In this document: positions 1-64,000 of the stretch, in pieces
Numbering within the stretch: the first letter of the stretch is position 1
Layout: each line of letters starts with the position of its first letter
Origin: Nocardioides mesophilus
GTDB taxonomy: Bacteria; Actinomycetota; Actinomycetes; Propionibacteriales; Nocardioidaceae
NCBI RefSeq assembly: GCF_014395785.1
Contig: NZ_CP060713.1
Span: 4,120,501-4,184,500, forward strand
Reading direction: 5' to 3'
DNA: 64,000 bases
Translations under genes and position numbers: made by a program
The notes under the pieces: generated by a model
What the model was told of the DNA's origin: nothing
Seen by the model: only the letters and a program-made list of their open reading frames with translations
Database searches by the model: none

Positions 1-1
1 C

Positions 2-493
2 GATGAGGCGATCATCCGGCTGATGTTCGAGACCGGCATCCGCATCGGCGAGACCATCGCCCTCCAGGTCGATGACGTCGACCTCGACACCGGGCGGGTC
101 ACCATCAAACGCGGCAAGGGCGGCCGCGGCCGCGTCATCCCCATCGGGCCAGCCACAGGAGCGGTGCTCCGCGCCTACCTGACGCTGCGCGCACACCACC
201 GATGTGCCGACTCCCCGGAGCTGTGGCTCGGCGAACGCGGAACCCGGTTCGGCTACGACGGCCTCAGCCGGGCGCTGCGCAGGCGCGCCCAGCTCGCCGG
301 CATCACCGGCTTCCACCCCCACAAGCTCCGGCACACCGCAGCGCACCGCTGGCTCGCCGCCGGCGGATCCGAGTCCGGGCTGATGGCCATCGCCGGTTGG
401 ACCCGCACCGACATGCTGGTGCGCTACACCCGAGCCCACGCCTCCGAACGTGCCGCCGACGAAGCTCGGCGGCTCAACCTGGGCGCAATCTGA
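2..493 (+). CDS. Tyrosine recombinase/integrase, C-terminal part (5' end outside window)
   Basis: This is the catalytic domain of a phage-type tyrosine recombinase, which cuts and rejoins DNA through a covalent tyrosine-DNA intermediate. The reading frame is open from the window edge, so the N-terminal arm- and core-binding parts are missing. Visible catalytic elements are the first Arg in TGIRIGE, a beta-hairpin Lys region (KRGKGGRGR), the HKLRHTAAHRW box (His-x-x-Arg) and the nucleophile Tyr in YTRAH near the end. All expected residues are present, so the visible part looks intact. It could be the integrase of the island that seems to end at a tRNA-Pro fragment near 23.69 kb, or a XerC/D-like enzyme of another element. 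That link is inference. Confidence 0.85.
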   Translation, partial: DEAIIRLMFETGIRIGETIALQVDDVDLDTGRVTIKRGKGGRGRVIPIGPATGAVLRAYLTLRAHHRCADSPELWLGERGTRFGYDGLSRALRRRAQLAGITGFHPHKLRHTAAHRWLAAGGSESGLMAIAGWTRTDMLVRYTRAHASERAADEARRLNLGAI

Positions 494-592
494 CGTACCC
501 GCCGCCCGGATTCCCCGCGACGTCTCATCGGGTCCGGGGCGCTGCGTGGGAAAGATCCGTGACCGGGAGTTGTGGCGGCAGCTGATCACCGG

Positions 593-1474
593 TCACTTCA
601 CCTCGGAACGAAGCAGCGTCCACATGCCGATGAGCAACGGGAGCACCAGCCAGATGGCCCCGGCCGACGCGAGCTGCTGCCACTGTTCGGCGTCGAACCC
701 ACCGCCTTGCAGCACGGTGGTCTGGTGGTCGAGATCGATCCACGGACGGACGTCGGCGAACCACGCCTTGCTGACGGCGAGCAGCCCGAGGATGGGCGGG
801 ATGACGAAGGAGTAGACGAAGAACGCCACGATGGCGCCAGCGGAATTGCGGATGAGGATGCCGAAGGCGAATCCCGCCATGAGCGTCAAGGCGATGGACA
901 GCAGCCAGTACGGACCCGCGGTGATCACGTCCTGGTCCCAGACAGCCGGATGACCCGAGATCCCTGAGGCCACGACGTTGCCGAGCGCGCCCATGGCGAG
1001 GGCCAGGGCGGTTGCCGGGATCGCGACGACCAGCACGCCGACGGCCTTGCCGAGCATGACCCGACCGCGGTCAGGCACGACGGTGAACGTTGTCAGGCCG
1101 CTGCGTTGGCTCCACTCGGCCGTCACCGCGAGCGCTGCGATGATCGGCAGCACGATCCCCATGGGCACGGCGATCGCGGTGGTGAAGTTGCTGTAGGTGA
1201 ACTCCTCGGGCGGGGAGAACGCGATCACCGCGGCGGTCGTGAGCACGGCCAGGCCTACGACGCTCACCAGCAGCCAGCGCCCGGCCCGGGTGTCGAAGGA
1301 CTTGCGGAGCTCGACGGTGACGATGCGGTGCAGCGGAATCCTGACCCGGCGCGCATGCCGCTCGCGCGCAGTGACTGGCGCAGCGTCGGCGGGAGTGGCT
1401 TCGGGCAGGCTCTGGACGGCCGCCGCGGCGGTGTTGATCCGGGTGTCGATGCCGGGGAAAGCGTGCGTGTTCAT
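593..1474 (-). CDS. ABC-2 type transporter permease
   Basis: Membrane subunit of an ABC exporter (293 residues). About six hydrophobic segments follow an N-terminal cytoplasmic stretch of roughly 60 residues. They include WLLVSVVGLAVLTTAAVIAF, a segment around PMGIVLPIIAALAV, and a last one near the C-terminus. The ATG at 1474 overlaps the stop of the ATPase gene by four bases (ATGA), which fixes the start and indicates translational coupling. It pairs with the ATPase at 1471-2370. Substrate unknown. The pair lies downstream of the MMPL gene on the same strand, so a role in drug or lipid export is plausible but inferred. Confidence 0.85.
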   Translation of the reverse strand: MNTHAFPGIDTRINTAAAAVQSLPEATPADAAPVTARERHARRVRIPLHRIVTVELRKSFDTRAGRWLLVSVVGLAVLTTAAVIAFSPPEEFTYSNFTTAIAVPMGIVLPIIAALAVTAEWSQRSGLTTFTVVPDRGRVMLGKAVGVLVVAIPATALALAMGALGNVVASGISGHPAVWDQDVITAGPYWLLSIALTLMAGFAFGILIRNSAGAIVAFFVYSFVIPPILGLLAVSKAWFADVRPWIDLDHQTTVLQGGGFDAEQWQQLASAGAIWLVLPLLIGMWTLLRSEVK

Positions 1475-2370
1475 GCTGCTGCTCCTTCGCGTTGGGTGTC
1501 GGCTGTCAGCTCGAGGAACATCTCCTCCAGCCCGGCCGTCTCGGCGGGTCGAAGCTCGATCAGGGCGATGCCGGCACCCGCGGCGAGCTGTCCGACGGCT
1601 TCGGGGTCGGCGGTGGTCCTGACGACGTCCGGTGACGTGCTGGTCGCATCGATGCCAGCGTCCGACAGGATCCTGGTGAGTGCTGCGGCGTGTCGGGTCC
1701 GAACGTGGGTTCCCGCGGTCGCGAGCAGGTCGGCCTTGGTGCCGCGGGCGACCACGTGTCCGTTGCCGATGACGACCAGGTCGTCGGCGATGACCTCGAT
1801 CTCGTGCAGCAGGTGTGAGGAGAGCAGCACCGTGGCTCCGCGGTCTGCGTAGCCGCGTAGCAGGTCGCGCATCCAACGGATCCCTGCGGGGTCGAGACCG
1901 TTGGCCGGCTCGTCGAGGATCAGCACGGCGGGATCGCCCAGGAGGGCGTGGGCGATGCCGAGTCGTTGCCGCATACCGAGGGAGTAGTCGCGGACGCGAC
2001 GGCGGGCCTCGGACGGGGTGAGGCCGACGAGGTCGAGGAGCTCGTCGACTCTGGCGCTCGGGAGTCCCACCATCTGTTGGCTGACCTTGAGGATCTCGCG
2101 GCCGGTCCGGCCGGCGTGCTGCGCGGAGGCGTCGAGGAGCACGCCGACCTCAAGAGCCGGATTCGGCAGCGCGGTGAAGGGCCGGCCAAAGACGTGAGCG
2201 GTCCCCGTGGTCGGTGGGGTGAGGCCGGTGAGGATGCGGAGCGTCGTGGACTTCCCGGCGCCATTCGGGCCAAGGAACCCGGTGACGCGTCCGGGGGCCG
2301 CGGTGAAGGTGACGTCGTTGACAGCGGTGAAGCCGCCGTAGGTCTTGGTGACCGAATCGATCGTGATCAT
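1471..2370 (-). CDS. ABC transporter ATP-binding protein (ABC-2 exporter type)
   Basis: ATPase subunit (299 residues) that drives the permease at 593-1474. Walker A is GPNGAGKST (about residues 34-42), the signature is YSLGMRQRL, Walker B is VLILDEPANGLDP, and the switch His lies in SSHLLHE. The C-terminal ~90 residues form the extra domain common in DrrA/CcmA-like drug and polysaccharide exporters. The GLDP Walker B variant is typical of that group. Its gene is coupled to the permease by an ATGA overlap. It lies 113 bp downstream of the MMPL stop, with a strong hairpin between them that may limit read-through. Confidence 0.93.
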   Translation of the reverse strand: MITIDSVTKTYGGFTAVNDVTFTAAPGRVTGFLGPNGAGKSTTLRILTGLTPPTTGTAHVFGRPFTALPNPALEVGVLLDASAQHAGRTGREILKVSQQMVGLPSARVDELLDLVGLTPSEARRRVRDYSLGMRQRLGIAHALLGDPAVLILDEPANGLDPAGIRWMRDLLRGYADRGATVLLSSHLLHEIEVIADDLVVIGNGHVVARGTKADLLATAGTHVRTRHAAALTRILSDAGIDATSTSPDVVRTTADPEAVGQLAAGAGIALIELRPAETAGLEEMFLELTADTQREGAAA

Positions 2371-2437
2371 CTGGTGCTCCTGATCAGTGGTGGGTTGGAA
2401 TGGGCCTGCGCCCGAGGCGTGTGTCGGTTTGCGCCCA

Positions 2438-2471
2438 CCCGCCGGCTCGGTGCCTTCGTGGAGCCGGCGGG
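2438..2471 (-). terminator. Hairpin between MMPL and ABC genes
   Basis: Perfect 11-bp inverted repeat (CCCGCCGGCTC and GAGCCGGCGGG) with a 12-base loop, 12 bases beyond the MMPL stop. There is no U-tract, as is common for actinobacterial terminators. It may attenuate transcription into the ABC genes. Confidence 0.5.
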
Positions 2472-2483
2472 CGGCTGTTGCGG

Positions 2484-4724
2484 TCAGCGATCGATGAGCT
2501 CCTCGGGCTCCGGGGCAGTGGCGGCCATGACGCGAGGCGCACTTGCGTAAGCTGGCGGACCAGGCGTGCCTGCGGGGTTCGCGGTGGCGCCTGCGGTCGG
2601 TCCCTCGCCGGCGGCGTCCTCGACGTCAAGGTGGGGCAGAGCCCGGTCGAGCCAGGTGGGCAACCACCAGTTGGCCTTGCCCAGCAGCGTCATGGTGGCG
2701 GGCACGAGAACCATCCTCACCAAGGTGGCGTCGACAAGGATGGCGGTGGCCAGGCCCAGTCCGAGCATCTTCAGCGACGGAACGGGACTGGAGACGAAGC
2801 TCAGGAACACCGCGATCATGATCAGCGCTGCCGAGGTGACGACGCGGCCGGTGCCGGCGAGTCCGCGGGCGACGGATTCGGTGTTATCCCCGGTGCGGAG
2901 GTACTCCTCGCGGACCCTGGAGAGCAGGAACACCTCATAGTCCATGGAGAGCCCAAACAGGATCGGGAACATGATCACGATGATCAGTGAGGTGGGTGGT
3001 GTCGCCCCCTGAAGGCCCAAGAGGGTGACGCCCCAGCCCCACTGGAAGACCGCGACGAGGACGCCGTACGCGGCGCCGATCGACAGCAGGTTCATGACCG
3101 CTGCCTTGACCGGGACGGCGATGGACCGGAACACCATCATCAGCAGGAGAAACGAGACGGCGATGACCGCGCCGATGAACAGCGGCAGCGTTCGGGCGAG
3201 CTGCGCGTTGAGGTCGTCGGTGGTCGCGGTGATTCCAGTGACGTAGACGTTGGCCGGAATGACGTCGCGGACCTTCTCGATCGTCCTCGAGGTGGCCGGG
3301 TCGGCCGGGCCGGTCGTCGGATCGGCGGTGAAGACCACCGTGTCCTGCTCGGCCGAGACTTGGGCCGGACCGACGGAGGCGATTCCGGGCACGGCCGCGA
3401 TCTGGTCTGCGAGCGCCGGGATGCCCGCTTGGTCCACGCCGTCGGTGCGGCCGAGGTCGGCGACCACGGTCAGTGGTGCGTTGACACCGACGCCGAACCC
3501 TTCGGTGAGCAGGTCGTAGGCCTGCCGGTGCGTGGTCTCCTTCGGCGCGTCGCCGGCGGCGGGGAACGCGGTCTGCATGGCGATCGAGGGCGCGGCGAGG
3601 GTGACCAGCGCGATCACGGCACCGGCGAGGTAGGGCCAGGGGCGGGCGGCTACACGGTGCCCGAAGCGCCACCAGACAGTCTGCTCCACCGGCTTGACGG
3701 GCCGGCGCCGGCGGACCATCCGGCCCTTGTCGATGCGGTCGCCGAGCAAGCTGAGCAGGGCCGGCAGCAGGGTGACGGCCGCGGCGACGGCGAAGGTGAC
3801 CATGATCGCGGTCGCCAGACCGATCGAGGTGAGCACGCCGACGCCCGTGATGGCCAGGGCCGTGGTGGCGATGACCACGGTGCCGCCGGCGAAGACCACG
3901 GCCGCGCCGGAGGAGCTCATGGCCGCGGCCAGCGCCGTGCGATTGTTCTGGCTGGCGCGGCGGTTCTCTCGGTACCGGGCGACGACGAACAAGGCGTAGT
4001 CAACACCGACGCCGAGACCGACAAGCCCGGCGACAGGGATGGCAGAGACCGACACGGTCATGGAGGCGGCGAGCAACGTGATGGCGCCGATGGCGCCGCC
4101 CACCGAGACCAGCGAGAGCCCAATCGGCAGGATCGCCGAGACCAGGGTGCCGAACACGACCAGCAGCACCAGCAAGGCGACCAGGAGACCGACACCAACG
4201 TGGCCGGAGCTGTCGTCCTCGGAGTTGAGGAAGACGGCGTCGCCGCCGAGTTCGACGCGTAAGTGTTCATCTTCCATGCTGGACACCGCGTTGGAGAGCA
4301 CGCTGAATGCCGGCTTGCCCATCTGCCGTTCGGGCACATCCAGCGTCAGCTGCGCGTAACCGATGCGCCCGTCTTTGGAGATCGTGCCTGCCTGGTAGGG
4401 GTCGGTGACCGAGGCGACATGCTCGAGGCCGGCCACGTCGCTGAGGACACTGGCGACCGAGGCCCGGTTCTGGACGAGCGTGGTGCCGTCCTGGGCTTGG
4501 AAGACGACCAGTGCGGTGCCCTTCGCGGCTTGGGGGAAGTTCGCGCTGAGCAGATGCGTGGCCCGAGAGCTCTGGCTGCCGGGGGCGGCGAAGTCGTCCG
4601 CGAAGGTGCCACCAGCGCTGGCAGCGATGGCGAAGACGGCGGCGATGGCGAAGATCCAGCTGGCGACGGTACGCCACGGGTGCCGAGCGGCGGCCAGGGC
4701 GACGGCGCGGGTGAAGCGGTTCAT
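2484..4724 (-). CDS. MMPL family transporter (RND superfamily)
   Basis: Proton-driven membrane transporter of the MmpL/HpnN type (746 residues), a normal length for the short actinobacterial members. An N-terminal membrane anchor (about residues 15-38) is followed by an extracytoplasmic domain, then transmembrane segments 2-6, a second large loop and segments 7-12. The two paired motifs GVGVDYALFVVARYRE and LSMDYEVFLLSR, with Asp-Tyr in TM4 and TM10, carry the proton-relay residues of the family. Substrates of relatives are lipids, siderophores or drugs; this one is unknown. The ATG at 4724 is followed by a typical family start (MNRFTRAVALAAARHPWR). A four-half-site box at 4820-4862 lies about 95 bp upstream and is shared with the gene at 10019, suggesting control by the LAL regulator at 7095-9878. 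Confidence 0.93.
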   Translation of the reverse strand: MNRFTRAVALAAARHPWRTVASWIFAIAAVFAIAASAGGTFADDFAAPGSQSSRATHLLSANFPQAAKGTALVVFQAQDGTTLVQNRASVASVLSDVAGLEHVASVTDPYQAGTISKDGRIGYAQLTLDVPERQMGKPAFSVLSNAVSSMEDEHLRVELGGDAVFLNSEDDSSGHVGVGLLVALLVLLVVFGTLVSAILPIGLSLVSVGGAIGAITLLAASMTVSVSAIPVAGLVGLGVGVDYALFVVARYRENRRASQNNRTALAAAMSSSGAAVVFAGGTVVIATTALAITGVGVLTSIGLATAIMVTFAVAAAVTLLPALLSLLGDRIDKGRMVRRRRPVKPVEQTVWWRFGHRVAARPWPYLAGAVIALVTLAAPSIAMQTAFPAAGDAPKETTHRQAYDLLTEGFGVGVNAPLTVVADLGRTDGVDQAGIPALADQIAAVPGIASVGPAQVSAEQDTVVFTADPTTGPADPATSRTIEKVRDVIPANVYVTGITATTDDLNAQLARTLPLFIGAVIAVSFLLLMMVFRSIAVPVKAAVMNLLSIGAAYGVLVAVFQWGWGVTLLGLQGATPPTSLIIVIMFPILFGLSMDYEVFLLSRVREEYLRTGDNTESVARGLAGTGRVVTSAALIMIAVFLSFVSSPVPSLKMLGLGLATAILVDATLVRMVLVPATMTLLGKANWWLPTWLDRALPHLDVEDAAGEGPTAGATANPAGTPGPPAYASAPRVMAATAPEPEELIDR

Positions 4725-4808
4725 GACGGTGCCTTTCGCGGGAGTGGTCCCTCACGCCCCGAGTGGTCCTGTGGCGGTACGCGGAGGGCGGCTCATGAAC
4801 CGGGAAGT

Positions 4809-4862
4809 TAGGCAGCGATGTGGTGACTGGTCGTCACCACACGTTGTGACCAAGGTGGTGAC
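4809..4862 (-). promoter_or_regulatory. Four-half-site activator box plus -10-like element, copy 1
   Basis: Read on the minus strand, toward the MMPL gene, the 43-bp box (4862 to 4820) contains GTCACCAC, GTCACAAC, GTGACGAC and GTCACCAC. Start-to-start spacings are 12, 13 and 10 bp. A CCTAAC element follows 7 bases later. Copy 2 at 9923-9977 has the same four half-sites with the same spacings, matches at 35 of 43 positions, and has CCTAGC at the same distance. The gene-proximal 18 bases (GTGACGACCAGTCACCAC) are identical in both. The layout resembles the direct-repeat sites of MalT-type activators. That the nearby LAL protein binds here is inferred. Confidence 0.72.
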
Positions 4863-4977
4863 TCTTCCCGGCCACTTGGGGCTGTGCGCGGCCGGCGCGG
4901 CCGGGTGCACGGCCGAGCGCCCTCGCCTCCTGTGCGGGAGTCGAGGGCGTCGGCCGGCCGGGCGGAGCCTGCGGGGG

Positions 4978-5259
4978 TCAGGCGGTCGCGCGGCGAGTAA
5001 GGAGGCGAGCTCGTAGGCGGTGCAGCCGCGGCATCAGGCCGTAGATCACGATCGGCACGGCAACGGTGGCAAGCACGAAGGTGCGCGCGATCACGTTGAG
5101 GTCCTTCACCCAGGGGCCGATCGCCAGGTTGAGCACGACCAGAGTGGGGAAGACGGCCAGCCAGATCATCAGTGCCAGCTGGTGCTTATTGGGCGGGCCG
5201 ACGCGCTTTGCTCCGGTGCCCGAGAGGGTGGACGGGTTGGTCGGGTTGGCGGGGGACAT
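4978..5259 (-). CDS. Small two-helix membrane protein, like the C-terminal hairpin of COG3224 monooxygenase-like proteins
   Basis: A 93-residue protein with a polar N-terminus (about 40 residues) and two membrane helices (about LALMIWLAVFPTLVVLNLAI and a second around IARTFVLATVAVPIVIYGLM), ending in a basic tail. The pattern of Lys-His before the first helix, GP between helices and MPRL after the second resembles the membrane tail of COG3224 antibiotic-biosynthesis-monooxygenase-like proteins. Here it stands alone, without the ABM enzyme domain. The start at 5259 is chosen for its good ribosome site (AAGGAGA); an upstream in-frame ATG at 5334 is less likely. It lies 124 bp downstream of the FAD reductase on the same strand and is probably co-transcribed. 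Function unknown. Confidence 0.72.
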   Translation of the reverse strand: MSPANPTNPSTLSGTGAKRVGPPNKHQLALMIWLAVFPTLVVLNLAIGPWVKDLNVIARTFVLATVAVPIVIYGLMPRLHRLRARLLTRRATA

Positions 5260-5383
5260 GGAGGTTCTCCTTCGGTGGGCCGCGAGAGGTACTCGGGCGC
5301 TGTGGGCTGTTCTGGGGTCCGGTCCGCTGGGCAAGGGGGCGCCCCGGGCGGTTCACGCTGGTTCGGTTGGCGGTCGGGGCTCT

Positions 5384-6403
5384 TCAGACCGGGAGGCCGA
5401 GCCTGAAGTTGCTGACCGCAATCGGGATGTCTTCCTCGACCAGGTCGTTGTTGATGGCGATCGCGGCCGCGGACCCTTCCCCGGCGGCGGTGATGACCTG
5501 GGCGCGTGGGTTGACGGCGTTGCCGGCCGCCCACGCTCCCGGAACCGAGGTGGCGCCGGTGGCGTCGACGGCGACCCAGCCGCTGTCGCGCGTGGCGCAG
5601 CCGAGGTCGGTCAGGAGGCCGGCGTTGGGCATAAACTGCGGCCGGACGAACACCGCGGCCCGAGGTACGACCTGGCCGTCGCCGACCTCGACGCCGACCA
5701 GCCGGTCGTCCTCAACGACCAGGCGGATCACGGGCGCGTCCACGACGCCGATGCCGCGCGCGACCAGTTCTTCGCCCTGGTCCGCGGTCAGGGTGACGCC
5801 GTTGGTGAAGAGCACGACGTCCTTCGACCACTGGCGGATCAGGTGGGCATGGGCGACCGTCTCGGGGGTGCTGCCGAGGACACCGAGGGGCTGGTCGCCG
5901 ACCTCGTGTCCGTGGCAGTACGGGCAGTGGAGCAGGTCCCGTCCCCACCGCTCGCGCACCCCGGGGACGTCGGGGATGTCGTCGCGCAGGCCGGTTGTGA
6001 CCAGCACTCGCCGGGCACTCAGGGTCGGGCCGTCGGCCAGGCGCAGTAGGAACCGGCGGCGGCTGCCGGGGCGGGTGCCGCAGGTGGTGATGTCGTTCAC
6101 CGTGCCGGCGATGAGGTCGACGCCGTAGCGGGTCACCTCGGCCCGGCCTCGCGCGAGGAGTTCGGAGGGCGGGAGACCGTCGGAGCCGAGGAACCCCTGC
6201 ATGTGCTGGGCGGGCGCGTTGCGCGGCTGGCCGGCGTCGACGACCGCGACCCGTCGGCGGGCGCGACCCAGGACGAGCGCTGCTGATAGCCCGGCCGCGC
6301 CGCCACCAACCACGACCACGTCGTAGTCGCCGTCGTGGTCGCTGGCGTGGGTAGCGTCATGCTGGCCGATCTGGGTGGTGTCTGGGGTCGTCTGCTCGTC
6401 CAT
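5384..6403 (-). CDS. Thioredoxin-reductase-like NAD(P)/FAD-dependent oxidoreductase
   Basis: Flavoprotein of the class II pyridine nucleotide-disulfide family (339 residues), slightly longer than TrxB. The FAD Rossmann motif VVVGGGAAGLSAALVLGRA begins near residue 30. A CPYCHGHE segment carries a CxxC pair like the redox cysteines of thioredoxin reductases. The NADP-binding part follows (GVLGSTPETVAHA). The FAD-contacting AWAAGNAVNP motif lies near the end. No thioredoxin gene is adjacent, so the partner is unknown. The gene is divergent from the XRE-cupin regulator at 6483; their shared 79-bp spacer contains a perfect palindrome. This pairing is common in actinobacteria and suggests an inducible small-molecule or redox response. 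Confidence 0.88.
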   Translation of the reverse strand: MDEQTTPDTTQIGQHDATHASDHDGDYDVVVVGGGAAGLSAALVLGRARRRVAVVDAGQPRNAPAQHMQGFLGSDGLPPSELLARGRAEVTRYGVDLIAGTVNDITTCGTRPGSRRRFLLRLADGPTLSARRVLVTTGLRDDIPDVPGVRERWGRDLLHCPYCHGHEVGDQPLGVLGSTPETVAHAHLIRQWSKDVVLFTNGVTLTADQGEELVARGIGVVDAPVIRLVVEDDRLVGVEVGDGQVVPRAAVFVRPQFMPNAGLLTDLGCATRDSGWVAVDATGATSVPGAWAAGNAVNPRAQVITAAGEGSAAAIAINNDLVEEDIPIAVSNFRLGLPV

Positions 6404-6434
6404 GCCCGCAAGAGTCGCCCCGCTGGTCGTCAGT

Positions 6435-6449
6435 CAACAACTGTTGTTG
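6435..6449. promoter_or_regulatory. Palindromic operator between reductase and XRE-cupin genes
   Basis: CAACAACTGTTGTTG is a perfect 7-bp inverted repeat around a single T, in the middle of the 79-bp divergent spacer. It is the natural candidate site for the XRE-cupin protein encoded at 6483. Binding is inferred from position and symmetry only. Confidence 0.65.
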
Positions 6450-6482
6450 CCGTTCCCGGGAATCGCGCGGTCCAATGGCCCC

Positions 6483-7079
6483 ATGGCACACGACTCCGAC
6501 ACCGTTTCCGCCACCCTCGCGCTGGTTGGTCCGCGGCTGCGGCGGGTCCGCGAGCAGCGCGGGTTGACGCTCACCCATGCCGCGGCCCGCACCGGCATCT
6601 CGAAGAGCACCCTGTCGCGTCTGGAAAACGGCCAGCGACGTCCCAGCCTGGAGTTGCTGCTGCCGCTGGCGCAGGCGTACCGGGTCCCGATCGACGACCT
6701 CGTCGGGGCCCCGGAGGTCGGCGACCCGCGAATCCGTCTCAAGCCGCGCCGGGTCAACGGTCGGACCGTGCTGCCGCTAACCCGGCCGGGGGGGATCCAG
6801 GCCTGGAAGATCGTCATCCCGTCCGCGCAGTCCGACCCGCAGCCCCGCAGCCACGACGGGTTCGAGTGGCTCTACGTCCTCTCGGGCCGCATGCGCCTGG
6901 TCCTCGGCGAGCGGGACATGGTCCTCGGTGTCGGGGAGGCCGCCGAGTTCGACACCCAAGTAGTGCACTGGTTCGGCAGCACCGGCGAGGAGCCCGCGGA
7001 GGTCCTGAGCATCTTCGGCCGGCCCGGCGAACGGATGCGCCTGCACGCGAAGCACGACATAGTTGAACCCGTGCACTAG
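6483..7079 (+). CDS. XRE-family regulator with C-terminal cupin sensor domain
   Basis: A 198-residue transcription factor. The N-terminal helix-turn-helix (about residues 15-70) includes LTHAAARTGISKSTLSRLEN, where TGISKSTLSRLE is the recognition region. The C-terminal cupin fold (about 110-190) has the HDGFEWLYVLSGRMRLVLG strand pattern, followed by GEAAEFDTQVVHWFG. Cupin regulators of this kind usually sense a small molecule. The ATG at 6483 is preferred over an upstream in-frame start because it leaves the palindrome at 6435-6449 outside the gene. It is 15 bp ahead of the LAL regulator, so both regulators are probably co-transcribed. Confidence 0.88.
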   Translation: MAHDSDTVSATLALVGPRLRRVREQRGLTLTHAAARTGISKSTLSRLENGQRRPSLELLLPLAQAYRVPIDDLVGAPEVGDPRIRLKPRRVNGRTVLPLTRPGGIQAWKIVIPSAQSDPQPRSHDGFEWLYVLSGRMRLVLGERDMVLGVGEAAEFDTQVVHWFGSTGEEPAEVLSIFGRPGERMRLHAKHDIVEPVH

Positions 7080-7094
7080 GGAGGGGCCGCCGGA

Positions 7095-9878
7095 ATGAGC
7101 GATGCGTTGGTGGCCACCAAGTTGCTCCCGCCTCTGTTGCGTCACGACCGCGTGCCGCGTCCGCGCCTGGCCGGCCCGCTGGCACGTGCATCCGATGCTG
7201 CCCTCACCGTGGTCTCCGCGCCGGCGGGTTTCGGGAAGACCTCGCTGGTGGCCACCTGGGTCGCCGACTCGGGTCACGCGAGCGCGTGGGTGTCATTGGA
7301 TGAGCGCGACCGACAGCCCGCGGCGTTCTGGTCCTACGTCCTTAGCGCCCTCGAGCGAGCGGTGGCCGGTTCGGCGGCGGCGGCTCTGACGCTGTGGCAG
7401 TCGGGACGGGCCCCGGTCGAGAGGGTGCTCGGCGGGGTGGTGAACGAGCTCAGCGTTCATGACGGCGACGTGGTCCTGGTCCTCGATGACTACCATCTCG
7501 CCGATGGTCCCGACGTGGCGGCCGGCATGAGCTTCCTCGTCGACCACCTGCCCCCGCAGCTGCACCTGGTCATCAGCACGCGCGCCGACCCCGGTCTGCC
7601 GCTGCCCCGGCTTCGCGCCCGCGGTGAGCTTGTCGAGATCCGTGCCGCGGAGCTGAGGTTCGACCTCGACGAGGTGGCTGCCTACTTCAACGACCTCAAC
7701 GGCCTCGGGCTGCCCGATGAGGCGGTGGTCGCGCTGGAGGCACGCACCGAGGGCTGGGTCGCCGCGCTCCAGCTCGCCGCCCTCTCGCTGCGCGACCGCA
7801 CTGACGCCTCGGCATTCGTCGCCGAGTTCACCGGAGACGACCGGTACGTCGTGGACTACCTCGTCGAGGAGGTACTTGACCGGCAACCCGAGCCGGTCCG
7901 CCGATTCCTACTCGACACCTCCATTCTCAGACGCCTCACCGCGCCGCTGTGCGACGCCGTCCAGGACGGCACAGACCGGCAGCCGGTCGAGACCAACGGC
8001 ACAAAGCGTGCGGGTGGCAGCCGCGCCATGCTCGACCTGCTGGACCGGCGCAACCTGTTCCTCATCCCCCTCGATGACAACCGGCGCTGGTACCGCTACC
8101 ACCACCTGTTCGCCGACGTCCTGCACGCCCACCTCACCCTCGAACGACCCGAGGAGATCGCCGAGCTGCACCGCCGGGCGAGCCGTTGGTACGCCGACAA
8201 CGGCGACGTGGAAGAGGCAGTCCGCCACGCCCTGAGCGCCGGCGACACCGACACCGCCGCCGACCTGGTCGAGCACGCACTGCCGGAGCTGCGTCGGCAG
8301 CGGCGTGAGCAGCTCCTGCGCCGCTGGGCCGACGAGATCCCCGGACAGGCCCTCCGCAACCGCCCGGTCCTCGCGATCGGGTTGGTGGGCGGACTGATGG
8401 CCAGCAACGACTTCGACGACGTCGAGCGACGCCTCGAGCAGGTTGAAGACATGCTGGCCGGGCCGCCGTCCGAGCTGGTGACCGCCGACCCGGCCGCGCT
8501 CGCGCGGGTTCCCGCGGAGACCGAGATGTATCGGGCCGCGCTGTCGCTAGTCAGGGGTGACCCGGTCGCCACCATCGCGCGCGCGGAGCGTGCCGCGGCT
8601 GCCGCACCGGAGGGCGACGACCTCACTCGCGCCTCCACAGCGGCACTCAGAGGCCTGGCGTCCTGGGCATCCGGCGACATCGTCGCCGCCCACACCGCCT
8701 ACCTGGGAGCAACCGCAGCCCTCACCCGCGAGGGCTACATCGCCGACGCCCTCGGCTCCACCCTCGCCATCGCCGACATGGAACTCGCGCTCGGACGCCT
8801 CCATGATGCCGACCGCACCCTCCAGGACGGCCTGAAGCTCGCCGACCGGCACCGGCCCGACGGCGGATCGCCCATGCGCGGCACCTCGGACATGCTGGTC
8901 GCGCAGGCCCGCGCGGCCTGGCACCGCGACGACCTGGCCGCGGCGGCCGACCTGCTGCGCCGGGCCGACGACCTCGGAGAGTCCGCCGGACTGCCCCAGA
9001 ACCCGTACCGGTGGCGGGTCGCGATGGCTCGCCTGCGGGCCGCCCAACGGGACTGGGCGACCGCACTCGAGCTCCTCGATGAGGCCGAACGGGTCTACGT
9101 CGGTGACTTCTCGCCACCGGTGCACCCCATCCATGCCAGCCGTGCCCGAGTCCTGATCGCCCGTGGCGACCTTACCGGAGCCCTTGAATGGGCGCGCCGC
9201 TACAACGTCCACGACGATGACGACCTCACCTACCTGCGCGAGTACGAGCACGTCACCCTCGCCCGGCTGATGCTCGCCCAGCACCGGGTCACGGACTCAC
9301 CAGTCGAACTCCAGAACGCCACCGCGCTGCTCGACCGGCTGCTCGCCGCCGCCGAGGCCGGCAACCGTGCCGGCACCGTCATCGAGGTCGAGGTCCTGCG
9401 CGCCGCAGCCCACCACACGGCCGGCGACAACCAGGCGGGACGTCGGGCGCTCGAGCATGCCGTCGACCTCGCCGAACCCCAAGGCTGGACCCGCTTCCTC
9501 ATCGACGCAGCGCCCGCGCTCGCTGACCTCGTCAGCGGACTCGCCGCCCAACGGCCCGGATCCGAGTACCTCCACGCGCTATTGACCAGCTCGCGTGAGA
9601 CGCCATCACCATCGAACACGGCGGCACCGCCGGCACCGGAACCGGCGCCAACGCCCCAACCGCTCCTCGACCCGCTCAGCGACCGCGAGCTCGACGTACT
9701 CCGCCTGCTCGGATCAGACCTCGACGGCCCGGCCATCGCCCGAGAGATGATCGTCTCCCTGAACACAGTGCGCACCCACACCAAACGGATCTACACCAAG
9801 CTCGGCGTGAACAACCGCCGTGCGGCAGTGAGCCGCGCGCACCAGCTCGGACTCCTCGCACGGACGCGCCGCCGCTGA
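7095..9878 (+). CDS. LAL-type (MalT-like) LuxR-family transcriptional activator
   Basis: Large ATP-binding LuxR regulator (927 residues), the typical MalT/AcoK size. Walker A is APAGFGKTS (about residues 42-50) and Walker B is VVLVLDD (about 126-132). A long helical, TPR-like sensor region follows. The C-terminal LuxR helix-turn-helix (about 863-925) contains LSDRELDVLRLLGS and SLNTVRTHTKRIYTKLGV. A Pro/Ala linker precedes the HTH. MalT homologues activate transcription after ATP and inducer binding, at repeated short sites. Two copies of a multi-half-site box, at 4820-4862 and 9923-9965, flank this regulatory block and are its likely targets (inference). Inducer unknown. Confidence 0.93.
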   Translation: MSDALVATKLLPPLLRHDRVPRPRLAGPLARASDAALTVVSAPAGFGKTSLVATWVADSGHASAWVSLDERDRQPAAFWSYVLSALERAVAGSAAAALTLWQSGRAPVERVLGGVVNELSVHDGDVVLVLDDYHLADGPDVAAGMSFLVDHLPPQLHLVISTRADPGLPLPRLRARGELVEIRAAELRFDLDEVAAYFNDLNGLGLPDEAVVALEARTEGWVAALQLAALSLRDRTDASAFVAEFTGDDRYVVDYLVEEVLDRQPEPVRRFLLDTSILRRLTAPLCDAVQDGTDRQPVETNGTKRAGGSRAMLDLLDRRNLFLIPLDDNRRWYRYHHLFADVLHAHLTLERPEEIAELHRRASRWYADNGDVEEAVRHALSAGDTDTAADLVEHALPELRRQRREQLLRRWADEIPGQALRNRPVLAIGLVGGLMASNDFDDVERRLEQVEDMLAGPPSELVTADPAALARVPAETEMYRAALSLVRGDPVATIARAERAAAAAPEGDDLTRASTAALRGLASWASGDIVAAHTAYLGATAALTREGYIADALGSTLAIADMELALGRLHDADRTLQDGLKLADRHRPDGGSPMRGTSDMLVAQARAAWHRDDLAAAADLLRRADDLGESAGLPQNPYRWRVAMARLRAAQRDWATALELLDEAERVYVGDFSPPVHPIHASRARVLIARGDLTGALEWARRYNVHDDDDLTYLREYEHVTLARLMLAQHRVTDSPVELQNATALLDRLLAAAEAGNRAGTVIEVEVLRAAAHHTAGDNQAGRRALEHAVDLAEPQGWTRFLIDAAPALADLVSGLAAQRPGSEYLHALLTSSRETPSPSNTAAPPAPEPAPTPQPLLDPLSDRELDVLRLLGSDLDGPAIAREMIVSLNTVRTHTKRIYTKLGVNNRRAAVSRAHQLGLLARTRRR

Positions 9879-9922
9879 CAACCACCCCGTCAGCGGTCAC
9901 TCCAGACGCGCGAGCGCTGCAG

Positions 9923-9977
9923 ATCACCACGCAGGTCACCACTTGATGTGACGACCAGTCACCACACGCGCTCCTAG
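9923..9977 (+). promoter_or_regulatory. Four-half-site activator box plus -10-like element, copy 2
   Basis: Half-sites ATCACCAC (9923), GTCACCAC (9935), GTGACGAC (9948) and GTCACCAC (9958), then CCTAGC at 9973. Order, orientation relative to the downstream gene, spacings (12, 13, 10) and distance to the -10-like element match copy 1 at 4809-4862. The start codon of the next gene (10019) is about 42 bases beyond the -10-like element. Confidence 0.72.
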
Positions 9978-10018
9978 CGTTTCGGCAACGAGACGCCACG
10001 AACATCAGGAGCAGCAGC

Positions 10019-10258
10019 GTGAACACTGCAGACGAACCGGCTTGGTACGAAATCCGGTTCCAAGGCCACCTCGACCCCAAGTGGGCCGCGTGGTTCGACG
10101 GTTTCAGCCTCGAGCCCCAGGCCGACGGCATCACCGTGCTCCGCGGGCGTGTCGTCGATCAGGCTGCGCTGCACGGGCTCCTCGGCCGTCTACGAGACCT
10201 CGGGCTACCTCTCCTCGACGTCGTCCGCGACCCCGGCGCCGGGAGCTCGGGCCGATGA
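10019..10258 (+). CDS. Small conserved-looking protein of unknown function
   Basis: A 79-residue soluble protein with a GTG start and an AGGAG ribosome site 7 bases upstream. The visible pattern is W-Y-E-I-R-x-x-G-H-L-D near the start, then WAAWFDGF, and a C-terminal half with VDQAALHGLLGRLRDLGLPLL. I recall similar short proteins annotated only as hypothetical in actinobacteria, often near LuxR or transport genes. It is the first gene after copy 2 of the activator box and leads a likely operon with the acetyltransferase and two membrane proteins. No enzymatic motif is visible. The Trp-rich start and short repeat-like end suggest a small binding domain, but this is a guess. Confidence 0.75.
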   Translation: MNTADEPAWYEIRFQGHLDPKWAAWFDGFSLEPQADGITVLRGRVVDQAALHGLLGRLRDLGLPLLDVVRDPGAGSSGR

Positions 10259-10319
10259 ACCACCTACATCTCGACGCCTCGCCTTCCCCCCGCCACGCCG
10301 ACCGGTCAGGAGAGCGCCC

Positions 10320-10925
10320 ATGACCCGCCTGGACGACACCACCGCCATCCCACACGTGCTCGACACAATCCTGAGCACCGAGCGCCTGCGACTTCGACCC
10401 GCCACCGCCGAGGACACCGACGCGACCTGGACCTTCCGGCGACTCGAGACCGTCAACGAGTGGCTCACCGGCTGCCCGACCGATCTCGACGGCTACCGTG
10501 CCCTCTTCAACGAGCCCGGCCGACTCGCCACCACGGTCATCGTCGAGCTGTCCGATGGCACCATCATCGGAGACTTCATGCTCCGCCGCGAAGACGCCTG
10601 GGCCCAGCTCGAGGTCGCAGAACAAGCGGTCGGCGCACAGGCCGAACTGGGTTGGGTCCTCGACCCCACGTACAGCGGACGCGGCTACGCCACCGAAGCC
10701 GTACACGCGATGCTCCACCACTGCTTCACCGACCTCGGCGTCCGCCGAGTCGTCGCCAACTGCTTCCTCGGCAACGACGCCTCCTGGCGCCTCATGGAAC
10801 GCGTCGGCATGCGTCGCGAGACCCACGCGGTCCGGGAATCCCTGCACCGATCGGGCCAATGGCTGGACACGGTGGCCTACGCACTCCTCGCCGAGGAGTG
10901 GGTCCACAAGAACGCTCGCAGGTAA
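10320..10925 (+). CDS. GNAT family N-acetyltransferase (RimJ/RimL-like)
   Basis: A 201-residue acetyl-CoA-dependent acyltransferase. The N-terminus STERLRLRPATAEDTDATW is the usual start of the RimJ-like subfamily. The acetyl-CoA loop is seen as GWVLDPTYSGRGYATEAV, where SGRGYAT is the R/Q-x-x-G-x-A-type motif. The tail NDASWRLMERVGMRRE matches the N-x-x-S-x-x-x-x-x-K/R-x-G-F/M motif. The start at 10320 has GGAGAG just upstream. It lies 61 bp after the small gene at 10019 and probably belongs to the same operon. Substrate unknown. Confidence 0.88.
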   Translation: MTRLDDTTAIPHVLDTILSTERLRLRPATAEDTDATWTFRRLETVNEWLTGCPTDLDGYRALFNEPGRLATTVIVELSDGTIIGDFMLRREDAWAQLEVAEQAVGAQAELGWVLDPTYSGRGYATEAVHAMLHHCFTDLGVRRVVANCFLGNDASWRLMERVGMRRETHAVRESLHRSGQWLDTVAYALLAEEWVHKNARR

Positions 10926-10973
10926 GCCTCGCCACTCAACAGACCAATCGCACAACCAATAGAAGGAGGAACG

Positions 10974-11405
10974 ATGGCCACCACCGTCGAAACCCCACGC
11001 ACTAGCACCCCCTCGCTCTCGCTGACCCGCCTGCATGTCATGCGCGGCGGCTACTTGTTCATGGGCCTCGGTCTCGTCCTGGTCAAGTGGCCGAAGCTGC
11101 CAGACGCGCACACCATGCCGGTGTACGAAGCAGTGACGCTCTGCCTGCTGACCGCCATGTCACTGCTGGCGTTCCTCGGCCTGCGCTACCCCGTCAAGCT
11201 GCTGCCGATCCTTCTGTTCGAGACTGCGTGGAAGGTGCTGTGGTTCGGGATCGTCGCGCTTCCGCAGACGCTTGACGGTGGACTCAACAGCGGAACATCC
11301 GACATGGTGGCCAGAAACGCGCTCGTCGTCGTCATCATCGCGGTTATCCCATGGCGCTACGTGTGGACCACGTTCGTGCGTGCCGAGGGGGACCCATGGC
11401 GGTGA
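10974..11405 (+). CDS. Four-helix membrane protein, unknown function
   Basis: A 143-residue integral membrane protein with about four hydrophobic segments. These are around GGYLFMGLGLVLV, VTLCLLTAMSLLAFLGL, LLPILLFETAWKVLWFGIVA and ALVVVIIAVIPWRYVW. The start has an excellent ribosome site (AGAAGGAGGAACG). It overlaps the next gene by 10 bases, so the two are probably translated together. No catalytic motif is visible. Relatives I know of are annotated only as membrane proteins. Confidence 0.8.
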   Translation: MATTVETPRTSTPSLSLTRLHVMRGGYLFMGLGLVLVKWPKLPDAHTMPVYEAVTLCLLTAMSLLAFLGLRYPVKLLPILLFETAWKVLWFGIVALPQTLDGGLNSGTSDMVARNALVVVIIAVIPWRYVWTTFVRAEGDPWR

Positions 11406-12151
11406 AGTCGCCCATCCACCCACGCGGTCCGTGGGGCCGGCCCGCCGCGCGCATCACCCGGGCTCGGCTCGTGGAGCCCGCTCGATATGCACGGATCGGT
11501 GGTGCGCTGTACCTCGTCATCATCGTTGCCGGCATCGTCGGTCCGCTGCTGACCCGGGAGCGGCTCGTCGTGCCGGGCAATGCGACTGCCACCGCAGACA
11601 ACATCGCAGCATCACCCGAGCTGTGGCGAATCGGCATCGCGGTCGACGTAGTGATGCAACTCTGTGACCTGCCGGTGATGTTGATCCTGTTCCTGCTGCT
11701 CGCGCCGGTCAACAAGAACGTCGCCCTACTCGCGCTGCTCTTCAACATCATTCAAACAGCGACCCTGGTGGCGAACCAGCAGAGCCTGATCGCCGCGCAA
11801 CTCGCATCGCCCGAGCACCCCGGGCTGACCGATATCGCGATCGACGCGTACTCGTATGGCGAGGCGCTCGGACTGGCCTTCTTCGGCTTCACGCTGTTAG
11901 GGGTCGGGTACCTGATCCGGCACTCCGGCTACCTGCCGTGGATCCTCGGCCTGCTGGCGCAGATCGCTGGCGTCGGCTACGTCGTCAACAGCTTCATACT
12001 GCTTGTTGCTCCCGATGCTCCGGAGCTGGCGAGCATCGCGCTCCTCGTTCCGGCTTTCGTTGCGGAACTATCGCTCGCGCTGTGGCTGCTCATCAAAGGC
12101 GTCGACGCATCCCGGCTTGAAATGCAGCTTCGCAGCGTTCAGGTGACATGA
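11396..12151 (+). CDS. DUF4386 family membrane protein
   Basis: A 251-residue protein with about six membrane helices. The pattern ARIGGALYLVIIVAGIVGPL near residue 32, RLVVPGNATATADNIAASP after the first helix, and the long last helices match my memory of DUF4386, a family of unknown function. The ATG at 11396 overlaps the preceding gene by 10 bases. It is the last gene of the run starting at 10019. The four genes together would be one transcript under the activator box at 9923-9965. Confidence 0.82.
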   Translation: MAVKSPIHPRGPWGRPAARITRARLVEPARYARIGGALYLVIIVAGIVGPLLTRERLVVPGNATATADNIAASPELWRIGIAVDVVMQLCDLPVMLILFLLLAPVNKNVALLALLFNIIQTATLVANQQSLIAAQLASPEHPGLTDIAIDAYSYGEALGLAFFGFTLLGVGYLIRHSGYLPWILGLLAQIAGVGYVVNSFILLVAPDAPELASIALLVPAFVAELSLALWLLIKGVDASRLEMQLRSVQVT

Positions 12152-12695
12152 GGATCTCTTGGTAAGACCTTCGGCCCCAAAGCGCAGTCCAGTTGAGGAA
12201 GGCCAGAATCAGACGCCAGGCGCGTCACACCGCGACTGCGCTGGCCAAGTGCGCTGGTGCGGGAGGCCCGGTCCTGGCCGGACTCGATCGGGGTCCACTT
12301 TGTGTCCAGATTGAGTCGCCCCCGGTCCGCGCCAAACGGGTACTCTGAGACTGGCAGCGAGGGTGAATCCCTCACCACACCGAGGGAATCCGTAGTTTTC
12401 GGCCCGGCTCCGTAGTTGTCGCAGGTGGCCCGATCTCGTCCAGAGGGTTCGGGTTCAATTCCCGGCGCGAATGGTCCGCCCTCGACTGGTGAGCACCTAT
12501 GGGGAGCGCCTCACCGGACGGGTCTTGCGGGACGCCGTAGGGATGCCGGGTCCATGACCTGGGCGGTCGCCGCAGGAGGTTGGGGTTCCGCTCGCCCGAG
12601 GCGCTGATCGCCCTGGTCATGCTGACCTCGGCGGCCATCGGCCGTCCTATCGGGCCGGAACTGACCCCCATGGATACGTCAGGGGAGCCAGTTTT
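12152..12695. other. Gap without a convincing gene
   Basis: About 540 bases between convergent operons. Open frames here have mixed third-position composition and no recognisable protein. A TTC-AATT loop with a GGG/CCC stem near 12446-12465 looks like a tRNA T-arm. No matching acceptor or anticodon arms are found, so no RNA gene is called. The stretch may be a scar of past insertion. Confidence 0.4.
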
Positions 12696-12732
12696 CTGCA
12701 AGCCGGAGCCCCCATTCGGCAGGCTTTTGCAG
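12696..12732 (-). terminator. Hairpin at the end of the cobalamin operon
   Basis: Directly after the cobS stop on the minus strand, CTGCAAAAGCC and GGCTTGCAG form a stem with a 2-base bulge and a 17-base loop, followed by AAAAC. Probably the operon terminator. Confidence 0.45.
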
Positions 12733-13482
12733 TTATGCGAGTACGGCGACCCCAGCCAACAACATGATCAACAGGGTCAGCTCTGCACAAGCGCCGAGTA
12801 CGTCGCCGGTCACGCCACCGATCCGGCGGTGCGCCAGCAGTCCGATGGCCAGAGTGGTCAGCACAGCGACGAGTGCCATCAGCAGTGCCACCCAAGGATG
12901 GACCCGGACCGCCGCAGCCAACGCCACAATGACGAGGGCGAGCCCGGTCATCATCTGCCTCGTGCCCAGTCTCTGGACCACGCCCCGGCCTGTCCCCTCC
13001 ACCCGGGCGTAGGGGAGCAACCGCGCCAGTGGCAGCATCGCGCCGCGAGAGGCGGCGTACACGCCGATCAAGAGAAGCAGCATCTCCTCGGGCGGAAGCG
13101 CGTGGAGCAGGGTTGACAGGGCAGCAACCTTCAGCAGCAGGTGCAGCACCAGGGTCGACGCGGCATAGACACCGATGGAGTGGTCCTTCATGATCTGCAG
13201 CCGGTGCTCGCGGTCACGGCCCGCCAGCCCGTCGGCGCAGTCAGCCAACCCGTCCAGGTGCAGGGCACCGGTGAGCGCCACCTCGGTCGCAACGGCCAAG
13301 GTGGCAGCGATCAGCACCGGCCAGAGTTCCCCGGATCCGACGGCGACGCCCGCCACGATGGCCCCGATCGCGGCCCCGACAACGGGATAGAGCGCGGCGG
13401 CACGTGCGGGGTCGACGCTGCCTGCCGAAGCGGGGATCGGCACCCGGGTGAGCAGCATCGTGGCCGCGGCCAGGGTCCGCAC
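12733..13482 (-). CDS. cobS: Adenosylcobinamide-GDP ribazoletransferase (cobalamin synthase)
   Basis: Integral membrane enzyme (249 residues) that joins adenosylcobinamide-GDP with alpha-ribazole (or its phosphate) to give the complete coenzyme B12 (or its phosphate). The motif LTGALHLDGLADCADGLAG carries the metal-binding Asp residues. IMKDHSIGVYAA follows as in the family, then several membrane helices. The GTG start directly abuts the cobT stop. It is the last gene of the coupled operon; a hairpin lies just after its TAA stop. Confidence 0.93.
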   Translation of the reverse strand: MRTLAAATMLLTRVPIPASAGSVDPARAAALYPVVGAAIGAIVAGVAVGSGELWPVLIAATLAVATEVALTGALHLDGLADCADGLAGRDREHRLQIMKDHSIGVYAASTLVLHLLLKVAALSTLLHALPPEEMLLLLIGVYAASRGAMLPLARLLPYARVEGTGRGVVQRLGTRQMMTGLALVIVALAAAVRVHPWVALLMALVAVLTTLAIGLLAHRRIGGVTGDVLGACAELTLLIMLLAGVAVLA

Positions 13483-14559
13483 TCACGCCACCGGGCTGGT
13501 CTCGGCCGGGCCGAGGCTGGCGAACGTCGCCATCTCGGTGAGTACCGCGATAGCTGAGCGGACCAGGTTGATCGCCAGTGCAGCGCCGCTGCCCTCGCCC
13601 AGCCGCATCTCCAGGTCGAGCAGCGGACGCAGCCCGAGCGCGGCGAGCTGCAGAGCGTGCCCGGGCTCGGGGGACAGGTGCGCGGCGATCATGGCATCGG
13701 TGCTCGCAGGGGCGAGTCGAGCAGCCACCAGCGCAGCGGCTCCCGTGATGAATCCGTCGACGAGCACGGGGATCCGCCGCTCCGCGGCCCCGAGTACGAC
13801 GCCAGCAAGTGCCGCCACCTCAAGTCCACCGATCGAGGCAAGAGTGGCCAGCGGGTCATTGGACACCCCGGATGTCGCATGTCGCGCCAAAATCTGGTCG
13901 ACCACCGAGACCTTGTGGGCCACCTGCACGTCGTCTAGCCCGGTGCCACGGCCACAGGTCGCTGCAGCATCGCAGCCGAGGAGTGCAGCCGTCAGGGCGC
14001 TGGCAGTGGTGGTGTTGCCGATGCCCATCTCGCCCAGCGCAATCAGGTCGACACCGTCGTCGATGAGCTCGTGGGCGATGCCGATGCCGTGCTCCAGTGC
14101 CAAAGTCGCCTCGGCAACGGTCATCGCAGGCTCGAGGGCGCTGTCCGCCGTACCCGGACGGACGCTGCGGTCCAGCAGGCTGGGCACCGCCGGCGGGTCG
14201 ATCACGCCAAGGTCGGCCACCACAAGCCGTGCGCCGGCGGCGCGGGAAAGCACCGCCACGGCGGCACCTCCACTGCCGAAGGCGGTGAGCATCAGCCCGG
14301 TGACTGCTTGTGGGAACGCGCTCACCCCTTGGCTGGCGACACCGTGATCGGCGGCACAGACCACCACGGCCGGGGTCGGTTCGGGCAGGTCGACGCGGCC
14401 GCGCAGGGAGGCGATCCGGGTTGCGATGTCCTCCAGGTGGCCCAGGCTGCCCAGTGGTTTGACCTTGTCGGCCATGGCGGCCATGGCCTCCTGCAAGGTC
14501 TGGGCCGAAGCGGGCCGGATCGCTTCGATGGTGCTCTTCAATATCGTCAGGTCAGTCAT
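13483..14559 (-). CDS. cobT: Nicotinate-nucleotide--dimethylbenzimidazole phosphoribosyltransferase
   Basis: Makes alpha-ribazole phosphate, the lower ligand of cobalamin, from nicotinate mononucleotide and a base (358 residues, usual length). Visible family features are KPLGSLGHLED near the N-terminus, ALGEMGIGNTTTASAL in the middle, and RLGEGSGAALA near the end. The last contains the catalytic Glu. The ATG at 14559 overlaps the cobU stop (ATGA). Lower-ligand activation next to cbiZ fits remodelling of imported corrinoids. Confidence 0.95.
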   Translation of the reverse strand: MTDLTILKSTIEAIRPASAQTLQEAMAAMADKVKPLGSLGHLEDIATRIASLRGRVDLPEPTPAVVVCAADHGVASQGVSAFPQAVTGLMLTAFGSGGAAVAVLSRAAGARLVVADLGVIDPPAVPSLLDRSVRPGTADSALEPAMTVAEATLALEHGIGIAHELIDDGVDLIALGEMGIGNTTTASALTAALLGCDAAATCGRGTGLDDVQVAHKVSVVDQILARHATSGVSNDPLATLASIGGLEVAALAGVVLGAAERRIPVLVDGFITGAAALVAARLAPASTDAMIAAHLSPEPGHALQLAALGLRPLLDLEMRLGEGSGAALAINLVRSAIAVLTEMATFASLGPAETSPVA

Positions 14560-15104
14560 CGGTTCTCCTTGGTGGTGAGGTCGAGGTTGTGGTCACCGAG
14601 GGTTAGAGCGCGCCCGGCGACCATGAACTGGGCGAGCGCTGCATGGCGGGAGAAGGTGGCGTTGACCCGGCCGAGCCGATCGCGGTAGTCGCGGCCGAGG
14701 GGATGCATCGGCACCAGCCCCATGCCGACCTCGTTGCTGACCACGATCCAGTCCGCAACGCTGGCAGCGCACGCAGTGGCAGCAAGTTCGGCTGCTGCTT
14801 CGATCTGCTCGGCAGAATCGCCGCGTTCGAGCATGTTGGAGACCCACAGCGAGAGGCAGTCGATGATGCCGGCGGATTTCGCCCCGAGCCCGGCGATCGC
14901 CAGTTCGAGGTCGAGGGGTGCCTCGATGGTCGCCCAGTCGGCTGGTCGCTCGGCCCGGTGCAGCCGGATACGGTCCGCCATCTCTGCGTCGCGAGCTTGG
15001 GCGGTCGCGACGAAGGTGACGTCGCGGCCGCTCGCTTCCGCCATCAGTACGGCGCGGGCCGACTTGCCGCTGCGGGCTCCGCCGGTCAGGAAGGTCAATG
15101 CCAT
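14556..15104 (-). CDS. cobU: Bifunctional adenosylcobinamide kinase/guanylyltransferase
   Basis: Phosphorylates adenosylcobinamide and then adds GMP, giving the substrate of CobS (182 residues, normal length). The P-loop TGGARSGKSARA lies at the very N-terminus. HRAERPADWATIEAP contains the guanylylation-site His region, and the C-terminal part has VSNEVGMGLVP and GRVN. The chosen ATG at 15104 overlaps the cobD stop as TGATG and puts the P-loop at the usual place; an upstream in-frame start would add an unsupported 32-residue extension. Confidence 0.95.
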   Translation of the reverse strand: MALTFLTGGARSGKSARAVLMAEASGRDVTFVATAQARDAEMADRIRLHRAERPADWATIEAPLDLELAIAGLGAKSAGIIDCLSLWVSNMLERGDSAEQIEAAAELAATACAASVADWIVVSNEVGMGLVPMHPLGRDYRDRLGRVNATFSRHAALAQFMVAGRALTLGDHNLDLTTKENR

Positions 15105-16048
15105 CAGGTGGATCTCCTCGTGTCTGGAACTCGGATCAAGACTCGGCCGAGTCGGTGGTCTGCCCACCAGAGCAGCACCAGCGTTCCGATCAGTGCCCAC
15201 TCGGTCCTGCTGGTCAGGTCACGCGCCCCAGCGATGTCGACTGCCTCAGGGCGTGGGCCGTCACCGAGTCGTGGCCGGTCCTCGTGGCGTTCGCCGTACT
15301 GCAGTGGACCGCCGAGCTCGCGACAGAGCGCGGCTGCGACCGCAGTTTCAGCCACTCCGGAATTGGGGGAGGGGTGCAGGTGGGCATCGCGTCGTACCGA
15401 TGCACGCACAGCCCTCGCCCGGGCCGGCGCGGCAGTCATGACCAGCAGAGCGAAGAGCCTGGCCGGGACCCAGTTGGCGCCGTCGTCGAGCCGGGCTGCG
15501 GCCCAGCCGAAGTTCTCGTAGCGGTCGTTGCGGTGACCGACCATGGCGTCCATGGTGTTGATCGCCCGGTGCACCATCACCCCAGGTGCACCGACGATCA
15601 GCCCCCAGAATGCGGGGGCGACCACTGCGTCCACGGAGTTCTCCGCCAGGGACTCGACCACGGCAGCAGCGATCCCCGACGCGTCGAGATGGCTCGGGTC
15701 GCGGCCGACCAGCGAAGGCAGGGCGACGCGGGCGACTGCCAGATCACCAGTGAGCAACGGCGTCTCGATCAGACTTGCCGCCCGGCGCAGCTCGCGGCCA
15801 GCAGCGCAGATGGCAACTGCCAGGGTCGTGGACCGGATCGCCCCGCCAGCCAACCCGCCAATCGCAACACCGGCGAGCGCATGGCGCACCCCGGCGGAGC
15901 GGTCGTCGGCGTACCCGATGGCCTCCACCTTCTGCATCGCGATCCCGAACCAGCCCACCGGGTGCCAGCGATCCGGCGGCTCCGGCAAGGCCTTCTGCAG
16001 GAGCAACCCACCAGCGACGCCGAGCGCGCGACGCCCCAGCCGGCTCAT
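15104..16048 (-). CDS. cobD: Adenosylcobinamide-phosphate synthase
   Basis: Membrane enzyme (CobD/CbiB, 314 residues) that attaches aminopropanol or its phosphate to adenosylcobyric acid. Recognisable blocks are RWHPVGWFG near the N-terminus, ESLAENSVDAVVAPAFWG, HRAINTMDAMVGHRNDRYE, and PNSGVAETAVAAAL. The ATG at 16048 overlaps the cbiZ stop (ATGA). Together with CbiZ upstream it can rebuild the nucleotide loop after removal of the old aminopropanol arm. Confidence 0.94.
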   Translation of the reverse strand: MSRLGRRALGVAGGLLLQKALPEPPDRWHPVGWFGIAMQKVEAIGYADDRSAGVRHALAGVAIGGLAGGAIRSTTLAVAICAAGRELRRAASLIETPLLTGDLAVARVALPSLVGRDPSHLDASGIAAAVVESLAENSVDAVVAPAFWGLIVGAPGVMVHRAINTMDAMVGHRNDRYENFGWAAARLDDGANWVPARLFALLVMTAAPARARAVRASVRRDAHLHPSPNSGVAETAVAAALCRELGGPLQYGERHEDRPRLGDGPRPEAVDIAGARDLTSRTEWALIGTLVLLWWADHRLGRVLIRVPDTRRST

Positions 16049-16683
16049 CGAGCACGTCCCGGATGAGCAGCCAACCCCTGTTGTACGGCGGCATGCGTGG
16101 CCATTGCCAACCGGTGACCCCATCTGGAGCGCACACCTCCGAATCGTTGCGCCGGGCCGGCGATGGAGCAGAGCAGAGTAATCGCGTCGCTCGCTGTCCC
16201 CGTGCCAGGCACCTGCGCCTCCAGCAGTGCTTGAGTCTTGGCCTCGGTCATGGCGAGCAATGCCTGCACCATCGCGGCAGGCTCCAGAGCGACCGGCACG
16301 AGCGCGATCAGGTTGATCGTGCCCGGCCAGAGGGCATGCCCGGCTTCGGGATCGGCGGCCCAGGTCGGCTTGGTGACCCCGACGGTCGCGCTCACCGATG
16401 CCCCCTCGAAGCACGCATGCTCCGCCCGGGTCACATCGACGGCGGTGAACATGGCGATGCCGGGCCCAGACAGGCTTCGTCCGGCCGCGATCTTCGCCGC
16501 GTGCTCGTCGAGGTCGATCCGCGAGTAGTCGTGCGGCACGCCGATGTTGAGCAGCCAGGCAGGCGTGCTGAAGCCGCCGCCGACCGAGGCCGACGACAAT
16601 GCCCGCACCGGATCTTCGAATTGCCAGACCAGCACGTGTCGGTGATCGGGTCCGGGCGACAAGATGCTGGCGCAGTACGTCAT
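16045..16683 (-). CDS. cbiZ: Adenosylcobinamide amidohydrolase
   Basis: CbiZ cleaves the amide bond between corrin ring and aminopropanol in adenosylcobinamide (or pseudocobalamin), giving adenosylcobyric acid (212 residues). Family features seen are LSSASVGGGF, WLLNIGVPHDY, FTAVDVTRAEHA, SATVGVTKPTWA and PGTINLIALV. The start overlaps the cobQ stop as TGATG. Known roles are salvage and remodelling of corrinoids carrying the wrong lower ligand. Its place between cobQ and cobD fits that pathway exactly. Confidence 0.9.
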   Translation of the reverse strand: MTYCASILSPGPDHRHVLVWQFEDPVRALSSASVGGGFSTPAWLLNIGVPHDYSRIDLDEHAAKIAAGRSLSGPGIAMFTAVDVTRAEHACFEGASVSATVGVTKPTWAADPEAGHALWPGTINLIALVPVALEPAAMVQALLAMTEAKTQALLEAQVPGTGTASDAITLLCSIAGPAQRFGGVRSRWGHRLAMATHAAVQQGLAAHPGRAR

Positions 16684-18125
16684 CAGGCCCAGCCCGGTGC
16701 ATCGGAAATCGGAAGAGCCGATGTCGCGATCTCGTCCAGGGCGTCCAGGTCGAGGTGCTCGCCGAGCCACGTCGCCAGGTGGTCGAGGTGTGCATCCACA
16801 GCCGCGTGGTAGGGCACTGGCGAGGGCTCATAGCGCCGTCCTCGCGATCGCGCCACCTCGCCCACGAAGGAGTGCCGAAAGGCATCGTCGTCGAAGAGCC
16901 CGTGCACGCTGGTCCCGTAAGCCGAACCTCGATGGCTGCCCTCGAACGCGAGGTCCCACGGCTCTCCGGTCACCGGCCGACCCCACCGGATCTCATAACC
17001 GGAGCCGGTCTGGCGCACGATCTTCGGCGTGGCGAACGTCGTCTCCACACCCAGCAGGCCCAAACCGGCCACCCGCCCCGCCCCGGACTCGATCGGATCA
17101 TCGACCCAGCGCCCGAGCATCTGATAGCCGGCGCAGATCCCGAGCACCACCGCATCGGTGCCGGCCACGGCGTCGGCCAGGCCACGCTCGCGGACCCAGG
17201 CCAGGTCAGCAACCGTGGTGCGACTGCCCGGCAGGATCACCAGGTCCGCATCCTCGAGGTCGTCGGGGTGGGTGGCCCAGCGCAGGCTCACCGACGGCTC
17301 CATCACCAGCGGGTCGAAGTCGGACGGGTTCGCCAGGTGCGGCAGCCGCACGACCGCCACCCGCACCGGCGAGGGCGAGCTGACCGGCCGCGCGGTCGCC
17401 GCCAGGTCGAGGCTGTCCTCCAAGCCCAGCATCGGATGATGCCCCAGATGCGGAAGCACGCCGAGCACCGGCACCCCGGTGCGATCGGTCAACTCCGCAT
17501 GGCCGGACTCGAGCAGGGAGGGATCCCCCCGGAACTGGTTGAACACGAACCCGCGCACCGGGCGACGCAGGTGATCTGGCAGTAGCGCCCAGGTTCCGTA
17601 CGCCGAGGCGAAGGCACCGCCGCGGTCGATGTCGACCACCACGATCGCGGGCATGCCGGCCGCGGCGGCGAGTGGCAGATTGACCAGGTCGCGGTCCAGC
17701 AGGTTGATCTCCGCTGCTCCACCAGCGCCCTCCGCGACCACCCATTCATGTTCCTTGCGCAGCGACGTGAACGCATCGAGGACCACACCACGCAGACCGC
17801 ACGCGACGTGCCCGTAACCGACCGCGTCGGTGACCGAGACCTCGTCACCGAGCACCACGAGGTGGCTGGTTTGCGCGGCTGACGGCTTGAGCAGGATCGG
17901 GTTCATCCGGCGGTCCGGTGCCACCCGTGCCGCCAGCGCCTGCATCGCCTGGGCGCGGCCGATCTCGCCGCCGTCGGCAGTGACCGCGGCATGGTTGGAC
18001 ATGTTCTGGGCCTTGAACGGCACCACGTCACGGCCAGCGTCGGACCAGATCCGGCACAGGGCGGAGGCGACGGTGGACTTGCCGGCACCACTGGTGGCAC
18101 CACAGACCAGCAGGGCGCCACTCAA
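16683..18125 (-). CDS. cobQ: Cobyric acid synthase (glutamine-hydrolysing)
   Basis: ATP- and glutamine-dependent amidase that converts adenosylcobyrinic acid a,c-diamide to adenosylcobyric acid (480 residues, usual length). The N-terminal P-loop is VCGATSGAGKSTVASALC, with AEGAGGAAEINLLDRD following. The C-terminal class I-like glutaminase has its nucleophile Cys in LGICAGYQMLG and His in SVHGLFDDDA. The TTG start at 18125 overlaps the cobO stop (TTGA), leaving only two residues before the conserved domain. No ring-synthesis genes are in the window, so its substrate must come from elsewhere in the genome or from uptake. Confidence 0.93.
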   Translation of the reverse strand: MSGALLVCGATSGAGKSTVASALCRIWSDAGRDVVPFKAQNMSNHAAVTADGGEIGRAQAMQALAARVAPDRRMNPILLKPSAAQTSHLVVLGDEVSVTDAVGYGHVACGLRGVVLDAFTSLRKEHEWVVAEGAGGAAEINLLDRDLVNLPLAAAAGMPAIVVVDIDRGGAFASAYGTWALLPDHLRRPVRGFVFNQFRGDPSLLESGHAELTDRTGVPVLGVLPHLGHHPMLGLEDSLDLAATARPVSSPSPVRVAVVRLPHLANPSDFDPLVMEPSVSLRWATHPDDLEDADLVILPGSRTTVADLAWVRERGLADAVAGTDAVVLGICAGYQMLGRWVDDPIESGAGRVAGLGLLGVETTFATPKIVRQTGSGYEIRWGRPVTGEPWDLAFEGSHRGSAYGTSVHGLFDDDAFRHSFVGEVARSRGRRYEPSPVPYHAAVDAHLDHLATWLGEHLDLDALDEIATSALPISDAPGWA

Positions 18126-18697
18126 TAGTCGATGCCCTTGCGTGCCCGGATGCCTTGTTCGAAGGCATGCTTGACCTTCACCATCTCTGTGACGGTGTCC
18201 GCGACGTCGATGACGGGCTGCGGCATCTCCCGTCCGGTGAGGAAGACGCTGGTGTCCTCGGGCCGGTCGCGGAGGGTCGCGGCGACGTCGTCGGCGTCGA
18301 TCCAGCCCCAATTCATCGGATAGCTGACCTCGTCGAGCAGGATCATTTTGTGCTCGCCACGGTTGATCAGGTCCTTGGCGAACGCCCAGGCCGCCACCGC
18401 CTTCGCCTGGCTCTCGTCGAGGTCGCTGGACTCCCAGCTGAAGCCGTCGCCGGCGCTGAACCAGTCCACGCCGATCTGACGGCTGATCTGTTCCTCGCCG
18501 GTGTTCCAGTTGCCGCTCTTGATGAACTGCACCACCGCGGTCGGCCATCCCCGGGCCACCGAACGCAACACGGTGCCGAACGCTGCGGTCGACTTGCCCT
18601 TGCCGTGTCCGGTGTTCACCAGCACCAGCGACGGCGCCGAACGCAGCTCGCGCTTGTCGTAAGGACGTTCGGTACGCGGCTCTGCGTGATCACTCAT
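18122..18697 (-). CDS. cobO: Cob(I)yrinic acid a,c-diamide adenosyltransferase
   Basis: CobO/BtuR-type enzyme (191 residues) that adds the 5'-deoxyadenosyl group to reduced corrinoids. The P-loop NTGHGKGKSTAAFG lies near residue 30. VVQFIKSGNWNTGE, the LLDEVSYPMNWGW region and VFLTGREMPQPVIDVAD are family blocks. The start overlaps the btuD stop (ATGA). It adenosylates imported cobinamide or cobalamin precursors before CbiZ and CobU act. Confidence 0.95.
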   Translation of the reverse strand: MSDHAEPRTERPYDKRELRSAPSLVLVNTGHGKGKSTAAFGTVLRSVARGWPTAVVQFIKSGNWNTGEEQISRQIGVDWFSAGDGFSWESSDLDESQAKAVAAWAFAKDLINRGEHKMILLDEVSYPMNWGWIDADDVAATLRDRPEDTSVFLTGREMPQPVIDVADTVTEMVKVKHAFEQGIRARKGIDY

Positions 18698-19461
18698 GGG
18701 TTGTTCCTTCCGGTTGTGGCAGTGCGGCGGGGGAGAACCACCAGTTCCCCATCGAGTTGGTGCACATCGAGTGGTGTGCGATAGACCCGACTCAGTACGT
18801 CGGGCTCCAGCACCTGCGTTGGATTGCCCACAGCCTCGGTCGATCCGGCTGCGAGCAGTTGCAGCCGATCGGCGTACCGGGCGGCGGATCCGAGATCGTG
18901 CATGGCGGCGATTACGCTGATGCCGTCTTGCCGGCGTAGCTCGTCGACCACGCTCAGCACCTCTGCCTGGTGGCCGAGGTCCAGGGCGCTGGTGGGTTCG
19001 TCGAGCAGCAGGATCTGGGTCTGCTGGGCAAGGGCGCGGGCCACCACTGCACGCTGGGCCTCGCCGCCAGAGAGGGAGGTGACGGGGCGGTCGGCGAACT
19101 CCTCCAGCCGCAGCCTGCCGATCACCTCGGCGGCGATCCGGCGGTCTCGCCGGGTCTCGCCGCGCAGCCAGCCCAGGTGGGCGGTGCGACCGAGCAGGAC
19201 GTATTCGACAACCGACATGCCCTCGGGCAGCAGCGGTGTCTGCGGCATCAGCGCGATCTGGGTGGCCCGGGAGCCGGAGCCGATCACGAGGCTGCCGGTG
19301 TGTCTCAGCACTCCGGCGAGTGCCTTGAGCAGGGTCGACTTGCCAGCGCCATTGGGCCCGATCACGCCGAGCCACTCGCCGGCCTCCAGATGAAGGTCGA
19401 TACCGCGCAGCACCTCGGCGCGGCGAAGTCGGACGCCCAGCCCGGTGGCTTGAAGCCTCAT
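18694..19461 (-). CDS. btuD: Corrinoid ABC transporter ATP-binding protein
   Basis: ATPase (255 residues) of a BtuCD-F importer. Walker A is GPNGAGKSTLLKALAG, the Q-loop follows, the signature is TSLSGGEAQRAVVARAL, Walker B is ILLLDEPTSALD, and the switch His is in AAMHDLGSA. The ATG at 19461 overlaps the btuC stop; an upstream in-frame ATG would add seven residues. Assignment to corrinoids rests on the operon and riboswitch, since FecE-like ATPases look similar. Confidence 0.92.
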   Translation of the reverse strand: MRLQATGLGVRLRRAEVLRGIDLHLEAGEWLGVIGPNGAGKSTLLKALAGVLRHTGSLVIGSGSRATQIALMPQTPLLPEGMSVVEYVLLGRTAHLGWLRGETRRDRRIAAEVIGRLRLEEFADRPVTSLSGGEAQRAVVARALAQQTQILLLDEPTSALDLGHQAEVLSVVDELRRQDGISVIAAMHDLGSAARYADRLQLLAAGSTEAVGNPTQVLEPDVLSRVYRTPLDVHQLDGELVVLPRRTATTGRNNP

Positions 19462-20564
19462 CGGGGTGCACCGCGTCGCCACAGCACGAACGCGAAGAAG
19501 GGAGCACCAACGAACGCAGTGATCACGCCCACCGGCAACTCAGCCGGCGCGACCAGGGTGCGTGCACCGACGTCGACGCTGGCGAGGAAGGCGCCACCGA
19601 GCACGCCCGCCAGAGGCAGGATCACCCGATAGCTGTGACTGGTCAGCATGCGCACCACGTGCGGCACCACCAGCCCGACGAAAGCGATCAGGCCGCTGAC
19701 CGACACCGCGGCGGCTGTCATCAAGGTCGCCGCGATGATCACGATCAACCGGGTGCGGGCCGGCTTGAGGCCGAGCGCCTTTGCTTCGTCGTCTCCGAGA
19801 CGAAGCACATCGAGGTGCCGGGCGTAGGCCAGCAGCACCACTCCGGAGAGTCCGACGTAGGGGAGCAGCAACAAGACCTGGTCCCAGCCGTGGGTGGTGA
19901 GTTGCCCGAACAGCCAGCTCAGCGCCTCTCGCGCCCTGGTCTCATCGAGTTGCTGCAACGCATAGGTCTGGGCTGCCGAGAACAGCGCCGCCATCGCCAC
20001 GCCGGAGAGCAGCAGGGTGGCGGCCGAGGAAAACGAGCCGCGGGCGATCAGCGCCGACCCGCTCACTGCCAACAGCGCGCCCGCGAACGCTGCTGCAGGG
20101 ACCGCGCTGAAGGGCCCGAAACTCAAGTCCAGGTCGAAGCCCAGAGCGAGCACTGCGCCGAGTCCTGCCCCCGCCGAGACGCCCAGCAGGTAGGGGTCAG
20201 CGAGCGGGTTGCGGAAAACCCCTTGGTACGCCGCCCCGGCCATTCCGAGGGCCGCTCCGACCAACATGCTCAGCGCCGTACGGGGCAGCCGGATCGACCA
20301 CAGGATCGCCTCCTGGGACGTGGTCAAGCCGGAGTCGACCCTGACTCCGGGCAACGCGTCGAGCAGCGCCGACACCACCCCGGACACCGGCAGTCCGGCG
20401 GCGCCCCGGGTGGCGCTGACCAGGCCCGCGATCACGAGCATGGTCAGCGCGACCAGCAGCGCACGCAGCGACAACCGGTAGGCACGGTCAGCCGCACGGA
20501 CGACCGCGAGGGGTGCCTCCTGGTCCGGTGAGTATGCGGGTGCCGCAGTGGTGTCGGTCAGCAT
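19458..20564 (-). CDS. btuC: Corrinoid ABC transporter permease
   Basis: FecCD/BtuC family permease (368 residues) with about ten membrane helices. Typical blocks are RLPRTALSMLVGAALGMAGA, QGVFRNPLADPYLLGVSAGA, ALSWLFGQL and GLIAFVGLVVPHVVR, the last being close to the ATPase contact. A 50-residue polar N-terminus precedes the first helix. It starts four bases after btuF ends and overlaps btuD, so all three transporter genes are coupled. Confidence 0.94.
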   Translation of the reverse strand: MLTDTTAAPAYSPDQEAPLAVVRAADRAYRLSLRALLVALTMLVIAGLVSATRGAAGLPVSGVVSALLDALPGVRVDSGLTTSQEAILWSIRLPRTALSMLVGAALGMAGAAYQGVFRNPLADPYLLGVSAGAGLGAVLALGFDLDLSFGPFSAVPAAAFAGALLAVSGSALIARGSFSSAATLLLSGVAMAALFSAAQTYALQQLDETRAREALSWLFGQLTTHGWDQVLLLLPYVGLSGVVLLAYARHLDVLRLGDDEAKALGLKPARTRLIVIIAATLMTAAAVSVSGLIAFVGLVVPHVVRMLTSHSYRVILPLAGVLGGAFLASVDVGARTLVAPAELPVGVITAFVGAPFFAFVLWRRGAPR

Positions 20565-20568
20565 GTGC

Positions 20569-21507
20569 TCAGCCGGCCGGTGTCTTCACCGAGGCCATCG
20601 CGTCGGCGATCGATTCGATCAGCTGCGGCAGCCGGGGTCCCCAACGCGAGGAGATGTCGGCATCGACGGTGACGACGTTGCCGTTCTTGACCGCGCTGAC
20701 GTTCTCCCAGCCGGGTCGGCTCGCTACGTCGTCGGCGGTATAGCTGACCTGGTCAGTGATCACGATCAGCTCGGGATCGGCGGCGATGATCGCCTCTTCG
20801 GTCAGCTGCGGGTAGCCACTCTTCTGCTTGTCGGCCGCGTCGGCGATGTTAGTCGCACCGAGCGAGTCGTACACCGAACCGATAAAGCTGCTCGAGCTGG
20901 CGGCATAGTGCTTTTCGTCGAGCTCGTGGTAGACCCGCAGGCCTTCTTGGGGAGCTGCATCCAGCGCCTTCTCGATTTCTGCCCGCATGTCGGCGACCAC
21001 CTTCGCGGTCTTATCGACGTGGCCGGTGGCCAGGCCGAGCGCGGCGATGCCGTCGTAGCCCTCATCGATGGTGGCCGGAGCCGGGTTGACGATGGTCGGT
21101 ATGTCGAGTTTGGCCAGTGCCCCGACGATGCCGTTGGTGTCGTTGGCGATCACGACGAGGTCGGGCGAGTAGCCAGCGATCGCCTCGACATTCGGGTCGT
21201 ACGCCGACAGTTCGGTGGTCGGTGCCTGTTGGGGGTAGGTCGAGTATTCGTCGGCAGCGATCACCTGATCTCCCGCGCCGATCGCAAAGAGGATCTCGGT
21301 GGCCGAGGGGGAGAGGGAGACGATGCGCTCAGGCTGCTGGTCGAGGGTGACCTCGCCGTTGACGGCATCGATGGTCACGGGATAGTCAGCCGATGAGGCA
21401 GTCGGCTTGGGGTCCTCGGACGAACTGGTGTCGCCGTCGCCACAGCCGGCGAGGGTGAGCGAGGCGGCCAAGGCCAGGGCGATGGGCAGATTTCGAATCT
21501 GTTTCAA
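20569..21507 (-). CDS. btuF: Corrinoid-binding lipoprotein of the ABC importer
   Basis: Substrate-binding protein (312 residues) of the BtuF/FecB fold. A lipoprotein signal ends in LTLAGC (Cys near residue 21), followed by an acidic, Ser-rich linker. ERIVSLSPSATEILFAIGAG and DPNVEAIAGYSPDLVV are family blocks, with VNPAPATIDEG in the middle. The TTG start at 21507 is chosen because it gives a normal signal peptide and sits two bases after a perfect AGGAGGAA. Longer starts would be inside the riboswitch leader. That Shine-Dalgarno is the one masked by the hairpin at 21510-21534. Confidence 0.92.
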   Translation of the reverse strand: MKQIRNLPIALALAASLTLAGCGDGDTSSSEDPKPTASSADYPVTIDAVNGEVTLDQQPERIVSLSPSATEILFAIGAGDQVIAADEYSTYPQQAPTTELSAYDPNVEAIAGYSPDLVVIANDTNGIVGALAKLDIPTIVNPAPATIDEGYDGIAALGLATGHVDKTAKVVADMRAEIEKALDAAPQEGLRVYHELDEKHYAASSSSFIGSVYDSLGATNIADAADKQKSGYPQLTEEAIIAADPELIVITDQVSYTADDVASRPGWENVSAVKNGNVVTVDADISSRWGPRLPQLIESIADAMASVKTPAG

Positions 21508-21509
21508 CT

Positions 21510-21534
21510 TTCCTCCTGATAGATCGAGGAGGAA
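21510..21534 (-). promoter_or_regulatory. Shine-Dalgarno-sequestering hairpin of the riboswitch
   Basis: In the RNA, UUCCUCCU pairs perfectly over 8 bp with AGGAGGAA, separated by a 9-base loop. The second arm is the btuF ribosome site, ending two bases before the UUG start. This is the likely expression platform for translational control by cobalamin. Confidence 0.75.
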
Positions 21535-21599
21535 GCGATCGCACGACGCATTGCCGGACGAAACCCACCCCTGTCCTCGAGGGCGATGCGGTTCTCGTC

Positions 21600-21712
21600 G
21601 TGAAGGTCGACCGGACTTGTCCACCAGGTTGTGGTGGCTTGACCGTTGCGGGACAGTGCCGGACTCTCACCGGACTTCGTCTTCAGGACGCCTGCCGAGG
21701 GTAGACCCAGCG
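21600..21712 (-). promoter_or_regulatory. Cobalamin riboswitch
   Basis: On the minus strand the leader of btuF contains AGTCCGGTGAGAGTCCGG, then GGCACTGTCCCGCAACGGT, the hallmark core of cobalamin aptamers. A helix CCACCACAACCTGGTGG follows, then AAGTCCGGTCGACC, which corresponds to the B12-box region. Ends are approximate. It lies between cobC and btuF, so it controls the import/remodelling operon but not cobC. Confidence 0.92.
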
Positions 21713-21717
21713 AAGCT

Positions 21718-22635
21718 TCAGAGCACCGTGGGGTCCAGGGTGCGGACGAGTGCCCGATCGAGTCGGGCCAGTTGATCCGGATGCGGTACGGCGATGCGCG
21801 CGACACCGGGCATGCCGAAACTGGTGCAGTCACGGACCAGGGCTCCGTGTGGGGCAAGGGCTTCACGCAGTCCCGGCCGGTCGACCAGCACCCAGGGGGC
21901 GGCGGCGTTGGTCACCTCGAGGTCGTAGCCACGCAGCAGCGCCACCAGATTCTCTCGTGCTTCGCTGATCTGCGCCGACCACTTGGGGAGGTCTGCGGAC
22001 TCGAGCAGGTCCGGCAGCACCGCCAGCGATAGCGCACTGGTCGACCAGTGCGGCTGGTGGCGATGGACCCGGGCCAGATCGTCCGGGTCTTCGACGAGCA
22101 CGTAGCCGAGCCGCAGCCCCGGGCAGGCAAACGTCTTGGTGAGGGAACCGACCACCAAGCCCCTGCGCCCTGCACTCCAGTGGCCGGTGGCCAGCGCATG
22201 GAACGCCTCGTCCCAGATGTCGGCGTGCTCCTCGGGGCCGGCCAGGCGCCCGGTAGGGCTGTGCGGGTTGCTGCGCCACACGGGTCCGTTGTCACCCCGA
22301 GGGTGCAGCGCGAACTCCGGTTCGGTGAGCACCTGCCCGCCGTACTCGGCGATGAGCAGTGCGATCGCCTCGCTGCCGCCGTTGGTCACCAGCAGCCGCG
22401 TTGGATCCACCTCCAGCGCCTGGGCCAGGAGCCGAGTCGCGGGCCGGTCGTCGGGGTAGTGGCCGAGCGTGTCCAGGTGCCGGGTGACCAGCGCGGACAC
22501 GTCAGCGGCGAACGGATTCAGGTTTTGCGAGAGGTCCAGCAGATCGGCCGGATCGAGCCCCAGCGCGCGGGCCACTGCCGGCCCGTCACCGCCGTGCGCG
22601 CCTGCGGCGGGCAGGGCTTGGGTGGACTCGGGCAC
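21718..22635 (-). CDS. cobC: Threonine-phosphate decarboxylase-like aminotransferase (Rv2231c/CobC type)
   Basis: PLP-dependent class I/II aminotransferase fold (305 residues). In cobalamin operons such proteins decarboxylate L-threonine phosphate to the aminopropanol phosphate used by CobD. Visible features are LDLSQNLNPFA near the start, TNGGSEAIALLIAEY, the PLP Lys in GSLTKTFACPGLRLGY, and a C-terminal region with RDCTSFGMPGVARIAVP. The start is GTG at 22635. The gene lies upstream of the riboswitch in the same direction, so it probably has its own promoter. The name cobC follows actinobacterial usage, not the Salmonella phosphatase. Confidence 0.87.
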   Translation of the reverse strand: MPESTQALPAAGAHGGDGPAVARALGLDPADLLDLSQNLNPFAADVSALVTRHLDTLGHYPDDRPATRLLAQALEVDPTRLLVTNGGSEAIALLIAEYGGQVLTEPEFALHPRGDNGPVWRSNPHSPTGRLAGPEEHADIWDEAFHALATGHWSAGRRGLVVGSLTKTFACPGLRLGYVLVEDPDDLARVHRHQPHWSTSALSLAVLPDLLESADLPKWSAQISEARENLVALLRGYDLEVTNAAAPWVLVDRPGLREALAPHGALVRDCTSFGMPGVARIAVPHPDQLARLDRALVRTLDPTVL

Positions 22636-23005
22636 CCGCCGAGCCTACTGACACGTACTCACCGGTCCGCATCGCCTGAACTGTCGGTACGCATCAGTAG
22701 GCGAGGTAGCCCTATCTGGTCAACAACTCGAGACCGTCGATCAGGACGTTCCTGCGCGAGCGGACCACTATGACCCGGAAGCTCGCGCCGGGCGCAGTCC
22801 AGACCTGGGGACACCGGGAAGTGGCCCACAGCGGTTCCCGGCGCTGGCCGAGCAGAGGTTGACCCGCTTGATCTTGATATTCCTACACTTCGACAACGTC
22901 GCTGGCCCGGCGACTCGGGCAGCGCCGAGCGAGGCGCCGCCGTCCGCCAAGCACGCCGCGTCCTGTGCCACGAATGATCCGAAACGTACGGGGAGAATCA
23001 ATGCC
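22636..23005. other. Divergent gap with no gene seen
   Basis: About 370 bases between cobC (minus) and the broken phosphatase (plus). A slightly AT-richer patch near 22870-22900 (TTGATATTCC) might hold a promoter. No convincing frame, RNA or repeat is seen. Confidence 0.4.
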
Positions 23006-23520
23006 GTGACCCACCCGGTCTACCTCGTCCGCCACGGCCAGTCGGAGTGGAACGTCCTGCGGTTGACCCAAGGACAGACCTCCCACCCGCGGCTGACGTC
23101 CATCGGGCGCGAGCAAGCCGAACGAGCCGCATCGCTGATCGGCCAGGATCTGGCCGGCCGGCCGGTCGCCCATGTCCCAGCGACCTGGTGCGCGCCGTCG
23201 AGACCGCCAAGGTCGTGGGCAAGGCGCTCCGGGGACCGGTGGCGCTCGAGGTCCGCCGGGTTGGGTGGGACGACAGGCAGCCAGTCCTCCGCCCGATCCG
23301 GCACGCTTGGCGCGGGTCGGGGGTCGCCCACGGTCGCCTGGGCCGTGCCCGCCGGCTGGCGAAGTCGTTCGGGAACATCACGACCTCCGCGACTGGTTGG
23401 CTGCTCGTGACCTGTGTGGCCACGGTGCTGCGGCAGCTGTCTCGCCAACCGGACACAGCAGCCGACTGGGCAGGCGCGATCGTCGCAACCGAGCTCAAGA
23501 CGCTCGTCCTTTACTGGTCG
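23006..23520 (+). pseudogene. Histidine phosphatase family (phosphoglycerate mutase-like) pseudogene
   Basis: The start VTHPVYLVRHGQSEWN contains the RHG catalytic motif of the family, followed by LTSIGREQAERAASLIG. The frame then breaks near 23175. A second frame continues with SDLVRAVETAKVVGKAL, as expected next in the fold. A third frame holds HHDLRDWLAARDL before the end. At least two frame changes and poor conservation between them suggest decay. Beside a cobalamin operon the intact ancestor may have been the cobalamin or alpha-ribazole phosphatase, but many phosphatases share these motifs. Confidence 0.7.
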
Positions 23521-23650
23521 AAAACCCCGTCAGAAACGGGCCAAAGGCGGCTGATGCCCGCAAGACCCAGCAAGACGCAGGGCATTGTGTTCGCAGGTCA
23601 GCGCGGGTTTTCGCAAGTGGGGACAGACACCGACCGCCTGCGTGCTCAAG

Positions 23651-23688
23651 GTCAAGGGGTCGCAGGTTCAAATCCTGTCAGCCCGACC
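23651..23688 (+). other. 3' part of tRNA-Pro, probable attachment site (attR)
   Basis: GTCAAGGGGTCGCAGG, then loop TTCAAAT, CCTGT and CAGCCCG-ACC reproduce the 3' half of an actinobacterial tRNA-Pro (GGG type) as I remember it: end of the anticodon stem, variable loop, T-arm and acceptor strand. The 5' half (expected to start CGGGCTG) is absent immediately upstream. Such a 3' tRNA fragment is the usual footprint of an integrated element, placing the element to the left and the original chromosome to the right. Confidence 0.65.
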
Positions 23689-23690
23689 GA
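23675..23690 (+). repeat. Left 16-bp direct repeat flanking the IS
   Basis: CTGTCAGCCCGACCGA directly precedes the left IS end; the identical sequence directly follows the right end at 25025-25040. Best read as target-site duplication. Confidence 0.8.
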
Positions 23691-25024
23691 TGTGATCTCT
23701 CAAGAGATCGGCGACACCCGGACCCACGATTCGTGGGTCCGGGTTTCGTCATTTTCGGGTGGGTCCTTTGGGTGCTCCGGTGGCTTGGTAGTTCTTGGTG
23801 GGGTCGATGGTGAGCTCGCGGAGGAGTTCGCCGGTGACGGCGTTGACGATCCGGACGTGGAGGTCTTGGACGAGCAGGATCACGTGGGTTCGGGCTTGGG
23901 TTCGGCCGATGCCGATGTGGTGGAGCGTGCCGTTGACGCGCAGGGTGACGCAGCCGGAGTCGTCGATGCGGTCGTGGCGGATCCGGTCGTGGGTGTCGGT
24001 GTCGCGGCTGGGACCGGGTAGCGCTTTGGGGAGTGAGTTGTAGATCGTGGCGGGGGTGGCTCGCTGCGGCAGGGAGCGGTGGGGTCGGCGGTGGTTGTAC
24101 TCGTCGCTGAACTGGTCCAGGAGCCTCTGGAGCTCGGCGATGGTGGCGGGTTGGGCGGGCTGGCCGCGGAGCCATTTCTTCATGGTCTGTTGGAACCGCT
24201 CGACTTTGCCGCAGGTGGTGGGGTGGTTGGGGCGGGAGTTCTTCTGGGCGATGTGGAGCCCTCGGAGCTCGGCTTCGAGTGAGTTGCGTCCGCCGCGGCC
24301 GCCGGCGAAGCGGGTGGTGTAGACCATGCCGTTGTCGGTGAGGGTGGAGGCGGGGATCCCGTGTGCGGTCAGGGTGTTGCGGAAGGTGGCCAGGACGATC
24401 GGCCCGGTGATGCGGGGGTGGGCGCTGATGTGCAGGGCGTAGCGGGAGCAGTCGTCGAGCCAGCTGATGATCTCGACATCGCGGCCGGGTTGGCCGGTGG
24501 CGGGGGTGAGTCGGTAGTGGGTGAAGTCCGATTGCCAGGTCTCGTTCGGCATGGCTGCCTGGAACCGGATGTAGGAGGCCTTGGGACGCTTCTTCGGCTC
24601 GGGGACCACCAGCCCGGCGCGGGTGAGGTAGCGGCTGATCGTGGCCAGAGACACGGTCACCTGGTGGTGCTGGGCCAGGTGCCAGGCGATGGTGTCCGGT
24701 CCGGCGTCCAGGCCGGCGGCGGACAGCTTCTCGCGCAGCTCGATGATCAGGTCGACGGTCGCTCGGGGTAGTGCGGTGGGGTTGGTCTTCGGTCGGCGGG
24801 ACCGGGGCTCGAACGCGGCCTCGCCTTCGGCCTCGTAGCGGGCCTTGAGCTTGTAGACCCAGGCCCGGCTCACGCCGTATCGGGTGGCGACCTCCGCCGG
24901 TCTCTGGTGGTCAACGAACAGGGCGGTCAGGACCAGGCGCGCCTTCGACATGGCTGAGCATCGCCACGAGACAGGTGTCGCCGATGTCTTGAGAGATGTG
25001 TCGCCGATGTCCTGATGGAACACA
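23691..25024 (-). mobile_element. IS481-family insertion sequence
   Basis: A 1334-bp element bounded by 27-bp imperfect inverted repeats (23691-23717 and 24998-25024; 22 of 27 positions match). The inner 11 bases ATCGGCGACAC are identical. A further internal GTGTCGCCGATGTCTTGAGAGAT copy lies at 24975-24997. It encodes one DDE transposase and is flanked by 16-bp direct repeats. It was inserted exactly at the 3' end of the tRNA-Pro fragment. The transposase looks intact, so the element may still be active. Confidence 0.9.
23749..24951 (-). CDS. IS481-family DDE transposase
   Basis: A 400-residue transposase. The N-terminal helix-turn-helix part (about residues 5-60) has YGVSRAWVYKLKARY. The rve/DDE core has the first Asp in ETWQSDFTHYRL, the second in TLTDNGMVYTTRF and the Glu in CGKVERFQQTMKKWL. 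NHRRPHRSLPQRATPATIY follows as in the family. About 80 extra residues after the core form a C-terminal beta-rich tail. The ATG at 24951 is preferred; an upstream extension would run through the inverted repeat. Confidence 0.93.
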   Translation of the reverse strand: MSKARLVLTALFVDHQRPAEVATRYGVSRAWVYKLKARYEAEGEAAFEPRSRRPKTNPTALPRATVDLIIELREKLSAAGLDAGPDTIAWHLAQHHQVTVSLATISRYLTRAGLVVPEPKKRPKASYIRFQAAMPNETWQSDFTHYRLTPATGQPGRDVEIISWLDDCSRYALHISAHPRITGPIVLATFRNTLTAHGIPASTLTDNGMVYTTRFAGGRGGRNSLEAELRGLHIAQKNSRPNHPTTCGKVERFQQTMKKWLRGQPAQPATIAELQRLLDQFSDEYNHRRPHRSLPQRATPATIYNSLPKALPGPSRDTDTHDRIRHDRIDDSGCVTLRVNGTLHHIGIGRTQARTHVILLVQDLHVRIVNAVTGELLRELTIDPTKNYQATGAPKGPTRK

Positions 25025-25040
25025 CTGTCAGCCCGACCGA
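25025..25040 (+). repeat. Right 16-bp direct repeat flanking the IS
   Basis: Exact copy of 23675-23690. Joining the two flanks restores a tRNA-Pro 3' end followed by the hairpin at 25053. Confidence 0.8.
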
Positions 25041-25052
25041 TGAACCGCAGGC

Positions 25053-25089
25053 CAGAGGCCGTCTCCGCTGTCGGCGGAGACGGCCTCTG
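25053..25089 (+). terminator. Strong hairpin, probable terminator of the former tRNA-Pro gene
   Basis: Perfect 16-bp stem (CAGAGGCCGTCTCCGC with GCGGAGACGGCCTCTG) and a 5-base loop TGTCG. Without the IS it would lie about 13 bases after the tRNA 3' end, a usual position for a tRNA terminator. Confidence 0.7.
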
Positions 25090-25202
25090 TCTGCGTCTCG
25101 GACTAACGTTCGGCGCTTGCACGCCCTGCCAAGGACCGCGCCAGTACCTCGACAGTCACGTCGACGGCACCGGCAGCGTCGGAACCGCAAGCGGTTGTCA
25201 GC

Positions 25203-25400
25203 GGGTGACGGTGTGGACAAGGCCAAGACCGTGCTCGGCAAGACCGCCCACATCTGGAACATCTACACCGAGGGGTGCTGGAACCGGTCGCAGAACAAGA
25301 CCTGCAACGCCAAGACCGACGGTGGCTCGCTGCTGATCCTGCTGCTCGGCGTCGCCCTGTCGTCGGCACGACCGAGCTTCACTCTCCACGGCCGAATCGT
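25203..25400 (+). pseudogene. Coding remnant of unknown gene
   Basis: Codons in the frame beginning GATGGTGTGG-type (reading GDGVDKAKTVLGKTAHIWN onward) end almost always in G or C for about 55 codons. This is a strong coding sign, and the stretch ends in a hydrophobic run GGSLLILLLGVALSS. There is no start or upstream coding signal in the same frame. After about 25400 the codon bias fades. It looks like an internal piece of a gene for a membrane or exported protein. I do not recognise the family. Confidence 0.35.
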
Positions 25401-25441
25401 GCGCTTCTGGAGGACAGCAACCTGCGCGCGTTGCTTAGCGC

Positions 25442-25642
25442 TCAGGTGCGTAGCGTCCGAATGCCCAAGGCGATTGCTACCAACAGAGCGCCGATGGACA
25501 GGGCCCCAAGCCACACCCAACTCGGGATCGAGTCGACGGGGCCCCAGGCCATCAGTGCACCGAGGACCATGAGTGCCAGTCCTCCTCGCAACGCGCCGAT
25601 GGGTGCGAACTTTGCCTCCGGAGATGCCATGCCGCCGACCAT
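25442..25642 (-). CDS. Small two-helix membrane protein
   Basis: A 66-residue protein (62 if the ATG at 25630 is used). The Ala/Gly-rich first helix is around GGLALMVLGALMAWG. A short loop PVDSIPSWVW follows, then a second helix LGALSIGALLVAIALGI and a basic tail RTLRT. The composition is typical of a true membrane protein rather than a chance frame. No function can be assigned. Confidence 0.55.
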   Translation of the reverse strand: MVGGMASPEAKFAPIGALRGGLALMVLGALMAWGPVDSIPSWVWLGALSIGALLVAIALGIRTLRT

Positions 25643-25739
25643 AACCGACGACAGATGCGGGCGAACGTGGCCCACTTCCAAGGCACAAGTGGGACGTCGT
25701 CTGACCGTTGCTGCCTTCGAAGTCGCTTACCGTCGGCTC

Positions 25740-25931
25740 ATGAACCAAGGGCCTCGCACGTTCCTGGGAAACTCCGTCAACGCTGAGCCTCAGCTGCTAC
25801 GTGTCGGCGAACTGCCCCGACCTGACTTGTCGAAGCCACTGACCGTGGCTGCGGTGCAACTCGATGTTTCTGCCGAGCGCCTGCTTGAGGACGCGGTGGT
25901 CGACCGCACGGAAGCCAAACGGTTGAGATAG
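25740..25931 (+). CDS. Short hypothetical protein (doubtful)
   Basis: A 63-residue frame starting ATG with moderate third-position G/C, lower than its neighbours. It is soluble, without motif. The text LLRVGELPRPDLSKPLTVAAVQLD looks protein-like, but there is no clear ribosome site. It may be a remnant of a larger gene. Confidence 0.25.
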   Translation: MNQGPRTFLGNSVNAEPQLLRVGELPRPDLSKPLTVAAVQLDVSAERLLEDAVVDRTEAKRLR

Positions 25932-25950
25932 TCGGTGCACTCCTGTGGGT

Positions 25951-26310
25951 ATGACCACGAGCACCGCCCGACTCACCCACAGTGATGTCCGGTGGGTGGT
26001 GGCGGCGATCGCTGTGGCGCTCCTTGGGACCGGACTTTGGGCGGCCGGGCACCTGCACCACATTCACGATGAGTCATGGCAGTGGTGGTGGACGCCGACA
26101 GCCACGCCGCTGAAGCTCCGTTACGAGGGGCGCGACTGCGAGCGTGGTGGAACGCACGAGCGACTGAGACCCGGGCAGATCGTGGTAGGTCGAACCGCTG
26201 GCGGCGGCGTCATCTACGACGTGCCGGTGAAAGACCCATACGCGTCCACGCTCCCGCAAGTGCGCGACGGGCGACGGGTCGTCGGCTACGAACTAGTGGG
26301 CGGCCCCTGA
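25951..26310 (+). CDS. Hypothetical protein with one membrane helix
   Basis: A 119-residue protein with one N-terminal membrane segment (VVAAIAVALLGTGLWAAG, about residues 14-31). A Trp/His-rich stretch HHIHDESWQWWW follows, then a polar extracytoplasmic domain of about 70 residues containing a Cys and several Gly. It is probably anchored with the C-terminal part outside. No family recognised. The ATG at 25951 gives a normal N-in anchor; a GTG six bases upstream is possible. Confidence 0.6.
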   Translation: MTTSTARLTHSDVRWVVAAIAVALLGTGLWAAGHLHHIHDESWQWWWTPTATPLKLRYEGRDCERGGTHERLRPGQIVVGRTAGGGVIYDVPVKDPYASTLPQVRDGRRVVGYELVGGP

Positions 26311-26436
26311 CGCCGCTCCCCGAACAGGGCGGGAGGTTCCCCGCGCAATATCCTCCGCCTCGCTCATCGCCAGGACTGCCACACCTGCCGCGGCAGATCC
26401 GGGCGTTGCATGTCCGATGCGGCCTAACCTGTCGGC

Positions 26437-27162
26437 ATGCGACGCTTCGAAGACGAGGACCTCACCGGCGCAGAGTTCCGCGAATGCGACCTGAGTGGAG
26501 CGCGGATGGTCGGCGTGGTCATGCAGGACGCCGAGATCGACGGCCTGGTCACCAATCTCGTGGTCAACGGGGTCGAGGTGATGCCGTACGTCGAGGCGGA
26601 GCTCGACCGCCGCCACCCGGTACGGCTGCTGATCCGCTCCGATGCGCCGGCCGACCTGCGAGAGGCCTGGCGGCAACTGCGGAACGATTGGGCGACGACC
26701 ACCGAGCGAGTCCGGTCCATGCCCGAGAACAGCGAGAATCACGGCGTCGACGGCGAGTGGTCGATGGTCGAAACGCTGCGCCACCTTGTCTTCGTGCACG
26801 ACTCTTGGTTCCGACGCTGCGTGCTCGGGCTCACAGAACCGTTCACGGCCATCGGACTCGGTCCACCGTTCATCATGGACCAGGAGGAGAACGGGCTCGA
26901 CCCGTCCGCCCAACCAGGACTCGACGAGGTGCTCGCCGTGCGCGTCCGGCAGGCTTCGGAGATCGAGAGATGGCTGGCGGAGGTCACGCCTGATCAGCTC
27001 GCGCAGACCGCGCCGGTTCCCGACGATGACAGATGGCCCTCGTACGCCAAGGGGCGGACAGTGCGGCAATGCCTCCGGACCGTGCTCAACGAGGAATGGG
27101 CTCACCACGGCTTCTGCAAACGCGACCTGGACAAGTTGTCGCGCCGGGACTACGCGCGCTGA
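26437..27162 (+). CDS. DinB-like protein with short pentapeptide-type N-terminus
   Basis: A 241-residue protein. The first ~35 residues (DLTGAEFRECDLSGARMVG) follow the A(D/N)LxG rhythm of pentapeptide repeats. The rest is a four-helix DinB/YfiT-type bundle, with metal-ligand-like His in WSMVETLRHLVFVHDSW and EEWAHHGFCKRDL. Such proteins are commonly annotated DinB family and may be thiol (mycothiol)-dependent. The function of this fusion is unknown. It stands alone between short gaps. Confidence 0.8.
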   Translation: MRRFEDEDLTGAEFRECDLSGARMVGVVMQDAEIDGLVTNLVVNGVEVMPYVEAELDRRHPVRLLIRSDAPADLREAWRQLRNDWATTTERVRSMPENSENHGVDGEWSMVETLRHLVFVHDSWFRRCVLGLTEPFTAIGLGPPFIMDQEENGLDPSAQPGLDEVLAVRVRQASEIERWLAEVTPDQLAQTAPVPDDDRWPSYAKGRTVRQCLRTVLNEEWAHHGFCKRDLDKLSRRDYAR

Positions 27163-27326
27163 CGCGCACCCTGTTCGAGGCACGTGAGCGCGTTCAGTGC
27201 ACAGCGCAATCGAACCGCTGCAGTGTCCGCGCACGTTGCCGGCCGTGAGGGAGGTGCATCCCGGATGCTGACTGGGCTTGAACGACTACCTCGCCACCGT
27301 CCCCAATCCCACCTGATCGACGGGCG

Positions 27327-27767
27327 TCAGGCCCGCGCGTACTCGTCCAAGGTCTTCCGCCGGATCCGCGCGATGACGTGGTCCATCGGCCCCTGGTGGA
27401 GCATCCAGAGCAACACCTTGTCGCGCATGCGCGTGGCGCCGCCGTTGGTCCACTGGGCCTCGATCCGGCTGCCGCCACCTTCGTCGGGAACGATGCGCAC
27501 TTCGCCCGAGCCGCGGCCGCCCCAGCTGGTCTCGACGTCGACCCACCGCACCAGGGATGGATCGGACCAGTCGTAGCGCTCGACGACCCAGAACGGCGAC
27601 CCTGCGGTGCTCTCCCGCGCTACGGCCCAGGTGGCGCAGAGCTCGCGCAGTTCGTAGGTTTTCGGGTCCAGGGTTTGGTGCCAGATACGCGGGCGGCGCT
27701 CGGTGAAGTCGGTCAGCGCCTGGAGGACCTGGCCAGGCGAGGTGTAGGTAGTCACCTCGAATCGCAT
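27327..27767 (-). CDS. SRPBCC family (polyketide cyclase/START-like) protein
   Basis: A 146-residue single-domain protein with the START-like pattern. It begins MRFEVTTYTSPGQVLQALTDF (first strand and helix), has PFWVVERYDWSDP in the middle, strands RIEAQWTNGG, and ends in the long helix HQGPMDHVIARIRRKTLDEYA. The family binds hydrophobic ligands. It lies 28 bp downstream of the MarR gene on the same strand and is probably in its operon. Ligand unknown. Confidence 0.78.
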   Translation of the reverse strand: MRFEVTTYTSPGQVLQALTDFTERRPRIWHQTLDPKTYELRELCATWAVARESTAGSPFWVVERYDWSDPSLVRWVDVETSWGGRGSGEVRIVPDEGGGSRIEAQWTNGGATRMRDKVLLWMLHQGPMDHVIARIRRKTLDEYARA

Positions 27768-27795
27768 GGGGCACGTCCGGTCGAAGTGATGGCAC

Positions 27796-28245
27796 TCACG
27801 AATGCCACCACGGGTCGGTGATCGCGCGCAGGTCGCGCAGAATCTCGTGCAGCTGGTGGAGCCGGTCCGCTCCGACATGGTCCGCCCACTCGGCGAGCAC
27901 TCGCGCGACCTCCGCGTCCGCCACACGGGCGACCCGCTGCAGTCGCGGGGTCAGGCGGACCAGGCGGGCCCGGCCATCGGTGGGATCGGGCACCCGCTCG
28001 ACGTACTGGGCCTTCTCCAGCTGCTCGACCAGGGACGCCGCGCTCTGCTTGGTGACCCGTGCTTGCTCGGCGAGGTCGGAGACCCGCGAACCGTCCGGAG
28101 CGATCCGCGCTGCGATCCTCGCCTGTGCCAGCGTGATGTCGGTGACGCCGGCGGCCACGATGGCGTCGAACACCCGCTGCTCCAGCGCACGGTTGGCGAC
28201 GAAGAGCAGGATTCCCAGCTCCGGCCGTTGACGAGAATCGGTCAC
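27796..28245 (-). CDS. MarR family transcriptional regulator
   Basis: A 149-residue winged helix protein. The core is VSDLAEQARVTKQSAASLVEQLEKAQYVERVPDPTD, followed by the wing GRARLVRLTPRL. The start is GTG at 28245, because the nearby ATG runs into a stop. It is divergent from the DinB-type gene at 28300; the 54-bp spacer holds a perfect palindrome, the likely operator for autoregulation and control of both neighbours. Confidence 0.9.
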   Translation of the reverse strand: MTDSRQRPELGILLFVANRALEQRVFDAIVAAGVTDITLAQARIAARIAPDGSRVSDLAEQARVTKQSAASLVEQLEKAQYVERVPDPTDGRARLVRLTPRLQRVARVADAEVARVLAEWADHVGADRLHQLHEILRDLRAITDPWWHS

Positions 28246-28255
28246 CGTGTCATTT

Positions 28256-28274
28256 TAGACAGAAGTTCTGTCTA
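28256..28274. promoter_or_regulatory. Palindromic operator for the MarR regulator
   Basis: TAGACAGAA-G-TTCTGTCTA, a perfect 9-bp inverted repeat, 11 bases upstream of the marR-type start and 25 upstream of the divergent gene. Binding by the MarR protein is inferred. Confidence 0.7.
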
Positions 28275-28299
28275 GTTGGTGACGGAGAGGTGACTCACC

Positions 28300-28898
28300 A
28301 TGGACAGCGACATCGTGTGGCAGCACATCGACGCAGAACGGACCTGGATGGCCGATCTCCTGGAGGCGCTGCCCGCTGAGGACTGGCAGCAGCCGAGCCT
28401 GTGCGCTGGGTGGACCGTGCGCGACGTGGGTGCGCACCTCACCTTTGCCCAGACGCCCGTGCAAGACCTCCTGTGGCCGGCACTCCGCGCCGGTTTCCGG
28501 TACGACGTGCTCGTGCGGGACACGGCGCTCCGCAGCCCGCTGACCCACGAAGAGATCGTGGCAAAGCTGCGCAGCTTCCTCGGCTCGCGGCGACGCGTCG
28601 CGTTCATCACCGACCTCGAGCCGCTGATCGACATCTTGGTTCACAACCAGGACATCGCCCGGCCGCTCGGCGTCGACCATCCGATCCCACCGGACGCCGC
28701 CGCCGCGGCCGCCGACCGCGTGCTGGGGCCCCGGCCCCGATCCGGCGTTGGAGGCCACCGCGCGACGTTCGCTTCGTGGCCACGGACACCGAGTGGGCGT
28801 TCGGCAACGGCCACGAGGTGCACGCAACCATGGGCACCCACTTGCTGACGCTGACCGGACGTCTGCCCATCCCCCAAGGGTCGTCGACCCCTGCTTGA
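28300..28898 (+). pseudogene. TIGR03083-type (mycothiol-dependent/DinB-like) protein, frameshifted
   Basis: The first ~140 residues in the starting frame are a normal maleylpyruvate-isomerase N-terminal/DinB-like domain: WQQPSLCAGWTVRDVGAHLT has the Trp-His metal-site region. After the G/C run at 28725-28738 the frame is lost. The expected continuation RDVRFVATDTEWAFGNGHEV and LLTLTGRLPIP occurs two positions out of frame, ending at 28898. This is either a recent frameshift or a sequence error in GGGGCCCCGGCCCC. It is divergent from the MarR gene. Confidence 0.7.
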
Positions 28899-28900
28899 CC

Positions 28901-29278
28901 TGGGTTCGGTCTTGGCCTCAGCCGATGCCGATCTGGTGCAGCTTGTTCGCGCTCACCGAAAGCGGCCTCTTCCGGCTGCTCTTCACCGCCTACCCCGACC
29001 CGCCGGAGGGCAAGGACGCGGCGGGGGAGGACCCCTACTCCTTGCTCAACGCCGCCCTCGGCGACCTCGTCGCCGTCGGTTACCTCACGGGACAGGGTCG
29101 GGCCGGGGCAGAGGTCACGTGCTGGTCGGCTGTCCATGCCTTGGCGGTGCTCAACATCGACGGCCGGCTATGCGGCTTGTCGTCCTCCGATCGCGACGCG
29201 GCCCTGACTGTCTGCTCCTCGGGGTCGACCGCGGGCTCGGGGTCGGCGGCGACCCGGCCATCGCTGGCCGACAGTTGA
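28901..29278 (+). pseudogene. C-terminal remnant of a TetR-type regulator (WHG domain)
   Basis: The frame reads FALTESGLFRLLFTAYPDP, then GEDPYSLLNAALGDLVAVGY and AEVTCWSAVHALAVLNIDG. This matches the ligand-binding C-terminal part of TetR proteins with a WHG domain, as I remember it. The DNA-binding N-terminal half is absent; the preceding DNA belongs to the DinB-type gene. So this is a truncated relic. Confidence 0.6.
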
Positions 29279-29340
29279 TCGACCGGCCCCGAGACGTCTC
29301 TGCCGGTCAGAGCACCGTCCGACCGGACACGAGAGAGGTG

Positions 29341-30441
29341 TCAGCCCCGCGTTGTGCCGGAGCGGCCGCTCAACCGCAGCGGCAGCGCGGGCTGTCCGAG
29401 CGGGTTGGCGGCGGCGACCTCGTCCATCGCGTCGATGATGTTGCGCAGGTTGATGATCAGGGCCCCATAGGTCGGCCACTGCTGGGACCGTTCGGTGGAG
29501 CGGAGCTCGTCCGAGAAGGCCTCGAGCCGGAGCCGGACCGCCGCCATCGCGGCCGAGTCGGCATCCCTGGCCGCCCGACCGGTGTCGCCCAGCATCTCGA
29601 GCCAAGGCACGGCGAAGCCGTCACCCCAGGCTCTGCGGTGCGACTGCTCGTCGCCGACGGTTCGGCTCATGCTGCGGATCTCGGCGACTGACTGCTCCAT
29701 CCTGCGCAGCAGGCCGCGCCACTCCCGCGGATCGCGTACCGGGCCGGCCGAGCGGCGCGGGTTCCAACGCGCACTCTCCTGCGCCTGCCGCACGAGCGCC
29801 CAGGCATGGTCGATGTCGCCGTCGAGGTCGCGGCTGCTGTCGACCCACCCGGTCACGTCCTCGGTCGAGCAGTCCTCGCTGAGCCCGTCAGCCATGTCGA
29901 TGAGCAGCTCCCCGATGCCGTCGTCGATGCGGTCCATCGCCACCGCCGCCGTCCGGCGTCGCAGCGGCGGCCAGAGGACGAGGTTGACGAGCAGTCCGAC
30001 CACGATCCCGATGCCGGTGTCGAGGAGCCGGGAGATCAGCATGGCTTCATCGGTGAAGCCCGTGGTCAGCACGATCAGGCCGGTCGTCGCGATGGTGGTG
30101 GCCTCGGCTCCGAACCAGGGCACGGTGCCGACGACGAGGCCGACGACGAGCAGCAGGGCGACCGACGCGGTGCTGAGTCCCATCAGGTCGCCGATGCTCG
30201 TGGAGAGCACCACCGCGATCACGGTCGCCGCGACCTGTCTCAAGCCGCGGGAGAAAGTCCGGTAGACCGTGGCGTGGACCACCAGCAGCGCAGCCCACGG
30301 GGCGAGGAACGGCTGCGGCAGGTCGAGCACGTGCGCTGCGATCACCCACGCCACGACGGCGGCGGCGGCCGTCTTGGCGAGCTGAACGAGATCGTTCCAC
30401 CAGATCGGGTCTCGCAGGCGGCTGGTCCAGGAGGGGGGCAT
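29341..30441 (-). CDS. FUSC/aromatic acid exporter-like membrane protein
   Basis: A 366-residue protein. The N-terminal ~170 residues have about five to six membrane helices (AAAAVVAWVIAAHVLDLPQP, ALLLVVGLVVGTVPWFG and others). A cytoplasmic C-terminal helical domain follows. PFLAPWAALLVVHATVYRTFSRGLRQVAAT is the conserved loop and helix of the FUSC/ArAE_1 group. Relatives export aromatic or other organic acids. Function here is inferred from the family only. Confidence 0.82.
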   Translation of the reverse strand: MPPSWTSRLRDPIWWNDLVQLAKTAAAAVVAWVIAAHVLDLPQPFLAPWAALLVVHATVYRTFSRGLRQVAATVIAVVLSTSIGDLMGLSTASVALLLVVGLVVGTVPWFGAEATTIATTGLIVLTTGFTDEAMLISRLLDTGIGIVVGLLVNLVLWPPLRRRTAAVAMDRIDDGIGELLIDMADGLSEDCSTEDVTGWVDSSRDLDGDIDHAWALVRQAQESARWNPRRSAGPVRDPREWRGLLRRMEQSVAEIRSMSRTVGDEQSHRRAWGDGFAVPWLEMLGDTGRAARDADSAAMAAVRLRLEAFSDELRSTERSQQWPTYGALIINLRNIIDAMDEVAAANPLGQPALPLRLSGRSGTTRG

Positions 30442-30539
30442 CCGGTGAGCATGCCACTGTCCGGGGCAGCGACGTGCGTGCCGCGTGCCAGGCCCGATTC
30501 TCCGCCGTCACCCGCTGGAGCGTCCGCCTGTGCGGGACC

Positions 30540-31264
30540 TCAGGGTGCGGTGGTGTCCCAGTGCTCGCGGAGCGGGCCGACGGACACCTCCTGGGCATGC
30601 CAGCGATCCAGCAGTACGTCGGACGCGGCCAGGGTGCCGCGCCAGGACCCAGGCGCCGCGGTGCGGTCGGTGTCGTGGAGCAGCACCGTTCCCCCAGGAC
30701 GGACGGCCGCCAGCACCTTGGTCGCGATCGAGTCCGGGGTTGCTCGCCGGCTCCAGTCCCGGCCCCAGGCCGACCACAGCACTGGCCGGAGACCGGCTCG
30801 TCGAGCGGCGAGCAGTCCTCGGCCGGTGGCCACCCCGTAGGGGGGACGGAACCAGAGCACGGCGATGCCGGTGAGGTCCTCGACCAGGTGCCGGGTGCGG
30901 CGCAGCTCGTCGGTGAGGCGGCCCGGCGGTTTCCAGGCCAGGCATTGGTGGTCCCACCCGTGGACTGCCAGCTCGTGCCCGGCTGCTGACATCTCCGCAA
31001 CCAGAGACCGATTCTGGGAGACGAACTCTCCGAGCAGGAAGAAGGTGGCTGAGACCCCTTGCCGCTCCAGCATCTCCAGGAACGACGGCGTGGACGCCGG
31101 GTCGGGTCCGTCGTCGTAGGTGAGCGCGATGTGGTCGCTGCCGCTGATGCCGGACAGGCGGGGAGGACGGTGCGGCGCAGGTGGGGGACGGAGGTGAGCA
31201 TCGGGCCCCATTCAGAGGCGACGCTCACCACCGCGGCAGCTGCGGCAATCCGTCCAGCTGTCAT
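30540..31264 (-). pseudogene. Polysaccharide deacetylase (NodB fold), frameshifted near the N-terminus
   Basis: The catalytic domain is intact in the downstream frame: ALTYDDGPDP is motif 1 with the two Asp, HGWDHQ has the His pair region, RPPYG is motif 3, and LLHDTD is the last motif. The ATG at 31264, overlapping the upstream gene as ATGA, opens a signal-anchor (MTAGRIAAAAAVVSVASEWG). After LRRTVLP the frame is lost at a GGGG run (31160-31163), and RLSGISGS resumes one base out. One missing base would restore a normal protein. It removes N- or O-acetyl groups from cell-surface polysaccharide or lipid-linked sugar in relatives. Confidence 0.75.
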
Positions 31265-32400
31265 GACGTGCTGACCGGCACGAGCGAGGCGATGGCGTCG
31301 ACCACGTCCACGCGCCGGAGCCAGCTGGTCGGCGGCTGGTCCGTGCGGGGGGTCGAGAGGGCGGTGCCAAGCCCGGAGGCGAGGTGTTCCCGGTCTCGTA
31401 TCCAGGGCACCAGGCCGGCTTTGTCGAGGGCCTGGGCGTTCGTCTCGCCGTGACCCGAGATGCATCGGTAGGTGACGCTCGGTACGCCGGCAGCCAGCGC
31501 CTCCAGCGAGGTGGAGCCTCCCGAGTTCTGCACGACGGCGTCCACGGCGTGCAGCAGGGCGGGCATGTCCTCGATCCAGCCGAGCCCTGGCGCCGAGCTG
31601 CGGCGGATCCGGTGCAGCAGCCGCTGGTTGTGCCCGCAGAGCACGACCGGCACTCCCTGGCCGGTAGCCACGATCTCCGCGGCTGCCTTCTCGAGCTCGC
31701 CGATCCCGCACGACCCCCCGGTGACCAGGACCAGTCGCCGATCGAGCGGCAGCCCCCATGCGTGCCGGGACTCGGCCCGTGTCGTGCCGGCTACCAGGGG
31801 AGCGCTGAAGGCTTCCGGCACCGCCGGCCGTACCACCCGAACGTCCCGGGCACCGCGTTGCCGGGCCTCGCGGGCGGGCAGTTCGTTCAGGGCCAGGTGA
31901 AGGTCGACCGACGGGTGCACCCACAGGGGGTGGACGGACATGTCGGTCAGGTAGGTGACCACCGGGTTCGTGAGGAGACCCTGCGCCTTCAGGTTGCCCA
32001 GGGCCTGGCTGGCGAACGGATGTGTCGAGACGATGGTGTCGGCTCCGTCGGCGGCGAGCGCCAGCAGCGCGGCATCCGCGCCGCCCAGGGCGCGACCGGC
32101 GGCTCGCACCAGAGCGGGGTGACGTTCGAGCCGATCGAGCGTCCAGCTCCAGGTCGCCGGGAAGGACTGGACCTGGCGCAGGTAGCCAGCCCTGACGATG
32201 CGGCCCAGGTGGCCGGGCATCAGGTCGACGATGTCCCAGGTCCGCGTGGTGTACCCACGAGCCTCGAGGCGCCCCGCGATCTCCAGGGCAGCGGCATCGT
32301 GGCCGGCGCCGAAGCTGCCCGAGACGATGTCCACCAGCCCGGTATGTCGCGATGGCTGAGCTCGTGAGCTGGCCGCTGATGACGGGATGGTGAGAGACAT
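31261..32400 (-). CDS. MGDG synthase-like glycosyltransferase (GT28)
   Basis: A 379-residue enzyme. The start DIVSGSFGAGHDAAALEIAGRL matches the N-terminal MGDG_synth domain, with a Gly-rich loop and the His. The UDP-sugar-binding C-terminal half contains VTGGSCGIGELEKAA, LGWIEDMPALLHAVDAVVQNSGGSTSLEALA and a G-x-E-T-N-A motif (SGHGETNAQAL). Such enzymes glycosylate diacylglycerol to make membrane glycolipids. The stop overlaps the start of the deacetylase gene, so both may act on the same glycolipid. Confidence 0.85.
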   Translation of the reverse strand: MSLTIPSSAASSRAQPSRHTGLVDIVSGSFGAGHDAAALEIAGRLEARGYTTRTWDIVDLMPGHLGRIVRAGYLRQVQSFPATWSWTLDRLERHPALVRAAGRALGGADAALLALAADGADTIVSTHPFASQALGNLKAQGLLTNPVVTYLTDMSVHPLWVHPSVDLHLALNELPAREARQRGARDVRVVRPAVPEAFSAPLVAGTTRAESRHAWGLPLDRRLVLVTGGSCGIGELEKAAAEIVATGQGVPVVLCGHNQRLLHRIRRSSAPGLGWIEDMPALLHAVDAVVQNSGGSTSLEALAAGVPSVTYRCISGHGETNAQALDKAGLVPWIRDREHLASGLGTALSTPRTDQPPTSWLRRVDVVDAIASLVPVSTS

Positions 32401-32500
32401 GGCGACTCCTGGATGGGTTCCGAGGGGTCGATCTCTCGGACTTGATCAAGTCAAGCGCGCACGCATGACCGCAGCATGAAGGGAGCGCGCCCCCGACTTT

Positions 32501-32599
32501 CGATCTCACCCGCCGAGGGTGACGCTCCGTTCCGCCCGAGGCACCCTCATGGGTGAGTACGACCTCGAGCTGACAGGGACTGCGCACCAGCCCGCGGGA
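32501..32599 (+). repeat. ~100-bp element, copy A (orphan)
   Basis: It matches 36076-36175 with about six substitutions and one indel. It has a TCACCC/GGGTGA hairpin, then CGAGG and CCTCG enclosing a CACCC-TCAT-GGGTG hairpin, then a nearly invariant 3' half ending CCCGCGGGA. In copy B the inner stem is CGCCC/GGGTG, so pairing is kept despite a change. Copy A has no gene after it on the plus strand; the next gene is on the opposite strand. Confidence 0.75.
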
Positions 32600-32693
32600 C
32601 GTGTGCTTGCCAGGCCGCGGTCAGCGCGGCGGCACGCGAGCACCCGCCTCACCAAGACCGGCGACGGCGCCGCAGCCACAACCGTGGCGGTGA

Positions 32694-33290
32694 TCACCCG
32701 CTGACAGGATTTCCGCTTTCGTCGCCTCGCGGGAGTGCCGAGGCGACCAGTCGGCCGGCCGCGATCTTAGCCACACGGGCGGCCTCGGGGTCGGCGGCGA
32801 GCGCGCCATCGGCCAGGCCGCCGTCGAGCAGCAGAGCCAGTGACCTGGCGAGGGAGTCCGAGTCGTCGGCGCCTGCCCCGGTGGCCAGCTCGCGCAGCCA
32901 GCCGAGCACCGCCTGCTTGTGCGCCACGGTGCGCTCGTGGACCGGGGTGCCGGGGGCGGCCTCCGCAGCGGCGTTGATGAACGCGCAGCCCCGGTAGCCC
33001 TCGCGCCGGCAGGCCGTTCCCAATGCGTCGAAAACTCCGATCAGCTGGGCTGCCGGATCGGGCCCTGCTGCCTCGGCCGCCTCGCGCAGCTGGCCGGTCC
33101 AGATGCCGTCGACCTTGTCCAGGTAGGCGAGGACCAGCGCGTCCTTGGCCGGGAAGTGCTTGTAGAAGGTCGCCTTCGCCACACCGGACTCGGCGATGAT
33201 CAGGTCCACGCCGACCGCACGGATGCCGCGGGCATAGAAGAGCCGGAAGGCAGTGTCGAGGATGCGGTCGCGAGCGGGGGAGGGGATCAC
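32694..33290 (-). CDS. TetR family transcriptional regulator
   Basis: A 198-residue repressor. The N-terminal HTH is DRILDTAFRLFYARGIRAVGVDLIIAESGVAKATFYKHF (in part; recognition helix KATFYKHF), the classical TetR pattern. The C-terminal region CRREGYRGCAFINAAAEA resembles the TetR_C subgroup of YxaF/LmrA-like regulators. The GTG at 33290 places the HTH eight residues from the start and keeps both operators upstream. It is divergent from the reductase/SDR/F420-type operon. Confidence 0.9.
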   Translation of the reverse strand: MIPSPARDRILDTAFRLFYARGIRAVGVDLIIAESGVAKATFYKHFPAKDALVLAYLDKVDGIWTGQLREAAEAAGPDPAAQLIGVFDALGTACRREGYRGCAFINAAAEAAPGTPVHERTVAHKQAVLGWLRELATGAGADDSDSLARSLALLLDGGLADGALAADPEAARVAKIAAGRLVASALPRGDESGNPVSG

Positions 33291-33301
33291 CCCTTGAGGA
33301 T

Positions 33302-33351
33302 AGACAGACCTGTCTGCTAGCGTCCATTCGCAAGGACAGACAGATCTGTCT
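33302..33351. promoter_or_regulatory. Two TetR-type operators in the divergent spacer
   Basis: AGACAGACCTGTCT at 33302-33315 (6-bp arms, 2-base centre) and AGACAGATCTGTCT at 33338-33351 (a perfect 14-bp palindrome), 36 bp apart centre to centre. One is near each start, as expected for simultaneous autorepression and repression of the operon at 33378. Confidence 0.8.
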
Positions 33352-33377
33352 ACCTCGTCAACTCCAAAGGATCCTCG

Positions 33378-34055
33378 ATGAACATCGCAGTCCTCGGCAC
33401 CGGCATGGTCGGCCAGGCGCTGGCCGGTCGCCTGCACGAGCTCGGCCACTCCGTGGTGGTGGGCACACGCGACCCACAGGCAACGCTGGCCCGAACCGAG
33501 CCCGGTCCCATGGGCAACCCGCCCTTCTCCGCCTGGCACAGCACCCACTCCAGCGTCGGCCTGGCTACCTTCGCCGACGCGGCTGCCGGCGCGGACTTGG
33601 TCGTGAACGCCTCCTCGGGCGCAGCCACCCTCGACGTGCTCGGTTCAGCCGGGTCCGACAACCTGGCCGGCAAGGTGCTCCTCGACATCGCCAACCCCCT
33701 GGACTTCTCCGCCGGCTTCCCGCCCACCCTGTCGGTCAAGGACACCGACTCCTTGGGTGAGCAGCTCCAGCGCGCTTTCCCGAAGGCAAAGGTGGTCAAG
33801 GCCCTCAACACCCTCACCGCGTCGCTGATGGTCGAGCCGAAGTCGCTGGGCGAGTCCAGCACGGTCTTCGTCTCCGGCGAGGACTCTGCGGCCAAGGCCA
33901 TGGTGGTCGAGCTCCTGGAGTCCTTCGGTCACGACGACGTGATCGACCTCGGCGGAATCGAGACCGCTCGCGGCACCGAGATGTTGCTGCCGATCTGGCT
34001 GCGGCTGATGGGCACCCTCGGCACCGGACACTTCAACTTCAAGGTCGTCCGCTGA
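33378..34055 (+). CDS. NAD(P)-binding reductase of the F420-dependent NADP oxidoreductase type
   Basis: A 225-residue single Rossmann protein. The nucleotide motif is IAVLGTGMVGQALAGRL at the very start, and VVVGTRDPQAT has the NADP-type Arg. Further blocks are VLLDIANPLDFSAGFPP and KVVKALNTLTASLMV. It resembles F420H2:NADP oxidoreductase-like proteins, although many members do not use F420. It is first in an operon with an SDR and a luciferase-like oxidoreductase, under the two TetR-type operators. Confidence 0.85.
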   Translation: MNIAVLGTGMVGQALAGRLHELGHSVVVGTRDPQATLARTEPGPMGNPPFSAWHSTHSSVGLATFADAAAGADLVVNASSGAATLDVLGSAGSDNLAGKVLLDIANPLDFSAGFPPTLSVKDTDSLGEQLQRAFPKAKVVKALNTLTASLMVEPKSLGESSTVFVSGEDSAAKAMVVELLESFGHDDVIDLGGIETARGTEMLLPIWLRLMGTLGTGHFNFKVVR

Positions 34056-34057
34056 CC

Positions 34058-34951
34058 ATGAGCCCCGACATGCACGGCACCACCGTGCTGGTCACCGGCG
34101 GGACCGGCGGCATCGGCTTGGCCACGGCCACCGGCCTCGCTGGGCTCGGCGCCCGGATCGGCATCGTGGGTCGCTCCGCCGTGCGCGGGATGGCGGCCGC
34201 GGACGCCATACGGCAGAAGGTGCCGTCGGCCCAGGTGGACGTGTTCGAGGCGGACCTGTCGTCCCAGGCGGAGGTACGCCGCCTCGCCACCGCGGTCCGA
34301 GCGACGTACTCGCGTCTGGACGCGCTGGTCAACAACGTCGGCGGCTACTGGGCGCACCGGCACCTGACTGTGGACGGCCTGGAGCGGACGTTCGCACTCA
34401 ACCACCTCGCACCATTCCTGCTCACGCACGAGCTGCTGGACCTGCTGCTGGCCAGCGGTCCGGCGAGGGTGGTCACTGTCTCCTCCGGCGCGCAGGCGAT
34501 GGGGCGGATCGACTTCGACGACCTGCAGGGCGAGCGGGCCTACAACGGCCAACGTGCCTACAACCAGTCCAAGCTCGCCAACGTCCTGTTCACCTATGAG
34601 CTGGCCCGCCGGCTCGAGGGCACCGGCGTGACAGCGACAGTGCTGCACCCCGGTGTGGTGCGCACCTCCTTCGGTCGCGAGGACAGCGGTCGGTGGATGC
34701 GGACGCTGCAGCCGCTGGCCCGGCTGCTCATGAAGACTCCTGAGCAGGGGGCCGCGACCCCGATCCACCTGGCGAGCTCGCCAGAGGTCGCCGGGATGAG
34801 CGGCGTCTACTTCGCCAACCAACGAGTGAAGCGGTCGTCGAGGGCCAGCTACGACCACGACCTGGCCCGCAGGCTGTGGGAGGTCAGCTCCGCGCTCGTG
34901 GGAGTCGAGCAGGACCCCCACCCGCCGCTCGCCACGAAGGAGGAGACATGA
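34058..34951 (+). CDS. Short-chain dehydrogenase/reductase
   Basis: A 297-residue SDR. The cofactor motif is VTGGTGGIGLATATGLA, NNVGG follows, and the catalytic Ser is in VVTVSSGAQAMG. YNQSK is the Tyr-x-x-x-Lys pair, and HPGVVRTSFGRE comes after it. The length and HPG motif fit the retinol-dehydrogenase-like subgroup. It starts two bases after the preceding stop and overlaps the next gene (ATGA), so the three genes are one unit. Substrate unknown. Confidence 0.9.
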   Translation: MSPDMHGTTVLVTGGTGGIGLATATGLAGLGARIGIVGRSAVRGMAAADAIRQKVPSAQVDVFEADLSSQAEVRRLATAVRATYSRLDALVNNVGGYWAHRHLTVDGLERTFALNHLAPFLLTHELLDLLLASGPARVVTVSSGAQAMGRIDFDDLQGERAYNGQRAYNQSKLANVLFTYELARRLEGTGVTATVLHPGVVRTSFGREDSGRWMRTLQPLARLLMKTPEQGAATPIHLASSPEVAGMSGVYFANQRVKRSSRASYDHDLARRLWEVSSALVGVEQDPHPPLATKEET

Positions 34952-35835
34952 GGCTCGGCGTGCATCTGGTGAACTTCAGCCTGCCCGGAGGTCCGGAAAC
35001 CATCGGCGCCACCCTCGCGGCCACCGGGAGGGCGGTGGAGGAGGCGGGCCTGGACAACGTGTCGCTCATGGACCACTACTTCCAGCTCGAGTTCCTTGCG
35101 GGTCCGGACGAGCCGATGCTCGAGGGATACACAGCGCTCGGCTTCCTGGCGGCGCACACCACGTCGGTCGAGCTCCAGCTCCTGATGACCGGTGTGACCT
35201 ACCGGCACCCGGGCCTGCTCGCCAAGATCGTGTCGACGCTGGACGTGCTCTCCGGCGGCCGCGCGGCGCTGGGAATCGGGGCAGCCTGGTACGAACGGGA
35301 GCACCGCGGGCTCGGCGTACCGTTCCCGCCGCTGGCAGAGCGATTCGAACGGCTCGAGGAGACCCTCGAGATCGTGCGCCAGATGTGGAGCGACGACGAC
35401 GGTCCCTACTCGGGGAAGCACTTCCAGCTCGCCGAGACCATCAACTCACCGCAACCGTTGCGCAAGCCGCACCCACCGGTCATGGTCGGTGGTGGCGGCG
35501 AGCGGAAGACGCTTCGCCTGGTCGCGAAGTACGCCGACGCCTGCAACGTCTTCGCCGGTCATGGCGCGGGCCCGGAGCAGGTCGCGCACAAGCTCGCTGT
35601 GCTGCGCGAGTGGTGCGAGCGGGAGGGCAGGTCGTACGACGAGATCCGTCGGACGGTGCTCTACAACGGTCCGGTGGGGCAGGACGCGGTCGGAGCCGCA
35701 GCCTTCGTCGAGGAGATGCGCGTGCTCGCCGACGTCGGCGTCGACGAGGTGCACGTGATGCCTCTCCAGGGCGACCCGGTGGCCTTCGTCAGGTCGCTCG
35801 GCGAGCACGTCGTGCCTCGCCTGTCCCAGCTCTGA
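34948..35835 (+). CDS. LLM-class (luciferase-like), probably F420-dependent oxidoreductase
   Basis: A 295-residue TIM-barrel protein. It starts MRLGVHLVNFSLPGG and has LMDHYFQ, then VTYRHPGLLAKIVSTLDVLS, GAAWYEREHRGLGVPFPPL and ERFERLEETLEIVRQMW. PPVMVGGGGERKTLRLVAKYADACN is the cofactor phosphate region. This pattern is typical of actinobacterial F420-dependent members. With the two neighbouring reductases it suggests TetR-controlled detoxification of an electrophilic or xenobiotic compound (inference). Confidence 0.88.
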   Translation: MRLGVHLVNFSLPGGPETIGATLAATGRAVEEAGLDNVSLMDHYFQLEFLAGPDEPMLEGYTALGFLAAHTTSVELQLLMTGVTYRHPGLLAKIVSTLDVLSGGRAALGIGAAWYEREHRGLGVPFPPLAERFERLEETLEIVRQMWSDDDGPYSGKHFQLAETINSPQPLRKPHPPVMVGGGGERKTLRLVAKYADACNVFAGHGAGPEQVAHKLAVLREWCEREGRSYDEIRRTVLYNGPVGQDAVGAAAFVEEMRVLADVGVDEVHVMPLQGDPVAFVRSLGEHVVPRLSQL

Positions 35836-36075
35836 GCTGCACAGGATGTCGGCCCTCTCTCACGACATGGTGCCGATCAGCGGGGAGTCGATGCGACCGA
35901 CCACACCGGAGATCGGCGGCTTCACCTCGCGAGAGCTGCTGGCCCTGCTCTGGGCGCTGCCAGGCGGCCAGATCGCTGGCCGCGGCGACCGTGATTCGCG
36001 ACGTCATCGCACGGATGTCCCGCACCCAGCCGATGCAAAGCTCCTCTTCGGTCGGCGACCACGGTGCGTTGTCGC
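35836..36075. other. Gap without a recognised gene
   Basis: About 240 bases between the F420-type operon and repeat copy B. A short frame (SRELLALLWALPGGQIAG) looks protein-like but has no start signal or known family. It may be remnant DNA or the promoter region of the MFS gene. Confidence 0.35.
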
Positions 36076-36175
36076 CGATCTCACCCGCCGCGGGTGACGC
36101 CCCCCTTCCGCCCGAGGCGCCCTAATGGGTGGGTACGACCTCGAGCTGACAGGGACTGCGCACCAGCCCGCGGGA
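36076..36175 (+). repeat. ~100-bp element, copy B, leader of the MFS gene
   Basis: Second copy of the element at 32501-32599. Here it ends directly at GGAGGAGGG, the ribosome site of the MFS gene that starts at 36188. The conserved CCCGCGGGA therefore abuts the Shine-Dalgarno. The stems noted for copy A are kept. The layout resembles a cis-acting RNA leader, but no known class was recognised. Confidence 0.7.
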
Positions 36176-36187
36176 GGAGGGCTGCGC

Positions 36188-37803
36188 ATGGCCGGTCAGA
36201 CGGCGACTGTGTCCCCGGCCAGGAGTGCATCCACCACCGTGCTGCTGACCCTGGCCGCCGGGCAGTTCCTGATGGCGCTCGACAGCTCGGTGATGAACGT
36301 GTCCATCGCGACGGTGGCGAGTGACCTCGGCACCTCGGTCACGGGCGTGCAGAGCGCCATCACGCTGTACACGCTGGTGATGGCGTCGCTCATGATCACG
36401 GGCGGGAAGGTGGGCCAGATCATCGGCCGGAAGCGCGCCTTCGCGCTGGGCTGCGTGATCTACGGGGCCGGGTCGTTCACGCGTCGGTGGCGCCGAACCT
36501 GACCGTGCTGATGCTCGGGTGGTCGCTGCTGGAAGGCATCGGCGCCGCCCTGATCATGCCGGCGATCGTCGCGCTGGTCGCCTCCAACTTCGGCCCAGCC
36601 GAACGTGCCCGGGCCTACGGCATCGTGGCTGCAGCCGCCGCCATCGCGGTAGCGCTGGGACCGCTCATCGGTGGTCTCCTGACGACGTACGCGTCCTGGC
36701 GGTACGTCTTCGCCGGCGAGGTCTTCATGGTCTTGGGCATCCTGCTGCTGGCGCGGCGGATGGCCGACGCGCCCGCCGAGCCGCACGTGCAGCTCGACTG
36801 GGTCGGCACCGTGCTGTCGGCTCTGGGCCTCGGCCTCGTGGTCTTCGGCATCCTCCGGTCCGGCACCTGGGGCTTCTTCTGGCCGAAGCCGAGCGCGCCG
36901 GACTGGCTCGGTCTCTCACCCGTCGTCTGGTTCGTCCTGGGCGGGGGAGTGCTGCTCCTCGGCTTCCTCAACTGGGAGCGCCGACGTCGCGACGCGGGAG
37001 AGGCGGCCCTCATCGACCCATCCCTGCTGCGCAACCCGGGGCTGCAAGGCGGGCTGACCTCCTTCTTCTTCCAGTACCTGCTGCAGAACGGCCTGTTCTT
37101 CACCGTGCCGCTCTTCCTGTCCGTCGCGCTCGGGCTGTCCGCCGTCGAGACGGGCGTGCGGATCCTCCCGCTCTCCCTGGCGCTGCTCCTGACCGCGGTC
37201 GGCGTACCCCGTGCCTTCCCCCACGCCTCGCCCCGCCGGATCGTCAAGCTCGGCTTCCTCGGCCTCTTCCTCGGCATCGTGACGCTGACCGTCGCGCTCG
37301 AGGCCGGAGTCGGCCCCGAGGTGGTCACCTGGCCGATGCTGCTGGCCGGGTTGGGGATCGGCGCGCTGGCCTCGCAGCTGGGCAGCGTCACCGTGTCGGC
37401 GGTGCCCGACGAGGCGAGTGCCGAGGTCGGCGGCCTGCAGAACACGGTCTCCTTCCTCGGTGCCTCGATCGGCACTGCCCTGGCCGGCGCGGTCCTCATC
37501 TCCGGCCTCACCTCCTCCTTCCTCACCGGCATCCAGGAGAACCCAGCCATCCCCCAGAACCTGTCGTCGCAGGCCCAGGTAGACCTCGCCGGAGGGGCGC
37601 CGTTCATCCCCGACGACCAGCTCGAGGCCGCGCTCGAGAACGCGGGAGTGACCGGCAAGACGGCTCAGGCGGTCATGGACGAGAACGAGGAGGCCCGCCT
37701 GGACGGACTCCGGGCGTCCTTGTCCGTGCTCGCGCTCCTCGCGCTCCTGGCCATGTTCTTCACCAACCACCTCCCGACGCGACAGCCCGGCGCGAAAACC
37801 TGA
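36188..37803 (+). pseudogene. MFS multidrug transporter (DHA2, 14-helix type), frameshifted
   Basis: The first ~98 residues (LAAGQFLMALDSSVMNVSIA, then GRKRAFALGCVIYGAGSF) are the usual start of a 14-helix drug:proton antiporter. The frame is lost near 36480 at TTCACGCGTCGG. The rest, from VAPNLTVLMLGWSLLEGIGAA to the stop, continues one base out of phase; one missing base would restore GSFTASVAPNL. The remaining helices and the C-terminal cytoplasmic tail are complete. The ribosome site GGAGGAGGG follows repeat copy B. Substrate unknown. Confidence 0.82.
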
Positions 37804-37876
37804 CCTCTTCGCCCGCCGGAGGAGCCGTGACCATTTACGAGCCCCGCGAGTGACGTAGCGCCAGAACTACGGCAGC

Positions 37877-40800
37877 ATGCAATCCATGAGTGCAGCAGCC
37901 GGGGGAGACGGGCTGCTGCCCTACGTTCCCCAGCTCCTGACCGACTGGAGTCCCACGGGCGCCGACGAACGCCACATGGCTGTCACCGGCACCCTCGCGT
38001 TCGTCGACATCTCCGGTTTCACGCAGCTCACCGAACGCCTCGCTCGCAAGGGCAAGGTCGGCGCGGAAGAGATGAGCGACCTTCTCAGCACGACCTTCGG
38101 GGACCTGCTCACAGAGTCGTACGACGACGGGGCCGACCTGGTGAAGTGGGGCGGCGACGCGATGCTGCTGCTCTTCCACGGCCCCGGTCACGCCGCCCGC
38201 GCCGCTCGTGCGGCCCACCGGATGAGAGCGCGCCTGAGGGTCGTCGGCCAGCTCGCGACGAGCTCCGGACGGGTCCGGCTGCGCATGTCGGTGGGCATCC
38301 ACAGCGGGGACTTCGACTTCTTCCTGGTCGGCGACCCCGCTATCCATCGCGAGCTCCTGATCAGTGGTCCGGCCGCGACCACGACCGCGCAGACCGAGGC
38401 CGCCGCGGCGGCGGGGCAGATCGGGCTCAGCGCCGCCACGGCCGCGCTGCTCGACGGCCGCCTGCTCGGACAGCCGCTGCTCGACGGCCGGTTGCTCAGG
38501 TCTGCTCCCGTCCGGCCGGAGTCGTCCGGGACGTTCGGGGGAAGCCCGAGTCTCGAAGCCGCCCGGCTGCTGCTGCCGCCGCCGATTCGCGCGCTGCTCG
38601 GTGCGGGCCCCGTCGAGCCGGAGCACCGGTTGATCACCGTGGGGTTCGTGCAGTACTCGGGCACCGACGAGCTGCTCGTCACGTCCGGCGCGGCGCGCCT
38701 TGCAGAGGCCCTGGACGAGATGGTGCGCAACGTCCAGCACGCCTGCGCAGACCACGACGTGACCTTCTTCGAGAGCGACATCAACAGCGACGGCGGCAAG
38801 ATCATGCTGACCGCCGGGGCGCCGCGGAGTGCGGACCACGACGAGGAGCGCATGCTGCGGGTCGCTCGGCTGGTCCTCGACCGCGCCGGCCGGCTTCCGC
38901 TTCGCATCGGGATGAACCGCGGGCACGTGTTCTCGGGGACTTCGGCCCGTCGTTCCGTCGCACCTACTCGGTCAAGGGCGATGCGATCAACCTCGCGGCG
39001 AGGGTGATGGCGAAGGCGGCTCCCGGTCAGGCGCTTGCCACGCTCGAGGTGCTCAGCCGGTCCCAGACGGTCTTCCGCACGGTCGAGCTGCCGCCCTTCA
39101 GGGTGAAGGGAAAGGCACAGCTCGTGCACGCCGCGGACGTGGGGCAGCGTGTCGGCGCCCGCGTCGAGGAGCGACCGGCCGCGCCGCTGGTCGGGCGCGA
39201 CGACGAGGTGCAGGCACTCGAGCGGGCCGTCGAGGAAGCCCGCGCAGGCCGTGGCCGGCTTCTCGAGGTCGTGGGCGGTGCCGGGCTCGGCAAGTCCCGG
39301 CTCGTGACCGAGGTCCTGACGCGTCGAGAGGACCTCGACGTGCTACCCGCTCCCTGCGAGGCTTACGAGTCGTCAACGCCGTACTTCCCCTTCCGTCGGC
39401 TGTTGCGCGCCGTCTTCGAGGTCCCTCCTGACGCCGCCCCGGAGCGGGTCGCCGAGCTGGTGGCCCGTCGCGTGTCGGCGACGGCGCCGCACCTGGTGCC
39501 CTGGCTGCCGCTGCTCGGCGTCCCGATGGACGTGCCGCTGCCCCCGACCCGGGAGACCGCCGAGCTGGACGAGCAGTTCCGCAAGAGCCGGTTGGAGAGC
39601 GTGGTCACCGAGGTCCTGGGCGCGGTCCTCACCGACCCGACCGTCTTCGTGATCGAGGACGCCCATCTGATGGACGACGCCTCGGTCGACCTCCTGCACT
39701 CCCTGTGCGACGAGCTAGGGGACCGACCGCTTCTCGTGGTCGTGACCCTGCGGGAGCGTCCGAAGGACCTCACGGCAAGCGCGGGCACGGCCCTCACGAC
39801 GCTCAAGCTGGAGCCGCTGGACCCCACGGCCGCGCTCGCGCTGGTCCAAGGGATGCGCGGGGAGCGTCCGCTCACACCGCAGGCAGCCTCGGAGATCGTC
39901 GCGCGCGGTGGCGGCAACCCGATGTTCTTGGAAGCGCTGGTGCTCGAGGCCGGGCGGGCCGGGTCCCTCGCGCGACTTCCCGAGTCGGTGGAAGCGCTGG
40001 TGACCAGCCAGATCGACCGGCTGGACCCCGCGGACCGGACCGTCGTGCGCTACGCCGCGGTGTTCGGAACCGTGGTCGACGAGACCGCCCTGGACCTCCT
40101 GCTCGAGCACCACGACGCGCAAGTGCCCGTCGGTGCGATGCGGCGCCTCGCCGACATGCTGGAGCGCGACGGTCAGGGCGGTCTGCGGTTCCGCAACGCG
40201 CTGATCCGCGACGTCGCCTACGAAGGTCTTCCCTACAGTCGCCGCAAGGCTCTGCACGACCACGTGGGTCAGGTGCTGGAGCAGGCCACCGAGGCGCCGC
40301 AGAACCAGTGCGAGCTGCTGTCCCTGCACTTCTTCCACGCCGGCCGGCACGAGCAGGCCTGGCGGTACTCGGTGCTGGCAGGCGATCGGGCGTTGGCGAA
40401 GTTCGCCCACGGCGAGGCGATCGAGTTCTTCGCCCGCGCCGTCCAGTCAGCGAGCCAGCGACGCGTCGAGGACCGTTACGAGGTCGCCCGGGTGTACGAG
40501 CGGCTGGCGGACTCGCGTTGGCTGGTCGGGCTGACGCAGGAGGCAGCTGAAGCCTACGCCGCTGCCCGGGGCTACCTCCGCGGGGACCCGGTGCGGCTGG
40601 CCGGCATCATCGAGAAGGAGAGCAGGATCGACCAGCGGCGGCGCAAGCACAGCGTCGCCCTGCGCCGCATCTCCACCGGGCTGAACAGGCTCGTGGGCGT
40701 TCCCGGCTCTCCGGCGGGAGTGGCACGCTCGCTGCTCGCCCGCCGGTACGCCCACAGCAGGTTCAGCCAGGGACAGATCGACGAGGCGCTGCGTTGGGCC

Positions 40801-41694
40801 GAGATCGCGGCGTACGAAGCCGAGGAGGCCGCCGACAAGGATGCCGTGGCGCAGGCGTACGAGATGCTCAACTTCATCTACGCGAGCAGCGGCCGGGAGG
40901 AGCCGCTGCCCTACGGCAGGCTGGCTCTCCAGGCGTACGTCGAGCTGGGAAACCTGGCCCGGCAAGGACATTGCCTGAACAACCTCGCAATGCAGGAGTA
41001 CACCGGAGGTCGCTGGGACGAGTCGCTGACCCATCTGCGTGAGGCCAGCGACCTCTTCCACCGGATCGGGGACACCGCGGCCGAGGCCAACGCGCTGTAC
41101 AACCGGGTCGAGCTGCTGGTCCGGCAGGGGAGAGGCACCGACGTCGAGGTCCCGTTGCCCGACGTCTTGAGGATCGCCCGGGCGATGGAGGATGACGAGC
41201 TCGTCGCGCTGGCCCTGCGCGAGCAGGCGCGGGTCGCCGCGCGAGCCGGCGACATCCGCGAGGCGATGGCGCTGCTGGACAAGGCCGGTGCTCTCTTCGT
41301 CGAGCTCGAGGAGCCGGGCGAGTCGCGCAACACCGGCCTGGCGCGGGCGGAGGTGCTGCTGGACGCCGGTCTCGTCGCCGAGGCGGGCGACGTGCTGGCG
41401 GCGCTGACGGGTGCAGGTCAGCCGCTCGACGCCACCGTGCACCGACTGCTGGGTCGGCAGCACCTCGGCGAGGGCCGGCTGACCGAGGCGCGCGCGGCCC
41501 TGCAGGCGGGGGTCGTGGCAGCCCGGGACCAGGCCAACCGCTACGAGGAAGGGCTGCTGCTGCTCGGCCTGGCCGAGCTGGCCCGTCACCAGGGGATGCC
41601 CGACGAGCCGCCGACACGCGCTGCGCGTGCGCTTCTCGACCCGATGGGGGTGTTGCGCAGTGCCGGCGTACGCATCGACCCTCCTCCCCGCTGA
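37877..41694 (+). pseudogene. Tandem class III adenylyl/guanylyl cyclase with AAA ATPase and TPR domains, frameshifted
   Basis: If one base is restored at the GGGG run 38935-38938, this is one protein of about 1270 residues. The first cyclase homology domain (about 30-190) has TLAFVDISGFTQLTERLA and DLVKWGGDAMLLLF, with both metal Asp. The second (about 250-400) has FESDINSDGGKIMLTAGAP and, after the shift, FRRTYSVKGDAINLAARVM. The ATPase part follows: Walker A EVVGGAGLGKSRLVTEV and Walker B VFVIEDAHLMDD. The remaining ~600 residues are TPR-like helices. Such proteins make cAMP (sometimes cGMP) in response to unknown signals. It heads a region with three cyclic-nucleotide-binding proteins. 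Confidence 0.85.
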
Positions 41695-41711
41695 GCAGGG
41701 AGGAGGGTCGA
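41675..41711. terminator. Hairpin between convergent genes
   Basis: A perfect 14-bp stem (TCGACCCTCCTCCC with GGGAGGAGGGTCGA) and a 9-base loop that includes the cyclase stop codon. Placed between convergent genes, it can stop transcription from both sides. Confidence 0.7.
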
Positions 41712-41727
41712 CCCGTTCAGCCCTCGC

Positions 41728-42720
41728 TCAGCCGACGCTGCCTCGCATGTCCTGGGTGAACAGCAGGTACAGCAGGGTGTCCCCGCTGCCGTCCCGCTTG
41801 CTCTGCACGTAGTCGACACAGGCGTCCTGGCCGGCGCCGAGCGTGGCCTTGGCCGGGCATGCCTCGGCGGTCGCGAGCGCGTCGTTGCCGTTGAGGGAGA
41901 ACGACAGGTGCTGGTCCTGGATCGCGCCACCGGCGCACAGGGTCTTGTCGCACTTGATCAGCAGTGCCGCGGGGTCGGTGTCGGTGTACAGGCCGTCCAG
42001 CTGGGCGAGCGCCTGGACCACCGCTCCGCTCGTGCTGCCGCAGCCGGCGTACGTCGTGTCGCAGACACCGAGCGAGAGCAGCACCTGGCTGCTCTGGGCT
42101 CCGTGGGGGAGGATCAGCGTGCCGCACACCGGGTCCGCCGGGGTGGCGTACTGGCAGTTCGAGTCGTCACCGCCGATGCCCTGCTCGAAGCTGGAGTTCG
42201 GTGCGGAGTCGACGAAGCGCAGCTCATTGACCACGTCGAAGCGCTGGTCGGCCGTGGAGGTGCCGGGGGTCACCGTCCGGCCTGCCTTGCCGGGGACCGA
42301 CACGGTCAACGACACCTGGTTCGCAGCCACGGGAAGGCTCGTGTCGAGCGTCACGCTGGTCATCCCGCGCGGAGCCGTGACCGTCGCGGGAGTGGGGCCA
42401 CCCTGGTCGCTGGTGATCACCAGCGGGGTGTCCTTCTGGAACGAGGCGGGTGCGCCGTAGACGTCGTAGAAGCTCACCCGGACGTGGATCGTGCCGCCGG
42501 CCTGCACGAGGACGTACGGCACCGCGGCGCCAGGGGTGCCGGTGGGTGCCTGGACGTCGGAGGTCACCCCGTCGATGACGATCGTGACCGGGGCCGGACT
42601 GGCAGCGCTTGCCGTGCTCACCACCAGCCCACCGACTGCCGCGATCAGTGAGCCCAGAAGGGCCAGCACGAGCGCGAGGCGGCGACGCCGTGGGGTCTTG
42701 CTCGAACGCGTGGCACGCAC
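41728..42720 (-). CDS. Secreted protein of unknown function
   Basis: A 330-residue protein with GTG start. A basic twin-Arg-rich start (KTPRRRRLALVLALLG) and a hydrophobic core end in a signal-peptidase-like STASAASPA. The mature part has a beta-rich first half that looks like an Ig-like or cadherin-type fold (VTIVIDGVTSDVQAP, GGTIHVRVSFYDVYG), then a Cys-rich second half (pairs in NCQYATPADPVCG, CDTTYAGCG, KCDKTLCAGG and EACPAK), probably disulfide-bonded outside. I do not recognise the family. It is divergent from the MFS-cNMP-patatin gene across a 193-bp spacer with an AT-rich patch (GGGAATATCCTATTTAACT). Confidence 0.75.
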   Translation of the reverse strand: MRATRSSKTPRRRRLALVLALLGSLIAAVGGLVVSTASAASPAPVTIVIDGVTSDVQAPTGTPGAAVPYVLVQAGGTIHVRVSFYDVYGAPASFQKDTPLVITSDQGGPTPATVTAPRGMTSVTLDTSLPVAANQVSLTVSVPGKAGRTVTPGTSTADQRFDVVNELRFVDSAPNSSFEQGIGGDDSNCQYATPADPVCGTLILPHGAQSSQVLLSLGVCDTTYAGCGSTSGAVVQALAQLDGLYTDTDPAALLIKCDKTLCAGGAIQDQHLSFSLNGNDALATAEACPAKATLGAGQDACVDYVQSKRDGSGDTLLYLLFTQDMRGSVG

Positions 42721-42913
42721 GAAAAATCACTTCCGTCCAGGGAATCAGGGAATATCCTATTTAACTTGTCAGTGTGATCGGATGCGGTCAATGACCCGAT
42801 CGGGCCAGGGCGCAGCGCTGTGCGCATGTTCGTGCCGACCGCTTGTCAGCGGGCCTCGAAGACCGACAGACTGCGCCAGCGGCTGCGCAGCCGCACAGAC
42901 GGGGGGGGCTGAC

Positions 42914-45900
42914 ATGGCGGGATCGTCGGGGGCACGCGTGCCTGCATCCAGAGTGCTCCTCGTCTCCGCGTTCGGCGCGTTCCTCGCCTTCCTGGACGCG
43001 ACGATCGTCAACGTCGCCTTCCCGTCGATCCGGGAGTCCTTCCCCGGGCAGTCGATCGGAGGACTCTCGTGGGTCCTGAACGCCTACAACATCGTCTTCG
43101 CGGCGTTCCTGATCGTCTGTGGCCGGCTCACCGACCTGCTCGGCCGTCGACGTGCCTTCGTGACCGGCGTCCTGCTCTTCACCGTCGCGTCCGGCCTGTG
43201 CGGCGCAGCGCCCACGATCTCCTTGCTGGTCGCGGCCCGCATCCTCCAGGCGCTGGGGGCGGCGCTGCTGGTGCCCGCCTCGCTCGCGCTGGTCGTCGAC
43301 GCCTTTCCGGAGGAACGACGGGCGCATGCGATCGGCCTGTGGGGGGCCACCGCTGCCGTCGCCGCCGGTCTGGGCCCACCCCTGGGCGGGGTCCTGGTGG
43401 AGGCGGGCGGCTGGCGTTGGGCCTTCCTGGTCAACCTGCCGTTCGGGCTGGCCGCGCTGTGGGCCGCTCGCCGCCAGCTCGTCGAGAGCCGCGCGCCGGG
43501 TCGCCGTACGATGCCGGACCTCCGCGGTGCCGCCCTGCTTGCTGCCGCGATGGCCTTGTTGAACCTGGCGATCATCAAGGGCAGCGACTGGGGGTGGACC
43601 AGCACAGCGCTGCTCGGGTCTTTCGCCGCATCCCTGGTGCTCCTGGGCCTCTTCGTCATGAGCTCGCGCGCCCACCGCTCGCCACTGCTCGACGCGGCGC
43701 TGCTCAGGATCCCCTCCTTCAGCATCGCCTCACTGGCCACCATCCTGGCCGGGCTCGGCTTCTTCGCCTACCTGCTGACGAACATCCTGTGGCTCCAGTA
43801 CATCTGGGGCTACGACGTGCTGCACGCCGGTCTCGCGCTCGTGCCCGGAGCGCTGGTGGCGGCCGTCGTCGCGTCGCGCCTGGGACCGCTCGCCGACCGT
43901 CACGGCTACCGGCTGTTCGTGGTGCCGGGTGCGCTGGTGTGGGCGGGCGCCTACCTCTGGTACCACCAACGGACCGGGCTGGAGCCGGCGTTCTGGAGCG
44001 AGTGGTTCCCCGGCCAGGTCCTCAGCGGCATCGGGGTGGGCGCCACCCTCCCGCTTCTGGGAAGCGCCGCCCTGGCAGCCGTCCCGGGCGGCCGCTACGC
44101 CACCGCCTCCGCGGTGGTCTCCAGCGCGCGTCAGCTGGGCGGTGTGCTGGGCATCGCGATCCTGGTGGTGATCGTGGGCGATCCCTCGCCGGCGACCGCC
44201 GTGACCGCCTTCCGCCACGGCTGGGTCCTCTCGATCTGCGCGTTCCTGGCCGTGGCACTGCTCTCGCTCCCGTTGGGCAAGCTGCGCGGCGTGGACGAGG
44301 AGTCCGAGGACGACGACGAGCCGGCCGCGCGGATCCAGGCGAGCACCCGGCCGGTGGCCGGGTCGTCGACGCCTCCCGGGGCCGGTGACAGCCAGACCGG
44401 CCTGCAGGGGGTGGCCCTGCTGGCGGGGCTGCCCGAGGGTGCCCGCCGGCGGCTGGAGGAGTCCGCCCGGCTGGTCACCGTTCCAGCTGGTGCCTGGCTC
44501 ATGCGTGAGGGCGATCCGCCCGGTTCGGCGTACGTCGTGCGACGCGGTCGTCTCGAGGTCCATGTCGACGGCCGTAGCGTGCGCGAGCTCGGCGCCGGTG
44601 CGGTGCTGGGTGAGCTGGCGCTGCTCACCGGTGAGAACCGCTCGGCGAGCGTCCGGGCCCGCCGGGACTCGGTGGTCCTCGAGATACCTCGCGAGGCGTT
44701 CGAGGAGCTGTTGACGACCGACCCGACCGCATCCCGCGTGGTGCTGGCGCAGGTGGCCGAGCAGCTGCGCACCGCCGGCGCCCCGACGACCTTCCAGCCC
44801 GCGGCCCAACCGACGGTGATCGCCGTGGTGGGGCTGCACCCCGGCTCCGGTGCAGGTGCGGTGGCCGACGCGCTCTTCCGCCGGCTGTCGATCCACCACA
44901 CGGTCACGATGTGCGGGGTGGTGGGCGCCGAGGGTCTCGACCGCGCCGAGCGCGACCACGGGCGGGTGCTGCTGCTGGCCGAGGAGGGCGGCGAGGGGGG
45001 TGCCGCGTGGCGTGACTTCACCCTGCGGCAGGCCGACGCGGTGGTGCTCGTCTCCCGCAGTGACGCCCCGGTTCCTCCGGCGCCGCTGTCCCCGGCGCCT
45101 CTGCGTCGCCCGGAGCTGGTGCTGGCCGGGACCGACCCCGGTCCGGTGGACCGGGTGGCCTGGCGGGCCTGGGCCGATGCATGGCAGGTCACGGTGGTCG
45201 ACGGCGACGTCACCGCAGGCACGCGGGCCCTGGCGGACCGGCTTGCCGGCCGGTCGCTGGGCCTGGTGCTCGGTGGTGGCGGCGCTCGCGCGTTCGCCCA
45301 CATCGGCGTCCTGCGTGAGCTGGCCGAGGCGGGACTGCACGTCGATCGCGTCGCAGGCACCAGCGTGGGTTCGCTCATCGCGGCCGTCCACGCCTCCGGG
45401 CTGGACGGGGAGGCGCTCGAGGAGCTCTGCTACGCCGAGCTGGTGCGCCGCAATCCCTTCAGCGACTGGCGATTCCCGACCCGGTCACTCGCCCGGGGTG
45501 CTCGGATCAGCGACGGGCTGCAGCGCGCGTTCGGTGAGGCGGTGATCGAGGGTCTGCCGCGCCAACTCGCCACGGTGAGCACCGACCTGGTGACCCGCAC
45601 CCGGCAGGTGCACCGGGAAGGTCGCGTCACCCGGGCCGTCCAGGCCTCGTTGAACCTGCCGGTGCTGTTCGCGCCGATCGCCGACGAGGAAGGCAGGCTC
45701 CTCATCGACGGTGGCGTCCTCGACAACCTGCCTGTCGACCTGCTCACCGAACGGGACGAGGGTCCGGTCGTGGCCGTCAACATCGCCATGGGAGGTGGCA
45801 GCGGGAGCACCCGCGCCGCTCACGCCACCCGCCGCCCGGCCCGGGTCCCGGCGCTGGGGGAGACGCTGCTCCGGACGATGACCATCGGCAGTGGTGGTGT

Positions 45901-46135
45901 CGTCGCGGCGGCCCTCGCGCGGGGGGCGTGGGTCGTCACGCCGCCGACCCTGGGCGTAGGACTCCTCGAGTTCCACCAGTTCGACCGCATGGTCGCAGCG
46001 GGCCGAAGCGCGGCCCGCCTGCTGCTCGAGGAGGCCGGTGAGGGCCTGGGCGCCCGTCTCGTCGCGCAGGAGGCCCCGTCCACGGGTCTGCACGAGTCGG
46101 CGCCGCCCGACGCGGAGCCGGTGGCGGCGCTCTGA
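42914..46135 (+). CDS. Triple fusion: MFS transporter, cyclic-nucleotide-binding domain, patatin-like phospholipase
   Basis: One uninterrupted 1073-residue protein. Residues ~10-455 form a DHA2-type MFS unit: FLAFLDATIVNVAFPSI is the first helix, and GRLTDLLGRRRAF the loop. Residues ~498-600 form a cNMP-binding domain with VLGELALLTGENRSASVR, the phosphate-binding cassette with its Glu and Arg. Residues ~632-780 are a degenerate P-loop-like segment (VVGLHPGSGAG), as in long NTE-type proteins. Residues ~781-1030 form the patatin domain: oxyanion loop LVLGGGGARAFAHIGVL, nucleophile Ser in GTSVGSL and catalytic Asp in LIDGGVLDNLP. NTE-like enzymes hydrolyse (lyso)phospholipids; fusion to a pump suggests export or flipping linked to lipid turnover. 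The ATG at 42914 follows a run of nine or more G. Confidence 0.9.
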   Translation: MAGSSGARVPASRVLLVSAFGAFLAFLDATIVNVAFPSIRESFPGQSIGGLSWVLNAYNIVFAAFLIVCGRLTDLLGRRRAFVTGVLLFTVASGLCGAAPTISLLVAARILQALGAALLVPASLALVVDAFPEERRAHAIGLWGATAAVAAGLGPPLGGVLVEAGGWRWAFLVNLPFGLAALWAARRQLVESRAPGRRTMPDLRGAALLAAAMALLNLAIIKGSDWGWTSTALLGSFAASLVLLGLFVMSSRAHRSPLLDAALLRIPSFSIASLATILAGLGFFAYLLTNILWLQYIWGYDVLHAGLALVPGALVAAVVASRLGPLADRHGYRLFVVPGALVWAGAYLWYHQRTGLEPAFWSEWFPGQVLSGIGVGATLPLLGSAALAAVPGGRYATASAVVSSARQLGGVLGIAILVVIVGDPSPATAVTAFRHGWVLSICAFLAVALLSLPLGKLRGVDEESEDDDEPAARIQASTRPVAGSSTPPGAGDSQTGLQGVALLAGLPEGARRRLEESARLVTVPAGAWLMREGDPPGSAYVVRRGRLEVHVDGRSVRELGAGAVLGELALLTGENRSASVRARRDSVVLEIPREAFEELLTTDPTASRVVLAQVAEQLRTAGAPTTFQPAAQPTVIAVVGLHPGSGAGAVADALFRRLSIHHTVTMCGVVGAEGLDRAERDHGRVLLLAEEGGEGGAAWRDFTLRQADAVVLVSRSDAPVPPAPLSPAPLRRPELVLAGTDPGPVDRVAWRAWADAWQVTVVDGDVTAGTRALADRLAGRSLGLVLGGGGARAFAHIGVLRELAEAGLHVDRVAGTSVGSLIAAVHASGLDGEALEELCYAELVRRNPFSDWRFPTRSLARGARISDGLQRAFGEAVIEGLPRQLATVSTDLVTRTRQVHREGRVTRAVQASLNLPVLFAPIADEEGRLLIDGGVLDNLPVDLLTERDEGPVVAVNIAMGGGSGSTRAAHATRRPARVPALGETLLRTMTIGSGGVVAAALARGAWVVTPPTLGVGLLEFHQFDRMVAAGRSAARLLLEEAGEGLGARLVAQEAPSTGLHESAPPDAEPVAAL

Positions 46136-46141
46136 GCCCGG

Positions 46142-46972
46142 TCAGGCGCGAGGGCGCACGTCGAGCGTCATGCCTTCTCGTGCCACGACCACCGGTATCC
46201 CGTCGGCGAGTCCCGGAGCCCATGCGGCGATCTCGTCCAGGGCCGCATCCGAGCGGGCAGGGGAGTGGTGGAACAGCACGAGCTTGCCCGCCCCGCAGTC
46301 GCGGGCGAGCTTGATGCAGTCCTGCACGGTCGCGTGCCCGTAGTCGACCGCGACCGGCCGCTCGTGGTCGAGGAACTGCGCGTCGTGCACCAGGACGTCG
46401 ACCCCCTGCAACGCGGTCTTCAGGCGGTCGGAGATCCCGGCAGCCGGCGCGTGGTCGGGGAGGTAGGCCAACGATCCATGCTCGTCCTCCACCAGGAAGC
46501 AGAAGGTGCGTCCACCCTTGTGCTCGACGTCCACGGCGGTGACGGCGAAACCCTCGATCGTGTGGCTGCCCTCGTGCAGGTCCTGGAACCCCCAGCTTCC
46601 GTGGAGCCCCTCCGGTGGGATCGGGAACGAAGGGGGCGAGAACGACTGCGCCAGCAGGTCACGCGCTGAGCGTCCGTCCTGCGCCGGCACGTAGAGGTCG
46701 ATGCGGGCGTCCGGACGATCGCCGGCGCCGAAGAACGGCAACCCCATCATGTGGTCCCAGTGGAGGTGGCTGAGCACGATCGAACCCTCGAAGGCGCGGC
46801 CACCCAGCAGCGGTGTCAGCGAGCGGAGACCGGTGCCGGCGTCCAGCACGAGGGCCGGCGCGTCGGCGCCCTCCCTGGTCAGCGACACGCACGAGGTGTG
46901 ACCGCCGTAGCGGACGAAGTCCGCCCCGGGCGCAGGGGTGGATCCGCGGACACCCAGCATCTGCAGCTTCAT
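46142..46972 (-). CDS. MBL-fold metallo-hydrolase, possibly a cyclic-nucleotide phosphodiesterase
   Basis: A 276-residue metallo-beta-lactamase-fold protein. Metal motif SHLHWDHMMGLPFF (HxHxDH), then HEGSHTIEGFAV, the bridging Asp near LAYLPDHAP, and further His in DAQFLDHERP and GHATVQDCIKLA. The N-terminus MKLQMLGVRGSTPAPG with RYGGHTSCVSL is like the PhnP/class II cyclic phosphodiesterase and RNase Z-like branch. Specificity cannot be read from the sequence. Its place between two cNMP-binding transporters and near a cyclase makes cAMP hydrolysis an attractive hypothesis. Six bases separate its stop from the end of the convergent fusion gene. Confidence 0.82.
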   Translation of the reverse strand: MKLQMLGVRGSTPAPGADFVRYGGHTSCVSLTREGADAPALVLDAGTGLRSLTPLLGGRAFEGSIVLSHLHWDHMMGLPFFGAGDRPDARIDLYVPAQDGRSARDLLAQSFSPPSFPIPPEGLHGSWGFQDLHEGSHTIEGFAVTAVDVEHKGGRTFCFLVEDEHGSLAYLPDHAPAAGISDRLKTALQGVDVLVHDAQFLDHERPVAVDYGHATVQDCIKLARDCGAGKLVLFHHSPARSDAALDEIAAWAPGLADGIPVVVAREGMTLDVRPRA

Positions 46973-47015
46973 GCGATCACCGCGGCACCCTAGCAGCGCG
47001 CCGGTCGGTCACGGG

Positions 47016-48716
47016 TCAGACCGCGAGCCGTCTGGTGACGATGTCCTCGGCAGCCGACCGGGCATCGATCTGGCCGGTGACGGCGTCCAGGAAGTCGTCG
47101 CGCTCCAGCGCCAGCAACTCGGTCTCCTCGACCGCGGTGAGGGTGGCAGTGCGCGGCACGTCCCGGAGCAGTCCGATCTCCCCGAAGAAGTCTCCAGGTC
47201 CCTCGGTGCGCAGCACGGCGGTGTCCTGGGTGACCTGCATGGACCCCGAGGAGATGACGTAGAAGCGGTCCGACGGCTCGCCCTCCCGGATGAACACCTC
47301 GCCCGCCGGCACGACGACCGGCGTGAGCCGGCGGGCCAGCGTCTCCAGGACCGCCGGCGTCAGCGGTGCGAACATCGGGATGGCCTGGAGGAGGTCGATG
47401 CCGACCGGCCGGGTCAGTCGGTCGTCGAGCCGGCGCATCCGCGGCAGGCCGGTGAGCGCGACCACGGTGACGGCGGTGCCGAGCACCGCGAGGGCGGTAC
47501 GGAGGCCGAGCCAGCTCTCGAGGAGCGGCATCAGCACGGCGCCGAGGGCCATGGTCGAGATCAGGCACGTCTCCACCGCGCCGAAGACCCGACCGAGCAC
47601 CTCGTCGGGGGCGATGCGCTGGAAGATCGTGTCCATGTTGACGTCGACCAGTGGGTTCCCGAGGCCCAGGAGCGCGACGGCCACGAACGCGGCGACGGGA
47701 TGCGGCCAGACGCTCACCAGCAACAACGGCAGCGCCCACAGCACGACTCCGGCAGTCATGTCCTGCGCAAGCTTGAGGCGGGTGGCGCGCGCTATCGCCA
47801 GGAACCCGCCGACGATGGCCCCGACGCCGAGGACGGAGTCGAGATAGCCGACGCCGCGCGGCCCCGACCCGAGGATGTCCACCGCCATGACGATCGTGAA
47901 GACGGCCGAGGCGCCGGCGACCACCGTCTGGGCGCTGACCTGGGTGGTCACGACGAGCAGGTCGCGGTCAGCCAGGATGGTGCGGAACCCGGCCAGGGTC
48001 TCGGTCAGGAACGACTGCTTCGGCGTGTCCTCGTCGTCCGCGTCGGCCTTGGCTCGAGGGGCCGCAGCCGCTGGAACCCGGACGCCGACCACGAACAGCG
48101 CGGACCACAAGAAGGTGCCGGCGTTGACCAGGAAGACGACCGGCACATCGGCAACCCCCAGCAGAAGGGCTCCCAGGGCCGGGCCGACGAAGAAGGCCAG
48201 GCTCTCCAGGGTGCTCGCCGTCCCGTTCGAGGCGGTGAGCTCCTCGGGCCTGTTCGCCAGTGCCGGCATCAGCGCCCGTTGTGCGGGCCGGAAGGCGGTT
48301 CCCGACAGCGAGGCCAGGGTGGCCAGCACGAACACCGTCGCCGCCGGAAGATCGAGGAACAAGCAAAGTGCGGCCAGCATGACCAGCACGGCGCGGGTCA
48401 GGTCGGAGCCGATCATGACCTTCTTGCGCGGCAGCCGGTCCGCGATGGTCGCTCCGATCGGAGACGTGAAGGCCAACAGGGTCAGCCGGATCGCCGTCCA
48501 GATGCCCACCGCCTGGGTGCCGCCGACGCCGTAGGCCCAGACCGCCACGGCGGTGGCATACGCCCAGTCCCCGATCATCGAGCCGGCCAGCGCCAGCTGG
48601 ACGCGTCGGAGGTTCGGGTTGCGGAAGACGGACCTCAGGGAGTCGCCGGTGCTCCGCACGGCTGAGCGGGTGCTCGTCAGAGGAGACGCCGCCGCCTCCT
48701 CCGAGATGTCGGTCAT
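47016..48716 (-). CDS. MFS transporter with C-terminal cyclic-nucleotide-binding domain
   Basis: A 566-residue protein. About twelve membrane helices (residues ~35-420) belong to the MFS_3/enterobactin-exporter-like group (SMIGDWAYATAVAVWAYGVGG, GATIADRLPRKKVMIGSDLTR). A cNMP-binding domain follows (~430-560): VPAGEVFIREGEPSDRFYVISSG, then GDFFGEIGLLRDVPRTATLTA, a complete phosphate-binding cassette with Glu and Pro-Arg-Thr. The start at 48716 has the ribosome site AGGAGGG. It shares its architecture, but not its MFS subfamily, with the fusion at 42914. It lies 43 bp downstream of the divergent MBL gene and probably exports a small molecule under cNMP control. Confidence 0.9.
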   Translation of the reverse strand: MTDISEEAAASPLTSTRSAVRSTGDSLRSVFRNPNLRRVQLALAGSMIGDWAYATAVAVWAYGVGGTQAVGIWTAIRLTLLAFTSPIGATIADRLPRKKVMIGSDLTRAVLVMLAALCLFLDLPAATVFVLATLASLSGTAFRPAQRALMPALANRPEELTASNGTASTLESLAFFVGPALGALLLGVADVPVVFLVNAGTFLWSALFVVGVRVPAAAAPRAKADADDEDTPKQSFLTETLAGFRTILADRDLLVVTTQVSAQTVVAGASAVFTIVMAVDILGSGPRGVGYLDSVLGVGAIVGGFLAIARATRLKLAQDMTAGVVLWALPLLLVSVWPHPVAAFVAVALLGLGNPLVDVNMDTIFQRIAPDEVLGRVFGAVETCLISTMALGAVLMPLLESWLGLRTALAVLGTAVTVVALTGLPRMRRLDDRLTRPVGIDLLQAIPMFAPLTPAVLETLARRLTPVVVPAGEVFIREGEPSDRFYVISSGSMQVTQDTAVLRTEGPGDFFGEIGLLRDVPRTATLTAVEETELLALERDDFLDAVTGQIDARSAAEDIVTRRLAV

Positions 48717-49004
48717 CGGCCCTCCTGGCACGTCGGCGACGTCGCGCGATGCAGACATCGGGAACCCCGGCACCGATGCTGCCCTTCGTGGGGCATCACC
48801 GCCATAGTCCACTTCACCGGACAAAGGTTGTGAAAAGGATGTTCTGCTAGCCCGAACGGACCAGTGCCCGGCACCGCCGTCACTGACCGGCTCCCGGAGG
48901 GAAACCGAGAGGCGCCGTGGGGCCGCCGTTCCAGATATTCGAGACCGAAACCGAGGTGCGAGGACTAAAGACCCCGGTCCGGGCGCCGGCTCGGACCTAG
49001 CCTC

Positions 49005-49457
49005 ATGTCGAAGGCGGGGGCCTTCGGGGGACAGCTGAGCGGGGTGACGTCGATGGTGTCGGACGAGACGCGCGCGTCCTCGGGCCCGGTGGTGATCGAG
49101 CGGATGCAACCGGGTCGGTGGCGCCTGGTCCGGGACACGTTCTTGTGGGCGTCGGTGTCGGATCCTGCTCGTCGACCGCTGTGCGAGCACCAGATCGGCG
49201 TGGCCAGCGAGACCGGGGCCGAGTGGATCGCGCGGCTGGAGTGTGACGGGTGGTGGCTCGCCTTCGCCGACGGAGTCGTGATCGGCATCGTCGGTGTTGC
49301 TCCGCAGCACGAACAGACCGACGTGCTGCAGCTTGTCATCCACTGGGTCGCGCCGCCATGGCGTTCGCGCGGCATCGGCCGACAGCTCTTGCTGGCCGCC
49401 CAGGCCGGGGTCGCCGACACCCGGGCGGGTGCGCCCCGGCCGGGGCCGAGGACCTAG
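49005..49457 (+). CDS. GNAT family acetyltransferase, short C-terminus
   Basis: A 150-residue protein. WRLVRDTFLWASVSDP, then GVVIGIVGVAP and VIHWVAPPWRSRGIGRQLLLAAQ, the acetyl-CoA motif (RSRGIGRQL), identify the fold. After that only ~20 residues remain (ADTRAGAPRPGPRT), so the last strand and helix of a normal GNAT are missing. It may be truncated or frameshifted near the GC-rich end. Starts at 49005 or 49053 are both possible; the second still includes the whole fold. It is upstream of the App1-type gene. Confidence 0.6.
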   Translation: MSKAGAFGGQLSGVTSMVSDETRASSGPVVIERMQPGRWRLVRDTFLWASVSDPARRPLCEHQIGVASETGAEWIARLECDGWWLAFADGVVIGIVGVAPQHEQTDVLQLVIHWVAPPWRSRGIGRQLLLAAQAGVADTRAGAPRPGPRT

Positions 49458-49484
49458 CTGCCCGCCACGACATACGGTGCTCCC

Positions 49485-50502
49485 ATGAGCGTGCACCGTT
49501 GGGTCGTGGGCCTCGAGCGGGCCTGGGACACCGCCCGGCTGCGCCGCGCCGGCTCGCGCCCCCTGACCACTTCCGGATCGAGGCGTACGGCGGGCACGGC
49601 AGCACCGACGGGGTCGTCGTCCGGGGCCGCGTCCTCGACGACCCGCCGCTGTCGGAGGCCGTCGAGGGGGAGGGGGTCGGAGCCGCGATCCGCCGCACGG
49701 TGCGCGGCTTCGTCACCGACGAGCTGCCAGGGGTGCCGCTCCGGGTCACGGTGGCGGACACGACCGCCGAGACCGCCAGTGACGCCGAGGGCTACTTCCT
49801 CACCCGGCTGCGCCCGGACCCCGACCAACTCACCAGCCCCTGGACGTGCGGCACCGTCGAGCTCGCCGGTGAGTACCGCGGCGTTACCGACCCGCACCGC
49901 ACGCCGTTCGAGGTGCGCGTCACCGGACCCGACGCCCGGTTCGGCGTCGTGTCCGACGTCGACGACACGATCCTCGAGACCGGTGTCCAGCGGGTCGCCC
50001 GGATGATCCACCAGACGTTCACCGGCTCGGCCCTCACCCGCACGCCGTTCCCGGGCGTAGCGGAGCTGTATCGCGACCTCGCCGGCAGCGGCAATCCGGT
50101 CTTCTACGTCTCCTCCAGCCCGTGGAACCTGCACACCTTCTTGACGCGCTTCCTGCAGCATCGGGGGTTCCCGATGGGACCGGTGCTGCTGCGCGACCTG
50201 CTCGGCACCGCGACCGGGCGCGAGCAGAAGACCGGCCGCATCCGGGAGATCCTCGAGCTCAACCCCGAGCTGCCGTTCGTCCTGATCGGGGACTCGGGGA
50301 GAAGGATCCCGAGATCTACGCCGACATCGTCGACGCCTGCCCCGGGCGGATCCTGGCGGTCTACATCCGCGAGGTGCGGCTCGACCCGGGGGACGGACGG
50401 GTCGAGAAGGTCGCCGGCACGTGGGCGCACGACGTCCCGTTCGTGATCGCGGCGGACAGCGACGCCGTACGCCGGCACGCCGCCGCACTCGGTCTGATCT
50501 GA
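49485..50502 (+). pseudogene. App1-family (DUF2183) phosphatidate phosphatase-like protein, two frameshifts
   Basis: Restoring one C in the run 49559-49563 and one G in 50296-50299 gives a single ~338-residue protein. The start is HRWVVGLERAWDTARLRRAG, then HFRIEAYGGHGS and VVVRGRVLDD (beta-sandwich part). The catalytic HAD-like motif is VSDVDDTILETG, followed by FPGVAELYRDL and VFYVSSSPWNLHTFL, LIGDSG and EKDPEIYADIV. App1 proteins dephosphorylate phosphatidate to diacylglycerol. Both breaks are single-base losses at C or G runs, so the gene may be intact in the organism. Neighbouring patatin suggests shared lipid metabolism. Confidence 0.8.
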
Positions 50503-50662
50503 GCCGTCCCGCTCACCGGCGAGGTCCGCGATTTCCCGCACCGGGCGGCGCGGCCTGTGCCAGAGTCTCCGCGTGGTCGTCCGGGGACCACCCGGTGACC
50601 AGCCAGGTCCCGGGAGGGATGCGACGACGGTCACGGCCGCCGCGACGAAGGGGAGAGATGGC

Positions 50663-51334
50663 ATGACGTTGGCGGCCGAGGGCAGCACGGACACCCGGGA
50701 CATGCTGGTGGTGCACACCGCGATCCGGCGCGAGTTCCGGTTGGCGCCCGGGTTGGTGCTCGGCGTTGCCGAGGGGGACACCGAGCGCAGTGCCGTGGTG
50801 GCCGAGCACGTGGCAGACCTGCTGAGGCTGCTGCACCACCACCACCAGGGCGAGGACCGGCTGATCTGGCCGCTCATGCTCGAGCGCCTGCCGGAGGACC
50901 TGGCCCCCATCGTGCACACGATGGAGTCGCAGCACGCCGGGATCAGCGCGAGCATCGAGCAGGTCGAGGAGGCGCTGCCCGCCTGGCGCTCCAGCGCCGC
51001 AGCCGGGTTGGGCGAGGATCTCGCCGCACGGCTGGAGGCGATGCGCACCCTGCTCGAGGAACACCTGGCGCTGGAGGAGCGCGAGCTCCTGCCGCTTGCC
51101 GCAAGGGCACTGTCGCAGCAGGAGTGGGACCGGCTGGGGGAGGAGGGCATGGCGTCGCTGGACAAGAAGGACGCGTCCCTGGCGCTCGGCATGTTCATGT
51201 ACGAAGGCGACCCGGCCGTCATCAAGACGATGCTCTCGCACGCGCCGCTGCTGCCCCGGCTGCTGCTGCCGCACCTGGCTCCCGCGGCCTACCGGCGTTA
51301 TGCCCGGCGGGTCTACGGCACCACGACCCCCTAG
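50663..51334 (+). CDS. Hemerythrin HHE domain protein
   Basis: A 223-residue protein. A four-helix HHE bundle (residues ~10-150) has His ligands in VVHTAIRREFR, LLHHHHQGEDRLIWP, MESQHAGISAS and LEEHLALEERELLPL. A C-terminal helical tail follows (WDRLGEEGMASLDKKD onward). Bacterial members bind a di-iron centre and sense or carry oxygen or NO. The ATG at 50663 has GGGGAGAG upstream. It is convergent with the cNMP-binding protein at 51349, with 14 bp between them. Confidence 0.88.
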   Translation: MTLAAEGSTDTRDMLVVHTAIRREFRLAPGLVLGVAEGDTERSAVVAEHVADLLRLLHHHHQGEDRLIWPLMLERLPEDLAPIVHTMESQHAGISASIEQVEEALPAWRSSAAAGLGEDLAARLEAMRTLLEEHLALEERELLPLAARALSQQEWDRLGEEGMASLDKKDASLALGMFMYEGDPAVIKTMLSHAPLLPRLLLPHLAPAAYRRYARRVYGTTTP

Positions 51335-51348
51335 GAGGCGCGCCGGCG

Positions 51349-52371
51349 TCAGTCCGCGCTGACCCCGTGGTGCTCGCGGTCATGGAGGTCGGAGAGCTGG
51401 CGGAGCCGGTCGAGGTCGAGCTGGTCCTTGCCGGTGACCGCGATCCTGACCGGGGTGACCGCCGTCAGCGTGGACGTGCGCAGTCCTCCTTCGAGCACCG
51501 CCCTCTCGCCGAGCACCGCGCCGGGACCGACCTGTCCCACGGCCTCTCCGTCCACGTCGACGGAGAGCACGCCGTCGAGCACCAGGTAGATGTCGGTGCC
51601 GGGCTCGCCCTGCCGGGTCAGCACCGTGCCCGCCGGCAGCCGACGGACCTGCGGCCTCTGCCCGCTGCGCATGATCTCGGTCGACAGCTGCCGCTCGAGC
51701 TCCGACTCGACCGTCAGGACCAGGGCCTCCCGGTCACTGTGACCCCAGGGAGTCCGCCGGCCGAACGAGTGGCTCATCCACTCGGACTGCTCGGTCAGCC
51801 CGGTCTTGTACGCGATGTGGCCGCGGGTGTCGTAGACCCAGTGACGGGGGAACGCGCTGGCCCCGACGAGCTCGACGTCACTGCGGCCGTCGGCGTGGAT
51901 CGTCAGGAGCAGGGTGGTCCAGACGATCGGGGCCTGCCATTGCATGAAGGGCGCGTGCGGGACCGGTCGGGGAAGCGGTACGCCGGTGGCGCCGCCGACG
52001 GTCTGGGTGAGGGTGACCCGCTCCTCGGTGCGTTGCGGGTCGCCGCGCAGGACCGGTAGCGAGACCGCACGGAACGTGGCGCCGAGCTTCCCGACCCGCA
52101 CCGTGGTCGATCCCATCACCAGGTCGGAGTCGTCGCCGTAGCCCGCGGCGACGATGCGGCCGTCCTCGACCTCCGCCCATCCCGAGAGCACGTTGGCGAA
52201 TCGGAACTTGTCCAGCCGGCACAGCTCCTGCACGGCCTCGGGGCCGGCGAGCTGGTCGGGGAGGGGCTGGTCCCAGTGGGCCAGCTTGAGATTCATCCCG
52301 AGTCGGAGCGGCCCTGTCAGTGACTCCGACGGGATCCAGGAGATAGTCGTGCCGGTCGCCTCGATACGCAT
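51349..52371 (-). CDS. Unknown N-terminal domain fused to a cyclic-nucleotide-binding domain
   Basis: A 340-residue soluble protein. The N-terminal ~215 residues have alternating strands (GTTISWIPSESLTGPLRLGM, LVMGSTTVRVGKLGATFRAV and WVYDTRGHIAYKTG) without a family I know. Residues ~235-330 are a cNMP-binding domain: VRRLPAGTVLTRQGEPGTDI, then VDVDGEAVGQVGPG and AVLGERAVLEGGLRTSTLTA, where Glu and Arg-Thr-Ser of the phosphate cassette are present. No HTH is seen, so it is not a CRP-type regulator. It is the third cNMP-binding protein in 10 kb. Confidence 0.82.
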   Translation of the reverse strand: MRIEATGTTISWIPSESLTGPLRLGMNLKLAHWDQPLPDQLAGPEAVQELCRLDKFRFANVLSGWAEVEDGRIVAAGYGDDSDLVMGSTTVRVGKLGATFRAVSLPVLRGDPQRTEERVTLTQTVGGATGVPLPRPVPHAPFMQWQAPIVWTTLLLTIHADGRSDVELVGASAFPRHWVYDTRGHIAYKTGLTEQSEWMSHSFGRRTPWGHSDREALVLTVESELERQLSTEIMRSGQRPQVRRLPAGTVLTRQGEPGTDIYLVLDGVLSVDVDGEAVGQVGPGAVLGERAVLEGGLRTSTLTAVTPVRIAVTGKDQLDLDRLRQLSDLHDREHHGVSAD

Positions 52372-52489
52372 GGATCCTCCCTCGACGGTGGCGGACCAGT
52401 CCTCTCATTGAACGCCTCGAGGTGCGGGTGGCACAACGCCGTTCGGGCAGGCGCCGACGGTCGATCCGCCCCCGGGCGGCTCCCCGTCG

Positions 52490-53854
52490 TCACGGTTGCT
52501 CGGAGAGCGCAGCCGGCAGCACGACCCGGGCGGTCAGTCCGCCCCGCGGCCGGTCCTCGAGGACGACCTCGCCCCCCGACCGGCGGACCAGCTCACGCAC
52601 GATGGCCAGCCCCAGTCCGCTCCCGCCCGCGTCCCGGTCGCGGGCGTCGTCGAGTCGGGTGAACCGCCCGAAGACCCGCTCCCGCTCCGCTGCGGGGATC
52701 CCGGCGCCGTCGTCGGAGACCGTCACGTGCACGGCCGACCCGTCGCACCGGGCGGCCAGCTCCACCCCGGTGCCGGCGTGCCGGACCGCGTTGTCCAGCA
52801 GGTTGGTGAAGACCCGGCGCAGGTCGTCGGGCCGGCCGGCCACGGCGACGTCTGCGACGCCGTCGGTGGACACCGGGACCCTGGCGCCCGGCTGGCGGGC
52901 GAGGTCGTCGAGCAGCGGCCTGAGGGCGACGGGCTCGGCAGGTCCCCGCGGCAGCGTGTCGGCGTCGAGTCGGGCCAGCACCAGCAGGTCCTCGACCAGC
53001 GTGGACATCCTGCTCACCTCGGCCTGGAGGTCCTCGGTGACCGGGGTGCGCTCGCCGAGGCGCTCGGCGATCTCGAGCTGGGTGCGCATCGAGGTCAGCG
53101 GGCTGCGCAGCTCGTGAGCGGCGTCCGCGACGAAGGAGCGTTGCCGGGCGCGGGCTGCCGACAGCCGCTCCAGCATCGAGTTCAGGGTGACCGCGAGGGC
53201 GTGGATCTCGTCGTCGGACGGGGGGACCGGCAGCTGTGCGTCCTGCCCGGCGCCGGAGATCCGCTCGGCGGAGGAGCGCAGCGCCTCCACGGGTCCCAGC
53301 GCGGCACCGATCACCCGCCAGGCGATCAGGGTCAGCACCAGCAGCAGGAGCGGGTAGGTCGCGAGCAGCGTGAGCCCCAGGATCCGCTGGCTCTCCTCGA
53401 GGTCACCGACCTGCTGGGCCACCACGACCGTCGCCAGCTGGTCCGGCGGGCCGGCGCTGCGCGCGGTGACCCGCAGCGGCGCACCTAGCCCGACCCGGGA
53501 ACCGGGGACCTCCGGGTGCTCGCCGGACAGCGCGTCGGCAAGCTCCTCGGGTCGCAGCAGCGCGGTCAGCCGGTCGGCGTTGACCGAGGCGCTGACGACC
53601 CGGTTGCGCCCGTCGACGACCTGCACCACCTGGCTGCCGGTGACCGGGATCGGGTCCGGGAGCCGGCCCCGGTCGACCAGGACCGCGACGTCGGCGGCGG
53701 TGGCCCGGGCGGACTCGTCGAGGGTCCGGTAGCTGAGCAGCGTGAGGACGCCGTACAGGGTGAGGCTGCCGATGGCCAGCGCGACGGCGACCCCGAGCAC
53801 GCCGACCAGCAGCAGGCGCGCACGCAGACCGAGCCGGTGCCAGGCCGAGGTCAT
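52490..53854 (-). CDS. Two-component sensor histidine kinase
   Basis: A 454-residue kinase. The N-terminal membrane helix (about 13-35), an extracytoplasmic sensor of ~110 residues (TGSQVVQVVDGRNRVVSASV) and a second helix (about 155-178) are followed by HAMP. The H-box is RSFVADAAHELRSPLTSMR, the N-box NLLDNAVRHAGTG, G1 DDGAGIP and G2 GGSGLGLAIVRELV. The start overlaps the response-regulator stop (ATGA). Signal unknown. Confidence 0.93.
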   Translation of the reverse strand: MTSAWHRLGLRARLLLVGVLGVAVALAIGSLTLYGVLTLLSYRTLDESARATAADVAVLVDRGRLPDPIPVTGSQVVQVVDGRNRVVSASVNADRLTALLRPEELADALSGEHPEVPGSRVGLGAPLRVTARSAGPPDQLATVVVAQQVGDLEESQRILGLTLLATYPLLLLVLTLIAWRVIGAALGPVEALRSSAERISGAGQDAQLPVPPSDDEIHALAVTLNSMLERLSAARARQRSFVADAAHELRSPLTSMRTQLEIAERLGERTPVTEDLQAEVSRMSTLVEDLLVLARLDADTLPRGPAEPVALRPLLDDLARQPGARVPVSTDGVADVAVAGRPDDLRRVFTNLLDNAVRHAGTGVELAARCDGSAVHVTVSDDGAGIPAAERERVFGRFTRLDDARDRDAGGSGLGLAIVRELVRRSGGEVVLEDRPRGGLTARVVLPAALSEQP

Positions 53855-54507
53855 GACTCCAGGCGGTAGCCGATGCCGCGCACCGTCTCCACCAGGTGGC
53901 GGCCCAGCTTCCGTCGCAGGTAGCCCACGTACACCTCGACGGCGTTGGGGTGCACCTCGGCCGCCGCGTCCCAGACGTGGTCGAGGATCTCCACCTTGGT
54001 CACCACCCGGCCCGGGCGGCGCAGGAAGTACTCCAGCAGGCCGTACTCCCGCGGCGTCAGGCTCACCGGCTGCTCGGCGACGGTGACGTGCCGGGTCGCC
54101 GGGTCCAGCCTGACGTCGCCGGCCGCGAGCACCGCCGGCCGGGCGTACGGCGCCCGACGCAGCAGGGCACGGAGCCGCGCGAGCAGCACCACGTAGGAGA
54201 ACGGCTTGGTGAGGTAGTCGTCGGCGCCGCAGTCGAGGCCGTCCGCCTGGTCGTGCTCGCCGTCCTTGGCGGACAGCATCAGCACCGGGACCCAGTTCTC
54301 CTCGGCCCGTAGCGCACGCACCACCTCGTAGCCGGACAGCCGGGGAAGCATCACGTCCAGCAGGACCGCGTCGAAGTCGTCGTGCCGCGCCAGCTCGAGC
54401 CCGCTGGCGCCGTCGGTCGCGACCTCGACGGCGAAACCGTCGGCCACCAGACCGCGGCGCAGCGCGTGCGCCAGGCGCACCTCGTCCTCGACCACGAGCA
54501 GTCGCAT
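53851..54507 (-). CDS. OmpR/PhoB-type response regulator
   Basis: A 218-residue regulator. The receiver (1-115) has VVEDE, the phosphoacceptor Asp in AVLLDVMLP and the Lys in DYLTKPFSYVVLL. A winged-helix output domain (125-218) has LTPREYGLLEYFLRRPGRVVT and VYVGYLRRKLG. It is coupled to the kinase gene and divergent from the LolA-like/ABC operon at 54586 across 78 bp; that operon is the likely target. Confidence 0.94.
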   Translation of the reverse strand: MRLLVVEDEVRLAHALRRGLVADGFAVEVATDGASGLELARHDDFDAVLLDVMLPRLSGYEVVRALRAEENWVPVLMLSAKDGEHDQADGLDCGADDYLTKPFSYVVLLARLRALLRRAPYARPAVLAAGDVRLDPATRHVTVAEQPVSLTPREYGLLEYFLRRPGRVVTKVEILDHVWDAAAEVHPNAVEVYVGYLRRKLGRHLVETVRGIGYRLES

Positions 54508-54585
54508 GCCTCCAGCGTCGCACGGCCTGCCAGGCCTGCCCGGACTCTCAGGGATCTCACAGCGCCGGTCCGGCAGGCTCTCGCC

Positions 54586-55686
54586 GTGACCGTCTTCCAA
54601 CACCGCCCCACGCTGCGCTGGCTGGTTCCCCTGCTGACCGCTGTCGTCCTCGCCGCCGGAGGGTCCGCCGTCGGGGTGCTCTCGGCGACCGCCCGCGACG
54701 GACTGCCGCACCGCAGCGCCTCGCAGCTGCTCGTCGACGTCCAGAACGCACGGCTCGAAGGCCTCTCCGGCACCATCGTCCAGAACGCCGACCTCGGGCT
54801 GCCCAGCCTCCCCGGCGTCGGCGGTGCGGGCAGCTCGGACATGAGCTCGTTGGTCAGCGGCTCGCACACCCTGCGGCTCTGGTACGCCGGCCCGGACCGG
54901 GTGCGTCTCGCGCTGCTCGGGTCGCTCGGGGAGTCCGACCTGGTCCGCAACGGCACCGACCTCTGGCTGTGGTCGAGCAAGGACAAGAGCGCCCAGCACC
55001 GGACGGTCCCGCGCTCCGACGGCGCCGCCGGCGACCCCGGGGGTGCGGCCGCGGCGATGACACCGCAGCAGGCGGCCGACGCCGCGCTGAAGGCGATCAC
55101 CCCGTCGACGAAGGTGAGCACCGACGGCACGGCGGTCGTGGCCGGCCGGCCGGCCTACGAGCTGCTGCTCCGGCCGCGGGACGCCGGATCGCTGATCGGC
55201 TCCGTGCGGATCGCGATCGACGGTCGCACCCACGTGCCGACCCGGGTGCAGGTGTTCGCCGCGAACGCGCCGGACCCGGCCTTCGAGGTGGGGTTCACCT
55301 CCTTCGACCCGACCACGCCGCCTGCCTCCGTGTTCACGTTCAACCCCCCGCCCGGCACCGACGTCACCGAGTCCGGCTCCTCGCACGCCAAGGACTCCAC
55401 GGGACCGCGGGGCCAGTTGGGCCCGGCCAACGGTGCGGAGCCGAGGGTGGTCGGCACGGGGTGGACCTCGGTCGCGGTGGCCAAGGTGCCCGCGGGCTCT
55501 GGCGCGGTCACCGGTTCACCGACGATGCGCACGCTGCTCCAGGCGCTCCCGAAGGTCAGCGGCAGCTGGGGGTCGGGACACCTGCTGCGCGGGACGCTGT
55601 TCTCGGCCCTGCTCACCGACGACGGACGGCTGGTCGTCGGAGCGGTCGCCCCGGACGCCCTCTACGCCGCCCTGACGGTCAGATGA
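54586..55686 (+). CDS. Secreted LolA-like (DUF2092-type) protein
   Basis: A 366-residue protein with GTG start. The N-terminal signal-anchor is RWLVPLLTAVVLAAGGSAV. The beta-sheet half-barrel typical of LolA/LppX-type lipid carriers follows: LSGTIVQNADLGLPSLPG, HTLRLWYAGPDRVRLALLG, DLWLWSSKDKSAQHR, and IDGRTHVPTRVQVFA, VGFTSFDPTTP. It overlaps the ABC ATPase gene (ATGA). A lipid-binding periplasmic-side protein encoded with an ABC exporter and a two-component system suggests envelope-stress or lipid-drug resistance, by analogy with Bce/sigma-linked systems. Confidence 0.8.
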   Translation: MTVFQHRPTLRWLVPLLTAVVLAAGGSAVGVLSATARDGLPHRSASQLLVDVQNARLEGLSGTIVQNADLGLPSLPGVGGAGSSDMSSLVSGSHTLRLWYAGPDRVRLALLGSLGESDLVRNGTDLWLWSSKDKSAQHRTVPRSDGAAGDPGGAAAAMTPQQAADAALKAITPSTKVSTDGTAVVAGRPAYELLLRPRDAGSLIGSVRIAIDGRTHVPTRVQVFAANAPDPAFEVGFTSFDPTTPPASVFTFNPPPGTDVTESGSSHAKDSTGPRGQLGPANGAEPRVVGTGWTSVAVAKVPAGSGAVTGSPTMRTLLQALPKVSGSWGSGHLLRGTLFSALLTDDGRLVVGAVAPDALYAALTVR

Positions 55687-56615
55687 GAGCTGCCGCCGTC
55701 GCCACGTCGGGTCTGACCAAGCGGTTCCGGCACCAGGTGGCAGTGGACTCCCTCGACCTGCTCGTGCCGACCGGTGCCGTCTACGGCTTCCTCGGGCCGA
55801 ACGGCTCGGGCAAGACCACCACGATCCGGATGCTGCTCGGGCTGGTGACGCCGAGCGCGGGCACGGTCGAGCTGTTGGGCAGGCCGATGCCGGCCGGCGC
55901 GCCCGAGGTGCTCGCCCGGGTGGGCGCGCTCGTGGAGGGACCGGCCTTCCACCCGTACCTGTCGGGACGGGAGAACCTGGCGCGGCTCGACGCCGCCGAC
56001 CGCACCACCGACCCGCGCACCGCTCGGCACCGCATCGACGCCGCGCTGGACCGGGTGGGGCTGATGGCCGCCGCCCGCAAGCGCTACCGCGCTTACTCCC
56101 TCGGCATGCGGCAGCGGCTGGCGATCGCGAGCGCGCTGCTGCGGCCGCGCGACCTGCTCGTGCTCGACGAGCCGACCAACGGGCTGGACCCGCAGGGCAC
56201 TCGTGAGGTCAGGTCGCTGGTCGCGTCGTTGGCCGACGAGGGCGCCACGGTGCTGGTCTCCAGCCACCTGCTCTCCGAGGTCGAGCAGATGTGCACCCAC
56301 CTCGGTGTGATGCACGTCGGGCGGCTGGTCGCCCAGGGGACCAGTGCCGAGCTGCGCGCCGGCACCGAGGCCGAGGTCGTCGTCGAGACCGACCAGGCCA
56401 CGGAGGCGGCCCGGATCCTGCGCGAGCTGGGCGTGCTCGAGGTCCAGGTGCGGCGCGGTGCGGCCACAGGCCTGCTCGGCCGCGTCGCGCCGGAGAAGAT
56501 CGTCGCCGCCTGCGTGCACCAGGGGGTGCCGGTGACCGGCTTCCGCGTGGGCGCCCCCTCGCTGGAGGACGTGTTCGTGTCGCTGACGGGGGAGGGCTTC
56601 GATGTCAGCGCCTGA
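55683..56615 (+). CDS. ABC transporter ATP-binding protein
   Basis: A 310-residue ATPase. Walker A FLGPNGSGKTTTIRMLLGL, signature YSLGMRQRLAIASAL, Walker B LLVLDEPTNGLDPQG, switch SSHLLSEVE. The C-terminal extension (~220-310) is typical of ABC-2 and lantibiotic-type exporters. The start overlaps the LolA-like stop, and the stop overlaps the permease by 14 bases, so three genes are translated as a unit. Confidence 0.94.
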   Translation: MRAAAVATSGLTKRFRHQVAVDSLDLLVPTGAVYGFLGPNGSGKTTTIRMLLGLVTPSAGTVELLGRPMPAGAPEVLARVGALVEGPAFHPYLSGRENLARLDAADRTTDPRTARHRIDAALDRVGLMAAARKRYRAYSLGMRQRLAIASALLRPRDLLVLDEPTNGLDPQGTREVRSLVASLADEGATVLVSSHLLSEVEQMCTHLGVMHVGRLVAQGTSAELRAGTEAEVVVETDQATEAARILRELGVLEVQVRRGAATGLLGRVAPEKIVAACVHQGVPVTGFRVGAPSLEDVFVSLTGEGFDVSA

Positions 56616-57456
56616 CCTGGTCGACGTACGTCCTCCGCGGGCCGTGTCCACGCGGTTCCTGCGTTCCGAGCTGCGGCTGATCTTCCGCAGACGCCGCAAC
56701 CTGGCCGGCCTGCTGGTCCTGGCGAGCGTCCCGGTGCTCATCTCGGTCGCGGTGAAGGTCTCCACCCCGGAGCGGGAACGCGGCGGACCCGACTTCTTCA
56801 GCTCGATCACCGACAACGGTCTGTTCGTGGCGCTGGCCTCCCTGACCATCGAGCTCGGGCTGTTCCTCCCGCTGGCCGTCGCGGCGATCGCCGGCGACGC
56901 AGTGGCCGGCGAGGCCAACATCGGCACGCTGCGCTACCTGTTGACGGTTCCCGTGCAACGCGTCCGGCTGCTCGCGGTGAAGTACCTCGCGATCGTGGTG
57001 TTCACACTCGTCGCCACGCTCACCGTCACCGTGACCGGGCTGGTCACGGGGCTCGCCCTGTTCGGCGGCGGCAGCATGACGTTGCTCTCCGGCTCGCAGA
57101 TCGGCTTCACCGAAGGTCTGCTCCGGGTGCTGGTCGCCTCGGTCTACCTGGCGGCGTGCCTGGCGTCGCTGGGGGCGGTGGGGCTGTTCGTGTCGACGCT
57201 GACCGAGCAGCCGATCGGGGCGATAATCGCGGTGGTCGTGTTCAGCACCGCGAGCTTCATCCTCGACACCATCCCGCAGATCAGCTGGCTGCACCCCTAC
57301 CTGATCACCCACAACTGGCTGGCCTTCGGTGACCTGTTCCGGGACCCCGTCGCCTGGGGCGGCGTGCAACAGGGGCTCTACGTCGCGGGCGCCTACACGC
57401 TGGTGTTCTGGCTGGCCGGCTGGGCGCGCTTCGCGGGCAAGGACGTCACCAGCTGA
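56602..57456 (+). CDS. ABC-2 type transporter permease
   Basis: A 284-residue membrane protein with about six helices (LAGLLVLASVPVLISVAVKV, LFLPLAVAAIAGDAVAGEA, YLAIVVFTLVATLTVTVTGL and others). AGEANIGTLRYLLTVPVQR is the conserved cytoplasmic loop of ABC-2 permeases. It pairs with the ATPase at 55683. Substrate unknown; the lipid-carrier-like partner suggests an amphipathic compound. Confidence 0.88.
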   Translation: MSAPDLVDVRPPRAVSTRFLRSELRLIFRRRRNLAGLLVLASVPVLISVAVKVSTPERERGGPDFFSSITDNGLFVALASLTIELGLFLPLAVAAIAGDAVAGEANIGTLRYLLTVPVQRVRLLAVKYLAIVVFTLVATLTVTVTGLVTGLALFGGGSMTLLSGSQIGFTEGLLRVLVASVYLAACLASLGAVGLFVSTLTEQPIGAIIAVVVFSTASFILDTIPQISWLHPYLITHNWLAFGDLFRDPVAWGGVQQGLYVAGAYTLVFWLAGWARFAGKDVTS

Positions 57457-57538
57457 GCTGGAGCCGGGCGGTCCGGGGCACCCCCGGGGGTCGTCCTCGA
57501 CGTGCAGCCGGGGAGGGTCCTTCGACCCTGTTCGTAGA

Positions 57539-57553
57539 TACAAGTTCCTTGTA
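57539..57553. promoter_or_regulatory. Palindromic operator upstream of the DsbA-like gene
   Basis: TACAAG-TTC-CTTGTA, a perfect 6-bp inverted repeat with a 3-base centre, 40 bases before the start at 57594. It is the probable site of the HTH regulator encoded second in the operon (58422). Confidence 0.6.
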
Positions 57554-57593
57554 GAAACGAGTCACGAGACCGTCATCCTCACGAGGAGCCGCC

Positions 57594-58388
57594 ATGAGTA
57601 CCGACCGCATCGTCGTCTACGGAGACTTCAACTGCCCCTGGAGCTACCTCGCCTCGCGGCGCGCGGCGCAGCTGGCAAGCGACGGGGTAGAGGTGGACTG
57701 GAGGGCGGTCGAGCACGAGCCGTGGCGGCCGCAGCCGTTCTCGGACACCTCCACACGGTTCCACCGCCTGCGCGACGAGATGCCGCACGTGCTCGAGGCC
57801 CTGCTTCCGGGGGAGGAGCTCCCCTACGCGCTCGCCGGCTTCGTGCCGTTCACCCATGCCGCGGTCTCGGGATACGCCGAGGCGTACGGCGCCGGGGTCG
57901 GCGACCGGGTCCGGCACCTGTTGTTCGAAGCGCTGTGGCTGCACGGGATCGACCTCGGCGACGCACAGGTGGTCCGGACCCTTCTCACCGATGCCATCCG
58001 CAGCGGGCGCTCGGACAGCGAGCCGCTGCACGACTGGGGCTACGCGGTCGACGTCTTCGGCGGGCCGATCACGACGACCGCGTGGCGTCTGCGTGAGCAG
58101 TGGGTCTCGGAGTGGCAGGCCGGCGGCCAGGACATGGTGCCGGTGCTGGTCCGCGACGGAGAAGCGCCTTTGGTCGGCCTGGATGCCGTCCGGTGGCTCG
58201 GTGCGGAGCTCCACCGCCGGGGTATCGACCCGCACCGCGTGCCTGTCCCCGAGCCGCTGCCGATGCCGCAGCAGCGGGAGGAGCCCTCCTTGTCCTGGGT
58301 GGCGGAGAACGGCAACCACTGGCAGCGCGACCACCAGCGGCTGCACCGGGCCTTCCCGGTGCCCAGCCTGGTCGGGCATCAAAGCTAG
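57594..58388 (+). CDS. DsbA-family (FrnE/HCCA isomerase-like) thioredoxin-fold protein
   Basis: A 264-residue protein. The start RIVVYGDFNCPWSYLASRRA has a single-Cys CPWS motif in place of CxxC, as in hydroxychromene carboxylate isomerase-like DsbA proteins. A helical insertion follows (LRDEMPHVLEALLPG, YAEAYGAGVGDRVRHLLFEAL). The end of the thioredoxin fold (GGQDMVPVLVRDG) has the cis-Pro. Without a second Cys a simple disulfide oxidase role is unlikely. Ribosome site GAGGAG. It is co-directional with the regulator 33 bp downstream. Confidence 0.82.
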   Translation: MSTDRIVVYGDFNCPWSYLASRRAAQLASDGVEVDWRAVEHEPWRPQPFSDTSTRFHRLRDEMPHVLEALLPGEELPYALAGFVPFTHAAVSGYAEAYGAGVGDRVRHLLFEALWLHGIDLGDAQVVRTLLTDAIRSGRSDSEPLHDWGYAVDVFGGPITTTAWRLREQWVSEWQAGGQDMVPVLVRDGEAPLVGLDAVRWLGAELHRRGIDPHRVPVPEPLPMPQQREEPSLSWVAENGNHWQRDHQRLHRAFPVPSLVGHQS

Positions 58389-58421
58389 CCGCGTCTCGCT
58401 GTGCCTGAGGAGCGTGGAAGC

Positions 58422-59138
58422 ATGACCGCGATGGACATCCACGGCGCGCAGCGCGGCGATGCCGCCCACGGGCTGGGCCCGACCCGCGCCCGGGTGCTGG
58501 CCCTGCTGCAGGACACCGCGGGCCCCATGACCGCGGCGGCGGCCGCCGAACGGCTCGGACTGCACGTGAACTCGGCGCGCTTCCACCTCGACGCCCTCGC
58601 GCTGGACGGCATGGTCCGGCGCAACCGCGAGAAGCGCAGCACGCCGGGGCGGCCCAAGGTGCTGTACGCCGCGGTGGCGGACGCTCCGCACGTCGCCCAC
58701 CGCAGCTACCGCCTGCTGGCCGAGATCCTGTCCGGGGCGCTCGCCGACCGGCTGCCCGAGCCCGCGGTCTCGGCCGAGGAGGCGGGACGTGCATGGGGGC
58801 GACACCTGACCGGCCCACCGCCTGCCGAGGACGCCGTGGACCGGCACGACGGGACCGATGCTCTCGCGTCCGTGGTCGCGTCGATGGGCCGGTTCGGCTT
58901 CGACTCCCACGTGGTCGACGACCAGGACTCCTTCCGGCTCGAGGTCAGCCACTGTCCGTTCCTGGAGGTCGCCGCCGAACACCTCGACGTGGTCTGCTCG
59001 GTGCACCTCGGACTGATCCGTGGCGCCCTCGAGCAGAGCGGCGCCGGGGTCACCGCCGGGACCCTCGAGCCCCTGGTCGAACCGAGCCGGTGCATCGCGC
59101 ACCTGGTCCGCGGGGCCCCGGCTACCGTGACGCCCTGA
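58422..59138 (+). CDS. ArsR-like winged-helix transcriptional regulator with Cys-containing C-terminal domain
   Basis: A 238-residue protein. The winged helix (residues ~20-95) has LQDTAGPMTAAAAAERLGLHV, then NSARFHLDALALDGMVRRNRE and GRPKVLYAA. The C-terminal domain (~110-238) has FGFDSHVVDD, LEVSHCPFLEVAAEH and VCSVHLGLIRGAL. It resembles regulators that may bind an Fe-S cluster or metal through Cys (HCPF, VC and a later Cys in SRCIAHLV). It probably controls its own operon through the palindrome at 57539-57553. Confidence 0.85.
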   Translation: MTAMDIHGAQRGDAAHGLGPTRARVLALLQDTAGPMTAAAAAERLGLHVNSARFHLDALALDGMVRRNREKRSTPGRPKVLYAAVADAPHVAHRSYRLLAEILSGALADRLPEPAVSAEEAGRAWGRHLTGPPPAEDAVDRHDGTDALASVVASMGRFGFDSHVVDDQDSFRLEVSHCPFLEVAAEHLDVVCSVHLGLIRGALEQSGAGVTAGTLEPLVEPSRCIAHLVRGAPATVTP

Positions 59139-59171
59139 CCCCACCTCCTCGAGGTATCCCGGCGGCCTGGC

Positions 59172-59780
59172 TCAGTCGCTGCTGCCGACGGTGATCGACT
59201 CGCAGCCGCGCACGACGTCGTGCTTCTCCCGGCCGTCGAGGAAGATCAGGTGGTCGAAGCCAGTGCCGCAGCGGATCACGTCGGGCTGGTGGTCGCGGAA
59301 GACGGTGATCCCGTCGCTGCCGGGTCCCGTGCTGACGACATCGCGCCCGTCGGTCACGTCCACGCCGTCACGCCCCTCGCCGGTGACGACCACGTCGGCG
59401 CCGCCGCCGTCGAACACGCTGTCGTTCCCGAGGCCCGCGTCGATGAGGTCCGCGCCCGGGCCGCCGTCGATGTTGTCGGTGCCCGGGCCGCCGAACAGCC
59501 GGTCGTCGCCCCCACCGCCCAGGGCGGTGTCTCCCATCCCGCGGCCGGGGCCGAGGAACACCGCGTCCGCTCCCCGTCCGGCGTGCACGAAGTCGGCCCC
59601 CGCCAGCGCGCGGACGAGGTCGTCGCCGGCGCGCGCGTCGATCCGGTCCGAGCCCGTGGTGCCGACGAGGTCGTCGTTACCCGGCGTCCCGGTGATGGTC
59701 GCTGCCAGAGCTGCCGGGCCGGCCACGAGCGTGCCGAGCACGACGGTGGCGGCGGCTGCCTTGCGTCCGATGCCGATCAT
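59172..59780 (-). CDS. Secreted RTX/hemolysin-type calcium-binding repeat protein
   Basis: A 202-residue protein. The signal peptide is MIGIGRKAAAATVVLGTLVAG ending near ALAAT (residue ~27). About twelve nonapeptide-like Gly/Asp repeats follow (GTPGNDDLVGTTGSDRID, GGGGDDRLFGGPGTDNID and similar), which form a calcium-binding beta-roll. The C-terminal part has one Cys pair (RCGTGFDHL and RGCESI). No catalytic domain. Probably secreted and surface-associated. Confidence 0.88.
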   Translation of the reverse strand: MIGIGRKAAAATVVLGTLVAGPAALAATITGTPGNDDLVGTTGSDRIDARAGDDLVRALAGADFVHAGRGADAVFLGPGRGMGDTALGGGGDDRLFGGPGTDNIDGGPGADLIDAGLGNDSVFDGGGADVVVTGEGRDGVDVTDGRDVVSTGPGSDGITVFRDHQPDVIRCGTGFDHLIFLDGREKHDVVRGCESITVGSSD

Positions 59781-59950
59781 GAGAAGACCCCGTCCGGTGG
59801 TGCGGGCTCGCGCCTCGAGCCCGCTGTGGTGAGTATCGGTCCCTTGACCGAAGGGTCAGGAGAGCCCTAAGTCCCCGCCGGGCCGGACCGGGGTGCCGGC
59901 CGGGACCTTGGGCACTGTCCTGCGGCCCTGGCTGCCGTGAGCATCGAAGG

Positions 59951-61354
59951 GTGGGAACGCGACGAATCGGCCCGGTCGACACGCTCTGGCTCAACATGGA
60001 CAGGCCGCAGAACCTCATGGTGGTGGAGAGCCTGGTGCTGCTCGCCGGCAGGCTGGACCGTGACCGGTTCTGGGCCGTGCTGCAGAAGCGGATGATCGAC
60101 CGCTATCCCGTCTTCGCGCAGGTCGCGACACCGCCTCGCCTCCCCGGCGGCCGTCCCCGCTGGGTCTCCGCGGACGGCTTCCGGATCGAGGACCACCTGC
60201 ACGAGGCCCGGCTGCCGGCGTCGCGGGGCGAGGCGGGGTTGCAGGAGTACGTCGGCGCCCACATGGGTCACCCGCTGCGCAGGGATCGGCCGCTGTGGGA
60301 GGTGCACCTGTTGGAGGGGCTCCCGCGGGGCACCGCTGTCTTCATGCGCTTCCACCACAGCCTGGCGGACGGGATCGCGCTGATGCAGGTGCTGGGCTCG
60401 TTCACGGACGCCGCCGCCGACGACGACCTGGCCGAGGACACCGCCGCAGCCATGGCTCCGGCGGCAGCCCCGGACGGGTTTCTCGGCGGCGCGGTCCAGC
60501 TACTCGGCCGGGCGGTCGACGTACTGCCGCGGGCGCTGCCGCGGCGTGTCCCAGCGCCGCCGTTGGGCCGGACTCTCGGCCTGGCACTCGAGACCGGCCG
60601 GGTCAGCGCCAAGCTGCTGCTGACCCGCAACCCGCCGACCGCGCTGTCCGGTCCGGTCGGGAACGTGAAGCGCGCGGCGTGGTCCGGGCCGATCCCGCTC
60701 CCCGACATGGTGACCCTCGCGCACGGCACCGGCACCACCCTCAACGACGTGCTGGTGGCCGCGCTGTCCGGCGCGCTGCGCCGCTACCTGCTCGAGCACG
60801 GCGACGACCCGGTGGACCTGCCCTCGATGGTCCCGGTCAACCTGCGCCGGTCCGACCAGCCGCTGCCGGCCGAGCTCGGCAACCGGTTCGCCCTGGTGAT
60901 CATGGTGCTGCCCTCCAGCCTGCCCACCGCGTTCGGTCGCCTGGCGGAGACCAAACGGCGGATGGACCAGATCAAGCGCTCGCCCGAACCGCTGCTGACC
61001 TTCGGTCTGATCGAGGGGATCGGCACGACCGCACCGGCTGCCGAGCGGGTGCTGGTGGACTTCTTCGCGAACAAGGCGATCGGCGTGGTCACGAACGTCC
61101 CGGGGCCGCGCGAGCAGCGCTACCTCGCCGGCGCCCGGATCGAGGGGCTGCTGGGCTGGGCCCCGGAGTCCGGCAACCAGACGCTCGGGGTCTGCATCGT
61201 CACCTACGCCGGCGCCATCCGGGTCGGGTTCAAGTCCGACGCGATCTGGCTTCCGGACCCCGACACGCTGGTCGCTCACTTCGTCGACGAGCTCGACGAG
61301 CTGTCGAACCTGCAGCCCGGTGCGGCGGCCACGACCCGAAGGAGAACCGGATGA
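59951..61354 (+). CDS. Wax ester synthase/diacylglycerol acyltransferase (WS/DGAT)
   Basis: A 467-residue acyltransferase making wax esters or triacylglycerol from acyl-CoA. GTG start. PVDTLWLNMDRPQNLMVVE is the usual beginning. The catalytic motif is FMRFHHSLADGIALMQ (HHxxxDG) near residue 137. Later blocks are TLNDVLVAALSGALRRYLLE, LGNRFALVIMVLPSS and NVPGPREQRYLAGARI. It overlaps the small gene at 61351 (ATGA). Confidence 0.92.
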   Translation: MGTRRIGPVDTLWLNMDRPQNLMVVESLVLLAGRLDRDRFWAVLQKRMIDRYPVFAQVATPPRLPGGRPRWVSADGFRIEDHLHEARLPASRGEAGLQEYVGAHMGHPLRRDRPLWEVHLLEGLPRGTAVFMRFHHSLADGIALMQVLGSFTDAAADDDLAEDTAAAMAPAAAPDGFLGGAVQLLGRAVDVLPRALPRRVPAPPLGRTLGLALETGRVSAKLLLTRNPPTALSGPVGNVKRAAWSGPIPLPDMVTLAHGTGTTLNDVLVAALSGALRRYLLEHGDDPVDLPSMVPVNLRRSDQPLPAELGNRFALVIMVLPSSLPTAFGRLAETKRRMDQIKRSPEPLLTFGLIEGIGTTAPAAERVLVDFFANKAIGVVTNVPGPREQRYLAGARIEGLLGWAPESGNQTLGVCIVTYAGAIRVGFKSDAIWLPDPDTLVAHFVDELDELSNLQPGAAATTRRRTG

Positions 61355-61788
61355 CCTCGCAAGGACCGAACGCCGGCCAACCCGACCACGAGCGGCACGG
61401 TCTGCTGGAGAGCGCTGTGGACACCTTCGTCGACAGCACCCGCGCGGTGCTGGGCCGCGTCACCGCGGTGGGAAGCTCCGCGCTCGGCGCGGTGCCCGAA
61501 CCGGTGCCCAGCGCGGTCACCCACATGCTGGTGTCGCTGCGGCACCTCATCGACCAGGCCCCGCGGCTGACCGCCGAGCTCGACGTGCTCGTCGACGAGG
61601 TCCATGCCAAGCGACTCAGCATCCGGGCCCTCTCCGCCGAGCTCGAGGCCCTCGACCACCAGCTCGCGCTGCTGGAGCAGTCGCTGGCACCGCTCGAGGT
61701 GTGGAACCGGCAGTGGGACCGGGTGCAGCGCGCCCTGGTGCAGACGATCGACCAGACCCTGGACCGCACGCCGCGAGACGATGACTGA
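61351..61788 (+). CDS. Small helical protein coupled to WS/DGAT
   Basis: A 145-residue, mostly helical protein. An amphipathic first half has FVDSTRAVLGRVTAVGSSALG, and a long coiled-coil-like second half (LTAELDVLVDEVHAKRLSIR, then LSAELEALDHQLALLEQSLA) follows. No family recognised. Translational coupling to the acyltransferase and an amphipathic, Ala-rich helix suggest a role at lipid storage bodies or membranes, which is inference only. Confidence 0.75.
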   Translation: MTSQGPNAGQPDHERHGLLESAVDTFVDSTRAVLGRVTAVGSSALGAVPEPVPSAVTHMLVSLRHLIDQAPRLTAELDVLVDEVHAKRLSIRALSAELEALDHQLALLEQSLAPLEVWNRQWDRVQRALVQTIDQTLDRTPRDDD

Positions 61789-61864
61789 GTCCGTCGAGCT
61801 GCCGCAGCCGCCGCGACGGCCGAGCCCCGGAACGCCGGGAGCCGCTCGCCAGTAGCATCGCCCC

Positions 61865-63013
61865 ATGCCGAGCAGCCAGACGTCGTCGAGTCGCCTCACC
61901 ACGACGTCGGCCCGGCCACGGCGGGTGGTGCTGGTGGCCGGCGCCGGCCGGTCGGGAACCAGCACCTTCGCGGGCATCCTGCAGCGGCTCGGAGTCCTCG
62001 TCCCGCAGCCCGAGGTGGTCGCGGACACCACCAACCCCCGTGGCTTCTCGGAGTCGCAGTGGGTCGTCGACCTGCACGACGAGCTGCTGGCGCGCACGAA
62101 CGTCCAGGTCGGCGACGCCCGCCCGGTCGCCTGGTCGCAGACCGGCCGGCTCACCGAGCGTGACCGTCTGCAAGCCCGGGTGGTCGGCTGGCTCGAGGAG
62201 CAGCTGGCGCTCGGCGACGAGCTGGTGATCAAGGACCCACGACTGTCCTGGTTCCTCGACCTCTGGCGCACCTCGGCGGTCCGCGCCGGCGCCGAGCCGT
62301 CGTACGCCACGATGCTCCGACCGCCCGCCGAGGTCGTGGGCAGCAAGCGTGCCCACTACAACCGCAGGATGGACGACGCGCACGGCGTCGCCCAGTGGGT
62401 CAACATGATGCTGGGCACCGAGCACCGCACCCGCGGCTCGGACCGGGTCTTCGTCCGCTACCACGACCTGCTGGGGGACTGGCGCACGACGGTCTCCCGG
62501 GCGGGCGGCGCGCTGCACCTGTCCGGGGTCGCGGAGCCGGCCGACGACGCGGTGCGACGCGTCGAGGAGTTCGTCGATCCCGGACTCCGGCGGATCCAGC
62601 TCACCTGGGACGACCTCGAGCTGCCCTCCCGGCTGGAGGAGATCGCCCGCGAGACCTGGTCGGTCCTGGACTCCTTCGCCACGCCTGAGGATCCCGGCGA
62701 GGCCCACGACGGCGAGCAGGAGGCCCAGGCACGGCTCGACGAGCTCCGCATCGCCTACGACGCCTTCTACGCCGAGTCCGAGGCGGTGGCCCGCTCGTCG
62801 GTCATCGCCGCCGGTACGACGGCCCGGTCCCGGACCGAGCGCCCGGACGCCTCGGCTCCGGTCGCGACCGCCGCACCCCGCGCCGCGGGCCGGCCGGCCG
62901 GCCCTGTCGAGCGGCTGGCCCGGCGTACCCCACCGCGGCTGCGGGCTCTGGTGCCCGCCAGGCTCCGCCGCTGGGCCCGCCGACGCAGCGCGTCCCGACC
63001 CGGCAACGCCTGA
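61865..63013 (+). CDS. Sulfotransferase family protein
   Basis: A 382-residue protein. The PAPS 5'-phosphosulfate loop is VVLVAGAGRSGTSTFAGIL (about residues 21-39). DPRLSWFLDLWR and VFVRYHDLLGDWRTTV are the 3'-phosphate region of the fold. The last ~60 residues are basic and Ala/Pro-rich, apparently disordered. Family members transfer sulfate to carbohydrates or lipids. It precedes a glycosyltransferase by seven bases, suggesting a surface-glycan function. Confidence 0.82.
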   Translation: MPSSQTSSSRLTTTSARPRRVVLVAGAGRSGTSTFAGILQRLGVLVPQPEVVADTTNPRGFSESQWVVDLHDELLARTNVQVGDARPVAWSQTGRLTERDRLQARVVGWLEEQLALGDELVIKDPRLSWFLDLWRTSAVRAGAEPSYATMLRPPAEVVGSKRAHYNRRMDDAHGVAQWVNMMLGTEHRTRGSDRVFVRYHDLLGDWRTTVSRAGGALHLSGVAEPADDAVRRVEEFVDPGLRRIQLTWDDLELPSRLEEIARETWSVLDSFATPEDPGEAHDGEQEAQARLDELRIAYDAFYAESEAVARSSVIAAGTTARSRTERPDASAPVATAAPRAAGRPAGPVERLARRTPPRLRALVPARLRRWARRRSASRPGNA

Positions 63014-63019
63014 CCCGCG

Positions 63020-64000
63020 GTGCCTCGCCTCCCCGGATCCTCGCACCGCGACCTCGCCGGCCCTGCCCCTGCGCCCCGGCTGAGCGTCGTGGTCCCGGCC
63101 TACCAGGTCGAGGAGTATCTCGGCGACTGCCTGGACAGCATCCTGGCGCAGACGTTCACCGACCTCGAGGTGGTGGTCGTCGACGACGGCTCCACCGACC
63201 GGACCGGCGAGATCGCGGACCGGTACGCCCGCCGGCACCGGCGGCTCCGGGTGGTGCGCCAGGCCAACGGCGGGCTCGGAGCGGCCCGCAACGTGGGAGT
63301 CGGCCACTGCACCGGCCGGCTGCTGGCCTTCGTCGACAGCGACGACGTGCTGCCCTCGGACGCCTACGAGGTGATGGTCGCGGCGCTGGACCGGACCGGG
63401 TCCGACCTCGTGGTCGGCGCCGTCGAACGCTTCGACGGCGCCCGGCGCTACATGACCCCGCTGATGCGGGAGAACCACGAGCGTGAGGCGCTCCGCACGA
63501 CCGTCGAGCAGCAGCCGACCCTGCTGGCCGACGTCTTCGCCTGGAACAAGGTCTTCCGCCGCAGCTTCTGGGACCGGCACGGCCTCTGCTTCCCCGAGCG
63601 GGTCCGCTACGAGGACCAGCCGGCGATGACCCGCGCGCTGCTGGCCGCCGACGCCGTGGACGTGCTCACCGAGACCGTCTACCTGTGGCGGGTGCGCGGG
63701 GACGGCACGTCGATCAGCCAGCGTCGGCACGAGGTCGCCGATCTGTCGGACCGGCTGCTCACCAAGAGGTCGAGCACCGAGGCGGTCCTGGCGCAGGCGT
63801 CGACGCGGGTGCAGCGGACCTGGTTCGCCACGGTCCTGCCGGTCGACATGTGGGAGTACTTCCGCGCGGTCCCGGGCTGCTCGGCGGAGTACTGGTCGCT
63901 GCTGCACGACGGGGTGGTCTCCCTCTGGAACCCCGCGACCGTGCCGTTCGAGGAGACCGCGCTGCCCCCACGGCAGCGGCTGATGGGCTGGCTGGTCGCC
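63020..64000 (+). CDS. Family 2 glycosyltransferase (continues past the window)
   Basis: The frame opens with GTG at 63020 and stays open to the window edge (327 codons). GT-A fold motifs are LSVVVPAYQVEEYLGDCLDS, VVVVDDGSTDRTGEIA, ANGGLGAARNVG and LAFVDSDDVLPSDAYE (DxD). ERVRYEDQPAMTRALL (the ED motif) comes later. This is a TagF/WcaA-like GT2, as found in teichoic acid or capsule synthesis. It starts seven bases after the sulfotransferase stop, so the two are co-transcribed. Confidence 0.92.
   Translation, partial: MPRLPGSSHRDLAGPAPAPRLSVVVPAYQVEEYLGDCLDSILAQTFTDLEVVVVDDGSTDRTGEIADRYARRHRRLRVVRQANGGLGAARNVGVGHCTGRLLAFVDSDDVLPSDAYEVMVAALDRTGSDLVVGAVERFDGARRYMTPLMRENHEREALRTTVEQQPTLLADVFAWNKVFRRSFWDRHGLCFPERVRYEDQPAMTRALLAADAVDVLTETVYLWRVRGDGTSISQRRHEVADLSDRLLTKRSSTEAVLAQASTRVQRTWFATVLPVDMWEYFRAVPGCSAEYWSLLHDGVVSLWNPATVPFEETALPPRQRLMGWLVA

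Follow-up and report, generated by a model that had tools for sequence, protein, structure and literature searches.

Probable non-CRP cyclic-nucleotide cassettes with candidate dedicated effectors and a putative phosphodiesterase in Nocardioides mesophilus

The window analysed here is a 64,000-nt stretch of the Nocardioides mesophilus genome (NZ_CP060713.1, positions 4,120,501-4,184,500 of the forward strand; GCF_014395785.1). It harbors a tandem cyclase gene, three proteins with a cyclic-nucleotide (cNMP)-binding (CNB) domain, an MBL-fold hydrolase and several other genes (Table 1). Profile search of the whole 4.49-Mb genome detected five cNMP domains and seven PF00211 matches, and three of these five cNMP domains are packed within 7.2 kb, with a chance probability of about 8e-5. 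Scanning the region for promoters and terminators gave background levels only.

Table 1. Features of the region, with positions in the window.
Position	Strand	Feature	Domains and remarks
37877..41694	+	Predicted sAC-type cyclase gene	CHD1 37991-38455; CHD2 ~38612-39150; AAA_16 39184-39741; TPR near 40975-41133
41728..42720	-	Secreted-looking protein	Signal-like N-terminus by eye; convergent with cyclase
42914..46135	+	MFS (EmrB/DHA2 type)-cNMP-binding-patatin	Domain profiles; cNMP-binding 44474-44719 (PF00027, E 2.5e-21); patatin ~45263-45745
46142..46972	-	MBL-fold hydrolase, putative cNMP phosphodiesterase	PF12706; HLHWDH at 46751-46768
47016..48716	-	MFS (2A0121/MFS_3 type)-cNMP-binding	Domain profiles; cNMP-binding ~47082-47318 (PF00027, E 1.3e-20)
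49358..50502	+	APP1-type phosphatidate phosphatase	APP1_cat E 1.6e-35; frameshift near 50298
50663..51334	+	Hemerythrin HHE protein	
51349..52371	-	cn3	Beta-rich N-terminal domain (residues ~1-200); cNMP-binding domain (residues ~243-318; ~51418-51645, PF00027, E 7e-16)
52490-53854	-	Histidine kinase	Upstream of cn3, same strand; 118-bp gap
53851-54507	-	Response regulator	Upstream of cn3, same strand; pairs with the histidine kinase

All three cNMP domains retain the Glu and Arg of the phosphate cassette (GELALL..RSAS, GEIGLL..RTAT, GERAVL..RTST). No DNA-binding Pfam domain was detected in any of the three proteins, which thus do not show the fusion of DNA-binding and cNMP-binding domains of the CRP/FNR family. 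Both results bear out a first-pass annotation of the region, which had also correctly reported an HxHxDH motif in the MBL hydrolase and a patatin phospholipase domain, whose motifs GGGGAR, GTSVG and DGG are all present in MFS-cNMP-patatin. The MFS parts of the two transporter proteins are of different types, EmrB/DHA2-like and 2A0121-like, and the likely start positions, 42914 (1073 aa) and 48716 (566 aa), fall inside the listed ORFs. The secreted-looking protein had no Pfam or NCBIfam match; proteins with 34-64% identity to it adjoin the cyclase in five other loci (L144-L146, L186, L187).

The first-pass annotation had described a tandem class III cyclase with AAA/TPR domains. These domains were confirmed, but not the single ORF: in the assembly, the gene is split into 37877-39007 (frame 2) and 38146-41694 (frame 1), which join at a frameshift near 38936 within the second cyclase domain. 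Both cyclase domains share one stop-free open frame in all 11 other genomes with a match. The APP1 gene and an MFS gene near 36480 are broken in the same manner, and the reading frames on either side of the breaks remain coding-like. We consider gene decay less likely because this third gene is equally broken and the flanking frames look coding, and we infer that the frameshifts are assembly errors; should the one in the cyclase gene be genuine, that gene could be inactive.

Pfam analysis of the relative at locus L144 and of the window's second cyclase ORF revealed AAA_16 followed by TPR, that is, a P-loop NTPase after the catalytic pair. D55 and D105 in CHD1 and N382 and R386 in CHD2 are invariant across six aligned relatives, with which the window pieces agree; these are the metal-binding Asp residues of C1 and the Asn/Arg pair of C2, which we take to be the catalytic residues. 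Both catalytic stretches of the relative's cyclase align with human sAC, and human ADCY10 was the best PDB match of the cyclase region from L144 (E 7.5e-15). These results suggest that the cyclase is of the soluble-adenylyl-cyclase (sAC) type, in which two unlike domains would form one composite site.

The MBL hydrolase matched PF12706 with E 1.3e-21. The metal-binding motif and a second metal Asp accompany this fold, and H69, H71, D73, H74, D173 and H235 are invariant among 32 aligned members. The best PDB matches were RNase Z, given which an RNA substrate is possible; no chain named Apyc1 was among the PDB matches at E 0.001, which is not evidence against kinship. In 10 of 12 genomes the MBL gene has a cNMP or cyclase gene as its neighbor, irrespective of the effector type, and in the fetched loci the hydrolase was found beside every effector type as well as beside cyclases.

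The APP1-type phosphatidate phosphatase named in the first-pass annotation is indeed encoded here, but not in an intact frame. Neither APP1 nor hemerythrin had homologues in the fetched neighborhoods; both were rejected as members of the module for this reason and probably lie outside it. The proposed link of phosphatidate phosphatase to cNMP signaling was consequently not supported.

We then analyzed the cn3 family. PF00027 was present in all 87 aligned members, and E289 and R298 were invariant in 87 of 87. The N-terminal domain had no usable Pfam match across the 87 members; fold searches were dominated by the CNB domain, and all of the best 60 of 156 PDB sequence matches lie on that part. 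The cn3 ORF was located in 82 of 89 loci. Loci L022-L025 were left out as repeats of L035, L036, L061 and L086. Of 88 cn3 loci, 65 have a class III cyclase gene no farther than 4.5 kb away, and so do 40 of the 48 loci with both flanks of at least 5 kb; these statistics lean to nearer relatives since the loci include the best 80 of 246. An MBL of the same type lay directly downstream of cn3 in 39 of 88 loci, and neither cyclase nor MBL was in reach in 15 of 88, some of which are cut by contig ends. The nearby cyclases come in several architectures, with at least eight changes of cyclase class on a quick cn3 tree. Classes were checked by running Pfam on one cyclase each (ATPase-TPR, L030; response-regulator, L066; hydrolase, L043; L083 was placed by likeness), and the ATPase-TPR class was assigned by an ORF length of >850 aa. 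In the window, cn3 sits 12.9 kb from the cyclase and possibly forms one operon with the two-component pair. We conclude that cn3 is a separate, widespread family and part of another module, which has cyclases of its own but shares the MBL.

Co-occurrence was assessed in 149 Nocardioidaceae genomes, leaving out that of the window. The cyclase was associated with MFS-cNMP-patatin (p 1.2e-4), MFS-cNMP (p 1.2e-5) and MBL (p 0.014), and associations were likewise found for patatin-MFS (p 0.005), patatin-MBL (p 0.009) and MFS-MBL (p 0.002); these p values ignore shared ancestry and depend on cut-offs of our choice, which kept 10 of 24 genomes for MFS (identity ≥47%) and 9 of 12 for the cyclase (E ≤1e-50). 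In the same 149 genomes, cn3 was not associated with the cyclase (p 0.18), MFS (p 0.21) or patatin (p 0.53).

Gene order in other genera was examined in the fetched loci. The cyclase, secreted-looking protein, MFS-cNMP-patatin and MBL occur together in L144, the cyclase, secreted-looking protein and both MFS proteins in L145 and L146, and MFS-cNMP-patatin with MBL in L143. A cyclase gene lies within 5 kb (ORF edge to edge) in five of seven other genomes with the C-terminal half of MFS-cNMP-patatin (L144, L145, L146, L148, L162), and none is near in L143 and L147. Ten MFS-cNMP genes with at least 46% identity were found outside the window, nine of them in wide fetched loci, and for seven of these nine a cyclase gene is no more than 1.3 kb away; L158 and L160 have no near cyclase. 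Around the tandem cyclase itself, a cNMP gene was encoded in only four of 11 other genomes (L144, L145, L146, L190) and was absent nearby in seven (L186, L187, L188, L189, L191, L192, L193). The window's full gene set was found in no fetched locus. The first-pass annotation had suggested asking whether these genes co-occur and stay adjacent or are scattered, and most parts of the cluster withstood this test: the cyclase, both MFS proteins and MBL co-occur in the family and, with the secreted-looking protein, are neighbors in varying subsets in other genera, whereas cn3 is unlinked to the first three in the family.

In an enrichment test on 25 genomes, 12 of 52 non-top cNMP domains, none of them from the window, had a PF00211 cyclase no more than 5 kb away versus 0.63 expected, and so did 2 of 25 top domains, the top match of each genome being assumed to be CRP-like. 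The cNMP neighborhood profile was built from 17 seeds, one of which (the window's MFS-cNMP) was in the wrong frame, and still recovered the known domains; cyclase neighbors were detected with a profile of seven seeds taken from cn3 neighbors.

We discarded a single system spanning the whole cluster, given that cn3 shows no association in the family with the cyclase/MFS/patatin set. Judging from the domains, active-site residues, co-occurrence and adjacency, the region probably consists of two abutting, locally acting cyclic-nucleotide cassettes that bypass CRP and bring their own effectors and a putative phosphodiesterase, although we hold this with some reserve. In cassette A, the ATPase/TPR-regulated sAC-type class III cyclase would sense a putative cue and produce a cyclic nucleotide, most likely cAMP. 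This would bind the cytoplasmic CNB domains of the MFS-cNMP-patatin and MFS-cNMP proteins, whose occupancy may directly switch phospholipase activity and the export of a presumed substrate. In cassette B, cn3 would act as a soluble effector; most genes of its family have a class III cyclase gene close by, and here cn3 lies downstream of the two-component pair. The MBL hydrolase, met with both kinds of cassette, is a candidate for degrading the nucleotide and thereby resetting the signal. That the parts of cassette A are linked is highly probable; we do not put it higher because seven of the 11 other tandem cyclases lack a nearby cNMP gene. The first-pass annotation's idea of direct, non-CRP control of transporters and lipid enzymes is thus supported by the co-occurrence of the cyclase, both MFS proteins and MBL and by their joint subsets in other genera, but not for APP1.

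Those isolated tandem cyclases would also fit a common cAMP pool read by a CRP network, in which clustering reflects co-regulated genes and no dedicated pathway exists; a single strong cNMP domain of the CRP-like kind is encoded in the genome besides its seven cyclase matches. However, several cyclase classes pair with one effector family, and the same MBL accompanies different effectors, pairings that a shared pool would not need, so we regard this explanation as unlikely. Genes for MFS transporters, patatins and cyclases are commonly found in actinobacteria, and the lack of association of cn3 with the other genes would be expected if they had merely come together by chance. Adjacency is conserved across several genera, however, and together with the enrichment test this makes such a chance assembly highly improbable.

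An immune-like role has to be weighed against the two-cassette reading as well. Both ATPase/TPR sensors and effectors of the patatin type are characteristic of defence systems, and the cyclase could sense invasion, its cNMP triggering a membrane-damaging patatin or transporter that MBL restrains, in a Pycsar- or CBASS-like manner. The layout of cyclase plus cNMP-domain effector is that of Pycsar, the distribution is patchy (8 of 149 and 13 of 149 genomes), and PADLOC models for Pycsar and phospholipase effectors match parts of the proteins. The PycC models matched the window's first cyclase ORF (8.7e-5) and the cyclases of L144 (5.6e-7), L066 (1.8e-19) and L036 (1.4e-21). The PADLOC matches sit on the widely shared CHD, CNB and patatin domains, though, and spare the TIR and PycTM parts. 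The window's best match (1.3e-16), to a TIR-effector model, covers its CNB part, which is also all that is matched by the PycTIR and TIR-effector models in general, and the effectors here are MFS-cNMP(-patatin) and cn3 instead of PycTM or PycTIR. Moreover, the neighbors scanned in the window belong to metabolism, transport or two-component systems, and PADLOC gave two stray matches among them; cn3 had no match in phage or plasmid records. Ordinary sensing is suggested because 42 of the 65 cyclases near cn3 are response-regulator fusions. Taken together, we consider an immune-like role quite improbable.

The cassette logic of the two-cassette reading resembles both Pycsar and the animal sAC/SLC9C1 pair. 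As in Pycsar (PycC with PycTM or PycTIR), a local class III cyclase is paired with a cNMP-domain effector, but the cyclases here carry ATPase-TPR, response-regulator or hydrolase parts and MBL is encoded in cis. As in ADCY10, two unlike catalytic domains precede a P-loop/STAND part in the window-type cyclase; unlike ADCY10 with SLC9C1/sNHE, the system is bacterial, MFS replaces SLC9, and patatin and MBL are added. In NTE/PNPLA6 lipases, a CNB domain is followed by a patatin domain. By this description, MFS-cNMP-patatin has the same order, with a DHA2-type MFS transporter in place of the membrane anchor. Passages on animals describe a functional pairing of sAC with the cNMP-domain transporter SLC9C1 (PMC6660944, PMC12802110).

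The first-pass annotation knew of no described system with these parts. We found no published description of such a cassette in titles and abstracts of open-licence papers, but the parts have precedents in print. Mycobacterium tuberculosis Rv3728 and Rv3239c presumably share the MFS-cNMP-patatin architecture. Passages on them class Rv3728 both with efflux pumps and with lipolytic enzymes, and Rv3239c with efflux pumps (PMC6300501, PMC10865251), and in 2016 the cyclase-like Rv2561 was noted near two cNMP proteins, Rv2564/Rv2565 (PMC4886424 Table 2). These are likened by description only, and a cassette with MBL and the secreted-looking protein does not appear in the passages concerned. Regarding the hydrolase, Rv1339 is described as lowering cAMP and carrying PF12706 (PMC9293780), YhfI as preferring cAMP/cGMP and Apyc1 as broad (PMC9117128). 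The window's MBL shares the fold and metal ligands with these atypical class II phosphodiesterases and Apyc1, and PF12706 with Rv1339. It differs from the Rv1339 type as a separate family, scoring 42.9 bits against the 400-bit cut-off of NF041851; a better Rv1339-type match elsewhere in the genome (257.8 bits) is also below that cut-off.

Related cassettes appear to recur in other bacteria. More tentatively, Actinomycetota and relatives might carry general plug-in cassettes, each combining a varied sensor-cyclase (ATPase-TPR, response-regulator or hydrolase fusion), a dedicated effector (a cNMP-gated MFS exporter, an exporter-phospholipase, or cn3 with a new cNMP-controlled domain) and its own MBL off-switch; cassette A could then be a bacterial counterpart of animal sAC/SLC9C1, with transporters switched directly by locally made nucleotide. 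Mycobacteria encode numerous cyclases and predicted cAMP-binding proteins, the effectors being called poorly understood in one account (PMC9995111), and the Apyc1 authors left open whether MBL enzymes of the host also function in other cNMP signaling systems (PMC9117128). The pairings described here supply candidate cyclase-effector-hydrolase sets and also bear on the latter question. To our knowledge, a ligand-gated MFS exporter, if confirmed, would be a new mode of efflux control.

We propose that the cluster encodes a cyclic-nucleotide circuit, in which the sensor part of the cyclase would receive a cue and its composite site would produce cAMP. This cAMP would bind the cNMP-binding (CNB) domains that two MFS exporters carry on their inner face, near the patatin lipase, as well as that of the third cNMP protein (cn3), and would be taken away by the MBL hydrolase. 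The cyclase and both MFS proteins belong to cassette A and cn3 to cassette B, and the MBL occurs with either kind of cassette. That the nucleotide directly gates MFS or patatin activity is a reading towards which, in our judgement, the balance tips slightly.

Cluster genes in the window
Feature	Coordinates	Strand	Source
Class III cyclase domain, AAA_16, TPR	37877-41694	+	Pfam and NCBIfam scans
Secreted-looking protein, no known family	41728-42720	-	
EmrB-type MFS with cNMP-binding and patatin domains	42914-46135		Pfam and NCBIfam scans
PF12706 MBL hydrolase	46142-46972	-	Pfam and NCBIfam scans
Second MFS protein (other MFS class) with cNMP-binding domain	47016-48716	-	Pfam and NCBIfam scans
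cn3, 340 aa, C-terminal cNMP domain	51349-52371	-	Pfam and NCBIfam scans

The scans confirmed the three cNMP-domain proteins, the patatin domain, and the MBL hydrolase that the first-pass annotation had placed in the cluster, which holds three of the five cNMP domains of the whole genome (PF00211 matches, seven). The tandem cyclase with AAA and TPR domains was borne out in its domains but not as one ORF: the window gene is broken near 38936, with the metal-binding domain plus the start of domain two in one ORF and the remainder in another, whereas the domain pair lies in a single open frame of at least 1201 aa, free of stops, in all 11 other Nocardioidaceae genomes with a match. APP1 and the upstream MFS gene are similarly broken near 50298 and 36480, and three breaks in 14 kb suggest an assembly (indel) error. 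These three genes, all on the plus strand and with frameshifts that look alike, lie at 36125-37803, 37877-41694, and 49358-50502.

In the first cyclase domain (CHD1), both metal Asps are kept (DISGFT, GGDA) and the Asn/Arg pair is absent; in CHD2, the metal Asps are absent and N and R are kept (NLAAR). These residues (D55, D105, N382, and R386, numbered as in the protein of locus L144 from another genome) were unchanged across six aligned relatives. Human soluble adenylyl cyclase (sAC) was the top PDB match of the L144 protein, the alignment covering the metal region of C1 as well as the NLAAR region of C2. These results and the presence of P-loop NTPase and TPR parts indicate from sequence that the window and L144 cyclases are of the sAC-type architecture, with cAMP as the likely predicted product.

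Among 149 Nocardioidaceae genomes (own included), the C-terminal half of the MFS-cNMP-patatin protein was found in 8, the MFS-cNMP protein in 24 (E 1e-40), and the MBL hydrolase and tandem cyclase region in 12 each (1e-30). Adjacency within the family, which the first-pass annotation proposed to check, was seen in part. L144 has the window's gene order for the cyclase, secreted-looking protein, MFS-cNMP-patatin, and MBL; in L145 and L146, the cyclase and secreted-looking protein occur with the two MFS proteins in orders differing from the window; and L143 has the convergent MFS-cNMP-patatin and MBL pair of the window. With the own genome excluded, the cyclase co-occurred with MFS, patatin, and MBL (Fisher tests, p 1.2e-5 to 0.014, uncorrected for relatedness). 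On the other hand, no cyclase lies close by in L143 or L147, and no cNMP gene was detected within the fetched stretch for seven of the 11 other tandem cyclases (L186, L187, L188, L189, L191, L192, L193), L186 and L187 retaining the secreted-looking protein next to the cyclase. In L190, two cNMP genes adjoin a tandem cyclase that is more distantly related. On balance, we consider it highly probable that the cassette A parts are functionally linked. The secreted-looking protein, whose gene also converges on that of the sAC-type cyclase in L144, L145, L146, L186, and L187, could be part of sensing.

In the phylum sample of 396 genomes, the cNMP-patatin part (E 1e-50) occurred in 10, including our own. 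Five of the ten loci from the other nine genomes have the edge of a cyclase-domain ORF within 5 kb (L163, where the domain proper is ~7 kb away, L165, L167, L168, L169) and five do not (L164, L166, L170, L171, L172); in several of the ten, the MFS part is absent from the same ORF. We also compared all 77 cNMP domains and 74 cyclase matches of 25 family genomes. With each genome's top cNMP hit set aside, 12 of 52 cNMP domains lay within 5 kb of a cyclase vs 0.63 expected under random placing; the top hits gave 2 of 25. The window's three domains, at 6.0, 8.6, and 12.9 kb, are not among the 12. Islands denser in cNMP domains than the window, with at least three separate ORFs each, occur at L148, L166, L168, and L170; L148 and L168 also hold a cyclase domain.

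One MBL family adjoins cn3 (L026, L028), MFS-cNMP-patatin (L143, L144), and MFS-cNMP (L149, L150), as well as cyclases that have no listed effector (L151, L152, L154); of the 12 family genomes with this MBL, our own among them, 10 show a cNMP or cyclase neighbor, the exceptions being L153 and L161. Because cyclic nucleotide is what these partners have in common, its hydrolysis is the simplest role, and we regard the MBL protein as a reasonably likely cNMP phosphodiesterase. Excerpts of published work place such enzymes in the MBL superfamily, namely Rv1339 (PMC9293780, which names PDB chain 6kns as YhfI), YhfI, and Apyc1 (PMC9117128). The MBL profile matched 6kns at 9.5e-5, far behind RNase Z at 8.1e-16. 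A separate Rv1339-type hydrolase is encoded in our genome (L173, G000:C1:712286-713041; 257.8 bits to NF041851, cut-off 400), and the cluster MBL is thus not the sole candidate.

The first-pass annotation knew of no described system with these parts. Parts of the idea are in print for mycobacteria, where excerpted sources list Rv3728 as both a pump and a lipolytic enzyme and Rv3239c as a pump (PMC6300501, PMC10865251), and place Rv2561 near Rv2564 and Rv2565 (PMC4886424); titles and abstracts of open-licence papers showed neither a recurring cassette with exchanged cyclases nor the cn3 family or the MBL as its partner. Layout and logic are like those of Pycsar, going by the definition excerpted from PMC11224242, but its defining effectors are absent from the window cassettes, and the system is therefore not filed under Pycsar. 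Animal sAC with SLC9C1 is a similar pairing of a cyclase and a cNMP-domain transporter (PMC6660944).

Full-length or nearly full-length cn3 relatives were found in 13 of the 149 family genomes and, at E 1e-50, in 29 of the 396 phylum genomes (own included in both). Going by record titles, the best 80 of 246 confirmed loci in named genomes include several Actinomycetota groups, Dormiibacterota, and Chloroflexi; no cn3 match came up in the phage and plasmid records searched. The N-terminal ~200+ residues have invariant W12, I13, P14, R57, Q123, W151, F174-W178, and W209, and the cNMP part G288, E289, and R298. In the AlphaFold model (mean pLDDT 79.8, pTM 0.71), the N-terminal domain is predicted to be beta-rich, and a fold search matched CNB domains to the C-terminal part.

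A cyclase domain lies within 4.5 kb of cn3 in 65 of 88 loci (window excluded), and in 40 of the 48 having at least 5 kb on both flanks. MBL is in cis in 43 of the 88, in 39 of them within 300 bp behind cn3 on the same strand. Of the 65 cyclases, 42 are fused to a response regulator and 2 to an alpha/beta-hydrolase, 18 are long ORFs counted as the ATPase-TPR type, and 3 were unassigned or cut; the cn3 tree requires at least eight switches between classes. The window cn3 has no adjoining cyclase, and the genes upstream of it on its strand encode a histidine kinase and a response regulator. L021, L036, and L061, which are close to it on the tree, each carry a long cyclase immediately upstream; for L035, no cyclase is in reach. 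An FAD/NAD-binding oxidoreductase is clustered in 17 of 89 cn3 loci, often directly behind cn3-MBL (L037, with an amine-oxidase Pfam, L052, L070, L074, L092, L098, L101, L106). Response-regulator cyclases upstream of cn3 (L044, L066, L067, L085, L092) often adjoin ABC and FtsX/MacB transporter-clustered genes and a HisKA_3 histidine kinase.
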